From Saccharopolyspora gloriosae (lineage in GTDB: Bacteria; Actinomycetota; Actinomycetes; Mycobacteriales; Pseudonocardiaceae), in the NCBI RefSeq assembly GCF_014203325.1, contig NZ_JACHIV010000001.1:4093501-4157500 (forward strand): DNA of 64,000 nucleotides, given 5' to 3'. Below, one piece after another: positions 1-64,000 of this stretch (the first letter of the stretch is position 1; each line of letters starts with the position of its first letter). The notes under the pieces are model-generated. The model worked only from the letters and a program-made list of their open reading frames with translations. It searched no databases and was not told the origin of the DNA. Position numbers and translations under genes: made by a program.

Positions 1-86
1 GTGCCTTGCCCCAGCACCCGCGCCAGCTCGAAGCACAGCCGACGCCCGCGCGGACCCGCGAGCAGCACGTGCGGTTCGATCGACAT
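1..86 (-). CDS. partial hypothetical protein (N-terminus only)
   Basis: The first 28 codons of a leftward gene run off the left edge. The ATG at 86 follows a strong purine-rich ribosome site (GGGAGGGGGAACCT), so the start is convincing. The visible peptide begins MSIEPHVLLAGPRGRRL and continues with a hydrophobic-then-basic pattern. I do not recognise the family and too little is present to propose a function. Confidence 0.55.
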   Translation of the reverse strand, partial: MSIEPHVLLAGPRGRRLCFELARVLGQG

Positions 87-444
87 AGGTTCCCCCTCCC
101 GCGATCCGAGGCGCGTGCAGCAGAACACGCGAAAACCCGTCCCCGCCACGAAATTTCGCAGCGGTACGGCTGAGCGTCGACGAGGACCCGCCCGGTCATG
201 CGCGGTCGCCTGCGCCGCGAGCCAGGAAACCGGTCCCGCACCGTCGCCGGTGGGCTAAGCTGCGCGACGATGACCACCGGGATGGCCACGTGCCGCGCAC
301 AGATCGGTGACCCGGTGCTCCGCTGAGCGCCGCGGGGACCGGCACGGTCCCGCCGATCGAACGAGGACTTCGCGCCACCGCACGAGGTCCGCCTCCGTCG
401 TGTCGTTCGCAGTTCCGACGAAACGACCACGACAGGACGGATTC
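87..444. other. intergenic region, 358 bp
   Basis: This lies between the leftward partial gene and the rightward dienelactone hydrolase gene, so it should carry divergent promoters. I see no convincing gene, RNA or clear promoter boxes in it. Confidence 0.5.
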
Positions 445-1191
445 ATGGCCACCAGGACCTTGCAGATTCCCACCACCGACGGCCGGGCCGAGGCTTTCGC
501 CGCGTTCCCCGATGACGGCGAGCGGCACCCGGGAGTGCTGATGTACATGGATGCCTTCGGCATCCGCCCCGCGCTGCGGCAGCTGGCCGTCGAACTGGCC
601 GAGCACGGGTACTACGTGCTCGTGCCCCACGTCTTCTACCGCCACGGCCCGGTACCCGTCGTCGAGCTCCCCGACCACATCGGAGGTGAGGACCGGGACG
701 CGCTCATCGGCCGGCTGATGCCCTTGATCGAACTGCACACGACCGATCGCGTCCTCAGCGATGCCGACGCCTACCTCCGGTTCCTCACCACCCGGCCCGA
801 AGTCGTCGCCGGTCCGGTCGCGGTGACCGGCTACTGCATAGGCGGCCTCCTCGCGATGCGCACCGCGTCGGCGCACCCGGACGAAGTAGCCGCCGTCGCC
901 GGATTCCACGGTCCCGTCGTCGCCGACGGACCTGACGGCCTGCGCCGCATGCTCGCCACGATCACCGCCCAGGTCCACCTCGGCCACGCCGAATCCGACC
1001 TGACGCCCGACGATCTCGACGAGCTCAGCCGGACGCTGGAGGCCGCGGGGCTCGACCACACCTCCGAGATCTACCCCGGAACGCTCCACGGCTTCACCAT
1101 GTCCGACACCGACGCCTTCGACCCCGCCGCGATGCGACAGCACTGGGACCGCCTGCTCCCGCTCCTCGACCGCGCGCTGACCGACGGCTGA
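445..1191 (+). CDS. dienelactone hydrolase family protein
   Basis: A 248-residue alpha/beta hydrolase of the dienelactone hydrolase family, which opens lactone or ester bonds with a Cys-Asp-His triad in the cytoplasm. The nucleophile lies in GYCIGG (Cys131), the acid is probably Asp185 in GHAESD, and the histidine is His215 in GTLHGF. All three are in family-typical order and the length is typical. The ATG at 445 was chosen because AGGACGG sits just upstream and the family N-terminus starts there; a longer in-frame extension exists but is not family-like. The gene stands alone and is followed by a stem-loop. The natural substrate is not evident; chlorocatechol degradation genes are not nearby. 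Confidence 0.9.
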   Translation: MATRTLQIPTTDGRAEAFAAFPDDGERHPGVLMYMDAFGIRPALRQLAVELAEHGYYVLVPHVFYRHGPVPVVELPDHIGGEDRDALIGRLMPLIELHTTDRVLSDADAYLRFLTTRPEVVAGPVAVTGYCIGGLLAMRTASAHPDEVAAVAGFHGPVVADGPDGLRRMLATITAQVHLGHAESDLTPDDLDELSRTLEAAGLDHTSEIYPGTLHGFTMSDTDAFDPAAMRQHWDRLLPLLDRALTDG

Positions 1192-1502
1192 GGGTTCCGC
1201 TCTCCGCCGGATTCGCCGCCCGCACCCTGATCCGCAGGCGGAGGCGAATCCGGCGTGGCGGCTCCCGCGTCAGCGGCCGGTCGCCACGGACGGCCCGAGC
1301 ACGAGCCCTGGGTCCGATCGGTCAGCCGCCGTCCCGAAGCCGCGTCGCAGGACGCGCAGCAGAACGCCTGGTGCAGCGCCCTCCGGTGCCCCACCACGCA
1401 CGGTGCGGCGACGTCCGCGCGGCGGGTTCTTCCTCGTCGTACCTGACGGGCGCGGACGGTGATCCGAACGCCGCGGCCTCCGCAGCAGCGGACGGCGCCT
1501 CG
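1192..1502. other. convergent intergenic region, 311 bp
   Basis: This lies between the ends of the dienelactone hydrolase and tatA genes. Apart from the stem-loop at 1205-1255 I see nothing coding in it. Confidence 0.5.
1205..1255 (+). terminator. stem-loop after the dienelactone hydrolase gene
   Basis: The 13-base arms CGCCGGATTCGCC (1205-1217) and GGCGAATCCGGCG (1243-1255) are perfect complements and begin 14 bp after the stop codon. There is no U-tract, as is common in actinomycetes. It probably also serves the convergent tatA gene. Confidence 0.6.
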
Positions 1503-1757
1503 TCAGCTCGCGGTCTCGTCGCGCCGTTCGCCGCGGGCCCCGGAGCCGTTCGGGGAGTTCTCGCCGGGGTTCGCCGAGGGCCGGTCCCGCGCGGCGCGGG
1601 CCGCTGCCTCGTCCTCCTGCATCCCGCGCGCCTCCGCCTTGAACACGCGCGCCGACTGCCCGAGGGAGCGCGCCACCTCCGGCAGCTTGCTCGCGCCGAA
1701 CAGCAGCACCACGACGCCGACGAGGACGACCAGCTCCCACCCGCCCGGCAAACCCAT
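1503..1757 (-). CDS. tatA: twin-arginine translocase subunit TatA
   Basis: An 84-residue TatA/E-type subunit of the Sec-independent Tat pathway, which exports folded proteins. It has one N-terminal membrane segment (about residues 7-22), the conserved FG hinge in LLFGASKLPE, an amphipathic helix (SLGQSARVFKAE) and a charged tail rich in Asp, Glu and Arg. The ATG at 1757 follows AGGAGAGGTGCAGGAG, a strong ribosome site. It is a lone gene with no tatB or tatC beside it, so it is either the main TatA or an extra copy. The layout is unmistakable; the choice of A over B rests on the short length. Confidence 0.9.
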   Translation of the reverse strand: MGLPGGWELVVLVGVVVLLFGASKLPEVARSLGQSARVFKAEARGMQEDEAAARAARDRPSANPGENSPNGSGARGERRDETAS

Positions 1758-2181
1758 CTCCTGCACCTCTCCTCTGGTTCGACGCACTTCCCGCCCGGGT
1801 GCGGACGCGGAAGGCCGGACGGCCGAACGAAGTTCGATCTCGGGGCCCGTCCGGGTCCGCCGGGCGACGATCACCGGGTTCGGCCCGACCGGGGCCTGCC
1901 CCGAAGTCGAGCGCGGCAGGCCGGACGGGGTGGGCCGAGGGCGTCGGCGCGTGCTCGCCGACGGTCTCTCTCGGGCATGACTCCTCGTTCCAGGTCACCT
2001 GCGCGGACGCACCCAGTGTCGGCCCGCGCGGAGCCCGACGGCAAAGCCCGCGGCGTGATGGTTGCGATCGCGCGGCGCGATCACCGCACGATCCCCCGGT
2101 ACCGCGTGGATGGCGGAGCCCCACCAGGGCCGCCTGCACCTCCGCTGACGTTCCACCCTGCCGCGCCCCGACGGGAAGAAC
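1758..2181. other. intergenic region, 424 bp
   Basis: This lies between tatA and the LysR-type gene, both leftward. It must hold the tatA promoter. I see no further gene, RNA or clear repeat. Confidence 0.45.
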
Positions 2182-3039
2182 TCAGCGCGCGCCCGCCGCT
2201 TCCGGCCGCCCGGCGTCGGCGATCATGTCGACGAGGGCGCTCGCCGGCGTCCCCCGCACCGGGATTCGTCCGCTGAGGACGAATTCGATCTGGTCGAGCG
2301 CGGGCAGCCCGCCGTCGATCGGCACCAGTCCTTCCGGGACGACGCTGCGGGCGAACACGGCGACGCCGAGTCCGGCGCGCACGGCCATGACGAGCCCGTT
2401 GAGCCGGTCCGCGGTGCAGCTGACGCGCCACGACCGCTGCTCCCGCTCCAGCGCGGCCAGCGCGCGGGCGCGGGTGATGCCGGGCTCCGGGTACACCACC
2501 AGCGGAACCGGATCACCGGGCACGATCGTGGTTTCGGGAGTGCCCACCCAGACCAGCTCGTCGCGCCACAGCAGCCGCCCGGACGGTTCGCCTCCCGGCT
2601 GCTTGATCAGGGCGATGTCGAGCTCGCCGCGCGTGAGCCGATCGTGCAGCGGAGCGCTGAGGCCGGCGGTGAGGTCTAGGTCGACCCGCGGGTGCAGCCG
2701 CTGGAACCGCTGCGCGATCCGGGAGAACCAATCGGAGACGAGGTCTTCGGACACTCCCAGCCGGACCCGCCCGCTCGGTTCCGGGCCGCTGAAGTAGTCC
2801 AGCGCCTGCTGGTGCCTGCCGAGGATGCCGCGCGCGAACCCGACCATCGCCTCACCGTCCCCGGTGAGCTCCACGGTGTGGCTGTCGCGCATCAGCAGCG
2901 AGCGGCCCACCGCCGCTTCCAGCTTGCGCACGTGCTGGCTCACGGCGGGTTGCCCGAGTCCGAGGGCGCGCGCGGCACTGCTGAAGCCGCCTGAATCGGC
3001 CACCGCCAGGAAAGTCCGCAACCACACCGCGTCGAGCAC
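2182..3039 (-). CDS. LysR family transcriptional regulator
   Basis: A 285-residue LysR-type regulator. Residues 1-62 form the winged helix-turn-helix (FLAVADSGGFSSAARALGLGQPAVSQHVRKLE). Residues about 90-280 are the substrate-binding domain, including the typical stretch RLGVSEDLV. The GTG at 3039 places the family N-terminus (MLDAVWLRTF) exactly; no strong ribosome site is visible. It is not divergent from a metabolic gene: the neighbour upstream, a cellulase, is co-directional and its end lies 127 bp away. The target is therefore unknown. Confidence 0.88.
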   Translation of the reverse strand: MLDAVWLRTFLAVADSGGFSSAARALGLGQPAVSQHVRKLEAAVGRSLLMRDSHTVELTGDGEAMVGFARGILGRHQQALDYFSGPEPSGRVRLGVSEDLVSDWFSRIAQRFQRLHPRVDLDLTAGLSAPLHDRLTRGELDIALIKQPGGEPSGRLLWRDELVWVGTPETTIVPGDPVPLVVYPEPGITRARALAALEREQRSWRVSCTADRLNGLVMAVRAGLGVAVFARSVVPEGLVPIDGGLPALDQIEFVLSGRIPVRGTPASALVDMIADAGRPEAAGAR

Positions 3040-3166
3040 GACTCGGGACTACCACCGCGCTCGCGCGGCTTTCAAGTCCACGGCTGTGGTAGCGAAACGA
3101 GGATCACACCTCGGCGGTCCGGACGAGTCCGATGTGCACCGCCCGGCGCGTGAGACGCCTCGCCCG

Positions 3167-4453
3167 TCAGCCTCCCGTCAAGCGGCGCCAGGCGCCGGTG
3201 CGCCAGTCGGCGTCGTCGAGGGTGATGCGGTCGCCCGCCTCGTCCCAGTGCACCAGTCCCCAGCCGTCGGTCTCGCCGCCCTCCTGCCAGCCGACCAGCG
3301 GCCAGTAGGCGAAGTTCGCGTCGTTGTCGACGAGGAAGTCCACGAAGTTCTCGAACCAGGCGCGCGCCTTCGGATCCTGCTCGCCGCGCCCCACGCCGAA
3401 CTCGCTGATCCACAGCGGCGCCGTGTAGGGCATGCCGTCCTCGGTGACGAAGAACGCCTGCCTGCGCAGCACGTCGTAGAGCTCGTCGCGGGACATGTCC
3501 TGGTAGCGCGGATCGGTGGTCTCGCCCGTACCGGTGGCGCCGCTGTGATTGGGGCCGGTGTAGCCGTAGAAGTGCGCCGAGTAGACCAGCTTGTCCGGTT
3601 TCACCAGCTCGTGCGACAGCTCCCGCACCGGTTCCAGCGTCGGCCGCTCGTGCGGCAGCCCGTCGACCGGGAGGCCGGTCCAGTTGATGCCCTCGATGAT
3701 GATCAGCAGGTTCGGGTTGGCCTCGTCGAGGATCCGGTCTCCCGCGCGCTGCGAGGCGGCGAACCAGTCGTGCTCGTCGCCGAGCCCCCAGTTCGGGTCG
3801 TCGAAGACGTCGCGGCGCACCTCGTTGTAGAGGTCCGCGCCGACCACCCGCGAGTTGTCGGCGTAGCGACCGGCCATGAACAGCCAGTCCTCTTCCCATT
3901 CCTGGTCGCTCTGCGCGCTGTTCCAGCGCTCGTTGCCGTCGACCCCGCAGCACCAGCGAGCCGTGTTGGTGTGGTTGTTCAGGATCACGGCGAGACCGCT
4001 GCCGGTGAGCGCTTCGACGGCGGCGTCGTAGACCTCCAGCCGCGTCTTGCCGCGCAGTTCCGGGTTCGCGGCGACCGCGTCGTCGGGCACGGCCGCCTCG
4101 TCGTCGATCATGTCGTTGGAGAACGGCAGCCGGATGCTGTTGATCCCGAGTTCCTGGAAGCTGCCGACGATGTCGCTCATCGAAGCCCGGTCCAGGCCGA
4201 GCGGGATGCCGTTGCCGTTCTCACCGTCGTGGTGGTTGGCCGGGTCGTCGACGTCGCCGCTGCCGTTCCAGGTGCCGCTGGCGCCGTGCCAGTTCCCGGA
4301 CTTCAGCTTGAACGGGTCGCCGTCGGCGTCGACGATGCTGCTGCCCTCGGTGTGCAGCGGCCCGGTCCACGAGTCGTCCGGCTCCCCCGCCGCCGGTGCG
4401 GCCGGTGCCAGCAGCGAGGCCGCGAGCACGGCGGCGAGCGCGTTGGCGATCAC
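3167..4453 (-). CDS. secreted glycoside hydrolase family 5 protein (cellulase-like)
   Basis: A 428-residue extracellular glycosidase of the GH5 fold, expected to cut beta-1,4-glucans. An N-terminal signal peptide (residues about 1-22, hydrophobic, ending APAAPAAG) precedes a single (beta/alpha)8 catalytic domain. The acid/base is Glu211 in DLYNEV and the nucleophile Glu351 in WISEFGVG. Conserved RLPF and NNH strands fit the family. No cellulose-binding module follows. The GTG at 4453 lies 8 bp after GGAG and directly starts the signal peptide; longer in-frame extensions are not family-like. Mannanase or other GH5 activity cannot be excluded. Confidence 0.87.
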   Translation of the reverse strand: MIANALAAVLAASLLAPAAPAAGEPDDSWTGPLHTEGSSIVDADGDPFKLKSGNWHGASGTWNGSGDVDDPANHHDGENGNGIPLGLDRASMSDIVGSFQELGINSIRLPFSNDMIDDEAAVPDDAVAANPELRGKTRLEVYDAAVEALTGSGLAVILNNHTNTARWCCGVDGNERWNSAQSDQEWEEDWLFMAGRYADNSRVVGADLYNEVRRDVFDDPNWGLGDEHDWFAASQRAGDRILDEANPNLLIIIEGINWTGLPVDGLPHERPTLEPVRELSHELVKPDKLVYSAHFYGYTGPNHSGATGTGETTDPRYQDMSRDELYDVLRRQAFFVTEDGMPYTAPLWISEFGVGRGEQDPKARAWFENFVDFLVDNDANFAYWPLVGWQEGGETDGWGLVHWDEAGDRITLDDADWRTGAWRRLTGG

Positions 4454-4604
4454 GCGAGCATCTCCATCATCGGCTCCCTGAGGATCGGCCGATCCGCGGA
4501 CCGGCGGCGCAAGCCCCATCCTCACAGCGATCACCACGCCGCGGAGATCCGGAAAATCCCCGCTTTTCCCGTTCAGCCCGGAAGAACCCGCGGACCGCGA
4601 CCGA

Positions 4605-5477
4605 TCACGTCCGATCCCGCTCCGCGGACGGCGTGGCGCGGGTGACGACGTCGCGGATGGTGGCGAGGGTGTCGTCGGGGTGGTCGAGGTGGACCGCGTG
4701 CGTCGCGCCGGGCCAGATGATGGGGCTCGTCCCGAGGGCGGACGCGAGCCGCTGGTGCGCGCGCCGGGCCTCGCTGGCGGGCTTGCGTTCGGCGGAGACG
4801 ACGGCGGCCGGGACGCGTGGCAGGTCCGCCTCCCGGAAGTTCGCCGACAGCGCTCCGACCCCGACCAGCGCGGCGGCGAGCCCGGCGAAGTCGAGCGCAC
4901 CTCGCGAGATCTGCCGGAACGCCGCTTCGCAGTCCGGCCGCAGCCCGAGGCGCCGCACCTCTGCCTCCATGTACCGGCCCACGAACGCGGACGCGATCCG
5001 GCGCGCGCCGGGGACGCGGAGGACGACCGCCATCGTGCGGCACACCCGCTCCAGCCGAACGGTGATGCCGGGGGCGTTGATCGGGGTGGGGTCCAGCAGC
5101 ACGAGTCCCGCGACGTCCTCCGGGTGGTCGCGGGCGAGCAGCGCGGCCAACGCTCCGCCGAGGCTGTGGCCGACGACGACCACCGGCCCCGCGGCGCTTT
5201 CCCGCAGGGTGGCGTGCAGCGCGTGTGCCGTTTCCTGCAGCGTGCCAACGGTTTCGCCCTCGCCCGCTCCGGGGCGGTCGTGCAGGATGACGCGGCAGCC
5301 GGGGTCCGCGGTGAGTCCTTCGACCAGGCCGGGGAAGTACCCGTGCGCGGATTCCACGCCACCGGCCAGCAGCAGCACGGCGGGACCGACCGCTTCCGGA
5401 GCGGCGGCATCGGAATCCGAGGAGGAACCGGTGCGCGGGTCCTGCGCTCGGTGCTGTCGCGTTGCTTCGTCGACCAC
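4605..5477 (-). CDS. alpha/beta hydrolase
   Basis: A 290-residue alpha/beta hydrolase. The nucleophile elbow is VVGHSLGGA (Ser105), an acid sits on the strand LVLLDPTP or later, and the histidine is in GATHAVHLDHP near the C-terminus. I chose the GTG at 5477 because GGGAG lies 6 bp upstream. An in-frame ATG at 5618 would add 47 residues without family resemblance, has no ribosome site and sits inside the operator. The gene is divergent from the TetR gene at 5662, and a perfect operator lies between them, so repression by that regulator is likely. The substrate is unknown. Confidence 0.85.
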   Translation of the reverse strand: MVDEATRQHRAQDPRTGSSSDSDAAAPEAVGPAVLLLAGGVESAHGYFPGLVEGLTADPGCRVILHDRPGAGEGETVGTLQETAHALHATLRESAAGPVVVVGHSLGGALAALLARDHPEDVAGLVLLDPTPINAPGITVRLERVCRTMAVVLRVPGARRIASAFVGRYMEAEVRRLGLRPDCEAAFRQISRGALDFAGLAAALVGVGALSANFREADLPRVPAAVVSAERKPASEARRAHQRLASALGTSPIIWPGATHAVHLDHPDDTLATIRDVVTRATPSAERDRT

Positions 5478-5608
5478 TGCCTGCTCCCGGATCGGTGTCG
5501 TTCGGCCTTGCGGGGCGCGAGGAGCGAACGGCCCCGATCGTCCGAACAGGACACTCCGAACGATCGACCGGATCGCGCTCTCGCGGAGCACCTGCGCACC
5601 CTCGCATG

Positions 5609-5627
5609 AGTGAGACATTGTCTCACT
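5609..5627. promoter_or_regulatory. perfect inverted repeat, probable TetR operator
   Basis: AGTGAGACATTGTCTCACT has two perfect 9-base arms around a single central T. It lies between the divergent hydrolase and TetR genes, 34 bp before the TetR start. Its right half overlaps a possible -35 box (TTGTCT, 5618-5623). This is the classic position for autoregulation plus repression of the divergent neighbour. Confidence 0.75.
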
Positions 5628-5645
5628 GCGGACTCAGAGTATCAC
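5618..5645 (+). promoter_or_regulatory. possible promoter of the TetR gene
   Basis: TTGTCT (5618-5623) and TATCAC (5640-5645) are separated by 16 bp and resemble sigma-A boxes. The -35 box lies within the operator. The predicted start would give a leader of only about 10 bases before the ATG at 5662. Confidence 0.45.
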
Positions 5646-5661
5646 TGTTTAGACTCGGTCC

Positions 5662-6258
5662 ATGTCCAGTGGCGTACGCAAGCGCAGCCGGGAGCTCCTC
5701 CGCGCGGAGCTCGCCAAGGCGGCGGCCGACTACATCGCCGACGTCGGCCTGGAGAACACGACGGTCGCGGACATCGCCGGTGAGATCGGGGTGTCCCGAG
5801 CGACGTTCCACCGGTACTTCCACTCCAAGGAGGACGCGATCGTCGCCGCCGTGCGGGCGACGCGGATCTCCGCGGCGGACTGCGTGCGCACCGCCGACGC
5901 CTCGACCGGCGATTCGGTGTGGGCGACCGTGCGCCGCGCGTTCGACCCCGTGGTCGACGCGATCAACGCCGACGCCGCGGCCTTGCGCAAGCGCGCGCAC
6001 CTGATCGAGTCCGCGGCGCCCGTGCGCGCACGGCTGGCCTCGCTCAACGACGTGGAACGCGAAGAACTCACCTCCGCCCTGCTGGACTGGGTGCCCGACG
6101 TGCTGCAGGCCCAGGCCGTCGCCGGAGCGACCGTGCTCGCGTTCGAACTGGCCTGGACCGTGTGGTCCACCGACGAGAACGCCGACTTCGGCCCCGCCCT
6201 GGACCGCGCGTTCGAAGCGATCACAGCCGTCGCAACACTCCGCCTGGACCCTTTGTGA
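5662..6258 (+). CDS. TetR family transcriptional regulator
   Basis: A 198-residue TetR-type repressor. Residues about 10-56 form the helix-turn-helix (TTVADIAGEIGVSRATFHRYFHSKEDAI). The rest is an all-helical ligand domain of usual length. Its start lies 34 bp from a perfect 19-bp palindrome and it is divergent from an alpha/beta hydrolase, so it probably represses both genes and is released by a ligand related to the hydrolase substrate. No strong ribosome site is visible, consistent with a very short leader. Confidence 0.9.
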   Translation: MSSGVRKRSRELLRAELAKAAADYIADVGLENTTVADIAGEIGVSRATFHRYFHSKEDAIVAAVRATRISAADCVRTADASTGDSVWATVRRAFDPVVDAINADAAALRKRAHLIESAAPVRARLASLNDVEREELTSALLDWVPDVLQAQAVAGATVLAFELAWTVWSTDENADFGPALDRAFEAITAVATLRLDPL

Positions 6259-6403
6259 GCGTTCGAGAACGCGCATGACGAGCACTTCGGCGGAGATCGG
6301 AGGTCCGTCGGCTCAGCAGAAGGTTGACGTCCTCAGCGCGCAGGTCACCCCACCGATCCGCAACGATGCGCCTCACCCACGGAGGTGACGGCGGAGTTCC
6401 GCC

Positions 6404-8726
<2,323 letters not shown>

Positions 8727-8740
8727 CGCTCGCGGGTTCC

Positions 8741-8775
8741 GGCGCGGCCGATCGGCTCAGCTGATCGGCCGCGCC
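8741..8775. terminator. bidirectional stem-loop between dgdA and the helicase gene
   Basis: The 13-base perfect arms GGCGCGGCCGATC (8741-8753) and GATCGGCCGCGCC (8763-8775) lie between the convergent genes. The hairpin includes the stop codon of the helicase gene, so it can end both transcripts. Confidence 0.7.
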
Positions 8776-11525
8776 CAGTGGGCTTCGGCGTCGTCCAGCG
8801 CCTGCCGGATCCGCTGCTGCTCCCCGCTTCCGGTGGTCGGCAACCGCAGCAGCGGCATGTCGTGGAAGCGGAAGACCTGGTTCTTCAGCTCGTCCCGGCG
8901 CAGCTGTTCCGGCTTGTTCTCGTGGAAGGCGAAACCGTCGACCTCGATCGCCAGCAGCGGCCGGTTCGTCACGCGGTTGTAGACGACGAAGTCGACCGAC
9001 GCCCGATGCCCGACGTACTTCGCCTGCTCCGGGGTGAGCACGCTGAGATCCGGGAACAGGTTCTGCACCAGCACTTGCGCCACGACCGTCAGGTGCTGGT
9101 AGCGCTCTTCGGCGAGGATGTCGTGCAGCACGGTCCACGCGATGTCCTCGGACTTGTAGGCCCGCTCGTTGCGCAGTCGCCCGGCCAAGGACCGCAGCCG
9201 TTGCGAATACCGCTGGTAGAGCAGGTCGAAGATCGAGACCACCGCGCTGTCGACGACGTCCTCGTCGAGATCGTGGTAGCGGATGTGCCCGACCAGGTCC
9301 CGGATGTGGCGGCTGGTCGGCATCATGTCGTTGTTCGTCACCAGGATGAAGCGCTCGATCGCCCGGGACACCGCCACGTTGATCAGGTGCGGATCGTCCG
9401 CGAACGGCAGACCGCTGCGACCGGGCCAGCTCTCGTCGAGGACGGTTGTCATCACGACGACCTTCTTCTGCCTGCCTTGGAACTTGTGCACGGTGTCGGA
9501 GGCGATCTGGTCGAGCAGGTCGCGAACCTTGTCCGCCTGGAGCCGGTAGGGCGTGGTGACGCCGATGTCGGCCGGATCGACTTCCGCGCAGTGAGCGGGA
9601 ATCACCTCGGCTCGGATGACCTCCAGCTCGCGCCGGTTCGAACGTCCCCCGGTCCGGTGCCGGCGCATGTGGTTGCCCTCGACTGTGCGCACGACGATCA
9701 TCGGGCGGCCGTCGCCACCGGACGTGTAAGGGATGAGCTCGTCGTCGTAGAACTTCTTGTTGCAGAACCCGATGATGGCCGGGTCGCACCGGTAGTGCTC
9801 GCGCAGGAGTTCCCTCGGGAGTTCGTCGCCGTGCACCTCCCGCAGCGATTCGAGGATGCTCTTCCTGCAGTCGTAGGCGGGGCTCGGTGCCACGTGGTCG
9901 GCCGCGGAAGCGATCGGGATGGGCGGCAGCTGCCGAGAATCTCCCACCACGACGAGATGGCGGCAGCACGCCAACGCCAGTCCGGCCACGAGCGGGTCGA
10001 CCTGGGACGCCTCATCGATGATCAGGTAGTCGAGAAGGAAACCGCTCGCGATGCTGGAGCTCAACGAATGGCAGGTGCTTAGCAGGACCGGGTAGTCCTC
10101 GATGAATCGGCGGAACTCCTTGCCCCGCCGGTACTGGTCACCGTCGTGCACCGTGCGCGCCAGTCCGCGGTACCGCTCGCCCAGGTGCGCGTGCAGCGCC
10201 TGCACCGACAAGTCCCGATGTTCCTGCGCCAGCCGGTCGAAGTCCGCTCGTCGCAACTCGTCGTCGAGCCGGGCGATCTCCTCGTCCAGCTCGGCGATCC
10301 GCTTGGCGTAGTAGGCGCGCTGCAACCGGAGGACCACCTCGGTGTCCTCCGGGTCGAGGCCGCGCACCGAGCCGTACCGGAAGTACTTCCGAATCCGCCG
10401 GAACAGCCCTGGACGCGCGCCATTGCGCTCCAGCTCGCTCTCGGCCAGGTAGTCGAGGATTCGGCCGGACGAGCGGCGAAGCAGCGGGAGACCGGCGAGG
10501 TCCGGAATCTCGTCGCCGTGCAGATGCCGTTCGAAGTGCTCCCGCTCCAAGCGGTGCGCCGCGATCTCGTGCCGTCGCTCGGCCCGGGTCCGTTCGCCGG
10601 ATTGCAGCCGACGCAGCCGCCGATCCACGTCGGCCAGCCGCCGCGGATCCGGCGGGGGCGGGGTCTCCGCGGCGAACGCGGCGACCTGAGCGTTGCGCGT
10701 GGCCTGGTCGGCGAAGAACGCCTTGCGCTTCTCCATCTTGCCGAGACTCGCGAGCACGTGCCCGAAACCCAGTTCTTCGAGCTTCTCCCGCACGTTGTCG
10801 ACGGCCGAGTTGGTGTGCGACACGATGCCGACGGTCTCGTCCCGCACCGTGATGTTGGCGATCAGGTTCAGGATGGTCTCGGTCTTGCCGGTCCCCGGCG
10901 GCCCTTCGATGACCGAGGCGGAACAGGTGAGTGCGTTCTCGACCGCCTGGCGCTGGCTCAGGTTGCACCGGAACGGGAAGATCGGGACACCGGCCGGTTC
11001 CCGACGCTCGATCGGCCTGCCGGCCAGGTACGCCCCCAGCGCGCTCTCCGGGTCGACGAAGCTCAACCTGCGGTACGGCCGCACCAGCGGATCATCGTCG
11101 GGAAGCCCGGCCACCACGGCCCGCCAATAGCGGAACACGTCGGCCGCCGCCCCGGTTGCGGTTGCGGAGGTGAGGACGCGCACCTGGAAAGCCGGATAAG
11201 CGCGGTGCTTGACCCCCTCACCGCTTCGGTAGAAGACCCTGGACCACCCGCCCTCGGGTCCCGCGAACGTGGCGACCTCGATGGCGCTGTCCCAGACCGT
11301 GCCGCACACCTCGGCCCGGAGGTCCCCGCTGAGCGTGGTGTGTTGCGGATCGCGGAGAACACGCACCCGGTTCGCCCCGTACGGATAGCGCTTGCCACCG
11401 TTGAACATGATGCCCACGCGGCCGTCCGGCAGCGGCTCGACTCCGGCGATGTCGGCCGTCCGATCCTGGAACCGCCCGGTCGACTGATCCGAGATCAGCA
11501 CTGCTTCACCGCGCGGATCCACCAC
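8757..11525 (-). CDS. SF1 (DNA2/NAM7-like) helicase fused to a PD-(D/E)XK-like nuclease
   Basis: A 922-residue single-chain protein. Residues 1-180 are not recognised. Walker A is GPPGTGKTE (about 208-216). A helical insertion follows, then the Walker B region [20 protein letters not shown], the late helicase motifs TTPYRLQA and [13 protein letters not shown], and [10 protein letters not shown]. The last ~140 residues resemble the DUF2726/Vsr-like endonuclease fold, with SVDFVVYN then [13 protein letters not shown], giving the D...E-x-D metal site. GTG at 11525 follows GGAGGGG. No partner gene is adjacent. Helicase-nuclease fusions of this type are common in antiviral loci, so defence is my inference; a repair role is possible. 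Confidence 0.85.
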
Positions 11526-11879
11526 TCGCGCCCCTCCGCCGATCGATCTTCACCTCGGCCATGCTGGCCGCCGGGGCCGGGCGCCCGAAAGCTTTAACGC
11601 CCGTTCGGGGCAATCCGGGAGCCCCCGTTCCGCCGAGATGCCGCACACGTGCGATTCGAGTTCGCCTGCGGCTCCGCCGGCGATCGCCGCGATCAAGGAG
11701 ATCCGGCGCGTCCGACGTCGAATCCGGCCAGCACCTGCTGCGCGGCGGGACGCTCCCGCGCTACCAGGCGGTGCTCGCGTCCGAGGACGCCGCGGAAGGC
11801 CCTCGCGCGTTCGCCGAAAAGCGCCCACCCTCGTGGCAAGGGCGGTGACGCCCCGGAACCGCATGGAAGGGGCAAGGGC
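11526..11879. other. intergenic region, 354 bp
   Basis: This lies between the divergent helicase and dehalogenase genes and should hold both promoters. I see no convincing gene or repeat. Confidence 0.45.
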
Positions 11880-12593
11880 ATGCTCGACGAGGTGCGCGTG
11901 GTGGCGTTCGACGTCTTCGGCACCGCCGTGGACTGGCACACCGGGATCACCACGGAGGTCGGCGAGGTCTTCGCGCACCGCGAGGTCGACCTCGACCCGG
12001 CGGCGTTCGCCGATTCCTGGCGCGAGCGCTACCTGCCGTCGATGGCGCGGGTCAACGACGGCGAACGCGAGTGGGCCTACCTCGACGCGCTGCACCGCGA
12101 ATCGCTCGACGCCCTGCTCACCGAGCACGGGGTGGCCGACGTCGTGGACGAGGCCGACCGGGTCCGGCTGGTGCGTGCCTGGCACCGGCTGCCCGCGTGG
12201 CCGGACAGCGAACAGCTGCTGACCAGGTTGCGGCGCCGGTACACCGTGGTGGCGCTGTCCAACGGCGGATTCGGGCTGCTGGTCGAACTCGCCAAGACCG
12301 CGGGCCTGCCCTTCGACGCGATCGTGTCCGCCGAACTCGCGCGCAGCTACAAGCCCGCCGCCGGTCCGTACCTGACCACCGCGCGGCTGCTCGACGTCGC
12401 GCCGCACGAAGTGCTGCTGGTCGCCGCGCACGGCTGGGACCTCGACGGGGCGCGCGCCGCCGGACTGCGCACCGCCTTCCTGGAACGCCCCGCGGAGAAG
12501 GGCCCGCACCGCGAGGCGGACCGCGCAGCCGACACCACCTGCGACCTCGCCGCCACCTCCGCCGCTGACCTGGCCACCCGGTTGGGCTGCTGA
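11880..12593 (+). CDS. haloacid dehalogenase type II (HAD superfamily)
   Basis: A 237-residue HAD hydrolase. Motif I is AFDVFGTAVDW with the nucleophilic Asp. The cap domain follows, then motif II (ALSNG), the motif III lysine in ARSYKP, and the type II signature VAAHGWDLDGARAAGLRTAF. That last motif is characteristic of L-2-haloacid dehalogenases. The ATG at 11880 is preceded by GGAAGGGGCAAGGGC. Length is typical. It is a monocistronic cytoplasmic enzyme; the true substrate could be another small phosphate or halide ester. Confidence 0.88.
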   Translation: MLDEVRVVAFDVFGTAVDWHTGITTEVGEVFAHREVDLDPAAFADSWRERYLPSMARVNDGEREWAYLDALHRESLDALLTEHGVADVVDEADRVRLVRAWHRLPAWPDSEQLLTRLRRRYTVVALSNGGFGLLVELAKTAGLPFDAIVSAELARSYKPAAGPYLTTARLLDVAPHEVLLVAAHGWDLDGARAAGLRTAFLERPAEKGPHREADRAADTTCDLAATSAADLATRLGC

Positions 12594-12734
12594 CGCCGCG
12601 CGGCACGTCTGCGACGGGGCCGCGGGGCTCGCCGTCGACCGGCTCGGTACGGCTCCGGGGACGTGCCGGGCCCACGCCGGTTCGACGGCGCCCGCGTCGG
12701 CGGTGCGGTCACCGGCGACGGCGACCGCGCGGGC

Positions 12735-13250
12735 TCACCAGAGGGGCGTGTCGTGCAGGACCACGCTCGCCTGCAGCGGAACCCGGCCGACCTCGAGGCT
12801 GCGCACCGGCGAGTCCGGCCTGGCCGTGCCGAACGAGATCCCGAACAGCAGTTTGAGCTCGTCCGGCACGCCCAGCGCCTCGCGCACGGTATCGGCGTAC
12901 AGGCCGTGCACGGCCTGGGGAATGCCGTGGAAACCTCGCCCGCGCAGCGACAGCAGGAAGTTCTGCGCGTACATCCCGACGTCGCTCGCGGCGCGCACTC
13001 CGCCGCCGAGCCGCGGCATGAACAGGAACGCGACGTGCGGGGCACCGTAGAAACTCAAGTTGTCGCGCACGACCTCGTTCCGGCGTTCGCGGTCGGACCG
13101 CGCGATGCCCAGGACTCCGTACAGCGTCGCGCCGTGGTGCTGCGAACGCGCCGAGTGGACGCCGTCGCCGTAGGTATCGGTGAAAGTCGGGGCGTACGCC
13201 GCTCCTCGTCGTGCGCCGCGAGCAGCGCGCCCGTCCGTCGCGGAAGGGTG
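12735..13250 (-). pseudogene. truncated nitroreductase family gene
   Basis: From about 13200 down to 12735 one frame encodes the C-terminal ~155 residues of an FMN nitroreductase: TLYGVLGIARSDR, NLSFYGAPHVAFLFMPR, DVGMYAQNFLLSL, ALGVPDELKLLFGISFG. The N-terminal part with the first FMN-binding region is absent. A short family-like stretch (ALLAAHDEERR) sits just upstream in another frame, suggesting a frameshift near 13205. The rightward GntR gene starts at 13305, leaving no room for the missing ~75 residues. I read this as a decaying remnant; a sequencing error could explain the frameshift but not the missing N-terminus. Confidence 0.7.
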
Positions 13251-13291
13251 GAATCGCGACGCCGTCCTTGCCTTCGAGAACGATACTGGTG

Positions 13292-13309
13292 TACATGTAC
13301 CAACATGTA
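13292..13309. promoter_or_regulatory. possible GntR autoregulatory operator
   Basis: ACATGTA occurs at 13293-13299 and again at 13303-13309, exactly 10 bp apart, and the first copy sits in the perfect palindrome GTACATGTAC (13291-13300). The elements overlap the start codon of the GntR gene at 13305, which suggests a leaderless transcript blocked by its own product. Confidence 0.45.
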
Positions 13310-14039
13310 TAGACAGGTGTCTCCGGGGAAGCGGCAGCAGATCGTCGACACCCTGACGCGGCGCATCCGCGACGGCCACTACCGGCCCGGCGACAAGCTG
13401 GACGGGGAGCTGCGGCTGGCCGAGGAGTTCGACGTGTCCCGGGGCACCGTGCGGCAGGCGCTCAGCGAGCTCCAGCACCAGCGCCTCATCGTCACGGAGA
13501 CCGGGCGCGGCTCGTTCGTCATCTTCGACGGGCACCAGCTGAGCCAGGAACGCGGCTGGGCGCAATCCCTCGCGGGCACCGGCAGCACCGTCGCCGTCGC
13601 CGTCCTCGGCATCGAGCGCGTGCAGCGCTCCGAGATCCCGCTGCTGCCCGAGGACGTCCGGCTGGAGCAGGGCATCGCGGTCCGCCGCGTCCGGCTGCTG
13701 CGCTCCGGCAAGGACACCGTCGAGCCGATCTCCTTCGAATGCGCCACCCTCCCCGCCGAGGGACGCCTCGCGGAACTGCCGGAGACCGGCCTGATCCAGG
13801 GCTCGATCTCGCAGACCCTCGTGCAGGCCGGGTACCTGTCGACGCGCGGCACGCAGAGCGCGGACGTGCACGCGCTGGACGAGCGGGAGGCCGAGATCCT
13901 GGGCCACGACGCGGGAACCGCCTTCCTGCGCACCGCCCGCACCTCCTTCACCGACGACGGCCGGTTCGCCGAGCACGTCGTGTCGCTGCTCGACCCGCGG
14001 CACTTCACGCTCGCGTCGAACTTCGGGGAAGAACGGTGA
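13305..14039 (+). CDS. GntR family (HutC/UTRA) transcriptional regulator
   Basis: A 244-residue GntR regulator. The winged helix is at residues about 5-70 (LRLAEEFDVSRGTVRQALSELQHQRLIVTETGRGSF). A C-terminal UTRA ligand domain follows (ISFECATLPAEGRLAELPETG, SISQTLVQAGYL, FLRTARTSFTDDGRFAEHVVSLLDPRHF). The ATG at 13305 has no ribosome site and lies in a palindromic element. Its stop overlaps the start of the next gene (GTGA). It heads a four-gene operon and probably senses a sugar or nucleoside that the operon imports and degrades. Confidence 0.88.
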   Translation: MYRQVSPGKRQQIVDTLTRRIRDGHYRPGDKLDGELRLAEEFDVSRGTVRQALSELQHQRLIVTETGRGSFVIFDGHQLSQERGWAQSLAGTGSTVAVAVLGIERVQRSEIPLLPEDVRLEQGIAVRRVRLLRSGKDTVEPISFECATLPAEGRLAELPETGLIQGSISQTLVQAGYLSTRGTQSADVHALDEREAEILGHDAGTAFLRTARTSFTDDGRFAEHVVSLLDPRHFTLASNFGEER

Positions 14040-15052
14040 CCGCCGCGGATCCCGCGTTCGACCGCGCGCACGGCGCCCTGGTGGGCCTCGCCATCGGCGA
14101 CGCCCTGGGCATGCCGACGCAGTCCATGCCGCGGGAGCTGGTCCGCGAGCGCTACGGCCGGATCGACGACTTCGCCGACGGCGCCGCCGATCAGCCGATC
14201 GCCCCCGGGATGCCCGCCGCCTCCGTCACCGATGACACCGACCAGGCGATGATCGTCGCGCGCCTGGTCGCCGACGGCGCCGGGAGCATCGATCCGCACG
14301 CCTTCGCCGCGGAGCTCATCGCCTGGGAGCAGGTGATGATCGAGCGCGGCTCGCTGGACCTGCTCGGCCCGTCCACCAAGGCGGCCCTGGCGAAGCTGCA
14401 GGCGGGCGCCTCCATCGAGGACACCGGCCGCTACGGGACCACGAACGGCGCCGCGATGCGCATCGCCCCGGTCGGAATCGCCCACGCCCGCGACGGCCGC
14501 CTGATCGACGCGGTCGTCGAGGCCAGCCGCGTCACGCACAACACCGGCCTGGGGATCTCCGCGGCCTGCGCCATCGCCGCCGCCGTCTCGGCCGGCATCG
14601 ACGGGGCCGACACCGCGGGAGCGCTCAAGGCCGCCACCACCGCGGCGCGCGACGGCGAGGCTCGCGGGCACTGGGTGGCAGGCGGCTCCGTCGCGGAACG
14701 GCTGGACGCGTTCAGCCCGCACGCGCACCGCCTCGGCGACGAGGACTTCGAGTCGTTCCTCTACGACGTCGTCGGCACCTCGGTGCAGTCGCAGGAGTCC
14801 GTGGTGGCCGCGCTCCTGCTCGTCGAGCGCGGCGCCGAGTCCCCGTTCGACGCGCTGTGCACCGCGGCGTCCCTCGGCGGCGACACCGACACCGTCGCCG
14901 CCATGGCCGGGGCCGTTCTCGGTGCCGTGCACGGAATCCGCGCCTTCCCGGAGGCGGCGGTGCGCCGGGTGCTCGACGTCAACGACCTCGACCCGGCACC
15001 ACTCGCGCGGCGGCTCCTCGCCGTGCGGCGATCGTCAACGAAGATGAGGTGA
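14036..15052 (+). CDS. ADP-ribosylglycohydrolase family protein
   Basis: A 338-residue protein of the ADP-ribosyl-hydrolase (DraG) fold. This family cleaves N-glycosidic bonds to ADP-ribose or related ribosyl groups with two Mg ions. Metal motifs are GLAIGDALGMP (residues 17-27), TDDTD (65-69) and the C-terminal GGDTDTVAAMAGA. The GTG at 14036 overlaps the GntR stop by 4 bases, so translation is coupled. Setting beside a purine/cytosine-type permease and a PfkB kinase suggests it acts as a nucleoside or ribosyl hydrolase in salvage rather than on a modified protein. That role is inference. Confidence 0.88.
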   Translation: MTAADPAFDRAHGALVGLAIGDALGMPTQSMPRELVRERYGRIDDFADGAADQPIAPGMPAASVTDDTDQAMIVARLVADGAGSIDPHAFAAELIAWEQVMIERGSLDLLGPSTKAALAKLQAGASIEDTGRYGTTNGAAMRIAPVGIAHARDGRLIDAVVEASRVTHNTGLGISAACAIAAAVSAGIDGADTAGALKAATTAARDGEARGHWVAGGSVAERLDAFSPHAHRLGDEDFESFLYDVVGTSVQSQESVVAALLLVERGAESPFDALCTAASLGGDTDTVAAMAGAVLGAVHGIRAFPEAAVRRVLDVNDLDPAPLARRLLAVRRSSTKMR

Positions 15053-15057
15053 CCCCC

Positions 15058-16533
15058 GTGTCCGAGACCCCGACCGGATCTCCGGCGGCGAGTCCGGTGG
15101 AGCCCCCGCGCGCCGGTGCGCTCGGCGCGGTGGAGCAGCGCGGCATCGAACCCGTTCCCGTCCCCGAACGCCGCGGGAACCCGCTGGAGCTGTTCTGGGT
15201 GTGGTTCGCCGCGAACATCTCCGTGGTCGGCATGCCGCTCGGCGTCAGCCTCGTCGCGCTCGGCCTGTCCGCGTGGCAGGCGGTCGTCGTGGCGATCATC
15301 GGCTCGTTCGGCTCGTTCGCCGTGGTCGGCCTGATCTCCATCGCCGGTCGTCGCGGCGGGGCGCCGAGCCTCACCCTCTCCCGCGCCGTGTTCGGCACCC
15401 GGGGCAACGCCGGGCCGACCGCGGTCGCACTCGTGTCGCGGCTCGGCTGGGAGACCGTGAACACCTCGACGGCCGCGCTCGCGATCGTCACCAGCGTGTC
15501 GCTGCTCGCGGGCACCGGCGGCGACGCGAAGTCCGCGCCATTGGTCGCCGTCGCGGGCGTGGCGCTGTTCGTCGGTTTCACCGTCGCCGTGTCCGGGATG
15601 GGCCACGCCGTGATCCTGGTCGTGCAGAAGTGGTCCACCTGGATCTTCGGCGCGGCGAACCTGCTGATCCTGGCGTACCTGGTCGTCAACATCGACTGGG
15701 CGGAGGTGGGACGCGCGCCGAGCGGTGGCCTCGCCGCGGTGCTGACCGGGATCGGCACCATCGTCGCGGGCACCGGCATCGGCTGGGCGAACTCCGGTGC
15801 GGACATGGCCCGCTACCAGGCCCCGACGGTGCGCGCGCTGCCGCTGGTGATGTCCGCGTCGGCCGGTGCGGGCATCCCGCTGGTGATCATGATCAGCATG
15901 GGCTCGGTGCTCGGCGCGTCCGACGCGGCCATCGCCTCGTCCTCGAATCCGCTCGACGCCATCCGGGCCACGCTGCCTCTCGGGGTCGCCGTCGGCTACC
16001 TGGTGATCTCGTTCATCGGCCTGCTGCTGTCGAACCACCTGTCGGTGTACTCGGCGGGCCTGACCACGCTCACCCTCGGCCTGCGGGTCAAGCGGGTGTG
16101 GGCGGTGATCGTCGACGTCGTGGTCACGACGATCGGGTCGCTGCTGTTCCTGCTCGTCGCCGACGGGTTCTACGGTCCGTTCACCACGTTCATCTCGCTG
16201 CTGGCGGTGCCGATCTCCGCCTGGGTCGGGATCTTCCTGGTCGACCTGATCCGCCGCCGCCACTACGACCCCGAGGGCCTGCTCGACCTCACCAGCAGGG
16301 GCGCCTACTACTACACCGGCGGGGTGCGCTGGTCCGCCCTCGGACCGTGGCTGGCCGCCATCGTCTTCGCGGCCCTGTTCATGCAGGTCACCCCCGGCGA
16401 TGTTCCGTGGTACACGGGACCGCTGCACGACACGTGGATCGGCGTGAACGGCATGGCGTGGATCGCGGCGGCCGTCGTCGGCGGGGCGCTCTACGCCGTG
16501 TTCGGCCTCCGGTCCGCGGCGGGTGACGAATGA
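15058..16533 (+). CDS. NCS1 family purine/cytosine permease
   Basis: A 491-residue membrane protein with about 12 hydrophobic segments, typical of the nucleobase:cation symporter-1 family (cytosine permease CodB, purine permeases). Family-like stretches include LFWVWFAANISVVGMPLG at the first helix and GIGWANSGADMARYQ, which holds the substrate-site residues of helix 6. The GTG at 15058 follows AGGTGA. It lies 5 bp after the glycohydrolase gene and its stop overlaps the kinase start. It probably brings in a nucleobase, nucleoside or related compound for the two enzymes of the operon. Confidence 0.9.
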   Translation: MSETPTGSPAASPVEPPRAGALGAVEQRGIEPVPVPERRGNPLELFWVWFAANISVVGMPLGVSLVALGLSAWQAVVVAIIGSFGSFAVVGLISIAGRRGGAPSLTLSRAVFGTRGNAGPTAVALVSRLGWETVNTSTAALAIVTSVSLLAGTGGDAKSAPLVAVAGVALFVGFTVAVSGMGHAVILVVQKWSTWIFGAANLLILAYLVVNIDWAEVGRAPSGGLAAVLTGIGTIVAGTGIGWANSGADMARYQAPTVRALPLVMSASAGAGIPLVIMISMGSVLGASDAAIASSSNPLDAIRATLPLGVAVGYLVISFIGLLLSNHLSVYSAGLTTLTLGLRVKRVWAVIVDVVVTTIGSLLFLLVADGFYGPFTTFISLLAVPISAWVGIFLVDLIRRRHYDPEGLLDLTSRGAYYYTGGVRWSALGPWLAAIVFAALFMQVTPGDVPWYTGPLHDTWIGVNGMAWIAAAVVGGALYAVFGLRSAAGDE

Positions 16534-17480
16534 GCACCGGCCGCGTCATCCACACCGGGCAGGCCGTCGTCGACCTCGTCCTGCGCGTGCCCGCGGTCCC
16601 CGCTGCAGGCGGTGACGTGTTCGCCTCCGGGCACGAATTCCTCGCCGGGGGCGGTGTGAACGTCATGCTCGCCGCCGCGCGCGACGGTGCTCGCGTGGTG
16701 TACGCGGGCGGCCACGGGACCGGCCCGTTCGGGGACGTGGTGCGCGCGGCGCTCGCGGCCGAGGACGTGGAGCTCACCGGCCCGGCCGATCCGGGCATCG
16801 ACACCGGGTTCAGCGTCGCCCTCGTCGACGACGACGCGGAGCGGACGTTCGTGTCCACCGCCGGAGCCGAAGGCGCGGTGGACGTGGCCCGGCTGCGCGG
16901 CACCGACCCGGGCGAGGGCGACGTGGTCTACGCGTCGGGCTACTCCCTCGTGCACGACGCCAACCGCGCGGCGCTGCTGGAGTGGCTGCCGACGGTCCCG
17001 GCCGGGTGCACCGTCGTCGTGGACCCCGCCCCCGTGATCGGTGACGTCGACCTCGACGCGGTGCGCGTCCTGCTGGACCGCGCCGACGTGTGGACCACGA
17101 ACGAGCAGGAAGCGCTGATCCTGTTGCGGCGCCTGGGATCGGAGGCGGACGGCGCGGACGCGGCGACGGCGCTCGCCACCGCCACCGGCCGCACCGTGGT
17201 GCTGCGCGCCGGATCGCGCGGCGCCCTGCTCGCCCGCCCCGGCCAGGACGTGGTGAACTGCCCCGCCCCCGAGGTCGAGGCCGTGGACACCAACGGCGCG
17301 GGCGATGCCCACGCCGGCGTGATGTGCGCGCGACTGGCCGCCGGGGAGGACCTCCCCGCCGCGGTCCGGCGGGCGAGCGTCGCGGCGGCCATCGCCGTCA
17401 CCCGCTCCGGCCCCGCCACGGCGCCCACCACCGCCGAGATCGACACCGCGCTGCGGGACGGGACGACTCGCCGGAGCTAG
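16530..17480 (+). CDS. PfkB/ribokinase family carbohydrate or nucleoside kinase
   Basis: A 316-residue PfkB-family kinase. The N-terminal substrate motif GGGVNVMLAAARDGARVVYAG and the C-terminal signature DTNGAGDAHAG, with the catalytic Asp and the anion hole, are intact. The ATG overlaps the permease stop (ATGA). Within this operon it would phosphorylate the sugar or nucleoside released or imported, as ribokinase or pseudouridine kinase do. The exact substrate cannot be read from the sequence. Its TAG stop overlaps the stop of the opposite-strand hydrogenase-like gene. Confidence 0.9.
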   Translation: MSTGRVIHTGQAVVDLVLRVPAVPAAGGDVFASGHEFLAGGGVNVMLAAARDGARVVYAGGHGTGPFGDVVRAALAAEDVELTGPADPGIDTGFSVALVDDDAERTFVSTAGAEGAVDVARLRGTDPGEGDVVYASGYSLVHDANRAALLEWLPTVPAGCTVVVDPAPVIGDVDLDAVRVLLDRADVWTTNEQEALILLRRLGSEADGADAATALATATGRTVVLRAGSRGALLARPGQDVVNCPAPEVEAVDTNGAGDAHAGVMCARLAAGEDLPAAVRRASVAAAIAVTRSGPATAPTTAEIDTALRDGTTRRS

Positions 17481-18988
17481 AGGTCGTTGCCGGCGTAGGA
17501 GAGGTTGAAGCTCTTGTTGGTCAACGGGAAGTCCGGCACGATCGTGTCGCTCAGCGCGACGGGCAGAGCGGGCCAGTTGAGGAAGCTGGGGTCCACGACC
17601 TTGACCCGCGCCAGGGTGCCGTCGGCGGCGAGTTCCACTCGGTGCACGATCGTGCCGCGCCAGCCTTCGACGATGCCCACTCCGGAACCGGCGGCGTCCG
17701 CGGTGGCTTCGGGGGTACCGGAGGTCGTGCGCCCGTCGAGCTCACCGACCAGGCGCGTGATCAGCTCGATGGAGTGAGCGATTTCCTCGGTACGCACGGT
17801 GAAACGGGCCAGGACGTCGCCGTCGGTGCGGCTGTGGGAGGGCCGCTCCCCCGGTTCCGGGAGCGCCGGGTGGTCGTGCCGGGCGTCGACGGCCACGCCG
17901 CTGGCGCGGGCGACGTAGCCCAGCGTCCCGAGGTCGACGGCCTGCTCCCGGGTGAGGACCGCGGTACCGGAGAAGCGGTCGCGCACGACGCTGTGGCCGA
18001 GCGCTAGCGCGGCGAGCTCCGCTACGTCGTCGCCGATGGCGGCGAGCGCGCCGGTGTCGGGCAGCCGCCGGACCGCCGCCCCGCCGAGGTGGACGCCACC
18101 GCGCAGCAGGCGGTGGCCGCGAACCTCGTCGTTGATCCGCAGCAGCCGTTCGCGGATGCGCCCGGCGTGGGCGTTGAGCACGCCGTGCCCCGCGTCGTTG
18201 CACAGCGCGCCGAGGTCGGTGACGTGGTTGTAGAGGCGTTCCAGCTCCAGCAGGATCGCGCGGAGCCGCTGAGCATCCACCGGGACATGGAGCGACCGGG
18301 CGTCTTCGACGGCCTGGCAGTACGCGAGGGCGTGCCCGACGGCCGTGTCGCCGCTGATCCGCTCGGCGAGTTCGAAGCCGTCCTCGGGCCTGCGCCCGTG
18401 GAACAGCTTCTCAAGTCCTTTGTGGACGAACCAGAGACGGGCTCTGAGGTTGAGGATGGTCTCGCCCACGACGGAGAAGCGGAAGTGCCCCGGCTCGATC
18501 ATGCCCGCGTGCACGGGCCCCACCGGAATCTCGTAGACGCCGGGACCCTCCACCGTGCGGAACGGGTAAGGCCCCTCCACGTCGCCGAACTCCGGGGGCG
18601 CTCCGGCACCGTCCAGCATGGGGTACCAGCCCTGCGGCCAGTGGAAGTGCCGGACCAATCGGCGCGGCAGCGGATGGTCGTCGGGCACGATCCCGAACAG
18701 GTCGCGCATCTCGCGTTCGAACCGACCGGCGGGGAACGACATCCCGGCCAGGCTCGGCACGTGCGGGTGGTCGCGATCGAGCGGGACGTGCAGCTCTACG
18801 CGGCGGTCGGTGTCGGCCAGGGTGAACAGGTAGACGGCCCGCAACGCGTCGCCGTCGTCGTGCCCGGCGATCAGCGCGGTCCGGAATCCGGCGTCCAGCA
18901 GCGCGCCCGCCTGTTCGGGCACCTCGTCCGGCCGGATCGTGCGCGCGGTGCGCCGATGACCGGGCGTGTGGTCTTCAGGTGTGGTCAT
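17477..18988 (-). CDS. hycE: hydrogenase-like large subunit (HycE/NuoCD-type), NiFe ligands absent
   Basis: A 503-residue fusion of a NuoC-like domain (residues about 30-135, RFEREMRDLFGI) and a NuoD/hydrogenase large-subunit domain (about 155-503, PVHAGMIEPGHFRF, ERISGDTAVGHALAYC). Group 4 hydrogenases bind nickel with two CxxC pairs. This protein has only Cys224 and Cys263 in the whole chain and ends FPLTNKSFNLSYAGNDL without DPCxxC, so a NiFe site is not possible. It is the last gene of an operon in the order of M. tuberculosis Rv0081-Rv0087 (hycE = Rv0087). It is likely the peripheral subunit of an energy-converting hydrogenase-related complex of unknown reaction. ATGA overlap with the preceding gene. 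Confidence 0.88.
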   Translation of the reverse strand: MTTPEDHTPGHRRTARTIRPDEVPEQAGALLDAGFRTALIAGHDDGDALRAVYLFTLADTDRRVELHVPLDRDHPHVPSLAGMSFPAGRFEREMRDLFGIVPDDHPLPRRLVRHFHWPQGWYPMLDGAGAPPEFGDVEGPYPFRTVEGPGVYEIPVGPVHAGMIEPGHFRFSVVGETILNLRARLWFVHKGLEKLFHGRRPEDGFELAERISGDTAVGHALAYCQAVEDARSLHVPVDAQRLRAILLELERLYNHVTDLGALCNDAGHGVLNAHAGRIRERLLRINDEVRGHRLLRGGVHLGGAAVRRLPDTGALAAIGDDVAELAALALGHSVVRDRFSGTAVLTREQAVDLGTLGYVARASGVAVDARHDHPALPEPGERPSHSRTDGDVLARFTVRTEEIAHSIELITRLVGELDGRTTSGTPEATADAAGSGVGIVEGWRGTIVHRVELAADGTLARVKVVDPSFLNWPALPVALSDTIVPDFPLTNKSFNLSYAGNDL

Positions 18989-20460
18989 GGCGTTCCCACG
19001 AGGTCGGCGGCAAGGGACAACAGCGGGGTCAGCGGTCCGGCCGTGACCCCGAGCGCAGCGCAGGCCACCAGGCCGACGACCAGCACCGCGGTGGCGAAGG
19101 CAGGGGCTCGCCGAGGAGCCGTGGCGGCGCCCGGCCCTTCGGGAGCGGCGCCGAGCACCATGCGGCCGGTGTGCGTCACCAACGCCGCGGCGATCACCAG
19201 GACGAGGACGAGAGCAGCGGCTACCGCCCAGCCCAGCCCGGCGGTGAACCCCGCTCGGGCGATGCCGAGCTCGCTGGCGAACAGGCTGAACGGGGGCAAT
19301 CCGATGAGGGCGAGGACGCCGAATCCGAAGCAGCCGGCCAAGACCGGTTCGCGCTCGGCCAGGCCGCGCACCTGGTCGATGCGGCTGGTTCCGGTGACCT
19401 GCAGGATGCGCCCGGCGCCGAGGAACAGCACGCCCTTCGCCAATCCGTGGCCGAGGACGTGCAGCAGGACGGCGGCGATCGCGGCGCGTCCACCGACCGC
19501 GGTGCCCAGGGCCAGCAGGCCCATGTGCTCGATGCTGGAGTAGGCCAGCATCCGCTTGTAGTCGCGTTGGGCCAGCAGCAGTGACGCCGCGAGCACCAGC
19601 GACATCACGGCGATCACCACGAGCAGCAGTTGCGCGAATCCGGTTCCCAGCGCGGCATCGGCGATGACCTTCACCCGCAGGATCGCGTAGAAGGCCACCG
19701 ACAGCAGCACTCCCGACATCAACGCCGACACGGGCGCCGGTGCTTGGCTGTGCGCATCGGGCAGCCAAGCGTGCAACGGCGCCAACCCCGCCTTGGTGCC
19801 GAACCCGACGATGAGGAGCACGACTGCGATGCGCGTGACGTCCGGATCGAGGCCGTGGGCGACGGCGGTCAGCTCCGCCCAGTCCAGACCGGCTCCGGGC
19901 GCCGCGTGCTGCGCGGCGTAGTTGAGCAGGAACGTGCCCAGCAACGCCAACGCGATGCCCGTCGAGCAGATCACCACGTACTTCCACGCCGCCTCCACGG
20001 CGGAACGGGTCCGCCGCTGTCCCACCAGGAACGCGGTCACGACGGTGGTGGCTTCGACGGCGACCCACAGCACGCCCAGGTTCGCGGCCAGCACCGCCAG
20101 CGACATGGCCGCCAGGAACAACTGGACCAGCAGGCAATGTCGCGCGGCGGTCCGGGCGCCGGCCCGCCCGGCGGCGATCTCGGTGCGCAGGTGGCCAGGT
20201 GTCGCCGCCGTGGCCAGGAGGGCGACCGCTCCGATCACGACCAGCATGAACGCGCTCAGCGCGTCCACCCGCACCGAGCCCGCCAACGCGGTGCGCGGGC
20301 CGTGGCGGACGACCTCGACGGCGATCGTGACGGCGGCGCAGAGCACGAGGGCGGCGCTCGCGGCGCTCACCCCGGCGGTGGCGCGACGCCATCCGGCCGA
20401 CGCGTAGATCACGGCGCCGAGGACGGGAACGGCGATGGGAGCCAGGAGGAGGGGCGTCAT
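18985..20460 (-). CDS. hycQ: proton-pumping membrane subunit HycQ (HyfF/NuoN-like)
   Basis: A 491-residue, very hydrophobic antiporter-like subunit with about 14 membrane segments. The family core is clear: GFGTKAGLAPLHAWLPDAHSQAPAPVSALMSG, then YSSIEHMGLLALG and LHVLGHGLAKGVLFLGAG. The charged residues that carry protons in NuoL/M/N-type subunits lie in these segments (the Glu and Lys of VEAAWKYVV and GTKAGLAPLHAWLP). It overlaps the next gene by ATGA and the previous one by TGATG. It is expected to move protons or sodium across the cytoplasmic membrane as part of the Rv0081-Rv0087-like complex. Confidence 0.9.
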   Translation of the reverse strand: MTPLLLAPIAVPVLGAVIYASAGWRRATAGVSAASAALVLCAAVTIAVEVVRHGPRTALAGSVRVDALSAFMLVVIGAVALLATAATPGHLRTEIAAGRAGARTAARHCLLVQLFLAAMSLAVLAANLGVLWVAVEATTVVTAFLVGQRRTRSAVEAAWKYVVICSTGIALALLGTFLLNYAAQHAAPGAGLDWAELTAVAHGLDPDVTRIAVVLLIVGFGTKAGLAPLHAWLPDAHSQAPAPVSALMSGVLLSVAFYAILRVKVIADAALGTGFAQLLLVVIAVMSLVLAASLLLAQRDYKRMLAYSSIEHMGLLALGTAVGGRAAIAAVLLHVLGHGLAKGVLFLGAGRILQVTGTSRIDQVRGLAEREPVLAGCFGFGVLALIGLPPFSLFASELGIARAGFTAGLGWAVAAALVLVLVIAAALVTHTGRMVLGAAPEGPGAATAPRRAPAFATAVLVVGLVACAALGVTAGPLTPLLSLAADLVGTP

Positions 20461-21122
20461 CAGTCGCGCAGCTCCCTCAGTTCGTCGAGGTCGGTGTCGC
20501 CGAAGGTGTCCCTCATGCGCGTCGTCAGGATCTGCAGCACCAGCACGACCATCAGCACGTCCAGGGACACCCCCAGTTCCACGGCCGGTCCCGCACCGGA
20601 GGTGGTGAGGAAGCCGACCGCGGTGATGCCGTTGTCCATCAGCAGGAACCCGACCAGCTGGGACAGCGCGCGCCGCCGGGTGACCAGGACGAAGAAGCCG
20701 ATCAGCACCACGGTCATGCCGACCGGGACGGCCTGCGTCGCCGCCGACGGAGCCAACGCCACCAGGGGTCGCGAGATCGCGTGGCCCAGTAGCGCCAGCA
20801 CCGCGGCGGCGAGCAGCGAAGACGCCACGTTGACCAACGGCCGGACGTCCCGCCGCTGCTCACCGGCTGCCGCCAGCGCCCGTCGAAGCAGAGCGGGCAG
20901 CACTCCCGCGCGGAGCACGAGGAGTCCCACCGCGACGACCCCCAGCTCGACCGACCCGTCCCGCACGGCAAGGACCGCGACGAGAGCCGCCAGCGCCGCT
21001 CCTTGCAGCGCGAAGACGCGGATGATGACGGTCAGCTCCCGCCGCCACAGCACGAGCACCGACGTGATCAGCAGCAGTCCGCACGCCAGGTCCAGCAGCT
21101 GGACGTAGAGGTCGTGGCTCAT
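20460..21122 (-). CDS. hycP: membrane subunit HycP (HyfE/NuoK-like)
   Basis: A 220-residue membrane protein with about six or seven hydrophobic helices, the length and pattern of HyfE/HycP subunits. These carry a NuoK-like module at the C-terminal end (FLLMDNGITAVGFLTT, VELGVSLDVLMVVLVLQIL). The start MSHDLYVQLLDLACGLLLITS matches the family. Its stop overlaps the start of hycQ (TGATG). It is upstream of hycQ and 48 bp downstream of hycD. It probably forms part of the ion path of the membrane arm. Confidence 0.87.
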   Translation of the reverse strand: MSHDLYVQLLDLACGLLLITSVLVLWRRELTVIIRVFALQGAALAALVAVLAVRDGSVELGVVAVGLLVLRAGVLPALLRRALAAAGEQRRDVRPLVNVASSLLAAAVLALLGHAISRPLVALAPSAATQAVPVGMTVVLIGFFVLVTRRRALSQLVGFLLMDNGITAVGFLTTSGAGPAVELGVSLDVLMVVLVLQILTTRMRDTFGDTDLDELRELRD

Positions 21123-21170
21123 CGCGATCTCGGGTGGTCGGTCGTCATGGTGCTTCTCCTCGGATGCTTG

Positions 21171-22127
21171 TCAGTGCGGCTGTGCCAGGAAGAAGGACGC
21201 GGCGACGGCCAGCAGCGCGAGCAGGAACGAACCGGCCAGCAACTCGGGCACCCGGAACAGGCGCAGCTTGGCCGCGAACACCTCGCCCACCGCGAGCAGG
21301 CCGCCGAGCAGCGCCACCTTGGCGACGAAGGCCGCGACCCCGACGAGCAGGGCGAGCGGCGCGGCGCTGGTCGCGATGCCCCACGGGACGAACAGGTTCG
21401 CCAGCAGCCCGAGGAACACGGTCAGCCGCATCGCCGAGGCCCACTCGACCAGGGCGAGGTCCCGGCCCGCGAACTCCAGGGTCATCGCCTCGTGCACCAT
21501 CGTCAGTTCCAGGTGCGTGGACGGGTTGTCCACCGGGAGCCGGCCCGTCTCGGCGATGATCACCACACCCAGCGCGACCGCGGCCAGCAGGCTGACCGGG
21601 GAGATCACGCGCGCCGGGTCGTGCAAGGCGGAGGTGACGATCGCCCCCAGATCCGTGGATCCGACCCGCACCGACAACGCGAAGATCGACACCAGCAGCG
21701 TCGGCTCGACGAGGGCGATGATGGTCATCTCTCGGCTGGCGCCCATGCCGCCGAACGCGGTGCCGGTGTCCAGCCCGGCCAGCGCCAGCGCGACGGTGCC
21801 CAGCGCGAGCAGCGCGACCACCGCGAACAGGTCGGCCACCGGACTCACGGCCGACGCCGTCGTCACGAACGGAGCCACCAGCGCGACCACCGCCGTCGTG
21901 GACACCAGCAGCAACGGCGCGACGCGGAACACCTCGCCGGTGCCGTGCGGTGCGATCGATTCCTTGCGCAGCAGCTTGCGCAGGTCTCGCCACGGCTGGC
22001 CGATCCCGGCCCCGGCACGACCTTCGAGGCGTGCCCGGACCTGGCGCATCATCCCGATCAGGAGCGGTGCTCCCCCGATCACGAGCAGGCACTGGAGAAT
22101 CCCGCCGATCACGCCCAGCGCGTTCAT
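21171..22127 (-). CDS. hycD: membrane subunit HycD (NuoH-like)
   Basis: A 318-residue membrane protein with about eight segments, homologous to NuoH and HycD, which anchor the peripheral arm and shape the quinone or coupling site. Typical stretches are RLEGRAGAGIGQPWRDLRKLLRKE near residue 35, the acidic loop AETGRLPVDNPSTHLELTMVHEAM and the C-terminal helices. ATG at 22127 overlaps the stop of the upstream antiporter-like gene by four bases (ATGA). The acidic loop conserved in complex I is intact, which supports a coupling role even though the large subunit has no metal ligands. Confidence 0.9.
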   Translation of the reverse strand: MNALGVIGGILQCLLVIGGAPLLIGMMRQVRARLEGRAGAGIGQPWRDLRKLLRKESIAPHGTGEVFRVAPLLLVSTTAVVALVAPFVTTASAVSPVADLFAVVALLALGTVALALAGLDTGTAFGGMGASREMTIIALVEPTLLVSIFALSVRVGSTDLGAIVTSALHDPARVISPVSLLAAVALGVVIIAETGRLPVDNPSTHLELTMVHEAMTLEFAGRDLALVEWASAMRLTVFLGLLANLFVPWGIATSAAPLALLVGVAAFVAKVALLGGLLAVGEVFAAKLRLFRVPELLAGSFLLALLAVAASFFLAQPH

Positions 22128-24142
22128 CGGATCACCACCAGCAGGATCAACAACCCGCACACGGTGTAGAAGCCGTAGCCGAGGTAGCGGTGCATGCTGC
22201 CGTTGGCCAGACCCCGGGCGGTTTCGCCCCAGGCCGCGAACAACTTCAGGACGGGCTCGTAAACGCGGCGTTCGAGGCGATCGGGCACCCGCTGGCGGTA
22301 TTCGACGGCGTGCACCAGGTAGCTCGATTCCCGGTGGTGGGTCACGTCGATGTCCTGTTCCGGTTGCACCACGTCGTCGAAGACCCGTTGCAGCGGCTCG
22401 GCGAACGACGTCGCCGTGTACTCCGTGCGGGCGGGCAAGGGTCCCGCACCGCAGTCCCACGACCGCGCGGCGCGCGGGGCTCGTCGTGCCGCGATCAGCC
22501 GCACCCCCGCGAAGAAGACGGCGGCGACCGCCAGCAGTGCTGCGATGAGCAGCAACGGCGAAAGCGCACCCGCGACCCCGTTCAACCGCAACGTGATCAC
22601 GCCGCTCACGGCGGGTTGCGCGCGACCCGAGATCGCGGTGCTCACGGACGCGATGGCGGGCAGCACCGCGCTCGGCAACAGCGCGAGCACGACGCAGGCC
22701 GCACCCGCCAATCCCATCCCGGCCAGCATGCCGGGCGGGCTTTCCACCGCCTCCGCGGCAGCGCTGCTGCGCGGCCGGGCCAGGAACCCCACGCCGAAGG
22801 CCTTCACGAAGGTGGCCACCGCCAGCCCGGCGGTCAGCGCCACCGCGGCGACCGCCACCGGCATCACGATCGCCGTGGCCCCGCCCGAAGCGGGCAGCCC
22901 GTGGATCAGGGCCTGCAGCAACAGCCACTCGCTGACGAACGCGGTCCCGGGCGGCAACGCCGAGGCCGCCAGCGCTCCGAGTCCGAAGCACCACGTGGTC
23001 ACCGGCATGCCCGTCCGGAGCCCGCCCAGCTCGTCGAGATCGCGGCTGCCGGTGGCGCGCAGCACCGACCCGGCGGCGAGGAACAGCAACGTCTTGAAGG
23101 CGGCGTGGTTGATCACGTGCAGCAGAGCCGCGGCCAGGGCCACGCCCGCCAGCACCCGATCTCCCCCGGAGGCGAAGAGCCCGGCCGCTCCGAGCCCGAT
23201 CAGCACGAGTCCCATGTTCTCGGTGGTCGAATTCCCCAGCAGGCGCTTGAGATCGGCGCTCATGGCTGCCTGCAAGATCCCGTAGACCGCGGACAGCGCG
23301 CCCAGCCCGAGCACCAGCAGCCACCACCAGGCAGGCCCGCCGCCGAGCAGGTCGAAACCGACCCGGGCGATGCCGTAGATCCCGAGGTTGACCATCGCCG
23401 CCGACATCAGCGCCGACACGTGGCTCGGAGCTTCGGGATGCGCCCGCGGCAGCCAGGCGTGCAGCGGCAGGACTCCGGCCTTGGACGTGAACCCGGCCAA
23501 GGTCAGCACGAACACGACGCCTGCTGCGGTCGGCGTCAGCGTCGCCGCGGCGGCTCGCAGGGCCGGGAACGAATCATCGGCGGCGTGCCCCGCCGCCACG
23601 AGCAGCCCGATCATGATCGCGACCGCGCCGAGGTGCGTCATCACGGCGTACCAGCGCCCCGCCACCACCACGGTGTCGCGACGCCGGTGCTCGGCGAGCA
23701 CCAGCACGAGCGACGTCAGCGCCATCAGTTCCCAGCACACCAAGAACGTGCCGACGCTGTCCGCCGTCGGCACCAGCAGCATCGCCAGCACGAACAACGG
23801 CGTCATCGCTTGAACGCACCTGCCGTCGAGCCCGTGGCGGGCGTACCCGATGCCGTACACCGCCACCGCGATCGCCACGCCCCCGGTCACCGCCAGGAAC
23901 AGGCCGCTCAACTCGTCCACCGCGAACGACGCGCCGAACAGCGGCAACAGCGCCGGGAACTCCACCGAGCACGACTGCCCGGCCAAGGCGCCGGCCCCCG
24001 CGACCGCACCGCCCGCCCCGACGACGGCCGTCCCCACCCCGACCGGGACGGGACGCATCCGCCGCGGGAACGTCAAGGCCAGCAACGCACTGAGCAGCCC
24101 GGCGGCCACGGCCGCACCGAGGCCCGCTTCGACGAGGTTCAT
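22124..24142 (-). CDS. antiporter-like membrane subunit (HyfB/NuoL-like; Rv0083-type)
   Basis: A 672-residue proton-translocating subunit of the NuoL/HyfB type with about 16 membrane helices. Core motifs are GFTSKAGVLPLHAWLPRAHPEAPSHVSALMSAAMVN, NSTTENMGLVLIGLG and INHAAFKTLLFLAAGS. A long C-terminal part (YTATSFAEPLQRVFDDVV) precedes a final hydrophobic helix, as in HyfB and HycC. ATG at 24142 overlaps the stop of the NuoB-like gene. Together with hycD, hycP and hycQ it forms the membrane arm of the complex. Confidence 0.9.
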   Translation of the reverse strand: MNLVEAGLGAAVAAGLLSALLALTFPRRMRPVPVGVGTAVVGAGGAVAGAGALAGQSCSVEFPALLPLFGASFAVDELSGLFLAVTGGVAIAVAVYGIGYARHGLDGRCVQAMTPLFVLAMLLVPTADSVGTFLVCWELMALTSLVLVLAEHRRRDTVVVAGRWYAVMTHLGAVAIMIGLLVAAGHAADDSFPALRAAAATLTPTAAGVVFVLTLAGFTSKAGVLPLHAWLPRAHPEAPSHVSALMSAAMVNLGIYGIARVGFDLLGGGPAWWWLLVLGLGALSAVYGILQAAMSADLKRLLGNSTTENMGLVLIGLGAAGLFASGGDRVLAGVALAAALLHVINHAAFKTLLFLAAGSVLRATGSRDLDELGGLRTGMPVTTWCFGLGALAASALPPGTAFVSEWLLLQALIHGLPASGGATAIVMPVAVAAVALTAGLAVATFVKAFGVGFLARPRSSAAAEAVESPPGMLAGMGLAGAACVVLALLPSAVLPAIASVSTAISGRAQPAVSGVITLRLNGVAGALSPLLLIAALLAVAAVFFAGVRLIAARRAPRAARSWDCGAGPLPARTEYTATSFAEPLQRVFDDVVQPEQDIDVTHHRESSYLVHAVEYRQRVPDRLERRVYEPVLKLFAAWGETARGLANGSMHRYLGYGFYTVCGLLILLVVIR

Positions 24143-24621
24143 CGACCGGTCAACTTCCGCAGGCCCTCGACGATCTGCTCCGGGCGAGGCGGGCAACCCG
24201 CGATCTCCACGTCGACGGGCACCACGTCCCGCACGGCGCCTTCGACCCCGTACGCCTCGGCGAACGCGCCGCAATTGCGGGCGCAGTCGCCGACGGCCAC
24301 CACGAACTTCGGTTCCGGCAGCGCTTCGAAGGTCCGCCGCAACGGTTCGGCCATGTTCCGCGTCACCGGGCCGGTCACCAGCACCGCATCAGCGTGCCGC
24401 GGCGAGGCCACCAGCCGGGCACCGTAGCGTTCGGCGTCGTGCACCGGACCGAACGCGGAGCCGATCTCGACTTCGCAGCCGTTGCACGATCCCGCGTCCA
24501 CGTGCCGGATCTGCACCGACCCGCCTAATTCCGCCGCGAGCGCGGGCTCGTCGCCCGGCTTCGGCGGCGCGGGTTCGGCCACCCGCCCCGTCCTGCGGAT
24601 CTTGCGCCACAAATTCAGCAC
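24139..24621 (-). CDS. NuoB/HycG-like 4Fe-4S subunit (Rv0082-type)
   Basis: A 160-residue small subunit of the complex I 20 kDa / hydrogenase small subunit family. The 4Fe-4S ligands are present: Cys46 and Cys49 in SCNGCE, Cys113 in GDCARNC, and Cys143 in AGCPP. This electron-transfer cluster is therefore kept although the partner large subunit has lost its NiFe ligands. The GTG at 24621 follows GGAG by 6 bases. It is the first structural gene after the ArsR regulator. Confidence 0.9.
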   Translation of the reverse strand: MLNLWRKIRRTGRVAEPAPPKPGDEPALAAELGGSVQIRHVDAGSCNGCEVEIGSAFGPVHDAERYGARLVASPRHADAVLVTGPVTRNMAEPLRRTFEALPEPKFVVAVGDCARNCGAFAEAYGVEGAVRDVVPVDVEIAGCPPRPEQIVEGLRKLTGR

Positions 24622-24700
24622 AGGGTGCTCCCAATTCCCCTTGGAGCGCGGCGGTCACCCCGCCGACCGGCAGGGCCGGATCTCGGCAGGCGACCGCGGT

Positions 24701-25045
24701 TCACGCGCTCGCGGACTCGTCGGGCTTGCGCAGGTCGTCGAGCAGTTCGGCCTGCCCGGACAGCACTTTGGTCAGGATCGTCCGCGCCACCGCCATCAGC
24801 TCCGCCACGTGCGGGCTGGTCAGCGAGTAGTAGACGGCGGAACCCTCCTTGCGGGTGGTGACGAGCCCGGCCCGGCGCAGCACGGCGAGCTGCTGCGAGA
24901 GGTTCGCCGACTCGATCCCGACCTCCGGGAGCATTTCGGAGACGGCGTGCTCGCGTTCGCTCAGCAGCTCCAGCACCCGAATCCGCGCAGGATGCCCCAG
25001 CGTTTTGAAGAACTCGGCCTTCAGCTGATACAGCGGCGTGCTCAT
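24701..25045 (-). CDS. ArsR family transcriptional regulator (Rv0081-like)
   Basis: A 114-residue winged-helix regulator that opens the hydrogenase-like operon. The sequence (YQLKAEFFKTLGHPARIRVLELL, SANLSQQLAVLRRAGLV, then an SPHVAELMAVARTIL helix) closely resembles M. tuberculosis Rv0081 as I recall it, a hypoxia-linked regulator of its own operon. It contains no cysteine, so classic thiol metal sensing is excluded. The ATG at 25045 follows GGAGATGG. An AT-rich stretch with inverted repeats lies about 90 bp upstream and is the likely autoregulatory site. Confidence 0.9.
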   Translation of the reverse strand: MSTPLYQLKAEFFKTLGHPARIRVLELLSEREHAVSEMLPEVGIESANLSQQLAVLRRAGLVTTRKEGSAVYYSLTSPHVAELMAVARTILTKVLSGQAELLDDLRKPDESASA

Positions 25046-25120
25046 CCATCTCCCTCCGCGGAACCCGCGACGCGTTCCCCGCCACCAGCGCGCGTCGTGC
25101 TCCGGCTCGTACCGGGGAAC

Positions 25121-25162
25121 AAGATGTCAGCAATTGCAAACTTTAGCAACTATTAGATCAGT
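25121..25162. promoter_or_regulatory. AT-rich promoter/operator region of the hyc-like operon
   Basis: In otherwise GC-rich DNA this 42-bp stretch is strikingly AT-rich. It holds the perfect palindrome GCAATTGC (25130-25137) and TTGCAAACTTTAGCAA (25134-25149), whose outer TTGC and GCAA arms match. It lies 76-117 bp before the ArsR start, the expected place for the promoter and an ArsR-type operator. Confidence 0.5.
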
Positions 25163-25291
25163 GAAGGGCGTCGCGAAGGCTCGTCCGGAACGGATGGCGT
25201 CGTGCGCGTCGAGCTGGGTGGTGATCGAATCCGCCGTGATCCAGTTCGCGCGGCGCTGCCTACGGCACTCCCCCGCCTCGATCGGGCCTTG

Positions 25292-26323
25292 TCACCGGCA
25301 GGCCGCGCGGAGGTCCGCCAGGAGTTCCGGGCCGGTCCAGGTGTCGCGGCGGTCCGGTGGTGTCTTCTCCGCTCGCTTGACCAGTTCCACGACTCGGGCC
25401 GAGGCCGGCGCGGGCAGCGAGTGGCGGGTGGCCATGGCGACGACTTCGCCCTGCAGCATGTCGATCTCGGTGACCCGCCCGCGTTGCAGATCTTCCCACG
25501 TGGAGGAGCGGGCGTGCGGGTCGATGGCCAGGATGCGGCGGGCCACGCGGCGGAACACCGCGTCGGGAAACCGCAGCAGCCGTGGGATGAGCGCGGGCGG
25601 GATCGGCATGAGCTTGGCCGGTTCGACGCCCTCCGCGCGGAAGGCGGCGAGGGCTTCGCGTTGGCACAGCGCGAGGCAGGCGCGGAAGGAGCGCTGTTCG
25701 AGCTGGGTGCGCAGCGGGAGCCCGGACAGTGCGTTGAGCGCGTTGTTGAGGTTCATCAGCAACTTCGCGTGCTGCACGCCGCGCATGTCGGCGTGCGGCT
25801 GCACGGCGAGGTCCGCCTCGGCCAGGGTGGCGATGAGGGGCCGGGCCGCCGGGACGTCGTCCAGCATCAGCGCGCCCTCGCTGCCCTGGTGGAAGTGTCC
25901 GGGCCGGGTCTGCACGACGTTGTAGGGCACCATCCCGGCCAGCACGGTGTGCTCGGGCAGCTCGGCGCGCAGCAGCTCCGCGTTGTGCAGCCCGTTCTGG
26001 AGGCTGCACACCACGGTCCGCTCGTCGAGGTGCGGGGCGAGGTCGCGGGCGGCGGTGACCGTGTCCGCGGATTTGACGGTGATGAGCACGATGTCCGCTC
26101 CGGCGACGGCGTCCGGCCCGGTGGCGGTCCGTAGCGCGGACGCGGGGACGTACCGGGGCGGGCGGCTGCCACCGGTCACCGACACCCCGTCGTCCTGCAC
26201 GACGGCCATGGCCTTGGCACGGCCGATCAGCGTGACGTCGGCGACCGGCGCGAGCCGGCCGCCGAGGTAGCCGCCGATGCTGCCTGCGCCGAACACCGCG
26301 ATGCGCGGAAGCGCCTGGGACAC
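25292..26323 (-). CDS. ketopantoate reductase family protein (2-dehydropantoate 2-reductase-like)
   Basis: A 343-residue NADPH-dependent reductase of the PanE/ApbA family. The Rossmann motif GAGSIGGYLGG is at residues about 11-21, followed by ITVKSADT and the C-terminal helical domain with the catalytic lysine in QHAKLLMNLNNALNAL and the typical STWEDLQRGRVTEIDMLQGEVV. Length is slightly over the family norm. It lies 39 bp downstream of the FAD dehydrogenase and probably shares its transcript. True ketopantoate reduction is possible but many paralogues reduce other 2-oxo acids, so I give no gene symbol. Confidence 0.87.
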   Translation of the reverse strand: MSQALPRIAVFGAGSIGGYLGGRLAPVADVTLIGRAKAMAVVQDDGVSVTGGSRPPRYVPASALRTATGPDAVAGADIVLITVKSADTVTAARDLAPHLDERTVVCSLQNGLHNAELLRAELPEHTVLAGMVPYNVVQTRPGHFHQGSEGALMLDDVPAARPLIATLAEADLAVQPHADMRGVQHAKLLMNLNNALNALSGLPLRTQLEQRSFRACLALCQREALAAFRAEGVEPAKLMPIPPALIPRLLRFPDAVFRRVARRILAIDPHARSSTWEDLQRGRVTEIDMLQGEVVAMATRHSLPAPASARVVELVKRAEKTPPDRRDTWTGPELLADLRAACR

Positions 26324-26362
26324 GGGAGGATTCCGCCTTTCGTGGTCGTGCCGGCAGGGAGG

Positions 26363-28063
26363 TCAGGCGACCGCGTCGGCCGCGGCGCGGCCCGCGTTGC
26401 GCCCGGAGAACAGGCAGCCGCCGAGGAACGTGCCCTCCAGCGCGTTGTAGCCGTGCACACCGCCGCCGCCGAACCCGGCGGCCTCCCCGACCGCGTACAG
26501 CCCGTCGATGGGACGCCCGTCGGAGCCGAGGGCGCGGGAGTCGAGATCGGTCTGGATGCCGCCGAGCGTCTTGCGGGTCAGCACGTGCAGCTTGACGCCG
26601 ATCAGCGGGCCGGCGGCGGGGTCCAGGATTCGGTGCGGCGCGACGGTGCGGCTGAGCCGGTCGCCGAGGAAGCGGCGCGAATTGCGGATGCCCTGCACCT
26701 GCGAGTCCTTGCTGTAGGGGTTGGCGATCTGCAGGTCGCGGGCCTCGATCTGGCCGCGCAGCGACGCGGCGTCCAGCAGCGGCCGGTCGGTCAGGCCGTT
26801 CATCTTCGCCACGAGCTCGTCCAGGCCGGTCGCGACGACGAAGTCCGCGCCGCGGTTCTTGAACGCCTCCACCGGCCCGGTCGCGCCCTTGGACAGGATG
26901 CGTTCCCGCAGGACCGCTTTGCGGTCGCCGCTGGTGAGGTCGGGGTTCTGCTCGGAGCCCGACAGGGCGAACTCCTTCTCGATGATCTTCTCGGTGAGGA
27001 TGAACCAGGAGTGGTCGTGGTCGGCGATGTCCTCGGTGGTGCGCAGGTGCTTGAGCGTGCCGAGCGTGTCGTAGCCGGGCAGGCACGGGTCGGGCAGGCG
27101 GCGGCCGAGCGCGTCGAACCACATCGAGGACGGCCCGGGCAGGATCCGGATGCCGTGACCGGGCCACACGGGGTTCCAGTTCTGGATTCCTTCGGTGTAG
27201 TGCCACATCCGGTCGCGGTTGACCAGCCGCACCCCGGCGGCGTCGCTGATCTGGAGCAGCCGCCCGTCGACGTACTCGGGAACGCCGGTGACCATGTTCT
27301 TCGGTGCGGTGCCGAGCCGCTTCGGCCAGTGCGCGCGCACCAGGTCGTGGTTGGCACCGATGCCGCCACCGGCGAGCACGACGGCCTGCGCGGTCAGCTC
27401 GAAGGAACCGGCCGCGTCCCGGTTGGACGCCACTCCGCGCGGCGAGGAGTCCTCGGCCAGCACGGTTCCGCGCACTCCCGTCGCCGCCCCGTCCTGGATG
27501 ACGAGCTCGTCGACCTGGTGGCGGTGGTGGAAGGTGAGCAGCCCTTCGTCGGCGGCCCGCTGGGCGCTGCGCACGAACGGCCCCACCACTCCGGTGCCCG
27601 TGCCCCAGGCGACGTGGAAGCGCGGGACGGAGTTGCCGTGCCCGTCGGCGCGCAGGTCACCGCGTTCGGCCCACCCGACCATCGGGGTGAACTTGATCCC
27701 GTGCGCGTCGAGCCAGGACCGCTTCTCCCCCGCGGCGAAGTCCACGTAGGCGCGCGCCCAGCGCACCGCCCACGAGTCCTCGTCCTCCAAGCGGTCGAAC
27801 TGCGCGCTGCCCTGCCAGTCGTTCCACGCGAGTTCGGCGGAGTCCTTGACGCCGAGGCGCCGCTGCTCGGGCGTGTCCACCAGGAACAGGCCGCCGAACG
27901 ACCAGTACGCCTGACCGCCGAGGTTGGCCGCGCTCTCCTGGTCGACCAGCGCCACCTTCCGCCCGCGAGCGGTCAGCTCGTGCGCCGCGACCAGCCCCGA
28001 CAGGCCTCCTCCGACCACGATCACGTCCGCGTCCACCACTGCCACCGCCCGTTCGTCGCTCAC
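26363..28063 (-). CDS. FAD-binding dehydrogenase (3-ketosteroid dehydrogenase / fumarate reductase flavoprotein fold)
   Basis: A 566-residue flavoprotein. The N-terminal dinucleotide motif is VIVVGGGLSGLVAAHELTARG and the C-terminal FAD motif is GLYAVGEAAGFGGGGVHGYNALEGTFLGGCLFSGRNAG. The family (COG3573) oxidises or reduces steroid-like or acyl substrates; the substrate here is unknown. The GTG at 28063 was chosen because it starts about 15 residues before the Rossmann strand; no strong ribosome site is visible. It is divergent from a PucR gene 103 bp away and is followed by the ketopantoate reductase-like gene. Confidence 0.87.
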   Translation of the reverse strand: MSDERAVAVVDADVIVVGGGLSGLVAAHELTARGRKVALVDQESAANLGGQAYWSFGGLFLVDTPEQRRLGVKDSAELAWNDWQGSAQFDRLEDEDSWAVRWARAYVDFAAGEKRSWLDAHGIKFTPMVGWAERGDLRADGHGNSVPRFHVAWGTGTGVVGPFVRSAQRAADEGLLTFHHRHQVDELVIQDGAATGVRGTVLAEDSSPRGVASNRDAAGSFELTAQAVVLAGGGIGANHDLVRAHWPKRLGTAPKNMVTGVPEYVDGRLLQISDAAGVRLVNRDRMWHYTEGIQNWNPVWPGHGIRILPGPSSMWFDALGRRLPDPCLPGYDTLGTLKHLRTTEDIADHDHSWFILTEKIIEKEFALSGSEQNPDLTSGDRKAVLRERILSKGATGPVEAFKNRGADFVVATGLDELVAKMNGLTDRPLLDAASLRGQIEARDLQIANPYSKDSQVQGIRNSRRFLGDRLSRTVAPHRILDPAAGPLIGVKLHVLTRKTLGGIQTDLDSRALGSDGRPIDGLYAVGEAAGFGGGGVHGYNALEGTFLGGCLFSGRNAGRAAADAVA

Positions 28064-28166
28064 CGTTGCGCGGACCCCAGCTTGCTTCGGTCCGGTGCCC
28101 GGTGACCAGCTCGTTCGTCCGGGAGACGCAGTAGGTTTGTCACCCGGTGATGAACAGGAGGCGCCC

Positions 28167-29345
28167 ATGAGCACGTCCGAACGGGTCCAGGTGGTCGATC
28201 AGGTCCGGTCCCGGCTGTCCGACCTGACCGATGCGACCCTCGACGCGGTCCGCACCGCCGTGCCCGCGTACCGGGACGTGCGCGGCGATCAGCTCCGCGA
28301 CGTCGAAGCGATCACCTCGTGGGTGCTGGTCCGGTTGCTGCGGGCGTGGGCGGAGGGCGGCGGTGTCCTCGACGACGCCGACCGCGGCCGGTTCCGCGGC
28401 ATCGGCGCCGCGCGCGCCGAGGACGGCCGCCCGCTCACCGCCGTGCTGCGCGCCTACCGGGTGGCGGCGGTCGCCGCGACCGACCACCTGCGCGAGCTCG
28501 GCCGCGGCAGGCTCGACGTCGACGACGTGGCCGACCTCACCACGGTGCTGCTCACCGCGTTGGACGACCTGTCCGAATCCCTCATGGCCGGGTACGGGGC
28601 CGCGCGCGACCGCCTCGGCGCCGACCTCGACCGCGCCCGTCGCGACCTGTTGGACGACCTGCTCGTCGGCAGGCAGTCCTCCGCCGGAGCGCTCGCCGAC
28701 CGCAGCCGCGAACTCGGCGTCGAACTCGCCCCGGAACCGTCGCTGCTCATCGTCGAATCGACCGATTCCGGTGCTGCCATCGAAGAATCCGCCGCCCACG
28801 ACCTGTTCGCGGACGCCGCAGCCCGGCCGCTGCTCACCCTGCACGGACCGCGCGCGGTGCTGCTCCTGAACGTCCGCCCCGGTCCCGAACTGGACGAGGC
28901 GTGCCGAGAGCGGGAATGGCGCGGTTGCCTCATCGTCGGCCACCCGATCACGGCCGTCGCCGCGAGCCACCGCCTGGCCGCCCACGCGCTCGACACCGCC
29001 CCCGCCCACTCGTTCCGCGACCGCGCCCTGCTCGACGAGGGCGACGCCCGCTTCCTGAGCGTGCTCGCGGCCCGCCCCGACGCGGACCCCGCCGCCGTGG
29101 TCCGCGCGGTCCTCGGCCCGATCGCCGCCCCGTCCCAACGGCACCTGCTCGACGGCCTCGCCGCGTTCCTGGCGGCCGACACGGTCACCGACGCGGCGAA
29201 CCGGCTGCACCTGCACCCGCAAACCCTGCGCTACCGCCTGCGCCGCGTCCGCGACCTCACCGGCCGCGACCCGCACGACCCGTGGCACCACCTCGTCCTC
29301 GCCGCCGCAGCACAACTCCACCGCCCGGACGGCCAGACCCGCTGA
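28167..29345 (+). CDS. PucR family transcriptional regulator
   Basis: A 392-residue regulator. The N-terminal ~170 residues are helical and resemble the RsbT co-antagonist/CdaR-like region (LRDVEAITSWVLVRLL, RPLTAVLRAYRVAAVAATDHLREL). A GGDEF-like middle follows, and the last ~60 residues are the PucR C-terminal HTH (DTVTDAANRLHLHPQTLRYRLRRVRDLTGRDPHDPWHHLVLAAA). ATG at 28167 follows AGGAGG by 6 bases. It is divergent from the FAD dehydrogenase gene and is probably its regulator. It ends 10 bp before a strong hairpin. Confidence 0.9.
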   Translation: MSTSERVQVVDQVRSRLSDLTDATLDAVRTAVPAYRDVRGDQLRDVEAITSWVLVRLLRAWAEGGGVLDDADRGRFRGIGAARAEDGRPLTAVLRAYRVAAVAATDHLRELGRGRLDVDDVADLTTVLLTALDDLSESLMAGYGAARDRLGADLDRARRDLLDDLLVGRQSSAGALADRSRELGVELAPEPSLLIVESTDSGAAIEESAAHDLFADAAARPLLTLHGPRAVLLLNVRPGPELDEACREREWRGCLIVGHPITAVAASHRLAAHALDTAPAHSFRDRALLDEGDARFLSVLAARPDADPAAVVRAVLGPIAAPSQRHLLDGLAAFLAADTVTDAANRLHLHPQTLRYRLRRVRDLTGRDPHDPWHHLVLAAAAQLHRPDGQTR

Positions 29346-29347
29346 CC

Positions 29348-29615
29348 ACGAGCGAAGGCCTACCTCGTGATTCACGAGGTAGGCCTTGAAGAAACCGGTG
29401 CGAAGTTGGCAGCGGCGGTTACGCACCCCGCTGGATGTGCGTGAGGAACGCCGACCACTGCGATGCCCCGAGGACGAGGACGCCACCGTCACGATCCTTC
29501 GTGTCCCGTACCGCGCACGCCCCATCCGGCAACGTGGCGATCTCGACGCAGTTGCCCGAGTTCCCGGTGTAGCTGGAAACCCGCCACGACAGCTGCGGCA
29601 GCTCAGATCTGGTCA
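29348..29615. repeat. direct repeat copy 1 (terminator plus DUF397 gene)
   Basis: About 268 bp that recur with few changes at 30483-30750. Each copy holds a perfect 33-bp hairpin and a complete DUF397 gene. The match ends at the DUF397 start codon; sequences outside are unrelated. The copies sit 1,135 bp apart in the same orientation and flank the creatininase gene. Confidence 0.85.
29355..29387. terminator. 16-bp perfect hairpin, copy 1
   Basis: AAGGCCTACCTCGTGA (29355-29370), a single T, then its exact complement (29372-29387). It lies between the convergent PucR and first DUF397 genes and can stop transcripts from both sides. An identical hairpin recurs at 30490-30522. Confidence 0.8.
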
Positions 29616-29616
29616 T
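29419..29616 (-). CDS. DUF397 domain-containing protein, copy a
   Basis: A 65-residue protein, nearly all DUF397 (LSWRVSSYTGNSGNCVEIATLPDGACAVRDTKDRDGGVLVLGASQWSAFL region). This family accompanies Scr1-like XRE regulators in actinomycetes, often as antitoxin-like or developmental partner proteins. The ATG at 29616 follows GGAG by 8 bases. It is about 90 % identical to copy b at 30553-30750 but is separated from the XRE gene by the creatininase gene. It lies inside the 268-bp direct repeat. Confidence 0.88.
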   Translation of the reverse strand: MTRSELPQLSWRVSSYTGNSGNCVEIATLPDGACAVRDTKDRDGGVLVLGASQWSAFLTHIQRGA

Positions 29617-29691
29617 TTCTGCGACTCCGAACAAGGATCCTGCATAGCCCGGCCCCCACCATATCGATCAGCTCGACGGACCCGTCGTGCG

Positions 29692-30426
29692 TCAGCGCTC
29701 GTCGAGCGCTCGCAGGTGTTCGTCGCAGGCGGCGACAAGGCTGTCCAGCGCCAGTTCGCCCTTGGCTGCGGAGGCTGCGGACGGCTGCCCGATCACGCCA
29801 TTGCCGCTGTATGCGTTCACTCCGGTGACCAGCAGGTGAGCTCGATCGTCAGCTCGGTGATCGGCGTCCTGGTATCCGTCGCCGACGAGCTCCGGGTGCG
29901 CGTGCAGGAGCAGCGATGTCTCGATCTCTCCGGCGTGCATGTCCTGATGGGCGTTCAAGACAGCACCGGCGGCGTCCCGTGCGCGCGTCCAGTCGTCGCG
30001 GCCGGGGAACAGCGCCACGCTCGGCTCGTCCACGTTGGCCTGCTGGGCGATGTTGGACAGCACGTAGTTGCCGCCGTGCCCGTTGACCAGGATCAGCTTC
30101 GTCACGCCGGACCTGCGCAGCGACGAGCGGATGTCGTCGACCATCGCGATCAAGGTGGCGGCGCTGATGCTGACCGTGCCGGGGAAGTCCTCGTGCTCGT
30201 GGGAGCAGGACACGGTGATCGGCGGCAGCAGGAACAGGTCGTAGTGCTCGGCGATGCGGTTCGCGATCAAGCAGGCGATCACGGTGTCGGTGATCAACGG
30301 CAGATGCCCGCCGTGCTGCTCGAAGCTGCCCACCGGCAACACCGCCACCCGAGCTCCACGAGCGGCTTCATCAGGCGAGGTCGCAGTGCTGAGCAGGTGC
30401 ACGCCGGTCTCCATCGGGCTCGTCAC
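29692..30426 (-). CDS. creatininase family protein
   Basis: A 244-residue metal-dependent amidohydrolase of the creatininase family. The two-metal site residues are in LPVGSFEQHGGHLPLITDT (Glu, His, Asp), VNGHGGN (His) and HAGEIETS (Glu). Members hydrolyse creatinine, or act in cofactor and RiPP pathways such as MftE. No mycofactocin genes are near. The GTG at 30426 starts 63 bp beyond the hairpin of repeat copy 2; an ATG at 30414 is an alternative, and no strong ribosome site supports either. The gene is boxed between two DUF397 repeats, so it may have arrived or been trapped there by a duplication. Confidence 0.85.
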   Translation of the reverse strand: MTSPMETGVHLLSTATSPDEAARGARVAVLPVGSFEQHGGHLPLITDTVIACLIANRIAEHYDLFLLPPITVSCSHEHEDFPGTVSISAATLIAMVDDIRSSLRRSGVTKLILVNGHGGNYVLSNIAQQANVDEPSVALFPGRDDWTRARDAAGAVLNAHQDMHAGEIETSLLLHAHPELVGDGYQDADHRADDRAHLLVTGVNAYSGNGVIGQPSAASAAKGELALDSLVAACDEHLRALDER

Positions 30427-30489
30427 GTCAACGTCGTCCGCAGGGTACGACTCAACCGGCGCCCGCGAAGCGCGCTCCACCGACGAGCG

Positions 30490-30522
30490 AAGGCCTACCT
30501 CGTGATTCACGAGGTAGGCCTT
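30490..30522. terminator. 16-bp perfect hairpin, copy 2
   Basis: Identical in sequence to the hairpin at 29355-29387, including the single-base T centre. It follows DUF397 copy b on the leftward strand and should end the XRE-DUF397 transcript before the creatininase gene. Confidence 0.8.
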
Positions 30523-30552
30523 GAAGAAACCGGTGCAAGTTGGCAGCGGCGG

Positions 30553-30750
30553 TTACGCACTCTGCTGGATGTGCGTGAGGAACGCCGACCACTGCGATGC
30601 CCCGACGACGAGGACACCACCTTCGCGATCCTTCGTGTCCCGGACAGCGCACGCCCCGTCCGGCAAGGTGGCGATCTCGACGCAGTTGCCGGTGTTGCCG
30701 GTGTAGCTGGAAACCCGCCACGACAGCTGCCGCAGCTCAATCCTGGTCAT
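30553..30750 (-). CDS. DUF397 domain-containing protein, copy b
   Basis: A 65-residue DUF397 protein located 27 bp downstream of the Scr1-like XRE regulator, the usual pairing of these families. The ATG at 30750 follows GAGGG. It is nearly identical to copy a, with differences such as Asn/Thr in YTGN(S/T)GN, Asp/Glu in DTKDR(D/E)GG and the last residues (IQRGA against IQQSA). It is probably the original partner of the regulator. Confidence 0.88.
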   Translation of the reverse strand: MTRIELRQLSWRVSSYTGNTGNCVEIATLPDGACAVRDTKDREGGVLVVGASQWSAFLTHIQQSA

Positions 30751-30777
30751 GACAGCGACCCTCACAATGCTCTCGGT

Positions 30778-31641
30778 CTACCTGTACTGGGACTTCACCT
30801 TACCGATCAGCTCTCGCGACTGATCAGGCGTGAGAGCCACGTTACGGAGACGCCGGTAAGCATTTGCGTGAGCTTCAATGACAGCCGCCTCCTCCGGGTA
30901 GTTCGCACCAGCGATGTCCTCGACGTAGACCACGGCACCCGTCGATTCGAGCTGGAGCACCACGAACGCGCTCTTCGCCATGAATGCGCCATCTGTACCG
31001 GCAGACGGACTCGGGCGGAACGGCAGGATGCGGAGTTCCAGGTTCGGCAGCGCAACCAGCTCTTCAAGCAGTCCCAACTGCTGTCGCATGATCAAGTCAT
31101 CACCGATCACTCTGTGCAGCGTCGCCTCGTGCAGGATGACGTCGACGTGCGGAGCGTCCGCTTTCATCAGGACGTCCCGTCGCCGAAGGCGAACTTCGAC
31201 CTGGCTATCCAGCTCTTGCCGCGACGCGAACGGATATCCCGCAGTCAACACCGTTCGCGCATACTCCTCGCACTGCAAGATTCCCGCGATCAGCTCGTTC
31301 TCGTAGATCGTGAGTGCGGACGCTTCGGACTCCAGGACCAGGAAGCGACGGAACCAGTCGGGAACGTTGTCCCGGTAAGTGCCACGCCGACGCGGCGTAG
31401 GCACTGCCGCGAGCCGAAGTGCTTCCGCAGCTTGAGAATCGTTGGCTTGGTAGAGCTCTAGCAGCTTGCCGACCTCGTCCGATTTGATGCTTTGCCTGCC
31501 GTTCTCCATCTTCGAGATCTTCGCCGTCGAACAGCCCAAGTGATCGGCAGCCACCGCAGCGGTCAATCGCTGCGTCTCGCGGAGGCGCCGGAGCAAGATC
31601 CCGAGCTGGATCAGTACAACTTGCGGGTCCTTCGCCGACAA
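30778..31641 (-). CDS. Scr1-like XRE family regulator (HTH plus DUF5753)
   Basis: A 287-residue regulator. The XRE helix-turn-helix is at residues about 10-70 (LGILLRRLRETQRLTAAVAADHLGCSTAKISKMENGRQSI). The rest is the DUF5753 domain (YENELIAGILQCEEYARTVL, HVDVILHEATLHRVIG, LPFRPSPSAGTDGAFMAKSAFVVLQL, YVEDIAGANY). I chose the TTG at 31641 because GGAG lies 7 bases upstream; an ATG at 31713 gives a longer, non-typical N-terminus. It forms an operon with DUF397 copy b. Such pairs affect development and antibiotic production in Streptomyces; the role here is unknown. Confidence 0.87.
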   Translation of the reverse strand: MSAKDPQVVLIQLGILLRRLRETQRLTAAVAADHLGCSTAKISKMENGRQSIKSDEVGKLLELYQANDSQAAEALRLAAVPTPRRRGTYRDNVPDWFRRFLVLESEASALTIYENELIAGILQCEEYARTVLTAGYPFASRQELDSQVEVRLRRRDVLMKADAPHVDVILHEATLHRVIGDDLIMRQQLGLLEELVALPNLELRILPFRPSPSAGTDGAFMAKSAFVVLQLESTGAVVYVEDIAGANYPEEAAVIEAHANAYRRLRNVALTPDQSRELIGKVKSQYR

Positions 31642-32066
31642 GATCGTCTCCTTCTCGCTCTGCCCGACGAGCCGCAACGACCGACTCGATCTGGGTTCAC
31701 CCATCAAGGGCATAGGTTACTCGAAACTTTCGCGTTACTGTCTCGTTGTCAGTCGCCGCGATGTTCACGCTATCTCACTGAACGTGTTCCCCGGCGAGCA
31801 CACCGTGCCAAATCCGCTCAGCGGCGCTGACTCGCTCTCCCCCGCCGGGCGGACCCCGACCGTTCGGCCGGGGTGCCCCGGCACCGGGCCGCTCCCCGGC
31901 TGGTGTCGGTGGCCGGGCCGTGTGACGTGCTCCCCCGAGCGTCACGGGCCAGCCCGGCCGCACGGCTCGTCTCCCGGTCGTGCGGCCGGGTCCGGCCGCA
32001 TTCACCAGGCCCTGCAACGCGAATCGCATTCCGGCGGTCCGCGAATACCGGACAGAACGGCGTCTG
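31642..32066. other. divergent intergenic region, 425 bp
   Basis: This holds the promoters of the XRE operon and of the rightward small-gene group. A less GC-rich part (about 31700-31780) probably carries the XRE promoter. A 12-base perfect hairpin lies at 31953-31990. No gene is supported here. Confidence 0.5.
31953..31990 (+). promoter_or_regulatory. hairpin in the leader of the small-gene group
   Basis: CCCGGCCGCACG (31953-31964) and CGTGCGGCCGGG (31979-31990) are perfect arms around a 14-base loop. It lies 77 bp before the first small gene. It could be an attenuator or a leftover terminator. Confidence 0.4.
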
Positions 32067-32324
32067 ATGACGACACGCGATTACGGACTTCCCTGCGCGT
32101 GGCACTACGACCACCGTCGCGGGATCACGCTGCGCTGGGGACGACCCGACGGCTTCTTCACCGTGCACGGCGGTGATCAGCGCGGCAAGCGCGGCGATCA
32201 CGCGCTGCTCGACACCGTTCGGGTCACCCAGGCCTGGCAGGACGAACTCGACGTCGCCCACAAGGCGCGTGAGTGGGCGCGCGCCAACCCACCTCGAAAA
32301 GCCACGACAGGAGAACACCGGTGA
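32067..32324 (+). CDS. hypothetical protein, 85 aa
   Basis: A short protein (WHYDHRRGITLRWGRPDGFFTVHGGDQRGKRGDHALLDTVRV) rich in Trp, His and Arg. Third codon positions are strongly GC-rich, supporting translation. I do not recognise the family. Its stop overlaps the start of the next gene (GTGA), so the two are translationally coupled. It is divergent from the XRE-DUF397 operon. The ATG at 32067 was chosen because homopolymer-free coding bias begins there; the ribosome site is weak. Confidence 0.6.
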   Translation: MTTRDYGLPCAWHYDHRRGITLRWGRPDGFFTVHGGDQRGKRGDHALLDTVRVTQAWQDELDVAHKAREWARANPPRKATTGEHR

Positions 32325-32737
32325 TGGATCGCGACCCCGACCGGCTCACCGCCCTCGACCTCACGGCGGAGCTGTCCGAGACCGAGCTGAAGATCGCCCG
32401 ATCGCTGATCTGCGGAAGGTCCAACTCCGAGATCGGCGCCGAGATCGACCGAGCCGAGGACACCGTCAAAACCGCGCTGCGCAAGACGTTCCAGAAGACC
32501 GGCGCCACGACCCGAGCCGCGCTGGTGACCTGGATGTACGAGTCAGGGCACGTCATTCCCGGCGCCGAGGACTTCCCCGGCACGCCAGTGCGCCCTGCGG
32601 TCCTCGTTCGCGCCGCCGAACCGCTGTTGACGACGATCACCTCGGACGACCCCGCGCAGGTGCCCCGAATCCGGCGGCGGATCGTCGAAGCGCGCGGCGA
32701 TCTGGCGAGGGCCATGGCCAGCCTCGGCAATCTCTGA
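32321..32737 (+). CDS. small LuxR-type helix-turn-helix protein
   Basis: A 138-residue protein. Residues about 15-75 form a GerE/LuxR helix-turn-helix (LSETELKIARSLICGRSNSEIGAEIDRAEDTVKTALRKTFQKTGATTRAALV). The C-terminal half has no known domain and no receiver domain is present. GTG at 32321 lies 7 bases after AGGAG and overlaps the previous stop; an ATG at 32324 is equally possible. It may regulate this gene group. A free-standing LuxR HTH without a sensor suggests partner-dependent or constitutive DNA binding. Confidence 0.7.
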   Translation: MMDRDPDRLTALDLTAELSETELKIARSLICGRSNSEIGAEIDRAEDTVKTALRKTFQKTGATTRAALVTWMYESGHVIPGAEDFPGTPVRPAVLVRAAEPLLTTITSDDPAQVPRIRRRIVEARGDLARAMASLGNL

Positions 32738-32738
32738 G

Positions 32739-33122
32739 ATGGACATCGGTCGCCGCCTTGCCTTGCGAGGCACTGACTTCGCTCGTCCCGAGCCGGTCCC
32801 GGCATCGGCGACTTGGGCCGCCGGGCCGACCGACGGCAAGTGGCACTGCGTCGAGCAGGACCGGTTCGGGTTCTTGCGGTGCTGGTGCGGTCATGACGTT
32901 CGCGGGCCGGTCCACCTGCGGCGCTTCAAGCCGCTCGACGGCTCCCGCGGCCGCACGATCTGCGCCGCGGGCGAAGCCGAAATCGCATCGGCCGCCGCGC
33001 CGAACCGCCTCTCCCCTGGACGCCTCCACTGGGACGAATGCCGCGCGTCAAGCACCTGGACGCACCGGCGCCAAGGGGTTCGTTCGCGAGGATTCGCCGG
33101 GGTCTTCGCGGGCTACGGTTGA
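32739..33122 (+). CDS. hypothetical protein, 127 aa
   Basis: The ATG overlaps the end of the preceding gene closely (one base after its stop). The first ~90 codons have good coding bias and include GKWHCVEQDRFGFLRCWCGHDVRG, with a CxC plus distant Cys that could be a small metal site. The last third is less convincing and could reflect a frameshift or a wrong stop. No family is recognised. It ends 50 bp before the ATP-grasp gene. Confidence 0.42.
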   Translation: MDIGRRLALRGTDFARPEPVPASATWAAGPTDGKWHCVEQDRFGFLRCWCGHDVRGPVHLRRFKPLDGSRGRTICAAGEAEIASAAAPNRLSPGRLHWDECRASSTWTHRRQGVRSRGFAGVFAGYG

Positions 33123-33172
33123 TTTCACGACGCCAACGAGAACCGAATACGCGACCGATGGAGGAACGGCCC

Positions 33173-34408
33173 ATGCCCGAATCTGCCATCAAGGACCCGA
33201 ACAAGGGTTACGTAGCGCTCCTCGGCTGGAGTCTCAACGCGGTGGAAGCCCTCGACCGGTTCGACCGGCGCTACGTCGTCGTGGCCCCGGACTGGATCGA
33301 GGAGTACTGCTCAGAACACGACATCCCGTACGTGAAGTGGAACTTCGAGCGGCTCAACGACCGTTCCATGGAGATCGCGGAGATCCTGCAGGAGGAGGGC
33401 GTGGACGTCGCGATCCCGCTGTTCGAGGAGACCGTGGAGTGGGCGGGCGCGATCAACTCCGTCCTGCTGAGCAACCCTCGCCTGCTGGGCCAGTCGATGC
33501 TGTTGCGGGACAAGGCCTTGATGAAGCGCCGGGCGCAGCTGGGCGGCATCCGGGTCGGGATCTTCGAGGAGGCCCACGACCGGGACGACGTGATCCGGTT
33601 CCTCAAGCGGGTCAACCAGACGCTGCTCAAGCTCGACGGGGACCCGAACGATCCGATCCACGTCAAGGCGTTCGACAAGGCCGGGTGCCTCGGGCACCGC
33701 GTGATCCGCACGCCCGACGAGATCGACGCGATCCCCGACGAGGAGTTCCCGGTGCTGATGGAATCGCACCTGGACGGCTGGGAATTCGCCGTCGAGGCGT
33801 GGATTCACAACGGGAAGATCATGTTCCTGAACATCTCCGAGTACGTGACGCTCGGATACTCGGTGTTCGTCCCGGCGACCCCGGCCCTGGAACGGTACCG
33901 GCCGCAGATCACCGAGCAGATCGAGAAGCTCATCAAGACCTTCGACATCGATTTCGGTTTCGTGCACCCCGAGTACTTCGTCACCAGCGACGGCGAGATG
34001 TACTTCGGCGAGGTCGCCTACCGGCCACCGGGGTTCAAGGTGTTCGAGCTGCTGGAACGGGCCTACGGGTTCAACGCCTACCAGGGCTTGGCGCTGGCCT
34101 TCGACCCGAAGACGACCGAGGAGGAGATCGAGGCGTTCTTCCCGCGCGAAGTCGTCGACGCCACCGGGGTGGCGGGCTGCTTCGGCGGGTACCCGCGCCG
34201 CCGGGTCGTCAGCGAACTGCAAGTCCCGGAGGAGACCGAGGACGACGACTACTATGAGTCGCACGACCTCTCGGCCCCGCAGGAGGAAACGGTGACGAAG
34301 CGGACCGCGTTCGGCACCCACTGGGGCCTGGTGTACTTCTTCGGTGACGACCCCCACCGGATGCGCGACCTGTTGAAGCGGCAGGAAGAGCTCGACTTCT
34401 ACGTCTGA
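33173..34408 (+). CDS. ATP-grasp domain protein (putative carboxylate-amine ligase)
   Basis: A 411-residue ATP-grasp enzyme. An N-terminal pre-grasp Rossmann-like domain (residues 10-100) precedes LLRDKALMKRRAQLGGI (111-126), the ATP lysine region HVKAFDKAG (163-171), the glutamates of VLMESHLDGWEFAVEAW (194-210) and the metal/phosphate residues in GFVHPEYFVTSDGEMYFGEVAYRPPG (262-287). The usual E-x-N is E-V-A here. The family joins a carboxylate to an amine or thiol through an acyl phosphate. ATG at 33173 follows GGAGGAAC. The next gene encodes a papain-like protein 30 bp away, so the pair probably makes and trims or transfers a peptide-like bond. Confidence 0.85.
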   Translation: MPESAIKDPNKGYVALLGWSLNAVEALDRFDRRYVVVAPDWIEEYCSEHDIPYVKWNFERLNDRSMEIAEILQEEGVDVAIPLFEETVEWAGAINSVLLSNPRLLGQSMLLRDKALMKRRAQLGGIRVGIFEEAHDRDDVIRFLKRVNQTLLKLDGDPNDPIHVKAFDKAGCLGHRVIRTPDEIDAIPDEEFPVLMESHLDGWEFAVEAWIHNGKIMFLNISEYVTLGYSVFVPATPALERYRPQITEQIEKLIKTFDIDFGFVHPEYFVTSDGEMYFGEVAYRPPGFKVFELLERAYGFNAYQGLALAFDPKTTEEEIEAFFPREVVDATGVAGCFGGYPRRRVVSELQVPEETEDDDYYESHDLSAPQEETVTKRTAFGTHWGLVYFFGDDPHRMRDLLKRQEELDFYV

Positions 34409-34438
34409 GGGCGCAGGAGAACCAACCGAGGGAAGCCC

Positions 34439-36466
34439 TTGAAACCGACCGTCGACGTCACGGGTGCGGCCACGACGCTGGACAAGCGCGTGGTCTCGCT
34501 CGACGACGCCATCCGGGCCATGGCCGAGACCCGCGATTTCGGCAAGCACGCGAAGCTGCGGCGAGTGCTGGAGGCGCTGCGCCGCGTCCTGCGCCTGCCC
34601 GGCGGGCCCGCGGCGGTCCAGGCCAGGGCGCAGGCGCTGGAAGAAGCGGGCCTGTTCGGCGGGACCGACTGGGCATCGCCGGAGATCCTCATCCCGTCGC
34701 TGGCCGGGCCGGGCCTGCGCTGCGGCGACGCGGACACGGTGGTGATGGAGGCGACCAGCGAGCTGCGGCTGCTCGCCGTCGCGCGCGGCGAATTCGAGCA
34801 CCCGACGCTCGCCGCCGACGACGCGCACCAGTTCCTGTCGCAGGTGCTCGCGATGAACCTGGAGCTGCTGTTCACCCCGCCGAACGAGGCGGAGCGCAAC
34901 GCGCAAGGCCGGAACGCGCAGCTGATCCGCGACCTGTTCCGGCACCTCGCCGACGGCGTCGGCTACGACGTCGTGCTGGACCGGCTCGTCGACGAGATCT
35001 GGCGGATCCTGCGCCAGCGACCGATCCAGGTCGACCAGGTGCAGTCCCTGATCACCCGGATCGCCGTCTACCGCGGTGACCCGGACGTCGACCTGGGCGC
35101 GTCGACCGGCCAAGGGCTCGACCGGCTGATCACCAGCCTGTTCGGGACGACCGAGGCGTGCCGGGACGACCCGGGCGTCGAGGTGTTCCGCTCCCGGCTG
35201 GAAGCGATGGACACCAGCGCGCTGCAGTACGAGGCCAGCGGTTTCGCGCGCGCCATGCACGACACCGGCCTGGTGTCGCCGTACCACGCCGAGCTGCTGC
35301 GGTTCCTGCTGCACGAGAGCGACTACCTCGTCGGCGAGGCCCTCGGCTTGTCCGACACCGGGCGCAACTGCCACCTGCGCTACCGCGACGTGGTGCACCG
35401 GCTGGTGGAGGAAGCGGTGCACCCGCAGACCGCGCAGTGCGTCTACGGGCTCGCGCTGCTGCTCGACCGCGGCGTGCTGCACGAACCACCGGTGGTTCCG
35501 GCGCTGTGGCGCCAGCTCGCGCTGGAACTCTCCCCCGTGGCGCGGGAACGGCTGGTGGCCGTGTTCGGCGACCAGCCGAGCCCGGAGGCGCGGTTGACCG
35601 CCGGCGTGCTGTCGATGCTGGGCCAGCCGCTCGGCGTCGGGCAGGGTGACAACCCGACCTGCCAATCGGCCCGCGCGCTGTCGATGTGGGCCTACAACGA
35701 CCCGGACTACCTGCTGCAGATCGTGGTCTGGGCGGCGCGCGACGACGAGATCATCGTGCACTTCGAGGGGCAGCCGATCTCCTCGAAGGACAGCGCCTCC
35801 GGAGTCGCCACCGCGCTGCCCTCGGACCTCGACCCCGTGTCGTCCGTCGTCGTCCCCCACCTGGACCGGATCTACGCCGAGATGGGCCGCCGCTGCGCGG
35901 ACCGCCCCGGCGACCCGCACCGGTGGGTCAACCCCGAGTTCCACGGCTGGTGGGCCGGGCGCGGATTCTGGATCAACGTGGACGTCGCGACCGGGAACCT
36001 CATCGACCTCGACGAGTTCCTGCGGCGCTTCCACGCCGGTTACCACCCCGACTACAACGGCGGGCGACCGCTGATCCACCCGCAACCCGCCGGGATCGCC
36101 GTCACCGACAGCGCGGCCCGCTACGTCGGCTGGCACGCGATCACCATCCTGCGCGTCGCGCCGGATCCGCAGGACGTCGTGCGGGTGTACTTCTTCAACC
36201 CCAACAACGACAGCGGGCAGGACTGGGGCGACGGCGTCGTCGTCTCCACCGCGGGCAACGGGGAACGGTTCGGCGAGGCGTCGCTGCCGTTCGACCAGTT
36301 CGCCTCACGGGTCTACATCTTCCACGTCGACCCGCTCGAACGCGGCGAACCGGAGCGGGTTCCCTCGGCGGACGTCGCCCGGATCATCGGCTACCTGGAG
36401 CGCAGCTGGGGCCGAGACCGGCTCTCACCGGGCACCTTGCAAGCCGCGGAGGCCCCGCAGAGCTGA
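34439..36466 (+). CDS. uncharacterised 675-aa protein with a papain-like Cys-His-Asn pattern
   Basis: Residues 1-390 are mostly helical and not recognised. From about 395 a papain-type order appears: Gln403, Cys408 in GQGDNPTCQSARALSMW, then His566 in GWHAITI, and Asn587 in VYFFNPNND. Spacing resembles cysteine peptidases or transglutaminase-like transferases (Gln five residues before Cys, Asn 21 residues after His). WINVDVATGNLIDLDEFL and a Trp-rich segment lie between. The TTG at 34439 follows GAGGGAAG. It is in one transcript with the ATP-grasp gene. It might transfer or cleave a peptide that the ligase builds. No signal peptide is visible. Function is inference. Confidence 0.75.
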   Translation: MKPTVDVTGAATTLDKRVVSLDDAIRAMAETRDFGKHAKLRRVLEALRRVLRLPGGPAAVQARAQALEEAGLFGGTDWASPEILIPSLAGPGLRCGDADTVVMEATSELRLLAVARGEFEHPTLAADDAHQFLSQVLAMNLELLFTPPNEAERNAQGRNAQLIRDLFRHLADGVGYDVVLDRLVDEIWRILRQRPIQVDQVQSLITRIAVYRGDPDVDLGASTGQGLDRLITSLFGTTEACRDDPGVEVFRSRLEAMDTSALQYEASGFARAMHDTGLVSPYHAELLRFLLHESDYLVGEALGLSDTGRNCHLRYRDVVHRLVEEAVHPQTAQCVYGLALLLDRGVLHEPPVVPALWRQLALELSPVARERLVAVFGDQPSPEARLTAGVLSMLGQPLGVGQGDNPTCQSARALSMWAYNDPDYLLQIVVWAARDDEIIVHFEGQPISSKDSASGVATALPSDLDPVSSVVVPHLDRIYAEMGRRCADRPGDPHRWVNPEFHGWWAGRGFWINVDVATGNLIDLDEFLRRFHAGYHPDYNGGRPLIHPQPAGIAVTDSAARYVGWHAITILRVAPDPQDVVRVYFFNPNNDSGQDWGDGVVVSTAGNGERFGEASLPFDQFASRVYIFHVDPLERGEPERVPSADVARIIGYLERSWGRDRLSPGTLQAAEAPQS

Positions 36467-36649
36467 GCCCCAAAAGGGTCCACTGTGGATGATCCCGATG
36501 GTCGTGTCCGTGTCGGCGCGATCGACGCCGGAGATCGCAATGGCGGAGGGATCGGCCACTTGCGCGCACGCCCGCTCGACCGCTGAGCGCGGATCGGCGC
36601 GAGAACGCCCCGGTCGGCGCAGGTGACCGGCGGGGACGACACTGATCGC

Positions 36650-37069
36650 ATGCGACAACGAGTCAGCATGATCACGCTCGGCGTGGCGGACCTGGATCGC
36701 GCGCGGCGCTTCTACGCCGCGCTCGGATGGCGCCCCTCTGCCGCGCCGAGCGACGACATCACCTTCTTCCAAGCCGGGGACATGGTCCTCGCGCTGTGGG
36801 ATCGCACCCGGCTCGCCGAGGACAGCGCCGTCGAGGACGCGCCCGGCTGGGGCGGGGTCACCTTGGCGCTCAACCTCGGCTCCCGCGAGGAAGTGGACAC
36901 GGCGATCGACGAGGCCCGCCGCGCCGGAGCCACCATCGGCCGCGAACCTGCGGAGACCTCCTGGGGCGGCTACAGCTCGATCTTCCTCGATCCGGAAGGC
37001 CATCCCTGGGAGGTCGCGTACAACCCCTACTGGCCCCTCACGGAAAACGGCGGAGTGAAGCTGCCGTGA
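36650..37069 (+). CDS. VOC (glyoxalase/dioxygenase fold) family protein
   Basis: A 139-residue vicinal oxygen chelate protein with the two beta-alpha-beta-beta-beta modules: VSMITLGVADLDRARRFYAALGWRPS and the end IFLDPEGHPWEVAYNPYW. The ATG at 36650 was preferred over a GTG at 36623 since the family starts at this point. It stands alone. VOC proteins include glyoxalases, bleomycin-type resistance proteins and ring-cleavage enzymes; the sequence does not show which. The last FLDPEGHPWEVAY motif holds the usual metal-binding Glu. Confidence 0.87.
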   Translation: MRQRVSMITLGVADLDRARRFYAALGWRPSAAPSDDITFFQAGDMVLALWDRTRLAEDSAVEDAPGWGGVTLALNLGSREEVDTAIDEARRAGATIGREPAETSWGGYSSIFLDPEGHPWEVAYNPYWPLTENGGVKLP

Positions 37070-37304
37070 CGGCAAGCGAGAACGCGTAGCGCAGCCCCGG
37101 AAAGCCGTGGGCACCGAGGAATTCGTTGGCCTGAAAGAGAGTTGGCTCTCGCCGCGGCCACCTGGTGCTGCCCCGGAGCCGCGGATCGGAACTCCGGAAA
37201 TCCGCCCATGGCACGAGCCGATCCTGCTAGCGTGTCGGCCGCGCGCGGATCGACTCGAAAGTCGATCAGCCGCAATTCACTGGGGAACTGAGGGGTTGGC
37301 AACA

Positions 37305-38297
37305 GTGTTCGACAAATCATCGCGCTTCATCGCCGTCGTGTCCTCGACCGCGCTGATCGCGCTCGCCGGGCCCGCCGCCGGCGCACAGGCCGCTGAAGGC
37401 GGCGAAGCTAAGGGCGCCAAGGACGTTCCCGTCTACTTCGTGCACGGCTACGGCTACGAGGACTACGACGGGGACGGGAAGGAAGAGAAGGGCAAGGACT
37501 GCTCCAAGACGTGGGGTTCCGCGCTGGACTACTTCAAGGAACAGGGCTGGGACGAGGACAAGCTCATCACCGTGGGCTACTACCCGGACGACAAGTGCGA
37601 CGTGGACATCAATCCCGCCGACGAGTCCGACGCGACCCGCGACACCAAGATCCAGTACGTCGCCCAGGACCTGGCCGCCTACATCAAGAAGAAGCACGGC
37701 GACCAACCGGTCAACATCGTGGCCCACTCGATGGGCGGGCTGATCACGCGCACCGCGATGTTCGGCCACGAGCACTGGGGCGAGCAGAAGTTCCCGAAGA
37801 TCAACGTCGATCAGATCGTCACCCTCGGCACACCGCACAAGGGCGTGATCTGCAAGGGCTCGTGCACCGGCACGACCCAGTGGCAGCAGATGGACCCCGG
37901 CTCCAAGTTCATCGAGGTGCTGCACGACTACAAGCTGACCGATGACTGGGCGAAATCGACGGACTGGAGCTTCGTCGGCTCCAACCAGGACGAGACGGTC
38001 AACGGGAACTCGGCCATCGACCTGGACCACCACGCCGACCACAAATACCGGTACTGGGACGGCAACCGGGCGCCGTCCAACGACGCCTGCAAGGGCCAGG
38101 AGCCGCTGGTCACGCACTGCGGCATCCGCACGCTCAAGAACAACGGCGAGAACCCCGACGGCGATCCCGGCGACGCCGACGGCGACTACAACCTCAACTA
38201 CTGGAACGCCGACGACGGCAAGCGCCACGAGACCCGCAGCGGATGGGCTCCGCTGAAGACCGCGGCCCTCGCCATCTCGCGGGGCGACGACGCCTAG
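37305..38297 (+). CDS. secreted lipase/esterase-like alpha/beta hydrolase
   Basis: A 330-residue extracellular hydrolase. The signal peptide is at residues 1-26 or so (FIAVVSSTALIALAGPAAGAQAA). The mature part starts VPVYFVHGYG, with the HG oxyanion loop, and contains NIVAHSMGGL with the nucleophile Ser and VTLGTPHKG. Aspartate-rich loops YEDYDGDGKEEKG and NPDGDPGDADGDYN resemble calcium-binding loops. Four or more Cys may form disulphides. The GTG at 37305 follows AGGGG by 9 bases and directly precedes the signal peptide. It is a lone gene ending at a strong terminator. LipA-like triacylglycerol lipase is the closest analogy. Confidence 0.85.
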   Translation: MFDKSSRFIAVVSSTALIALAGPAAGAQAAEGGEAKGAKDVPVYFVHGYGYEDYDGDGKEEKGKDCSKTWGSALDYFKEQGWDEDKLITVGYYPDDKCDVDINPADESDATRDTKIQYVAQDLAAYIKKKHGDQPVNIVAHSMGGLITRTAMFGHEHWGEQKFPKINVDQIVTLGTPHKGVICKGSCTGTTQWQQMDPGSKFIEVLHDYKLTDDWAKSTDWSFVGSNQDETVNGNSAIDLDHHADHKYRYWDGNRAPSNDACKGQEPLVTHCGIRTLKNNGENPDGDPGDADGDYNLNYWNADDGKRHETRSGWAPLKTAALAISRGDDA

Positions 38298-38318
38298 TTG
38301 CACGCCCCCGGCAGCGAC

Positions 38319-38355
38319 GCGGCGGCCCATCCGGCATCACCGGATGGGCCGCCGC
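38319..38355 (+). terminator. strong stem-loop after the lipase gene
   Basis: Perfect 16-base arms GCGGCGGCCCATCCGG (38319-38334) and CCGGATGGGCCGCCGC (38340-38355) around a 5-base loop, 22 bp after the stop codon. It also lies downstream of the convergent NB-ARC gene. Confidence 0.8.
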
Positions 38356-38407
38356 GCTGTTCGACGTCAGCGGTCGAGCGCCCGCTCCCCGTCCTCGCGC
38401 AGGGCAG

Positions 38408-40792
38408 TCACTTTCCAGATTCGTTCACATCACCGGCATCACCCTGCCAGCGGGCCAGGTCGTCGCGCGTGCGCCGCGTGTCGGGGTGCTCAGAACCGAG
38501 CACCCGGAGCCGATCAGCGAGCAGAGTTGCGAACCCGTCGACCGCACCCGCCGCATCACCGGCTTCACCGCGCCAATGGGCCAGGCTGTGCCGAGTGGAC
38601 AAGATGGAGGGGTGATCCGGACTGAGTACCCGGCTCTGGTCGGACAACACGTCCTGAAGTTCTGCGACCGCACCCTTCGCGTCCCCGACTCGACCTCGCC
38701 AGTAGGCAAGGTTGTGCCTGGTGATCAGGACGTCCGGATGACTCGGACCGAGCACGCTGGACTCATCGGCGTACAGTTCCTGAAATTCCGCGACCGCACC
38801 GGCGGCGTCACCGGATTTCCCGCGCCAGTAAGCAACATCGTTGCGAGTCATCAGAGTCCTCGGGTGATACGGGCCGAGCACGCGAAATTGATCGACCAGC
38901 AATTCTTCGAGCTTCGCGATCGCGTCCATCACATCGCCGACCTTGCCTAGCTGGTTGGCCAAGGTACGGCGGGTGGAAAGGGTGTTGAAGTGGTCCGAGC
39001 CGAGCGACCTGCATTCATCGGCCAGCAGGCCCTCGATGTCGACGATCGCCGCGCCTCCTTCCTCCGTACTGCCCTTCAAATAGGCCAAGTTGTGACGAGT
39101 GGTCAGAGTATCGATGTGCTCCTGGCCGAGCCGTTCGGTGCTCTCTGCGAGCAATTGTTCGTACTCGGCGACCGCCTTCGCCACATCGCCGACCGCCTCC
39201 CGAAAGCGGGCCAGCTCGTGGCGAGTGTAGAGAGTGTCGATGTGGCCGACACCGAGCACTCGGGATCGATCGGTAAGGAGGTCCTCGAGTTCCCCGACAG
39301 CCCCTGCCGTATCTCCGGATTCACCGTGCCAGCAGGCGAGGTTATGGCGGATGGCCAGGGTGTCCGGATGATCCGGGCCGAGCCGCTGCATAGCGTGAGA
39401 TCGGAGGGCTGTGAAGTACTCGGCGGCTTCGGTGACGCGTCCTGCCGCGCCTCTGCTGTTGCCGGCGCGGGAGAGCACGGGGTGCCAGAGCCGGGTTCGC
39501 CGGTGGAGCGTGTCGGTGTTCGTGCGCAGGACCTGTCCGTATTCGGTGTCGCGTTCGATCTGCGGCCATGCGCTCATGAGAGCGTCGGCGGCGGCGTGGG
39601 CAACGATGGCGAGCTGTTCGTCTCCGAGCCGATCACGGGTGGATCGCTGGACGAGTTCGTGGATTCGAACGCTGCGATGGGGGTCGTCGGAGTCGACGAT
39701 GACCAAGCTGAGGCGATTGAGGCCGTGCAAGGCCTCCCGTACGTCCTCAGCCTCGACCGGCTCTGCAGCACCGAGCCTGGTAGCGAGATGCTCCAGGACC
39801 GCCGGAGCGGTCAAGACCGCATCGGGGATGCCATTGGGATCGAGTACGGCGGCGAGCTCCAGCACGGGCAACGCCAGCCCGGCGGGCGCCAGTTGGTCGG
39901 CCAGTTCCATCGAGAGCGACCACGTGGCGGCCAGTGTGGCACGGTGGTCGTCGGGCAGGCTCTCCGGCTCGGGCACTACTTCGTGCAGTCGTCTGCGTTG
40001 ATCCACGAACCGTTGCAGGTATGCGGCGCAGGTCAGCTTCCGGTCGGTGAGGTAGGCAGCGGCCTGAGCCAACGCGACGGGGAGATACCCGAGCTCGGCC
40101 GCAAGTTCGGCGGCGCCGTCGGCCGACGCCGAGCTGTCAGCCAGCTTGGTACGCAGGTAGGCGGTTGCTTCGACCGCGGTGAACGTGCCGACTTCGATCA
40201 GGTGGCCGCGACGGGTGAGGGCGGCATCTCGGCGACGAGTGGTCACGACCACGCGTCCGGTCAGCTGTCGCGGTGGCCACAGCCCACGCAGGTCACTCGG
40301 CTTCTGCACGTCGTCGAGAACGATCAGCCATCGACGGTCGGTGGCAGCCAACCACTCCAGGAAACGGTCGCTCGCTTCCTGGTCGTCCCGTTCGCCAGCG
40401 CTCTGACCGATCTTCACCGCCGCCGTGGCATAGCTCGACACGATCGCTTCCTGCGCCGCCGCCGTAATCCACACCAGCAGGTCGACCTGTCCGGTATCCC
40501 ACATCAGACGTGCGAACTCAGCCACGAGCTGCGTCTTGCCCGCACCACCCATCCCAGCGAGCACCGCCGTACTCCCGGCACCAATGGCATCGGCCAACGG
40601 AGCGCTCAGATCGCGCTCCTGAAAGCGGTCGGCACCCAGCGGCACCACCCCGACCCGGCACGGCCACCGCACTTCCGGTGCGTGGTGATGATGCACTCCT
40701 CCCACGTAGGCATCACCGTGAACGCTCGCGGCTTGAACGGCATTTCGGACCGCACCGCTGATTTCGTTGGAGGTGCCCAAGGGCTCAGCCAT
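38408..40792 (-). CDS. NB-ARC ATPase with C-terminal tetratricopeptide repeats (STAND protein)
   Basis: A 794-residue STAND-type switch protein. An N-terminal ~40 residues (ISGAVRNAVQAASVHGDAYVGGVHHHH) resemble the short adaptor seen on actinomycete NB-ARC proteins. The NTPase has Walker A GMGGAGKTQ (80-88), Walker B LIVLDD (about 156-161) and sensor VVTTRRRD. A winged-helix region follows. The last ~340 residues are eight tandem 42-residue TPRs built on LGxxHPDTLxTRHNLAYWRGxxGDAAGAV. Such proteins oligomerise on ligand binding and act as signalling or antiphage sensors. No effector domain is fused and no partner is adjacent. ATG 40792 was chosen because the adaptor starts there. Confidence 0.88.
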   Translation of the reverse strand: MAEPLGTSNEISGAVRNAVQAASVHGDAYVGGVHHHHAPEVRWPCRVGVVPLGADRFQERDLSAPLADAIGAGSTAVLAGMGGAGKTQLVAEFARLMWDTGQVDLLVWITAAAQEAIVSSYATAAVKIGQSAGERDDQEASDRFLEWLAATDRRWLIVLDDVQKPSDLRGLWPPRQLTGRVVVTTRRRDAALTRRGHLIEVGTFTAVEATAYLRTKLADSSASADGAAELAAELGYLPVALAQAAAYLTDRKLTCAAYLQRFVDQRRRLHEVVPEPESLPDDHRATLAATWSLSMELADQLAPAGLALPVLELAAVLDPNGIPDAVLTAPAVLEHLATRLGAAEPVEAEDVREALHGLNRLSLVIVDSDDPHRSVRIHELVQRSTRDRLGDEQLAIVAHAAADALMSAWPQIERDTEYGQVLRTNTDTLHRRTRLWHPVLSRAGNSRGAAGRVTEAAEYFTALRSHAMQRLGPDHPDTLAIRHNLACWHGESGDTAGAVGELEDLLTDRSRVLGVGHIDTLYTRHELARFREAVGDVAKAVAEYEQLLAESTERLGQEHIDTLTTRHNLAYLKGSTEEGGAAIVDIEGLLADECRSLGSDHFNTLSTRRTLANQLGKVGDVMDAIAKLEELLVDQFRVLGPYHPRTLMTRNDVAYWRGKSGDAAGAVAEFQELYADESSVLGPSHPDVLITRHNLAYWRGRVGDAKGAVAELQDVLSDQSRVLSPDHPSILSTRHSLAHWRGEAGDAAGAVDGFATLLADRLRVLGSEHPDTRRTRDDLARWQGDAGDVNESGK

Positions 40793-40981
40793 GTGATCAG
40801 TATGACAACTCCGACAAAGCGCCACCTTAGGATTTCCTGGACGAGGCCTGAGTTCCGCGTCCCTGATCCAAAGACCTTCGGGAGAAGACTCCAACCTGCT
40901 TACGTGGCTCGGGCACCTGTTGAGGCTGCGGGCAACGCCCCGGCCCGGTGGGGCGCCGACGGATCGGCGCCCCAGCGGTGC

Positions 40982-43156
40982 TCAGTCCTCCAGCAGGTCC
41001 TCGATGGTGATCGGGATGTGGCGGATTCGGGTGCCGGTGGCGTTGAAGATCGCGTTGGCCACCGCGGCGGCCATGCCGACCGCGCCGATCTCGCCGACTC
41101 CGCGCGCGCCGACCGGGTTGTGCAGGGTGTCGGGGTGCTCGACGAAGTGCACGTCGATGTCGGGGATGTCCGCGTGCACCGGCAGCAGGTAGCCGGCGAA
41201 GTCGCCGTTGGCGATGCGGCCGTTCGGTTCGACCTCCATGCCCTCGTGCAGCGCCGCCGACACGCCCCAGATCATGCCGCCGCTGAGCTGGCTGCGGGCG
41301 GCCTTCTCGTTGATGATGCGGCCCGCGTCGAACACGCCGAGCAGCCGCGACACCCGCGCCTCCCGGGTCCAGCGGTGCACCCGGACCTCGCAGAACTGGG
41401 CGCCGAACGAGCTGAACGAGTGCTTCGTCAGCTCCTCCCCCGGCGCCGAGGACCCGGTGGCCGATAGGGAATCCCGGCCCACGGCCCGCAGCAGCTCGTC
41501 GAACGGCATGCTCCGGCCGTCGGCGAACAGGTGCCCGTCGGCGTAGGTGACCTCGGCTCCGTCGAACGGTGCGCCCGGCTCGGCCGCCAGCTCCAGCAGG
41601 GAGTCGAGCACCGCGGAGGCGGCGACCATCACGGCCGAACCCGCGCTGGCGGTGGCCGTGGAACCACCGGACATGCCGCCCGGCGGCAGCGACGAGTCAC
41701 CCAGCCGCGGCGTGACCCGCTCCGGCGCGATGTCCAGCGTTTCGGCGCCCACCAGCGACAGCACGGTCAGCAGGCCGGTGCCCGGGTCCGCGCCGCTGGT
41801 GGCGACCTCGGCCCCGCCGTCCGCCCCGAGCGTGACCCGCACCGAGGCGGGGAAGCGCAGCGCGGGGAACATGGCGGTGGCCGTGCCGACCCCGACCAGC
41901 CAGTCGCCGTCGGTGCGCCCGGCCGGGGTGCGCTGGTCCCAGCCGAAGCGCTGCGCGCCGATCCGGAAGCAGTCGTCGAGGTACTTGCTCGACCACTGGA
42001 GGTCTTTTCCGGGCGGTGCCAGCGAATTGTTCCGCAGCCGCAGCTCGATCGGGTCCATCTCCAGCTTCACCGCGAGCTCGTCGATCGCGCTCTCCAGCGC
42101 GAACGAGCCGGGCGCCTCACCGGGGGCGCGCATGAACGTCGTCGGCGGCAGGTTCAGCGGCACCATCTTCTGCCGCAGCGACAGGTTCGGCGTGGCGTAC
42201 CACTCGCGCGAGGTGCCGTGCGAAGTCGGCTCCACGAACGAGCGATCCGCGCCGGTGCTGCACCACGAGTCGTGGCGCACCGCGGTGAGCGTGCCGTCCA
42301 CCTCGGCGCCGAGCGAGACCTCCTGCACCGTGGCCGCGCGGCCCGCGGTCGCGGTGAACACCTGCTCGCGGGTCAGCGACGCCTTCACCGGCCTGCCGAG
42401 CTCCCTGGCCGCTGCCGCCGCCAGGAACGCGGGCGCGGAGGTGCGGCCCTTGCCGCCGAACGCGCCCCCGACGTACGGGTTCACCGCGTGCACCTGGGAC
42501 GGGTCCAGCCGCAGCGCCATCGCCAGCTCCGCGGCCTGCATGTCCGAACCCTGGCTTCCACTGTGGACGGTCAGACCCTCGGAGTCCCACCGGGCGACGG
42601 CGGAGTGCGGTTCCATCGGGGCGTGGTTCTGCGGTGCCGTCGAATAGGTCTCCGCGACCACCACCGCGCTGGCCGCCAGCGCGTCCTCGATGGACTCGAC
42701 GCCGTCGGCGAGGATGTCCAGCGAGGGGCCGCCGCCGTGGTCGGAGGAAGGCGCGTCCTCGGCGCCCGCGAGGCCCTCCTCCAGCGAGGTCAGCGCGGGC
42801 CGCTCGTGGTAGGCGACCTCGACCAGCATCGCCGCGTCGCGGGCCTGCTCGAAGGTCTCGGCGACCACGAAGCCGATCGGCTGCCCGTAGTAGGCGACTT
42901 CCTTGTCCTGCAGCGGAACCCACGTGTCGCCGAACGCCGGGAGCGTGGGCGTGGCCAGCTCCAGCGGGTCGAACGGCGAATACGCCCCGAGCACGCCGGG
43001 CGCGGCGCGGACCGCGGTGAGGTCCATCGACGCGATCTCGCCGTGCGCGATGGTGCTGAGCACGAGATATCCGTAGGCCATGCCGGGGAAGTTGTGGTCC
43101 ACCCCGTACTTGGCGCGACCGGTGGCCTTCACCGGCCCGTCGAGTCGGCTGGGCAT
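40982..43156 (-). CDS. molybdenum hydroxylase large (Moco) subunit, PaoC/XdhA-like
   Basis: A 724-residue molybdopterin-cytosine-dinucleotide subunit of the xanthine oxidase family. It begins RLDGPVKATGRAKYGVDH, has the Moco motifs VGGAFGGKGRTSAPAFLAA and FMRAPGEAPGSFALESAIDELA, and ends with the catalytic glutamate Glu689 in GVGEIGAVGMAAA. Its length matches PaoC-type subunits. Start ATG 43156 overlaps the stop of the FAD subunit (TGATG). It is the last gene of a three-gene operon. It probably oxidises aldehydes or N-heterocycles with electrons passing to the iron-sulphur and FAD subunits. No Tat signal is seen, so it is cytoplasmic. Confidence 0.92.
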   Translation of the reverse strand: MPSRLDGPVKATGRAKYGVDHNFPGMAYGYLVLSTIAHGEIASMDLTAVRAAPGVLGAYSPFDPLELATPTLPAFGDTWVPLQDKEVAYYGQPIGFVVAETFEQARDAAMLVEVAYHERPALTSLEEGLAGAEDAPSSDHGGGPSLDILADGVESIEDALAASAVVVAETYSTAPQNHAPMEPHSAVARWDSEGLTVHSGSQGSDMQAAELAMALRLDPSQVHAVNPYVGGAFGGKGRTSAPAFLAAAAARELGRPVKASLTREQVFTATAGRAATVQEVSLGAEVDGTLTAVRHDSWCSTGADRSFVEPTSHGTSREWYATPNLSLRQKMVPLNLPPTTFMRAPGEAPGSFALESAIDELAVKLEMDPIELRLRNNSLAPPGKDLQWSSKYLDDCFRIGAQRFGWDQRTPAGRTDGDWLVGVGTATAMFPALRFPASVRVTLGADGGAEVATSGADPGTGLLTVLSLVGAETLDIAPERVTPRLGDSSLPPGGMSGGSTATASAGSAVMVAASAVLDSLLELAAEPGAPFDGAEVTYADGHLFADGRSMPFDELLRAVGRDSLSATGSSAPGEELTKHSFSSFGAQFCEVRVHRWTREARVSRLLGVFDAGRIINEKAARSQLSGGMIWGVSAALHEGMEVEPNGRIANGDFAGYLLPVHADIPDIDVHFVEHPDTLHNPVGARGVGEIGAVGMAAAVANAIFNATGTRIRHIPITIEDLLED

Positions 43157-44115
43157 CAGCGGCTCCCCTCGGTCAGTTCGAGCAGCGCGCGGATCACGGT
43201 CCGCTTCAGCAGGGCCGGCTTGAAGCCGTTCGCGCCGCGCGTCCGGGCACCGTCGGCGGCCACGTCGGCGGCGCGCTCGAAGGACTCCTCGGTCGTGGGC
43301 AGCCCGCGCAGCGCCTCCTCGACGGCGTGCAGCCGCCACGGGACGGTGGCCACCCCGCCGACCGCCACCCTGGCGTCGGCGATGCGGTCGTCGCGCACGT
43401 CCAGCGCGACGGCGGCCGAGCTCAGCGCGAACTCGTAGGACTGCCGGTCCCGCACCTTCACGTAGGTGGAGTTCGCCGCCCAGTCCAGGCGCGGGACCAC
43501 CACCTCGGTGATCAGCTCGCCCGGCCGCAGGTCGTTCTCGACCTCGGGGGTGTCGCCCGGCAGCCGGTAGAACTCGGCGAGCGACACCGTCCGGGAACCG
43601 TCGGCGCCCAGCAGCCGCACCTCGGCGTCGAGCGCGGTGAACGCGACCGCGACGTCGCTGGCGTGGGTGGCCGCGCAGGAGTCGCTGGTGCCGAGCACCG
43701 CGTGCATCCGGCCCGCGCCCTCCATCGCCGGGCAGCCGCTGCCGGGTTCGCGCTTGTTGCAGGGCATCGCGACGTCGCGGAAGTACGTGCACCGGGTCCG
43801 CTGCAGCAGGTTCCCGCCGATGCTGGCCATGTTGCGCAACTGCTGGGAGGCGCTCAGCAGCAGGGCCTGCGAGATCATCGGGTAGACGTCCGGGTGTGCG
43901 GCGATGTCGCCCATCCGCTCCAGCGCGCCGATCCGCAGCCCGTCCTCGGAATCGAGGCCGCGCAGCGGCAGCTCGTTGATGTCCAGCACCCGCTGCGGGG
44001 TGAGGACGTTGAGCTTCATCAGGTCGACCAGCGTCGTGCCGCCGGCCAGGTAGGTCGCCGGTTCCGCGGTGGCCGCTGCGACCGAATCAGGGGTGTCGAG
44101 CTCAAAGGGTCGCAT
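43156..44115 (-). CDS. molybdenum hydroxylase FAD subunit with 4Fe-4S insert, PaoB/XdhB-like
   Basis: A 319-residue FAD-binding subunit (CO dehydrogenase medium-chain type). FAD contacts are in YLAGGTTLVDLMKLNV and NMASIGGNL. An insert with four cysteines (LLQRTRCTYFRDVAMPC, then NKREPGSGC and later DSCAATH) matches the extra 4Fe-4S cluster described for E. coli PaoB and hydroxybenzoyl-CoA reductase. Its start overlaps the end of the 2Fe-2S gene by 14 bp, so translation is coupled. Confidence 0.92.
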   Translation of the reverse strand: MRPFELDTPDSVAAATAEPATYLAGGTTLVDLMKLNVLTPQRVLDINELPLRGLDSEDGLRIGALERMGDIAAHPDVYPMISQALLLSASQQLRNMASIGGNLLQRTRCTYFRDVAMPCNKREPGSGCPAMEGAGRMHAVLGTSDSCAATHASDVAVAFTALDAEVRLLGADGSRTVSLAEFYRLPGDTPEVENDLRPGELITEVVVPRLDWAANSTYVKVRDRQSYEFALSSAAVALDVRDDRIADARVAVGGVATVPWRLHAVEEALRGLPTTEESFERAADVAADGARTRGANGFKPALLKRTVIRALLELTEGSR

Positions 44116-44554
44116 CGGTGCGCCTCGCTTGGTCGATCGCGGCGATGATGTTCGGGTAGGCCGAGCAGCGGCACAGGTTGCCGGACATGAACTCGCGGAC
44201 GTCGTCGACGTCCTGCTCGATCGCGGCGCTGGCCGACATGAGCTGCCCGGAGGTGCAGAAACCGCACTGCATGGCGTCCTGGTCGACGAACGCCTGCTGC
44301 AACGGCGTCAGCTCCTCGCCCTCCGCCAGGCCCTCCACCGTGGTCACCGGTTCTTTCACGGTGGCCGCCAGGGTGAGGCAGGAGAGCACGGGCCGGCCGC
44401 CGACGTGCACGGTGCACGCACCGCACTGGCCGCGGTCGCAGCCCTTCTTCGGCCCGGTGATGTCGAGCCGTTCGCGCAGCGCGTCCAGCAGCGTCACGCC
44501 GGGTTCGGCGTCGAGCTGCTCAGCGCTGCCGTTGACTTCTAGTGAGATGTGCAA
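44102..44554 (-). CDS. molybdenum hydroxylase 2Fe-2S subunit, PaoA/XdhC-like
   Basis: A 150-residue iron-sulphur subunit with two 2Fe-2S clusters. The plant-ferredoxin type cluster uses Cys39, Cys44, Cys47 and Cys59 (GCDRGQCGACTV, LSC) and the second uses Cys97, Cys100, Cys128 and Cys130 (QCGFCTSG, CRC). The TTG at 44554 follows GGAG and begins the family N-terminus; an upstream start at 44599 would add 15 residues. Unlike E. coli PaoA there is no Tat leader. It is the first gene of the operon, divergent from a TetR gene. Confidence 0.9.
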   Translation of the reverse strand: MHISLEVNGSAEQLDAEPGVTLLDALRERLDITGPKKGCDRGQCGACTVHVGGRPVLSCLTLAATVKEPVTTVEGLAEGEELTPLQQAFVDQDAMQCGFCTSGQLMSASAAIEQDVDDVREFMSGNLCRCSAYPNIIAAIDQARRTDATL

Positions 44555-44648
44555 TGGAACTCTTCTCCGCTGGAATTCCGCACCGGAGCAGGGCGGCATG
44601 ATGTGGTGGGGGTGGTGGCCACGTCGAGCACGACGCCACGCCGGGAAC

Positions 44649-44662
44649 CGGATAAAAATCCG
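44649..44662. promoter_or_regulatory. TetR operator copy 1 of the molybdenum hydroxylase locus
   Basis: CGGATAAAAATCCG is a perfect 5-base inverted repeat with a 4-base spacer, CGGAT-N4-ATCCG. The same pattern recurs at 44680-44697. It lies between the 2Fe-2S gene and the divergent TetR gene. Confidence 0.65.
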
Positions 44663-44679
44663 CTGTCCTCATCGAAGCT

Positions 44680-44697
44680 AGCGGATTAGTATCCGCT
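44680..44697. promoter_or_regulatory. TetR operator copy 2 of the molybdenum hydroxylase locus
   Basis: AGCGGATTAGTATCCGCT is a perfect 7-base inverted repeat with a 4-base spacer and shares the CGGAT-N4-ATCCG core of copy 1. The two centres are 33 bp apart, close to three helical turns, so two dimers could bind the same face. Confidence 0.7.
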
Positions 44698-44772
44698 CGG
44701 CAAACGACGCTGTTCCGGTCGATTCATGCAGTTCCGGAGGCTCTCGGCAGCAGAGCGGACGAAGGAGGAGCG

Positions 44773-45366
44773 ATGGGGACGGGCGCGGTGAACCACCGGC
44801 GCGCGGACACGCGGCGCAACCACGAGCTCATCGTCGCGGCGGCGGCGGAATCGCTGTCGAGCTCCGGCGAAGTGTCGTACAACGCCATCGCGAAGCGGGC
44901 CGGAGTCGGCGTCGGCACCGTCTACCGCCACTTCCCCGCTCCGCAGGACCTCATCCTCGCGGTCTACGAGCGGGAAGTGCGGCACCTGGTCGAAGTGGTG
45001 CCCAGCCTGCTGGAGTCGCACCGCCCCGAAGAGGCGTTCCGGGTGTGGACGACGGACCACCTGGCGCACTACATGATGACCAAGCGCGGCCTCGCGAACG
45101 CGCTCAGCGCCGCGACCGCCGCCCGCGGCGAACTCCCCAAGAGCGCGCACCAGGCGATGGTCGGCTCGCTGGCGACCCTGCTCGCCGCCAACGCCGAAGT
45201 GGGCGCGGTGCGCGCGGACCTCGATCCGGAGACGGTGCTGCGCGGCCTCGGCGGCCTGCTGTTCCTCGACCAGCACGGCCCCTGGCGCGCCCAGACCGAA
45301 AAGCTCATCGACCTGCTCTGGCGCGGCATGTCCACCTGCCCCCCGCGCGAGGACGACGCCGAGTAG
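44773..45366 (+). CDS. TetR family transcriptional regulator
   Basis: A 197-residue TetR regulator. The helix-turn-helix is at residues about 30-60 (VSYNAIAKRAGVGVGTVYRHFPAPQDLILAVYEREV). A helical ligand domain follows, typical of the SbtR-like C-terminal family. It is divergent from the molybdenum hydroxylase operon with two matched operators between them and is therefore its likely repressor. ATG at 44773 follows AGGAGGAGCG. Confidence 0.9.
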   Translation: MGTGAVNHRRADTRRNHELIVAAAAESLSSSGEVSYNAIAKRAGVGVGTVYRHFPAPQDLILAVYEREVRHLVEVVPSLLESHRPEEAFRVWTTDHLAHYMMTKRGLANALSAATAARGELPKSAHQAMVGSLATLLAANAEVGAVRADLDPETVLRGLGGLLFLDQHGPWRAQTEKLIDLLWRGMSTCPPREDDAE

Positions 45367-45372
45367 CCGCCG

Positions 45373-46005
45373 TCAGGCTCGCGCGGCGAACCAGAGCTTG
45401 GCGATGGCGACGACGTAGAGCAGGCCGACGATGCCGTGGACGATGAACGCGGCGATGTTGAGCTCGAAGTTGGACCCGGTGGGCAGCAGGCAGAGCTCGG
45501 AGATGAGCAAGGCGACGGGCCAGGACGCGATCAGCACCGCCTTCTGCCGCTTCGACCAGGACCGGTTGAAGACCGCGAGCGCGGAACCACCGGCCCAGGC
45601 CACGAACGAGAGCACGAAGGCCGCTGCCGCCGTGGCACCGGTGATCTCCCAGTCGGGGTTCTCGTCGAACCCGGCCGACAGCCCGATGAGCCCGCCGACG
45701 AGGAAGGTGAGCGCCGCCGCGCCCGCCAGCATCGCGCAGGCCAGCGCGGCGGCGAGCACCGAGCCCAGCCGGGCGGATCGCGCGCGTTCCGGCTCGACGC
45801 CCGCCTCCGCGGCGACCTGCTCGGGCGTGCCCATCCGAGCGAGCGCGTCGTCGACGGTCGCGGCGTCCGCGTCCGGGGGCACGCTCGCGTCGAAGTGCTC
45901 GTGCACCCCGGCGATCACGTCCCGGCGCACGGACACGGGAGCGTGCCGCAGCAGGTCGTTGAGCTCTTCCAGGTAGATGTGCACGCGAGGGTGGGTCTTG
46001 GTCAC
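45373..46005 (-). CDS. HAAS-domain membrane protein
   Basis: A 210-residue protein. Residues 1-65 form the HAAS/DUF1700-type helical domain (YLEELNDLLRHAPVSVRRDVIAGVHEHFDASV, DDALARMGTPEQVAAEAG). Four hydrophobic segments follow (from about residue 80). HAAS proteins are regularly encoded with PadR regulators, as here, where the ATG overlaps the PadR stop. They are thought to pass membrane signals to the regulator. No enzyme domain is present. Confidence 0.85.
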   Translation of the reverse strand: MTKTHPRVHIYLEELNDLLRHAPVSVRRDVIAGVHEHFDASVPPDADAATVDDALARMGTPEQVAAEAGVEPERARSARLGSVLAAALACAMLAGAAALTFLVGGLIGLSAGFDENPDWEITGATAAAAFVLSFVAWAGGSALAVFNRSWSKRQKAVLIASWPVALLISELCLLPTGSNFELNIAAFIVHGIVGLLYVVAIAKLWFAARA

Positions 46006-46346
46006 GATCGTTCTCCTGTCATGGCGGAATCGACGGCGCTGCGGAAGGCAGGCCAGGTGGATCGGAAGGTCTCCAGTGCCGTTTTGCCCTCTGCGGTGAG
46101 CGCGTAGTAGCGGCGCGGCGGACCGGTCGCGGACTTCACTTGGCTGGTCTCCACGAGCCCTTGCCGCCGGAGGCGGGCCAGCAGCGGGTAGAGCGTTCCC
46201 TCGCTCTGCAGCAGGACGTCGTGCGCACCGAGCCTGCGCGCGATGTCGAGGCCGTACAACGGCTCGACGTCGATCATCGCGAGGATGCAGTACTCCAGCA
46301 CACCCCGCCGGAGGTGGGTGAGAACGGCGCTGTCATCCGGAACCAT
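46002..46346 (-). CDS. PadR family transcriptional regulator
   Basis: A 114-residue PadR-type winged-helix regulator: RRGVLEYCILAMIDVEPLYGLDIARRL, QSEGTLYPLLARLRRQGLVETSQV and GPPRRYYALTAEGKTALETF. The ATG at 46346 is preferred; an ATG at 46358 adds four residues. Its stop overlaps the HAAS gene start, so the two are coupled. It probably regulates its own operon. Confidence 0.9.
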   Translation of the reverse strand: MVPDDSAVLTHLRRGVLEYCILAMIDVEPLYGLDIARRLGAHDVLLQSEGTLYPLLARLRRQGLVETSQVKSATGPPRRYYALTAEGKTALETFRSTWPAFRSAVDSAMTGERS

Positions 46347-46793
46347 GCCACGCAACATACCGGCAAGATCAGCACCGCGCAAAGCAGGCCGCCCGCACCG
46401 CCGACGGACGCCACCCACCGCCGAATCTCCCCACCTCCCCCGCGACCCGAAATTGATCCACACTGGACCTGTTCGATTTCCCTTCACCCAAAAGGAAAAT
46501 CATCCGGACCTCAGCACGACATGTCCCGCGCCCGCGGAAGCCGACGGCCACCGCGTTCCAGCAGCGGCACGGACGGCGGCCACCGCGCGCACTCGGGCCG
46601 CCGAGCCGCGTGGCCGCGGAGTGTGACGGGGGACACCGTTTTCGGGCGCGGAAGTCGCTTGTCCATGCCGCTGCGGCATAGTCGAAACTGCTCCCAGATG
46701 AGGCGCACGGGTCTCCGTTCGGTCGACCGCCTCGCGCAGGCCGGACGAACTCCTCGCCGCATCGAGGGGGTATTGGAAGCACGAAGGAGAGAC
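46347..46793. other. intergenic region, 447 bp
   Basis: This lies between the divergent PadR operon and the DedA-type gene and should hold both promoters. ATGCCGCTGCGGCAT (46665-46679) is a perfect 7-base inverted repeat around one base and could be an operator for the rightward gene. I see no gene or RNA here. Confidence 0.5.
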
Positions 46794-47708
46794 ATGACTG
46801 GTGCAGGCCGCAAGCAGCAGGAGATCGGGCTGGAGGGTGACACCGCCCCCTCCCTGCGCGTGCCGACCGGGGGCGAGCTCCACGGCGCGTCGCACACGCC
46901 CGCCGCGTCGGCGGGCGACGCCCCGGAAGCCGGATCGGACGCTCCGGCGGAGAAGAAGAAGCGGTTCCGCTGGCGCAGCAAGGACTACACGCCGGAGGAG
47001 CTGGAAGAAGCCCGGCAGGCGTTCCGCGACCAGATGCCGTGGGACCACCCGATGTCGCGCGGTGACAAGTTCCTGGTGTTCGCCACGTTCGGCATCGTGG
47101 TGCTGATGATGGCGTCGATGCCGTTCCGGCCGTTCCTGATCGCCTCGCATCCGCTCGCGCTGAGCGCGGTGACCGGCAGCCTCTCGGCGATCGGCGCCGG
47201 CGCGGCGTTCGCCCGCGTCGGCGACGCCGAGCTGTGGCTGGTCGTCGCGGCGGGCGTGTTCGGCATGATCAAGTTCGACTGGTTGTTCTGGCTCGCCGGC
47301 CGCAAGTGGGGCGCGAAGATCATCGAGTTGTGGGCGCCGGGCGAGTTCGGCAAGCGGTTCGTCGCGCGGGTCCAGTCCTGGCCGCGCTGGGCGATGCCGC
47401 TGGTGCTCATCGTCGCCGCGCTGCCGGGCATCCCCGCCCCCGCGGTGTTCGCCGTGGCCGGGCTGAGCGGGATGGGCCTGGTGTCGTTCCTGATCTTCGA
47501 CGCGGTCGGTGCCGCGCTGATCGCGGGCCTGGTCGCGGGCCTCGGCTACGGAGTCGGGCAGCACGCCGTCGACTTCGTCCTGATGATCGACGACTACGCC
47601 CTCTACATCACGCTGGCGCTGGTCGTCTGGGTCTCGATCCAGGCGGGCTACAAGGGCCACAAGAAGGACCAGGAGAAGAAGAAGCAGAAGGAGCAGCAGG
47701 CGGCCTGA
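46794..47708 (+). CDS. DedA/VTT-domain membrane protein
   Basis: A 304-residue membrane protein. The first ~95 residues are polar and include KKKRFRWRSKDYTPEELEEARQAF. The VTT/DedA region follows, with GVFGMIKFDWLFWLAGRKWG, PLVLIVAALPGIPAPAVFAVAG and several helices. The tail is Lys/Gln-rich (KKDQEKKKQKEQQ). DedA proteins move lipid head-group carriers across the membrane. ATG at 46794 follows GAAGGAGA. The long N-terminal extension is unlike E. coli DedA. A terminator follows. Confidence 0.85.
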   Translation: MTGAGRKQQEIGLEGDTAPSLRVPTGGELHGASHTPAASAGDAPEAGSDAPAEKKKRFRWRSKDYTPEELEEARQAFRDQMPWDHPMSRGDKFLVFATFGIVVLMMASMPFRPFLIASHPLALSAVTGSLSAIGAGAAFARVGDAELWLVVAAGVFGMIKFDWLFWLAGRKWGAKIIELWAPGEFGKRFVARVQSWPRWAMPLVLIVAALPGIPAPAVFAVAGLSGMGLVSFLIFDAVGAALIAGLVAGLGYGVGQHAVDFVLMIDDYALYITLALVVWVSIQAGYKGHKKDQEKKKQKEQQAA

Positions 47709-47724
47709 CCGCCCTAGCTCCCCG

Positions 47725-47767
47725 ACGGCCGCCGCGCCCCCTCCGCGATGAGGGGCGCGGCGGCCGT
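47725..47767 (+). terminator. strong stem-loop after the DedA-type gene
   Basis: Perfect 16-base arms ACGGCCGCCGCGCCCC (47725-47740) and GGGGCGCGGCGGCCGT (47752-47767) around an 11-base loop, followed by TTTCACTTTT, a partial U-tract. Confidence 0.85.
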
Positions 47768-48045
47768 TTCACTTTTGACGGGCGGGGTTTTCGCCTCCGC
47801 GTCCACGCGATGTGCTGCCGTGGCACCGGAAGACGGCTCAGCACGCGACGCTCCGGCCCGTGCCGCGTGTCGTGGCCGCTAGCGACCTTGGTGGTCGTCG
47901 AACGCCCCGGCGAACACCGTTCCAGCGGGCCGCACACCATCACCGATCGTGACTTCACCGCCACCGAACGGGGCGACCACCTGGGAAAATGTGACGGCGG
48001 CCCCAGGTGGTCCTGCGTGAACTTACGGGTGCGTAGCCTGACTCC

Positions 48046-48786
48046 GTGGCTGAGATCGTGTACCCGCCCGTCGTGCTGGCGGCCAAGACCATGTTCCGCG
48101 TGCTGGACAACCGGCTCCGCGTGACGGGAACCGAGCACATCCCGCGCCAGGGGGGCGCGGTGATCGCGTGCAACCACGTCAGCTACCTGGACTTCATCTT
48201 CTGCGGCCTCGGCGCGCAGCCCGCGAAGCGGCTGGTGCGGTTCATGGCGAAGAAGGAGATCTTCGACAACCGGATCGCCGGTCCGCTGATGCGCGGCATG
48301 CACCACATCCCGGTGGACCGGGCCGCGGGCAAGGGCTCCTACGACGAGGCGGTCGAGCGGCTGCGCGCGGGCGAGGTCGTCGGCGTGTTCCCCGAAGCGA
48401 CCATCAGCCGCTCGTTCACCGTCAAGCCGATCAAGTCCGGCGCGGTCCGGATGGCCGCCGACGCGGGCGTGCCGGTCGTGCCGATGTCGCTGTGGGGCAC
48501 CCAGCGGCTGTGGACGAAGAGCCGGCCGCGCACGCTCACCAAGCGCCACGTGCCGATCCACATCCACGCCGGTGAACCGTTCCAGCCCGGCCCGGACGAC
48601 GACTTCGACGCCCTCACCCAGGACCTCCGCACCCGCATGGCGGCGATCCTGGACGACCTCCAGGCCGGGTATCCGGACCGGCCCGCGGGCGAGGACGACC
48701 GCTGGTGGCTGCCCACCCACCTCGGCGGCACCGCCCCAACCCCGGACGAGGCGGCCGCCCTCGACGCCCGCCCCGGCAACGACTGA
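48046..48786 (+). CDS. 1-acyl-glycerol-3-phosphate acyltransferase (PlsC-like)
   Basis: A 246-residue lysophospholipid acyltransferase. The catalytic HX4D motif is NHVSYLD, the acceptor motif is VFPEATISRS, and VPVVPMSLWG is the fourth conserved block. It acts on the inner face of the membrane to build phosphatidate or remodel lipids. The GTG at 48046 starts just before the family N-terminus; no strong ribosome site is seen. It is monocistronic and ends 5 bp from the convergent metallo-hydrolase gene. Confidence 0.9.
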   Translation: MAEIVYPPVVLAAKTMFRVLDNRLRVTGTEHIPRQGGAVIACNHVSYLDFIFCGLGAQPAKRLVRFMAKKEIFDNRIAGPLMRGMHHIPVDRAAGKGSYDEAVERLRAGEVVGVFPEATISRSFTVKPIKSGAVRMAADAGVPVVPMSLWGTQRLWTKSRPRTLTKRHVPIHIHAGEPFQPGPDDDFDALTQDLRTRMAAILDDLQAGYPDRPAGEDDRWWLPTHLGGTAPTPDEAAALDARPGND

Positions 48787-48791
48787 GGGTC

Positions 48792-49598
48792 TCACCCCGC
48801 CGTCGGTGCCACGTCCAGCCTGCGGATCAGCGGGTCGTCGGGCAGGGCCCGCGGGTAGTGGCGGGAGACCGCCGGGTCGTGGCCCGGGATGACCTGGCCG
48901 GGGGCGAGCGCGTCGAGGCGCACGGACGTGTCGCAGTAGTCGTCGGTCCGCACCACCACCGAGAACGGCGCGCCGTCGGGGGAGTCGCCGCCGACGCGGT
49001 TGTCCAGGTAGTGCCGGGCGTCGGAGGCGAGCACGACGGGGCCGCGCGCGGTCGGGACCCGCACCGCCTGCGAGCCCGGCGTGTGGCCCGCCGCGGGGTG
49101 CACCGTGACGCCGGGGGTGACCTCGTACTCGCCTTCGCGCAGCCGCACCCGCCCGCGGTGCAGCAGGGCGACGAGCTCGCAGACCTTGTCCGCGTCGTAC
49201 GGGCGGCGCAGGAAGCGGTGCGCCATCGACGGTCCGGTGGCGTAGGCGAGTTCGGCCTCCCGCACGTGGAACGTCGCGTTCGGGAAGGCTCCGAGGTTCC
49301 CGGCGTGGTCCCAGTGCAGGTGGGTGAGCACCACGTCGGTGATCGCCGCCGGGTCGAGGCCGAGCCGGCGCACCGACTCCGCGGGGTCGCGCTCGTAGTC
49401 GATGCCGCGCCGGCGCGCCGTGGCCTCGTCGGCGCCGACGTCGACGAGGACGACGTGCTCGTCGGAGACGGCGAGCCAGCAGAAGCAGTGCAGCGACTGG
49501 TCGGTCTCCGGGTACCGGAACCCCGGGGTCGGCGCGTAGTTCTCCGGCGCCGTCCGGTGCCCGATGCCGTAGCGCAGGGCGTAGAGGCGGTAGGTCAT
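48792..49598 (-). CDS. metallo-beta-lactamase fold hydrolase (N-acyl homoserine lactonase-like)
   Basis: A 268-residue MBL-fold enzyme. The zinc motif is THLHWDHAG (His93, His95, Asp97, His98), with later ligands in AAGHTPGSQ, ASDARHYLD and IPGHDP. The layout fits AttM/AiiB-type lactonases, which open lactone rings. The ATG at 49598 overlaps the stop of the dehydrogenase gene (ATGA). It closes an eight-gene catabolic cluster, so it more likely hydrolyses a pathway lactone or ester than a quorum signal. Confidence 0.88.
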   Translation of the reverse strand: MTYRLYALRYGIGHRTAPENYAPTPGFRYPETDQSLHCFCWLAVSDEHVVLVDVGADEATARRRGIDYERDPAESVRRLGLDPAAITDVVLTHLHWDHAGNLGAFPNATFHVREAELAYATGPSMAHRFLRRPYDADKVCELVALLHRGRVRLREGEYEVTPGVTVHPAAGHTPGSQAVRVPTARGPVVLASDARHYLDNRVGGDSPDGAPFSVVVRTDDYCDTSVRLDALAPGQVIPGHDPAVSRHYPRALPDDPLIRRLDVAPTAG

Positions 49599-50746
49599 GC
49601 CGATCGTGCTCCTCTCGCGGCGATGTCAATGACGATGCGACCGGGGAACCCGGCGTGCAGCCGCGCCATGCCTTCGGCGACCTCGGACAGCGGGATCGAG
49701 GTGGACGCCGCGAGCCGGTCGACCGGCAACCGGCCCGCGCCGTGCAGCGCGGCGTAGCGGGGCACATCGCGCCGCGGCACGCCGGAGCCGAGGTAGCTGC
49801 CGGAGACGGTGACGTCGTGCGCGACGAGTTCGGCGGGCGGAACGGGCCAGCGCGCCGCCGGGTTCGCCAGGCCGACCATGGTGAGCCTGCCGCCCCGGCG
49901 CAGGCCGCGGTACGCCGATTCCACCGCGGCGACGGCACCGGCGGCTTCGAACGCGTGGTGCGCTCCGCCGCCGGTGGCCTCCCTGATCCGCTCCGCGGTC
50001 GACTCGTCCGCGTGCAGGGCCAGGTCGGCCCCGAGTTCCAACGCCCGTTCCAGGTGCGCGTCGTGGCGATCGACGGCGATGATCGGCGCGGCTCCGACGG
50101 CGCGCAGTCCGAGCACCGCCGCCAGCCCCACCCCGCCGCAGCCGAACACCGCCGCCGACTCGCCGAGTCCGACCCGGGCCGCGTTGACCACCGCGCCCAC
50201 TCCGGTGCTGACCGCGCACCCGAGCAGGGACGCGGTGCGCAGGTCCGTTCCCGCCGGTACCGGGATGACCGAGGCGGCGTCCACCACGGCCCGCTCCGCG
50301 AACGCGGACACGCCGAGGTGGTGGTGCACCGGTTCCCCGTCCGCGTCGCGCAACCGGCGTCCGCCCGCCGCGAGCTCGCCCGCGGTGTTGCCCGCGTGGG
50401 CCCGCGAGCACAGCACCGGGCGGCCGTCGCGGCAGAACCCGCACCGCCCGCAGGACGCGACGTAGGTGAACACCACGGGATCACCGGGGCACACTTCCGT
50501 CACCGACCGGCCGGTGCGCGCCACGACCCCGGCGGCCTCGTGCCCGAGCACCATCGGCAGCGGCCGGGGCCGATCGCCGGTCAGCACCGACAGGTCGGAG
50601 TGGCACAGCGACGCGAAGTGCACGTCCACCAGCACTTCGCCGTCGCCGGGTTCGTCGAGCCGCACCTGTTCGACGGACAACCGCGCGAAGTCCGGTTCGG
50701 GGCCCGGTTCTCCGCGCAGCACCGCCGCGCTGATCGTCGTGCTCAC
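49595..50746 (-). CDS. zinc-dependent alcohol dehydrogenase
   Basis: A 383-residue medium-chain dehydrogenase. The catalytic zinc ligands are in LCHSD, GHEAAG and LLGCAVSTG. The structural zinc has four cysteines in ASCGRCGFCRDGRPVLC. The NAD motif is VFGCGGVGLAAV and VDRHD favours NAD over NADP. It belongs to the class III/mycothiol-dependent group. The GTG at 50746 overlaps the stop of the MmgE/PrpD gene. It sits between MmgE/PrpD and the lactonase-like gene, which points to an oxidation of an alcohol or hydroxymethyl adduct in the pathway. Confidence 0.9.
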   Translation of the reverse strand: MSTTISAAVLRGEPGPEPDFARLSVEQVRLDEPGDGEVLVDVHFASLCHSDLSVLTGDRPRPLPMVLGHEAAGVVARTGRSVTEVCPGDPVVFTYVASCGRCGFCRDGRPVLCSRAHAGNTAGELAAGGRRLRDADGEPVHHHLGVSAFAERAVVDAASVIPVPAGTDLRTASLLGCAVSTGVGAVVNAARVGLGESAAVFGCGGVGLAAVLGLRAVGAAPIIAVDRHDAHLERALELGADLALHADESTAERIREATGGGAHHAFEAAGAVAAVESAYRGLRRGGRLTMVGLANPAARWPVPPAELVAHDVTVSGSYLGSGVPRRDVPRYAALHGAGRLPVDRLAASTSIPLSEVAEGMARLHAGFPGRIVIDIAARGARSA

Positions 50747-52140
50747 CGCCGCACCTCCGCGTCCAGCGACATCACCAGTGAGTCCACATCGGACTCGACG
50801 CCGAGTCCCCGCACGGTCCGCGCGACCGTTTCCGCCTGCTCGCGGGACGTTCTGCGGGTCGCGTTGCCGAGGAACTTCGCCATCACGTCCTCGTCGGTGA
50901 AGCGGTTTCCCGGCGTGCCCCGGCTCGCCGTGACGCGGCGGGTGATCTCCCGGCCGTCCCCGAGGTGCAGCCGGACCTCGCCGGGGAAGCGCGCGGGGTA
51001 GTCGCTGTCCGGGTCGGGCGGGCACTCGACGAGCCGCGCCACGGCCAGCACCTCCGGGTCGTCGAGCGGGTCGTCGTAGAAGGTCGCGAGGTCCAGCCTG
51101 CCGCGCACCAACACGCTCGCCACCGCGTACTGCACGCTGAACATGGCGTCGTAGGTGGTGGCGGGCGCGATCTTCACCGCGGCCGGTTCGGTCACCTCCG
51201 GCATCACGCCCGGCGAGGTGGGGCAGACGATCCGGGTGACGTCGGCGGCCCGCACCGTGGCGACCCCGAGCTCGTCGAGCACCTGGAAGGCGGCGTCGGC
51301 GAAGGCGTGGGTGAAGTGGCAGCACGGGTAGGGCTTGTAGGCGGTCTCCGCGGTCATCCAGCGCTCGCCGAGGGTGTCCAGCCCGAGTCCCGCCGCGTCG
51401 GGGACGAACCCGAGGTGCGTGGCGAACAGGCCCTTGGTCCCCTCGAACACCGTCACCGGGCCGCTGAACCCCGACTCGGCGAGGGTGAGCGCGATCAGCC
51501 CGGAGTGCGCCGCCCAGCCGGGGTGCACGCGCTTGAGCCAGGAGTTGCGGATCTCCAGCAGCCCACCGGCCTGGCTCCCGCAGAGCCCGAGCGCGTTGCG
51601 CACGGTCTCCGGTGCGACGCCTCGGATGCTCGCGGCCGCGCACGCGGCGGCGAACGTCCCGGCGATGCCGGTGGGGTGGAAGCCGCGGGCGTGGAACCGC
51701 CCGGCCCCGGCCTCCGCGATCCGGCAGCCGATCTCCATGCCGAGCACGTAGCCCAGCAGCAGCCGCCTGCCGCTCGCCCCGGCCTCCTCCGCCGCCGCGA
51801 GCGCGCCCGCCAGCGCGGGCGCGGTGGCGTGGTAGACGGCGCCGACGTGGGTGTCGTCGAAGTCGAAGCCGTGGATCAGCGTGCCGTTGACCAGCGCCGC
51901 CGACGGAGCGGGCAGCGCGGTGCCGTATCCGACGGCGTGCGCCTCCTGGCCCGAGCCGAGGCGCTGGGCGGCGGTGTGCACGGCGTCGCCGAAGTTCATC
52001 GCCGACGAGCCGAGCGCGCTGCCGAGCGCGTCGAGGACGTGGTTGCGGGCATCGTGGAGCACCGCGTCGGGGATGTCGTCGAAGGTCGTGGCCGAGACGA
52101 ATTCGGCCATGCGGGCGGACAACGTCTGCGGTGCGGTCAT
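50743..52140 (-). CDS. MmgE/PrpD family protein
   Basis: A 465-residue member of the 2-methylcitrate dehydratase / cis-aconitate decarboxylase family. Typical stretches are LDALGSALGSS, LIHGFDFDDTH, GFHPTGIAGTFAAACAAA and TAYKPYPCCHFTHAF. ATG at 52140 overlaps the MFS stop by four bases (ATGA). The family isomerises, dehydrates or decarboxylates tricarboxylic acids. Its presence suggests a tri- or dicarboxylic acid intermediate in this cluster. The exact reaction cannot be told from the sequence. Confidence 0.9.
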   Translation of the reverse strand: MTAPQTLSARMAEFVSATTFDDIPDAVLHDARNHVLDALGSALGSSAMNFGDAVHTAAQRLGSGQEAHAVGYGTALPAPSAALVNGTLIHGFDFDDTHVGAVYHATAPALAGALAAAEEAGASGRRLLLGYVLGMEIGCRIAEAGAGRFHARGFHPTGIAGTFAAACAAASIRGVAPETVRNALGLCGSQAGGLLEIRNSWLKRVHPGWAAHSGLIALTLAESGFSGPVTVFEGTKGLFATHLGFVPDAAGLGLDTLGERWMTAETAYKPYPCCHFTHAFADAAFQVLDELGVATVRAADVTRIVCPTSPGVMPEVTEPAAVKIAPATTYDAMFSVQYAVASVLVRGRLDLATFYDDPLDDPEVLAVARLVECPPDPDSDYPARFPGEVRLHLGDGREITRRVTASRGTPGNRFTDEDVMAKFLGNATRRTSREQAETVARTVRGLGVESDVDSLVMSLDAEVRR

Positions 52141-53534
52141 GCGCGCTGCTCCTCCGGGTGATCGACGGTGTCGGCCAGGCGGCGGCCCGTGGTCCGCTCG
52201 CCGAAGAAGAAGATGACGAGGCCTTCGCACAGGATGAACAGCGCGGCGGCGATGAACGCGCCGCTGAACCCGGCGAACGCGAACACCGCGGCGATCAGCA
52301 CGCCGTTGACGGTGCCCGCGAGCCGCCCCATCCCGTTGGCCAGCCCGGCGCCCGCACCGCGCAGCGCGGTCGGGAACACCTCGGGCAGATAGCTGTAGAT
52401 CACGGCGGTGTTGGTCTGCAGCAGCACGGTGGCGACGAACCCGCCGAGCACCACCAGCCACAGCTCACCGCTGACGGCGAACACGACGATCGCGGCGCCG
52501 CTGACCGCGGCCAGCACCAGGCTGACGGTCTTGCGCTCCCAGCGGTCGGCCACCAGCATCCCGGCGAACGCGCCGGCGAACGGCCCGATGGCGAAGATCG
52601 TGGTGATGGTCAGCGTGGTCTCGTGGCTGTAGCCCTGCTCGACCAGCAGCGTCGGCACCCACGCGTTGAAGCCGTAGAAGCCGAGGATGTCGAAGACCAT
52701 CACCAGCGAGGCCACGATCGTGATCTTGCGGGTGCGACCGCGGAGCAGTTCGGTGACGGGCACCCGCGAGCGGCCCCGCACCGGCTCGGCGTCGAGCACG
52801 ACGTCCTGGTCGGGTGTGAGGCCCGCTTCCCGCTCCAACTTCGTGATGATCACGTCGGCTTCGGCTTCGCGGTCCTGGACCAGCAGCCAGCGAGCCGACT
52901 CCGGCAGCTTGAACCAGGCCGCGATCGCCGGGACGATCCCGACGGCGGCGACGACGAACGTCCAGCGCCACGAGTCCGGGCCGATCGGCACCAGCAGCCG
53001 CGCGGCACCGGCGATGAACGGCACGCCCAGCAGCCCGATGCCGAGCATGAACGCCTGGATCCGCCCGCGTTTGTGCTGCGGGAACATCTCGGCCACGTAG
53101 ACGATCAGCACCCCGGTCACGGCCTGCACGCCGAGTCCGCTGAGCAGCCGGAACACGCCGAGCAGCGCGAGGTTCGGGGCGAGCGCGCACAGGATCGACG
53201 CCACCGAGTAGAAGAGCGTCGCCGTGATCACGACGCGGCGGCGGCCGAACCGGTCGGCGAGCCGCCCGCCGACGATCGCGCCGAAGAACATGCCCATGAA
53301 CGACAGCGAGGTGAGGTGGCCGACCTGCGCCACCGACAGGTCCCACTGCTCGCGGATCGCCGGTGCCGCGTAGGACAGGACGTTGAGGTCGGCCAGGTCG
53401 GCGATGAACAGGCTGCCCAGCAGCACCATCCAGGTGCGGTGCGTGCGGGTCGTCTTCGTCAACCGGTCCAGGCGCGCGACGAGCACGCGCCGTTCGTCGG
53501 GGGCCGCGGGTGCGGCGTCAGCAGTGCTGTCCAT
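52137..53534 (-). CDS. MFS transporter
   Basis: A 465-residue major facilitator with 12 membrane segments and a central loop around residues 230-270. Motifs include GGRLADRFGRRRVVI in the loop between helices 2 and 3, and PESARWLL. It is of the sugar/aromatic-acid symporter type. ATG at 53534 follows AAAGGAGAGTC. It lies in the catabolic cluster and is the probable uptake system for its unknown substrate. A 198-bp gap separates it from the flavin reductase gene. Confidence 0.92.
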   Translation of the reverse strand: MDSTADAAPAAPDERRVLVARLDRLTKTTRTHRTWMVLLGSLFIADLADLNVLSYAAPAIREQWDLSVAQVGHLTSLSFMGMFFGAIVGGRLADRFGRRRVVITATLFYSVASILCALAPNLALLGVFRLLSGLGVQAVTGVLIVYVAEMFPQHKRGRIQAFMLGIGLLGVPFIAGAARLLVPIGPDSWRWTFVVAAVGIVPAIAAWFKLPESARWLLVQDREAEADVIITKLEREAGLTPDQDVVLDAEPVRGRSRVPVTELLRGRTRKITIVASLVMVFDILGFYGFNAWVPTLLVEQGYSHETTLTITTIFAIGPFAGAFAGMLVADRWERKTVSLVLAAVSGAAIVVFAVSGELWLVVLGGFVATVLLQTNTAVIYSYLPEVFPTALRGAGAGLANGMGRLAGTVNGVLIAAVFAFAGFSGAFIAAALFILCEGLVIFFFGERTTGRRLADTVDHPEEQRA

Positions 53535-53732
53535 GACTCTCCTTTGAGCACGGGAAGAACACCAGCGGTTTCGTCGAGGAACGCGTCAGGGCCTTTCGAG
53601 ATCGGTCGGGTGGCGCGTTCCCCGTTCGGGGTGAACGGCATCGTCGAGCGCCGTCCCGTCAGCGGCGGAACCGCCGAGCGGCGACCGGCTCGGCACCCGC
53701 CCCGCCGCGCGGGCCACGATCAACGCGGGCCC

Positions 53733-54233
53733 TCAGCCGATCGACAGCGATCGGTACTTCCCGCCGTGGAACACGAGCGGTTCGGCGGCCGGAACGGTCG
53801 CGGTGGCCAGGACCCGGAGCAGGACGATCCGGTGGTCGCCCGCGGGCAGGTCGTCGTGCGGGGCGCACTCGAACCAGGCGACCGCGTCGTCGACGTGGAC
53901 CGCTCCCCCGCCGGTCGAGCTCCACCGCGTCCCGGCGAACCGGTCCACGCCGCGCGCGGACAGGCGGCGGCACAGCTCGTCCTGCCCCGCGCCGAGCACG
54001 CTCAGCCCGAGGCGCGGCAGCCCGGCCAGCACCGGCCACGTCGTCGAGGTGCGCTGCACGCACACCGACACCAGCGGCGGGTCCAGCGACACCGAGGTGA
54101 AGCTGCTCGCCGCCATGCCCACCGGGACCTCGCCGTCCAGCCCGCACACGGCCAGCACCCCGGCGGGCACGGTGCCGAACACCTGCCGCAGCCCGGTGGG
54201 ATCCGCGACCGGGCGCAGCCGCGGCCCGCCCAT
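53733..54233 (-). CDS. flavin reductase family protein
   Basis: A 166-residue FMN-binding split-barrel reductase (ADPTGLRQVFGTVPAGVLAVCG, MAASSFTSVSLDPPLVSVCVQRTSTTWP, FAGTRW, HRIVLLRVLA). Such proteins supply reduced flavin to two-component monooxygenases. The ATG at 54233 overlaps the stop of the DUF4387 gene. Three genes upstream lies an LLM-class monooxygenase, so this is most likely its reductase component. Confidence 0.9.
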   Translation of the reverse strand: MGGPRLRPVADPTGLRQVFGTVPAGVLAVCGLDGEVPVGMAASSFTSVSLDPPLVSVCVQRTSTTWPVLAGLPRLGLSVLGAGQDELCRRLSARGVDRFAGTRWSSTGGGAVHVDDAVAWFECAPHDDLPAGDHRIVLLRVLATATVPAAEPLVFHGGKYRSLSIG

Positions 54234-54544
54234 CACGGCACCTCCACGTCGAGCAGCGGGGCGTGCTGCTGCGCGCCGAAGGTGTCGCGCTCGCCCGCGC
54301 CGCCCTGGTCGCCGAAGCGGACCAGGGTGAGCTTGAACGCCAGCGCGGGTGCGAAGAACGTGCACACCCGCACGTGCGAGACGTCCGCCCGGTAGAGCCG
54401 CGCGAGGCGTTCGGGGGTGAGCACGCCGCTGTCGCGGACGCGTGCGAAGGTCGCTTCGTCGGTGAACATCACGTCGAAGGTGATCTCGTGCGGTCCGGCG
54501 TTCTTGCTGCGGATCACCTTCGCCAGCTCGCGCAGGGCGGTCAT
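54233..54544 (-). CDS. DUF4387 protein
   Basis: A 103-residue DUF4387 protein (LRELAKVIRSKNAGPHEITFDVMFTD, SHVRVCTFFAPALAFKLTLVR). The family nearly always follows an AtuA (DUF1446) gene, as here with an ATGA overlap. It has no known activity and may be the small partner subunit of AtuA. Confidence 0.88.
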   Translation of the reverse strand: MTALRELAKVIRSKNAGPHEITFDVMFTDEATFARVRDSGVLTPERLARLYRADVSHVRVCTFFAPALAFKLTLVRFGDQGGAGERDTFGAQQHAPLLDVEVP

Positions 54545-55893
54545 GCGCCCACCTCCTCGCGCACCACGGCGTGCTCCAGCCCGTCGGCCTCCATCAAGTG
54601 GTAGAGGCTGAACGCGCACACCGGTCCGATCGGGTTGTCCAGCGGGGTCAGGGGCAGCGCCAGGTTGCCCGCGGTGGCGAGCTGACCGGGGTAGTTCAGG
54701 TGCAGCACCCCGATCCGCGCGCTGGTGCAGATCGCCTTGGCCGCTTCCGGGGTCTCCGCGACGACCTCGCCGAGGATGCCGACTTCGTGGCCCGGCACCG
54801 GGTTCGGTTCCCGCTGCCCCATCACCGCGTCCCGGCCGTAGACGTGGAACCGCACGCTCGCGGACCCGGCCGCAAGTTCCGGGTGGAGCTCGGCGGTTTC
54901 CGCTTCGACGCGCGCCAGGAAGTCGTCCAGCTGCCCGATGAGCACGGGGTCGTGGATCCCGCCGATGAAGATGCACCGGTGCCCGGTGATCGCGGCCCCC
55001 TCCACCTTGATCAGCCGTCGCGGTGTGGGCTCGAACCTGCTGCCGCTGACGCGCACCGTGCGCTCGTCGAGCTGCTCGTACGCGCAGCCGCCGACGTCGA
55101 GCACGCCGCCCGGGCCGGCGAGCAGGTCGGGCCTGCTGTTCTCGTAGAGCGTGTGCGCGGCCACCGACAGCGGAGTGCACCGCTGCTCCGGTCCCATCGG
55201 CTTGATGTCGAAGGAGTCCGCGCGCGCCGTCGCCAGCGCACCGCCGCCCTTCGGCTCCGCGCAGACACCGCCGCATTCGAGGATCTTGCCGATGTGCCAG
55301 GCGATTCCCGGTTCGATGCCGCGCGGCACGAGGAACGCCGCGTACGGCGCGGGGTCGTAGGCGCGTCCGGCGACGACCACGTCCACCGGCCCGGACAGGG
55401 CCGCTTCGAACGGTTCGGCGCCGATCTGCGCCACCACGGCCTCCGACGAGTCCACATCGGACTCAGAGGGCAGTTCGCCGCGCGCGTTCGGTTCGATCCT
55501 GCCCTGCGCCAACCGTTCCCGGACCACCGAGCGCGGCAGCTGCGAGTAGATCGCCGCGACGCGCAGCGCGATGCCCTGTTCCACGGCGATCCGGCGCAGC
55601 AGCTCGACCATCTGGTCCACCTGCTCGTCGGTGCCGGCCCCACCGGCCGAGCCGATCAGCAGCGGAATCCGGTGCCGGTGCACCGCGCGCACCATCGGCC
55701 GCAGGTCCCGCAGGTAGGACTCCTCGGTGACCAGGGTGTGCCCGAGCCCCAGCATCGACGGCCCCGGATCGGTGGAACCCGAGTCGACGACGATCGCGTC
55801 CACTCCCGCGCGCACGCAGGACTCGAAGTCCGCTTCCCGGTAGCCGTAGCCGAGCATGCCCGTCGGCGTCAGGACGGTGACCTCGCCGCTCAT
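54541..55893 (-). CDS. AtuA (DUF1446) family protein
   Basis: A 450-residue protein of the acyclic terpene utilisation AtuA family. Features are VLTPTGMLGYGYREADFE at the start, VVDSGSTDPGPSMLG, IGSAGGAGTD, and a cluster CGGVCAEPKGGG. The family occurs in catabolic clusters for terpenes and other branched acids but no reaction is established. The ATG at 55893 overlaps the monooxygenase stop. Its pairing with DUF4387 is standard. Confidence 0.88.
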   Translation of the reverse strand: MSGEVTVLTPTGMLGYGYREADFESCVRAGVDAIVVDSGSTDPGPSMLGLGHTLVTEESYLRDLRPMVRAVHRHRIPLLIGSAGGAGTDEQVDQMVELLRRIAVEQGIALRVAAIYSQLPRSVVRERLAQGRIEPNARGELPSESDVDSSEAVVAQIGAEPFEAALSGPVDVVVAGRAYDPAPYAAFLVPRGIEPGIAWHIGKILECGGVCAEPKGGGALATARADSFDIKPMGPEQRCTPLSVAAHTLYENSRPDLLAGPGGVLDVGGCAYEQLDERTVRVSGSRFEPTPRRLIKVEGAAITGHRCIFIGGIHDPVLIGQLDDFLARVEAETAELHPELAAGSASVRFHVYGRDAVMGQREPNPVPGHEVGILGEVVAETPEAAKAICTSARIGVLHLNYPGQLATAGNLALPLTPLDNPIGPVCAFSLYHLMEADGLEHAVVREEVGA

Positions 55894-57239
55894 ACCGCGA
55901 CCTCCGCGGGCATCGGCAACCCGAGGTTGCCGCGCAGCGTGTCCGCGGCGTAGTCCTGCCCGACCAGCCCGCGCCGCCGCAGCTCCGGCGTGATCAGCCG
56001 CGAGAAGTCGTCGTAGCTGCCGGGCACCGAGGCGGCGGCGATCACAAAACCGTCGCCGCAGGTGCCGTGGAGCTCTTCCAGCCGGTCGGCGACGACGTCC
56101 GGGGTGCCCGCCACGATCTCGGCCTCGCGGAGCCTGCCGCGCCCGGAGAACTCCACGAAGTCCCGCACCGACGGATTCTCCTTGCCGCTCAACGTGATCA
56201 CGCGGTCGCGCAGCCCCTGGTAGGACATCACGCGCAGTTCCGCGTCGGTGAACGGCTCCTCGTAGGGGCGCTTGCCGAAGTCGGTGTTGAGCGCCTCGCA
56301 CAGCAGCGCCAGCCCGTCCTCGTCGCGCGCGAGACCTTCGAGCATCGCCTGCTTGCGCTCCACCAGCTCCGCCGTCTCCGCCGTCACCACGTTGATCAGC
56401 GGCGCGATCACCACCGAGTCCGGATCGCGACCGGCGTCCTCGACCCCTTGCCGCAGCCGGGTGTAGGTGCGGGCGCCGGATTCCACGTTCGCGAAGTGCG
56501 TGAAGATCACGTCCGCCCAGCGGGCCGCGAACGCCTGGCCGCGCCCGCTCGCCCCCGCCTGCAGCAGCACCGGCCTGCCCTGCGGCGAGCGCGGCACCGG
56601 GAACGTCCCGTGCGAGGTGAAGAACTCGCCCTCGTGCTCCAACCGGTGGACCTTGGCGGGGTCGGCGAACTCGCCGCTGCGCTTGTCGAGGATCAGCGCG
56701 TCGGACTCCCAGCTGCCCCACATGCGGGTGACGATGTCGACGAACTCGTCGGCCCGCTCGTAGCGCAGGTCGTGGTCGAGGTGCTCGGTGCGCCCGAAGT
56801 TCGCCGCCTCCGAGTCGTTGAGCGAGGTGACGATGTTCCACGCGGTGCGCCCGCCGGTCATCAGGTCCGCGGTGGCGAAGTGCCGGGCGACGTGGAACGG
56901 CTCGTAGTAGGTCGTGGAGTAGGTCGCGGCGACGCCGAGGTGCCGGGTGGCCATGGCCATCGCCAGCATCACCACCGTCGGATCCATCTTGACCGAGCGG
57001 ATACCGTGCCGGACCGCCAGTTCGTGGCTGCCGCCGTAGATGTCCGGCATCGCCAGCCGGTCGTCGAAGAACGCCAGGTCGAACCCGCCGTGCTCCAAGG
57101 TGCGCGCGATCCGCGTGAAGTAGTCCGCGGTCAGGAAATCGCTCGCCGAACCCGGTGCGCGCCACGAACCGACGTAGTTGGAACAGTTCTGCGCCTGGAG
57201 GAACGCGATCAGCGCCATGTTCCGCCGTGAGCTCGTCAT
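55890..57239 (-). CDS. LLM class flavin-dependent monooxygenase (NtaA/SnaA/DszA family)
   Basis: A 449-residue FMNH2-dependent monooxygenase. Typical stretches: GSWRAPGSASDFLTADYFTRIARTLE, FDLAFFDDRLAMPD, TYYEPFHVARHFATADLMTGGRTAWNIVTS and PVLLQAGASGRGQAFAARWADVIF. The family includes nitrilotriacetate, pristinamycin and sulphone monooxygenases. ATG at 57239 follows AGGAGTGTTG. It is first in the leftward cluster, divergent from an IclR gene, and a flavin reductase lies three genes down. It probably makes the initial attack on the substrate. Confidence 0.92.
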   Translation of the reverse strand: MTSSRRNMALIAFLQAQNCSNYVGSWRAPGSASDFLTADYFTRIARTLEHGGFDLAFFDDRLAMPDIYGGSHELAVRHGIRSVKMDPTVVMLAMAMATRHLGVAATYSTTYYEPFHVARHFATADLMTGGRTAWNIVTSLNDSEAANFGRTEHLDHDLRYERADEFVDIVTRMWGSWESDALILDKRSGEFADPAKVHRLEHEGEFFTSHGTFPVPRSPQGRPVLLQAGASGRGQAFAARWADVIFTHFANVESGARTYTRLRQGVEDAGRDPDSVVIAPLINVVTAETAELVERKQAMLEGLARDEDGLALLCEALNTDFGKRPYEEPFTDAELRVMSYQGLRDRVITLSGKENPSVRDFVEFSGRGRLREAEIVAGTPDVVADRLEELHGTCGDGFVIAAASVPGSYDDFSRLITPELRRRGLVGQDYAADTLRGNLGLPMPAEVAV

Positions 57240-57363
57240 CAACACTCCTGGATCTGCTCTGCGCCCGGCCTGCCCGGCGGGCCCGGTGGATTCACAGCGT
57301 CGGCGAGCCGTGGCAGCATCACCAAGCGGAGTGACAGCATCTGCAACCAACGAGGGTGGCGGG

Positions 57364-58167
57364 ATGGACGACGAGCTCTCCGGGCCGGCGCGCGTGCTGC
57401 ACGTGCTGGAGGCGCTGGCCGGTCTGGAACAACCGGCGAACCTGGACGTGGTGGCGGCCAAGGCGGGGTTGAGCAAGTCCAAGGCCTACCGGTCGCTGCG
57501 GGTGCTCCAGGACGAGGGCTACGTCGACCACGTCGGCCGCAGCGGCTACCGCGTCGGCAGCCGCGCCGTGGCGCTGTCCTCGCTCATCGGCCCCCGACCG
57601 GCGCTGCTGCGGCTGGCGAGGCCCGCGATGGCCCGGTTGGCAGCGAGCGCCTCGGAGACGACGCACCTGCACCTGCGCAGCGGGACGCACCGCGTGGTGA
57701 TCATGTCGGAGGATCCGCCGCACAACCCCGACCGGCTCGGCAGCACCGTCGGGGAGCGCTCCCCGCTGACCTCCGGCTGCGGGGGCACGTCGATCCTGGC
57801 GTTCCTGCCCGACGATCAGGCCCGCGAAGTGCTGCGCGGCGACGGCACGCCCAAGCGCAACGGCCTCGACGCGCTGCTGGCCCGGATCCGCGAGACCGGG
57901 TACGCGCTGTCGTTCAGCGACAACCACCCCGCGCTCAACGGCATCGCGGCCCCGATCTTCGACCCGGACAGCGGCCGGGCGATCGGATCGATCTCCATCG
58001 CCGGGCACGAGAAGCGCCTGCCGGAGCGCGCGCTGCTGCGGCTCGTCGACCCGCTGCGGGCCGCGTGCGCCGACCTGGCGCCGCGGCTCGCGGCGTTCCT
58101 CGGACCGAACTCCTCGGCCCGCCTCACCCCACTGGACGTCACCGTGCAGAACCTGCTGCCGGATTGA
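57364..58167 (+). CDS. IclR family transcriptional regulator
   Basis: A 267-residue IclR regulator. The N-terminal winged HTH (ARVLHVLEALAGLEQPANLDVVAAKAGLSKSKAYRSLRVLQDEGYV) is followed by the effector domain (SPLTSGCGGTSILAFLP, YALSFSDNHPALNGIAAPIFD). ATG at 57364 follows GAGGGTGGCGGG. It is divergent from the catabolic cluster with 124 bp between starts and is its likely regulator. Confidence 0.9.
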   Translation: MDDELSGPARVLHVLEALAGLEQPANLDVVAAKAGLSKSKAYRSLRVLQDEGYVDHVGRSGYRVGSRAVALSSLIGPRPALLRLARPAMARLAASASETTHLHLRSGTHRVVIMSEDPPHNPDRLGSTVGERSPLTSGCGGTSILAFLPDDQAREVLRGDGTPKRNGLDALLARIRETGYALSFSDNHPALNGIAAPIFDPDSGRAIGSISIAGHEKRLPERALLRLVDPLRAACADLAPRLAAFLGPNSSARLTPLDVTVQNLLPD

Positions 58168-58211
58168 GGTTTCTCGCGGGTGGCCTTCGTAGCGGGTCGC
58201 TCAGCGGAACC

Positions 58212-58294
58212 TCAGTGGCTTCCTCGCTGCGGGATCTTTTTCCCAAGTGGCTCCGCCACGAGGGAAAAAGCTGTCCTCGCGAGGAAGCCACTGA
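58212..58294. repeat. 83-bp nested inverted repeat
   Basis: Three nested perfect palindromic layers: outer TCAGTGGCTTCCTCG (58212-58226) with its complement at 58280-58294, middle CTTTTTCCC (58236-58244) with GGGAAAAAG (58262-58270), and inner GTGGC/GCCAC (58247-58251, 58255-58259) with a 3-base loop. The transcript could fold into one long stem with two internal bulges. It lies 45 bp after the IclR stop and may act as a terminator or a mobile repetitive element. Confidence 0.8.
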
Positions 58295-58463
58295 GAACCC
58301 GCCGGTGGTCTTCTTGCTCAAGCCGGTCACCGCTCAGCGGCTTCGCCGCCGACAGGGCGCCGATCAAAAGATCTTTCTGCAAGGACCCTTGTCGTGCCGC
58401 GCCTCGGCGGATTGTCCGGAAGTTGTTGAGGTGGAACGGTTTTCTGCTTTTCGCGCACTGCCG

Positions 58464-58488
58464 CCCCGGTCCTGGTTCAGGGCCGGGG
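58464..58488 (-). terminator. hairpin after the CBS-domain gene
   Basis: CCCCGG (58464-58469) pairs with CCGGGG (58483-58488), with further CCT/AGG pairing inside. It lies 12 bp beyond the stop codon of the leftward CBS gene. There is no clear U-tract. Confidence 0.45.
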
Positions 58489-58499
58489 TGGGGGCCGGG

Positions 58500-58916
58500 T
58501 CAGGCCATCGACAGCGCATCGACGAGCCGACCGGCGTCGGGGTGCGAGAGGTTGCGGGCCACGTCGGCGATCGAGACCATGCCCACCAGCTTGGATCCGT
58601 CGATCACCGGTAGGCGCTTGACCTGGTGCTCGATCATCACGTCGAGCAGTTCGTCGACGGGGTCGTCGGCGCCGATCGTCACGGCCGCACCGTCGTTGAA
58701 GCTGCCCGAGTTCGTCTGGCCGGGGTCCTTGCCGGTGCCCAGACCGCGCACGACGATGTCGCGGTCGGTGAGCACGCCCTTGACCTTCTGGTCGGGCCCG
58801 CAGATCGGGAGCGCACCCACTCCCAGCCTGCGCATCTGCTGCGCCGCCAAGGCCAGGCTGTCGTCGGTCGCGACGCATTCGGGTTGTGCGGTCATGATTT
58901 CCCGTGCGGTGGTCAT
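58500..58916 (-). CDS. CBS domain-containing protein
   Basis: A 138-residue protein made of two CBS motifs: TAREIMTAQPECVATDDSLALAAQQMRRLGVGALPIC with VKGVLTDRDIVVRG, then DDPVDELLDVMIEHQVKRLPVIDGSKLVGMVSIADVAR. CBS pairs bind adenine nucleotides. The protein has no other domain and resembles mycobacterial Hrp1-like proteins. The ATG at 58916 matches the family start. It probably senses the energy or stress state; its target is unknown. Confidence 0.88.
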   Translation of the reverse strand: MTTAREIMTAQPECVATDDSLALAAQQMRRLGVGALPICGPDQKVKGVLTDRDIVVRGLGTGKDPGQTNSGSFNDGAAVTIGADDPVDELLDVMIEHQVKRLPVIDGSKLVGMVSIADVARNLSHPDAGRLVDALSMA

Positions 58917-59027
58917 CGCGTCAGCACCTCGATCCTGCGTGGGTCCGCAACGTCGGCCCCCCGGGTGCCCGCTGACCGAGCCCCCAAACCTCCCCACCCG
59001 AGAATCCCCACCCGGTGACCCCGGCTC

Positions 59028-59045
59028 CAATTTCGCGAGAAATTG
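59028..59045. repeat. 18-bp inverted element, copy 1
   Basis: CAATTTCGCGAGAAATTG is itself nearly palindromic (CAATTTC / GAAATTG around GCGA). Its exact reverse complement recurs at 59127-59144. It stands out as AT-rich in this DNA. Confidence 0.75.
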
Positions 59046-59126
59046 ACGACCCACCCCCTCGGAAGCGCCCCCGAAAATGCAACTCCACCAGCACGAACAA
59101 CCGTTGATCTCGTATCGGGGGTGGCG

Positions 59127-59144
59127 CAATTTCTCGCGAAATTG
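59127..59144. repeat. 18-bp inverted element, copy 2
   Basis: CAATTTCTCGCGAAATTG is the exact reverse complement of copy 1. The centres are 99 bp apart. The pair could form a long-range stem or two operator sites in opposite orientation. Confidence 0.75.
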
Positions 59145-59242
59145 CGGGGAGTTGAACCAGGTGCGGCGCGGTTCGGCGGGTGACCGGGAAGCGGGCGGGA
59201 ACTCGCCGGATGTCCGTCCATTGTGGCCAGTTTCCGGTGCGT

Positions 59243-61054
59243 TCACGAGCTCGGTGCTTGGAGCACCGAGCGGGCCTTCGCTCCCACGGTTTCGCGGATG
59301 CCGTCGGCGATGATCCGCAACGCGTCGGGATCACCGGCCAGCTGGGAACGGGCCGTGTTCAGCGCCTGCGACACCGTCACGTGCGGCGGGATCATCGGAA
59401 CGGCCGCGTCGACCTGGGCATCGATCACGGTGGGGCGGTCCGCGGTCAGCGCCGCGTCCCACGCGGCACCCGCCTGCTCCGCCGCGTCCACCCGGATTCC
59501 GCGCAGTTCCAGCAGATCCGCCCACTTCGCGTACGGCACCTCGGGCAGGTGCTGGGCGTCGGGGAACGGCTTGTCCCCCAGCATCGCCCGCGTTTCCCAC
59601 GTGACGTAGGAGAGGTCGTCGTTGGACAGCACGAGCACCGCGAAGCGCGGATCCGCCCACTCCCGCCAGTACTTCGCGACGGTGATGAGCTCGTTGACCC
59701 CGTTCATCTGCATGGCACCGTCCCCGACGAGGGCGACCACGGGACGCCCCGGGTGCGCGAACTTCGCCGCGAGCGCGTAGGGCAGACCACCGCCCATCGA
59801 CAGCAGGGTGCCGGACACGCTGCCCAGCATCCCCGGCCGCATCTCCAGCGTGCGCGCGTACCAGCTCGTCGCGGTGCCGCAGTCGGCGGAGACCATGACG
59901 TCGTCGGGCAGCCGCGCGGACAGCTCGCGCACCACGAACTCGGGGTTGAGACCGGAGGTGTCCGCGGTCGCCCGCGCCTCGCTGTAGGAATCCCAGCGCC
60001 GGGTCCACGTCTCCACGTGCTCCCGCCAGCCGCGATCCGTCCGCTCGCGCAGCAACGGCAGCAGCGCCTCCAAGGTGGCGGCGGCGTCGCCGACCAGGTT
60101 GACCTCGGTGTCGTAGCGGGTCCCGCACCGCGTGCCGTCCACGTCGATCTGCACCGCCCGCGCTTGGCCGGGCGCGGGGTAGAACTCGGTGTAGGGCATG
60201 GTCGAACCGACGATCAGCAAGGTGTCGCACTCGCGCATCAGGTGCCAGCTCGCCGTGGAGCCGAGCAGCCCGATCGGGCCGGTCACCCACGGCAGTGCGT
60301 CGTCGAGCGCGGTCTTGCCCAGCAGGGCCTTCGCGACCCCCGCGCCCAGCCGCTGCGCCACTGCGGTGAGTTCGTCGCCCGCGCCGAGAGCACCCGCTCC
60401 CGCCAGGATCGCGACCTTCTCCCCCGAGTCGAGCACCTCGGCCGCTTCGCGCAGCGCCACCGGGTCCGGCGTGGTGATCGACGAGCTCGGCACCGACGAC
60501 GTCCGGTAGTAGCCGTGCTCGTGCGGCGGCTCCGGGACCGCCTCCATTTCGAGCACGTCGCTGGGCAGCACGAGCGCGGTCACCGTGCGCTGCGCCAACG
60601 CCGTGCGGCAGGCCCGGTCGACGAGGTGGCGCACCTGGCTGGGCACCGCGAGCTGCTCGCAGTACGCGCCCGCGACGTCCTTGTACAGGCTCAGCAGGTC
60701 GACTTCCTGGTAGTAGCCGCCGCCGAGCGCGGTCTGCGCGGTGTGCCCGAGCAGCGCGACGACCGGCTGGTTGTCCAGCTTCGCGTCGTAGAGCCCGTTG
60801 AGCGCGTGGATCGCGCCCGGTCCGCTGGTCACCGCGCAGCACCCGATCGCGCTGCCGCCGTACTTGACGTCGGCGCAGGCCGCGAACGCCGCGGTCTCCT
60901 CGTGGCGCACTTGGACGAACTCGGCGGACTCGCGGGTCCGCAGCGAGGTGAAGATCCCGCCGATACCGTCCCCGGGATAGCCGTAGTAGCGGTGCACGCC
61001 CCACTCGGCCAGGCGGGCGAGGATGTGGTCGGCGACGGTGGTCGGAGCACTCAC
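59243..61054 (-). CDS. thiamine pyrophosphate-dependent enzyme (pyruvate oxidase/dehydrogenase-like)
   Basis: A 603-residue TPP enzyme with the three domains of the acetolactate synthase/pyruvate oxidase family. The activating glutamate is in VRHEETAAFAAC (about residues 49-60), the middle domain has AILAGAGALG, and the TPP motif is VGDGAMQMNGVNELITVAKYW with the Mg ligands. It likely oxidatively decarboxylates pyruvate with a quinone, as E. coli PoxB does, but the C-terminal membrane helix of PoxB is not obvious. GTG at 61054 follows AGGAGG by 11 bases. Acetolactate synthase activity is less likely but possible. Confidence 0.87.
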   Translation of the reverse strand: MSAPTTVADHILARLAEWGVHRYYGYPGDGIGGIFTSLRTRESAEFVQVRHEETAAFAACADVKYGGSAIGCCAVTSGPGAIHALNGLYDAKLDNQPVVALLGHTAQTALGGGYYQEVDLLSLYKDVAGAYCEQLAVPSQVRHLVDRACRTALAQRTVTALVLPSDVLEMEAVPEPPHEHGYYRTSSVPSSSITTPDPVALREAAEVLDSGEKVAILAGAGALGAGDELTAVAQRLGAGVAKALLGKTALDDALPWVTGPIGLLGSTASWHLMRECDTLLIVGSTMPYTEFYPAPGQARAVQIDVDGTRCGTRYDTEVNLVGDAAATLEALLPLLRERTDRGWREHVETWTRRWDSYSEARATADTSGLNPEFVVRELSARLPDDVMVSADCGTATSWYARTLEMRPGMLGSVSGTLLSMGGGLPYALAAKFAHPGRPVVALVGDGAMQMNGVNELITVAKYWREWADPRFAVLVLSNDDLSYVTWETRAMLGDKPFPDAQHLPEVPYAKWADLLELRGIRVDAAEQAGAAWDAALTADRPTVIDAQVDAAVPMIPPHVTVSQALNTARSQLAGDPDALRIIADGIRETVGAKARSVLQAPSS

Positions 61055-61479
61055 GGGTGTCTTGGCCTCCTCGTTCGCGGCCGGCCGCAAGAACCTCTGC
61101 TCGGAGCACGCGGCCGGCGAGTCGTGATCAGTGCTTACCCGCGCGCACGGGGAGCTACACATGCACGGTTGCGCGCGCTCGGCACGCGACGCGGGTGGCC
61201 GGGGCCGCTGCCCGGCGATTTCGGCGCCGCAGCGGCACATCCGCGTGGTGAGCGGGCACACCGGGAGTTGGACAAGACCGCCTCCCCGCTGGGACGGTGA
61301 AGTCGGGCGCGCCGAGCACCCGGCCCGCCTGAACGAACGCGACAGCCTGATCGGAGTGTTCGCGTCGGTTCTCACTTCGGGATTCGACGTCCCGCGCGGG
61401 GCGCACGGCGCGAGACGATGATGTCGTTACGGGATCGTCTGTTCCCTTCGTTGGCTGCCCCACCGTCAAGGAGGCAGTC
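61055..61479. other. divergent intergenic region, 425 bp
   Basis: This lies between the TPP-enzyme and STAS genes, which diverge. It should carry both promoters. I see no gene, strong repeat or clear sigma-factor signature. Confidence 0.45.
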
Positions 61480-61929
61480 GTGACCGCTTTCTTCCCGCAC
61501 GAGACCACCACCGCGTTCGGCCCCGCTCGCGGGCCGATCGACCCGGTGGCCGCCGCTTCTCCCCCGGCTTCCCTGGAGTTGGGATCGTCCCGCCCCACCA
61601 GCGCCGCCGCCGTGGTGCACGTGGCGGGCGAGCTCGACGCCGAGACCACTCCGCGCCTGCACGAACTGCTGGCGCCGCGACTGTCCTCGGACGCCGAGAC
61701 CGTGATCATCGATCTGTCCGGGCTGCGCTTCCTCGGCGTCACCGGCCTGCGCCTGCTGGCCCACGCGCACCGGAGCGCCACGAGCCGCTCCACGGCGCTG
61801 CGCCTGGTCGACGGACCGGTCTGCGTGGACCGCGCGCTGCACGCCGCGGGCTGGACCGGCACCGTCCCGACCTACCCGAGCGTCGCCGCCGCGCTAGCCG
61901 CCACGACGCGTTTCCGCGCCACCGGCTGA
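61480..61929 (+). CDS. STAS domain protein (anti-sigma factor antagonist-like)
   Basis: A 149-residue protein. An N-terminal ~40-residue extension precedes one STAS domain (VVHVAGELDAETTPRLHELLAPRL, VIIDLSGLRFLGVTGLRLLAHAHR). In canonical antagonists such as SpoIIAA the loop reads DSSG with the phosphorylated Ser; here it reads GVTG, so only Thr could be modified. GTG at 61480 follows AAGGAGG. It stands alone with no kinase or sigma gene beside it. It may act in stress-sigma signalling. Confidence 0.85.
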   Translation: MTAFFPHETTTAFGPARGPIDPVAAASPPASLELGSSRPTSAAAVVHVAGELDAETTPRLHELLAPRLSSDAETVIIDLSGLRFLGVTGLRLLAHAHRSATSRSTALRLVDGPVCVDRALHAAGWTGTVPTYPSVAAALAATTRFRATG

Positions 61930-62252
61930 AGTTCCGCGGTTCAGGTACCCGCGGTGAGCTCGACGACGTTCTCGCCGGGGCGGCGTCCGGGGCCCGCGCT
62001 GAAGGGGACGAGGGCCGACGAGACCACGGTGGACGCCGCACTCTCGACCCGAACGAGCCGCTGCCCCTGCAGCCTGAACAACTTCACCCTCGCCTGCCAC
62101 GTCCAGGCCGCGTCCGGGACAACGGACTCCGGTCGGCGCTAGAACGGTCGCGAAGATCAGTTGCTGCGCCCTGGTGGGCGACGAACCGCCCGCCGCCTCC
62201 CTGGCGTGGACCCCGATCAACCTTGCGGTGGGCGTCTGTGAAGATACGGCGG
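61930..62252. other. intergenic region, 323 bp
   Basis: This lies between the STAS gene and the methyltransferase gene, both rightward. I see nothing coding or repetitive in it. Confidence 0.45.
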
Positions 62253-62858
62253 GTGACTGTCGAACGTGCGAGTGCGGCCTACGGGCAGCGTGCCGCGGAG
62301 TACACCGATCTCCTCGGGAACATCGAAGCGACCGCCGCCCCCGACCAGGACCTGATCGGCGCTTGGGCGCACGCGCAGCCGGACGGGCCGATCCTCGACG
62401 TGGGATGCGGACCGGGCCACTGGACGCATTGGCTGCACGAGCAGGGAATCGACGTCGCGGGAGTCGATCCGACAGCGGAATTCCTCGACGGCGCCCGGGT
62501 TCGCTTCCCCGACGTCCGGTTCCGGGCGGGGCGCGCGGATCGGCTCGACGTCCCGGACGCCGGTCTCGCGGGCGTCCTCGCCTGGTACTCGCTGATCCAC
62601 CTGCACCCGGACCGGATGCCGGCGGCGCTCGCCGAGTTCGCCCGCGTCGTCGAGCCCGGCGGCGGACTGCTCGTCGGATTCTGCAACGGCCCCGAGCTGG
62701 AGCCGTTCGACCACGCGGTCACCACCGCGTACTTCTGGCCGATCGAGGTGCTCAGCCGCGCGATCGAGGACGCGGGCTTCACCGTCGTCGACCACACCAC
62801 CCGTGCGGATCCGGGAGCACGACCGCACGGCGCGATCTCGGCTCACCGCATCGGCTGA
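62253..62858 (+). CDS. class I SAM-dependent methyltransferase
   Basis: A 201-residue methyltransferase. Motif I is ILDVGCGPGHWTHWL, with VAGVDPTAEFL as motif II acidic loop, DVRFRAGRADRLDVPD, AWYSLIHLHP and a C-terminal sheet. The GTG at 62253 was chosen as the family start; a GTG at 62238 would add five residues. It stands alone and its acceptor is unknown. Confidence 0.87.
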   Translation: MTVERASAAYGQRAAEYTDLLGNIEATAAPDQDLIGAWAHAQPDGPILDVGCGPGHWTHWLHEQGIDVAGVDPTAEFLDGARVRFPDVRFRAGRADRLDVPDAGLAGVLAWYSLIHLHPDRMPAALAEFARVVEPGGGLLVGFCNGPELEPFDHAVTTAYFWPIEVLSRAIEDAGFTVVDHTTRADPGARPHGAISAHRIG

Positions 62859-62878
62859 CCGGCTCCGCCCGACCGCGC

Positions 62879-62903
62879 GATGTCCCCGCAACTTGGGGAC
62901 ATC
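62879..62903. terminator. bidirectional stem-loop after the methyltransferase gene
   Basis: Perfect 9-base arms GATGTCCCC (62879-62887) and GGGGACATC (62895-62903) around a 7-base loop between the convergent methyltransferase and allantoinase genes. Confidence 0.7.
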
Positions 62904-62933
62904 GGCGGAAAGCGACCGCTCAGGCGGTGGGCC

Positions 62934-64000
62934 TCAGGCGTCGCCGCGGTTGAGGAGTCGGCCGTGCGGGCCGGTCGTCTCGACGTCCGGGCCGACGATG
63001 CGGCGCCCGCGCAGCCAGGTTCCGCGCACGACCCCGGCCAGCGGACGCCCGTGGTACGGCGAGACGGGGTTGCGGTGGCGCAGCTTGCCGACGTCGACGA
63101 CGAAGGCGTCGTCCGGCGCGAACACGCACAGGTCGGCGTCGTGGCCGACCGCGATGGCGCCCTTGCGGCGCATCCCGGCGACCTCGGCGGGCTTGCGCGA
63201 CATCCAGTCGACCACTTCGGCGAGGCCGCGTCCGCGCACCCGCGCCTGCGTCCACACCGCGGACAGGCCGAGCTGCAAGCTGGACACCCCGCCCCAGGCG
63301 ACGCCGAAATCGCCGCTGTCGAAGCGCTTCAGCTCCGGCGTGCACGGCGAGTGGTCGCTCACGACGCAGTCGATGATCCCGTCGACGAGCCCCTTCCACA
63401 GCAGCTCGCGGTTGCGCGCCTCGCGGATCGGCGGGCAGCACTTGAACTGGGTGCCGCCGTCGGGGATCTCCTCGGAGGTGAAGCTCAAGTAGTGCGGGCA
63501 GGTCTCGACGGTGATCTTGACACCGTCGGCGCGCGCGGAGGCGATCATCGGCAGCGCGTCCGAGGACGACAGGTGCAGGATGTGCACGCGGGCACCGGTG
63601 CGACGCGCGAGCTCGATGACCTGCGCGATGGCGACGTTCTCCGCGCCGCGGGGCCGCGAGCTCAGGAAACCGCCGTAGTCCTCGCCGTGCGCGGTCGGGG
63701 CGTGCTCGATCGCGTCGGAGTCCTCGGCGTGCACGATCATCATCGCGTCGTGCCGGGCGAGCAGCTGCAGCGCCTCGTCGAGCTCGGCCGGGCCCAGCGG
63801 CGGGAACTCGTCCACGCCGGAGTGCAGCAGGAAGCACTTGAAGCCGAAGACACCGGACTCGTGCAGCTCCCGCAGTTCACCGAGGTTGCCGTGCACGGCG
63901 CCGCCCCAGAAGCCGACGTCGACGTGGACCTTGGGCCTCGCGGTGTCGCGCTTGAGCTCCAGGGCGGCGGCGTCGATCGTCGGCGGGAGGCTGTTGAGCG
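62934..64000 (-). CDS. allB: allantoinase, 5'-truncated by the window edge
   Basis: The C-terminal ~355 residues of a cyclic amidohydrolase. Allantoinase signatures are FWGGAVHGNLGELRELHESGVFGFKCFLLHSGVDEFP (with the carbamylated Lys in GFKCF), HAEDSDAIE, HILHLSSSDALPMI, ETCPHYLSFTSEEIPDGGTQFKCCPPIR and VSDHSPCTPELK with the catalytic Asp. It ends with the typical SPYHGRPLAGVVRGTWLRG segment. It opens the allantoin ring in purine degradation. The start lies beyond the right edge. Hydantoinase or dihydroorotase is less likely given FWGG and TPELK. Confidence 0.9.
   Translation of the reverse strand, partial: LNSLPPTIDAAALELKRDTARPKVHVDVGFWGGAVHGNLGELRELHESGVFGFKCFLLHSGVDEFPPLGPAELDEALQLLARHDAMMIVHAEDSDAIEHAPTAHGEDYGGFLSSRPRGAENVAIAQVIELARRTGARVHILHLSSSDALPMIASARADGVKITVETCPHYLSFTSEEIPDGGTQFKCCPPIREARNRELLWKGLVDGIIDCVVSDHSPCTPELKRFDSGDFGVAWGGVSSLQLGLSAVWTQARVRGRGLAEVVDWMSRKPAEVAGMRRKGAIAVGHDADLCVFAPDDAFVVDVGKLRHRNPVSPYHGRPLAGVVRGTWLRGRRIVGPDVETTGPHGRLLNRGDA

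Follow-up and report, generated by a model that had tools for sequence, protein, structure and literature searches.

A linked ATP-grasp ligase-like and papain-fold gene pair as a candidate two-gene enzyme module

Two adjacent genes in the window (the whole 64,000-nucleotide stretch of DNA analysed) encode an ATP-grasp ligase-like protein and a papain-fold protein whose family carries no name in the libraries searched. The two genes are closely linked and occur together in the sampled genomes, no other gene is conserved alongside them, and the second protein combines invariant residues with a papain-type order of structural elements in its predicted model. We tentatively favor, with somewhat less than even confidence, a reading of the pair as a self-contained enzyme module of two genes, where a small-molecule amide would be made by the ATP-grasp protein and hydrolyzed or transferred by the papain-fold enzyme; the reaction, the order of its steps and the small-molecule substrate are putative. 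As a strict pair with no other conserved partner and a nameless second protein, it provides a compact entry point to an undescribed metabolite or modification.

Both genes lie on the forward strand and are separated by 30 bp (Table 1). A preliminary description of this DNA had reported an ATP-grasp gene followed at this distance by a gene for a 675-residue protein, and both open reading frames were confirmed. A GGAGG ribosome-binding-like site is located 8 nt 5' of the ATG of the ATP-grasp gene, and third-position GC is 0.93 for this gene and 0.95 for the papain-fold gene. The highest 19-residue hydrophobicity means across both proteins are 1.2 and 1.0, which is too low for a membrane helix, so both proteins are probably cytosolic. 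Rfam and tRNA scans of the window gave no match.

Table 1. Positions of the gene pair and of the predicted features of its products within the window.
Feature	Position	Strand	Basis
ATP-grasp carboxylate-amine ligase-like protein, 411 aa	33173..34408	+	ATG start; PF13535 match; 4dim, 3vot and 4wd3 profile matches; 83-93% identity in loci L003-L082
Papain-fold protein, 675 aa	34439..36466	+	TTG start; AlphaFold model (pLDDT 79.7, pTM 0.70)
N-terminal helical half of papain-fold protein, residues 1-395	34439..35623	+	AlphaFold model; faster evolving
Predicted papain-type catalytic domain, residues 396-640	35624..36358	+	
Gln402 codon (putative oxyanion-hole position)	35642..35644	+	Invariant in 40/40 sequences
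Cys408 codon (putative nucleophile; first residue of helix 408-420)	35660..35662	+	Model and conservation
His566 codon (within strand 562-575)	36134..36136	+	Model and conservation
Asn587 codon (directly after strand 581-586)	36197..36199	+	Model and conservation
Two-gene block common to the window and same-genus genome G900	33157..36484	+	87% DNA identity

The pairing is maintained among relatives. A genome scan confirmed at least 534 relatives from 595 candidate stretches, and the best 80 of these were fetched, so that the loci compared lean toward close relatives. In all 80 of these best-matching loci the ATP-grasp gene is directly upstream of the papain-fold gene, in the same order and on the same strand, the two matches being separated by 27-126 nt (at L034 the contig ends within the ATP-grasp match, and at L058 this match falls into two pieces). 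Among 396 sampled Actinomycetota genomes the papain-fold gene was found in 4 and the ATP-grasp gene in the same 4, and among 398 Pseudomonadota genomes both were found in the same 11. Overall, 15 genomes carried both genes, none carried one alone and 779 carried neither, where two of the 15 (G000 and G396) contain the pair by choice, the samples having been drawn around them. The samples were searched with the same two profiles, the genomes covered by the two runs being taken as identical from their matching identifiers and totals, with at most three (A1) or four (A2) candidates scored per genome, and further copies in genomes G472 and G576 surfaced once all candidates were scored. Within the taxonomic family of the window, the papain-fold gene is present in 14 of 150 genomes; 6 of the genomes listed belong to the same genus, and 2 of these have it. 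The tight two-gene unit proposed in the preliminary description is upheld by these counts, and the occurrence of the genes together or not at all in the sampled genomes suggests a small undescribed chemical pathway.

The first protein is probably an L-amino-acid-ligase-like carboxylate-amine ligase, that is, an enzyme forming an amide bond, as judged from profile comparisons. Its match to PF13535 (E 5.9e-6, 26.4 bits) is just below the curated cut-off of 27, and the profile of its family gives matches over residues 188-305 to two L-amino-acid ligases of solved structure, 3vot (E 0.0026) and 4wd3 (E 0.0071), with 4dim as a further profile match. The protein is strongly conserved, with a mean column identity of 90% in the alignment and 83-93% identity in loci L003-L082, which span two phyla. 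Its AlphaFold model reached a pLDDT of only 48, and the input alignment was probably too uniform. In passages of PMC6920838, ATP-grasp ligases of the L-amino-acid ligase type are described as converting a carboxylate to an acyl phosphate, which is then joined to an amine, and as making dipeptides.

The second protein had no match in Pfam, NCBIfam, PADLOC, PHROGs or PDB sequences. Profiles of its family gave five weak matches to PDB sequences (E 0.06 or worse), no cysteine protease among them, and a second profile run gave none; a viral fold library yielded nothing at E 0.001, its weak rows including some papain-named giant-virus proteins. The AlphaFold model predicts a helical N-terminal half, corresponding to the roughly 390-residue part that had earlier been noted as unrecognized, followed by a papain-type domain in which residues 399-407 have a pLDDT below 50. 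A definition given in part of PMC10318531 places, in papain-like proteins, a cysteine at the N-terminus of the core helix, a histidine on a following strand and a polar residue at the next strand. The same topology, as judged from secondary structure, is found in the predicted model, where Cys408 opens a helix, His566 lies inside a strand and Asn587 stands just past the next (Table 1). In papain itself a glutamine precedes the catalytic cysteine by six residues, and in our protein Gln402 is located six residues ahead of Cys408.

None of these four residues varies in any of the 40 domain sequences compared (the window protein and 39 chosen relatives, with identity down to about 50% over the whole protein), and Cys408 is the sole cysteine among the invariant columns of this set. 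Since the Cys/His/Asn pattern is invariant throughout, it is more than chance, and a fortuitous occurrence of these residues in this order was rejected. The catalytic residues anticipated in the preliminary description accordingly do not vary among homologs, and its Cys408, His566 and Asn587 are retained; the glutamine, which it placed at 403, is residue 402. In nine divergent copies, residues 14-365 are 42-51% identical vs 58-65% for residues 366-640, so that conservation is higher in the catalytic domain than in the N-terminal half, as expected with a fixed substrate. Model and conservation indicate that this family, which has no name in the libraries searched, probably has a papain-type active-site arrangement.

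ATP-grasp and papain-type chemistries suggest a simple joint role, in which one enzyme would make an amide that the other cleaves or transfers. Papain-type enzymes take an acyl group onto their cysteine and hand it to water or to another acceptor. In the proposed scheme, the ATP-grasp enzyme would use ATP to activate a carboxylate, which it would then join to an amine. The papain-fold enzyme would be a specific amidase or acyl transferase working on that same amide or acyl group, with Cys408, His566 and Asn587 as its triad and Gln402 contributing to the oxyanion hole; its helical N-terminal half would probably serve to recognize either the partner enzyme or the substrate. For the latter, a small metabolite found in both Actinomycetota and Gammaproteobacteria is most likely. 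Because it must occur in both groups, the distribution of thiols argues against mycothiol or glutathione alone. The earlier proposal that the pair builds and then trims or transfers a peptide-like bond survives in this general form, as a pair that makes and cleaves or transfers an amide, while its RiPP-precursor and defense versions are not supported.

It appears unlikely that the pair instead writes and erases a protein modification, in which case a cellular protein would receive an amino acid or short peptide from the ATP-grasp enzyme and lose it, wholly or in part, to the papain-fold enzyme. The predicted helical N-terminal half is large and of a kind able to bind proteins, the strong conservation of the ATP-grasp protein (90% mean column identity) would fit a conserved protein target, and passages of PMC6920838 provide RimK as an example of an ATP-grasp ligase that can act on proteins. 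However, the pair has no candidate target linked to it, it occurs too sporadically (in 4 of 396 and 11 of 398 genomes) to suit modification of a core protein, and within the papain-fold protein it is the N-terminal half that is less conserved.

The divergent Pseudomonadota subfamily bears on how closely the two proteins work together. At four loci (L139, L143, L145 and L153) the genes are arranged head to head on opposite strands, with a small open reading frame between them at L139; that linkage survives this rearrangement points to a functional tie between the genes. Papain-fold and ATP-grasp copies number five plus a fragment to two in G472, four to two in G576, three to three in G540, and one to two in both G452 and G716. 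In the stretches read, papain-fold copies at L136, L137, L140 and L142 have no ATP-grasp neighbor, and ATP-grasp copies at L152, L154 and L151 (the last at a contig end) have no papain-fold neighbor. These unequal numbers and lone copies speak against a strict one-to-one partnership, and copies may share a partner. They also weigh against the idea that the two proteins are subunits of one enzyme, a new amidotransferase-like complex whose papain-fold subunit would free an acyl or amino group and pass it to the ATP-grasp subunit. We consider such a complex improbable, although co-occurrence, tight linkage and the fact that the proteins diverge in step (Pearson 0.87 over 91 rows, which shared ancestry alone could produce) are in keeping with it; we know of no papain-fold amidotransferase subunit that would serve as a precedent. 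Separately, the papain-fold paralogs at L137 and L142, which have no adjoining ATP-grasp gene, are near genes for an AstE/AspA-like hydrolase and a GCS2-like ligase, which may be a second amide-making and amide-breaking pair. A link of our pair to these genes was considered and rejected, as no such cluster recurs among the neighbor gene clusters tallied around the loci.

No third gene is conserved beside the pair across loci, as assessed by neighbor clusters and a Pfam tally. The commonest neighbor gene cluster (open reading frames overlapping the pair excluded) occurs at 22 of 81 loci, at scattered positions and on both strands, and the commonest Pfam families occur in 5 of the 130 nearest neighbors tallied. 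Alignment A4 covered 130 of 135 nearest neighbors, pre-filtered by coding score and length, and alignment A3 covered the loci other than L037, L057, L058 and L074. Among peptides of at least 20 residues within 1.2 kb upstream and 1 kb downstream, a comparison that could miss the very shortest or fast-changing peptides, none was common to more than 7 of 80 upstream or 7 of 79 downstream loci; the loci at this maximum are from Nocardia, plus Mycolicibacter downstream, where longer neighboring genes match. Upstream footprints in five groups of loci revealed no clear shared operator.

These results leave only a slim probability for a route to a peptide natural product or RiPP whose precursor or carrier protein would be encoded close by, since neither a widely shared peptide nor a widely recurring biosynthetic neighbor was found. 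Such a route would be in line with PMC8939145, where graspetides are made by ATP-grasp ligases, and with PMC2922099, where the papain-like BtrH family is named as a transacylase. An ectoine connection was also rejected: one neighboring ectoine synthase was noted, at L003, and its family is absent from the 25 commonest. Certain lineages do retain neighbors of their own; in five Pseudomonadota regions (L146-L150) the pair is followed by a gene for a TlyA-like rRNA methyltransferase, of which the L148 copy (10918-11676) scores just below the TIGR00478 cut-off.

Comparison of close relatives indicates that the pair is a two-gene unit that changes its genomic place. In same-genus genome G900, the 19.5 kb around its copy match window positions 26001-43000 solely over the block listed in Table 1, which extends from 16 bp upstream of the first gene to 18 bp past the second and so comprises the two genes and almost nothing more; the G900 match to the right flank of the window is about 116 kb from its copy of the pair. 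Conversely, same-genus genome G936, without the pair, aligns to the window up to 29809 and resumes at 36496 with 162 bp between, and is thus short of about 6.7 kb, including the pair, between shared flanks. A quick tree built from 42 papain-fold proteins nests the Streptomyces copies inside the Pseudonocardiaceae copies, which fits transfer between orders. Locus L076, filed under Cyanobacteriota, is labeled as a Rhodococcus bin.

Pattern scans of viral contigs did not find the pair, and searches with the papain-fold protein only gave no match in phage records and a single match among 72,556 plasmid records. The latter (L087; Halomonas sp. PA16-9, NZ_CP040452.1) is a 1.8-Mb record whose two-piece alignment suggests a frameshift. 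In G900 (C1:3600347-3602337, in L174) the papain-fold gene is broken into two reading frames, through sequencing error or decay. Upstream of the pair, a direct repeat (29348-29625/30483-30759; 54 nt identical, then 223 nt at 91%) surrounds a creatininase-family gene (29692-30510) and carries a DUF397-type gene (one copy scanned); a near-perfect palindrome of 33 nt, which may be a terminator, is common to both copies. Downstream, an 828-residue protein with an NB-ARC ATPase domain and TPR repeats is encoded on the minus strand (38408-40894); it is apparently absent from G936, where matches to window positions 37074 and 40975 are about 290 bp apart. Proteins of this type are often tied to signaling or defense.

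A role in anti-phage or other defense, also raised in the preliminary description, is very unlikely: patchy distribution with presence and absence between close relatives and the nearby NB-ARC/TPR protein are in its favor, but both proteins match no PADLOC family at E 10, the ATP-grasp protein is 83-93% identical over two phyla (L003-L082), the 25 commonest neighbor families include no defense gene save general ATPase domains, and the viral, phage and plasmid searches above returned only the one plasmid-record match.

An amide-making and amide-cleaving or amide-transferring module remains the preferred reading. A more ambitious version of it, possible but held with less confidence, is that a new papain-fold family depends on its own ATP-grasp ligase, and that the two genes form a horizontally moving module making and remodeling (or making by relay) an undescribed amide-linked metabolite in high-GC Gram-positives and gamma-proteobacteria. 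If true, the papain fold would gain a new family, and there would be one more case in which an enzyme that makes an amide is tied to one that breaks or transfers it.

Among cysteine proteases, the calpain and papain families (C2 and C1) are 10-13% identical to the papain-fold protein. Papain-family Pfam domains, including PF00648 (calpain C2), were found in 0 of 30 family members at E 10, and hhalign comparisons with two bacterial C2 domains gave probabilities of 7.6% and 0.8%, vs 0.4% for an unrelated control, with a query profile of low diversity (Neff 1.8). The L-amino-acid ligases BL00235 and RizA share a very remote profile likeness with residues 188-305 of the ATP-grasp protein, and passages of PMC6920838 mention no papain-fold partner for them. 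A literature search of titles and the beginnings of abstracts returned no description of the pair; a 2009 amidoligase survey (PMC3268129), which lay outside that scope, may list it.

Two known systems serve as precedents. Butirosin synthesis employs BtrJ, an ATP-grasp loading enzyme, and BtrH, which carries out the papain-fold acyl-transferring step, so that an ATP-grasp enzyme is likewise combined with a papain-fold acyl transferase. Unlike this system, our pair has no conserved short open reading frame able to encode a carrier protein, and its papain-fold protein has no Pfam match. In the glutathionylspermidine synthetase/amidase (GspSA) of E. coli, an ATP-grasp-type synthetase forms an amide and the cysteine amidase coupled to it, of papain fold (CHAP), breaks that amide again, an idea that the pair may share. 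The E. coli enzyme (2IO7) is counted among CHAP proteins in part of PMC10318531. In contrast to GspSA, the pair consists of two separate proteins, of which the papain-fold one has a long helical N-terminal half and the ATP-grasp one has no detected relation to GspSA; the Pfam domains for CHAP amidase and Gsp synthetase were found in neither protein at E 10. The idea of coupling an ATP-grasp ligase to a papain-fold partner is known, and the papain-fold family is one without a name in the libraries searched; our best reading, by analogy, is that the pair would work like GspSA or BtrJ/BtrH yet belongs to neither.
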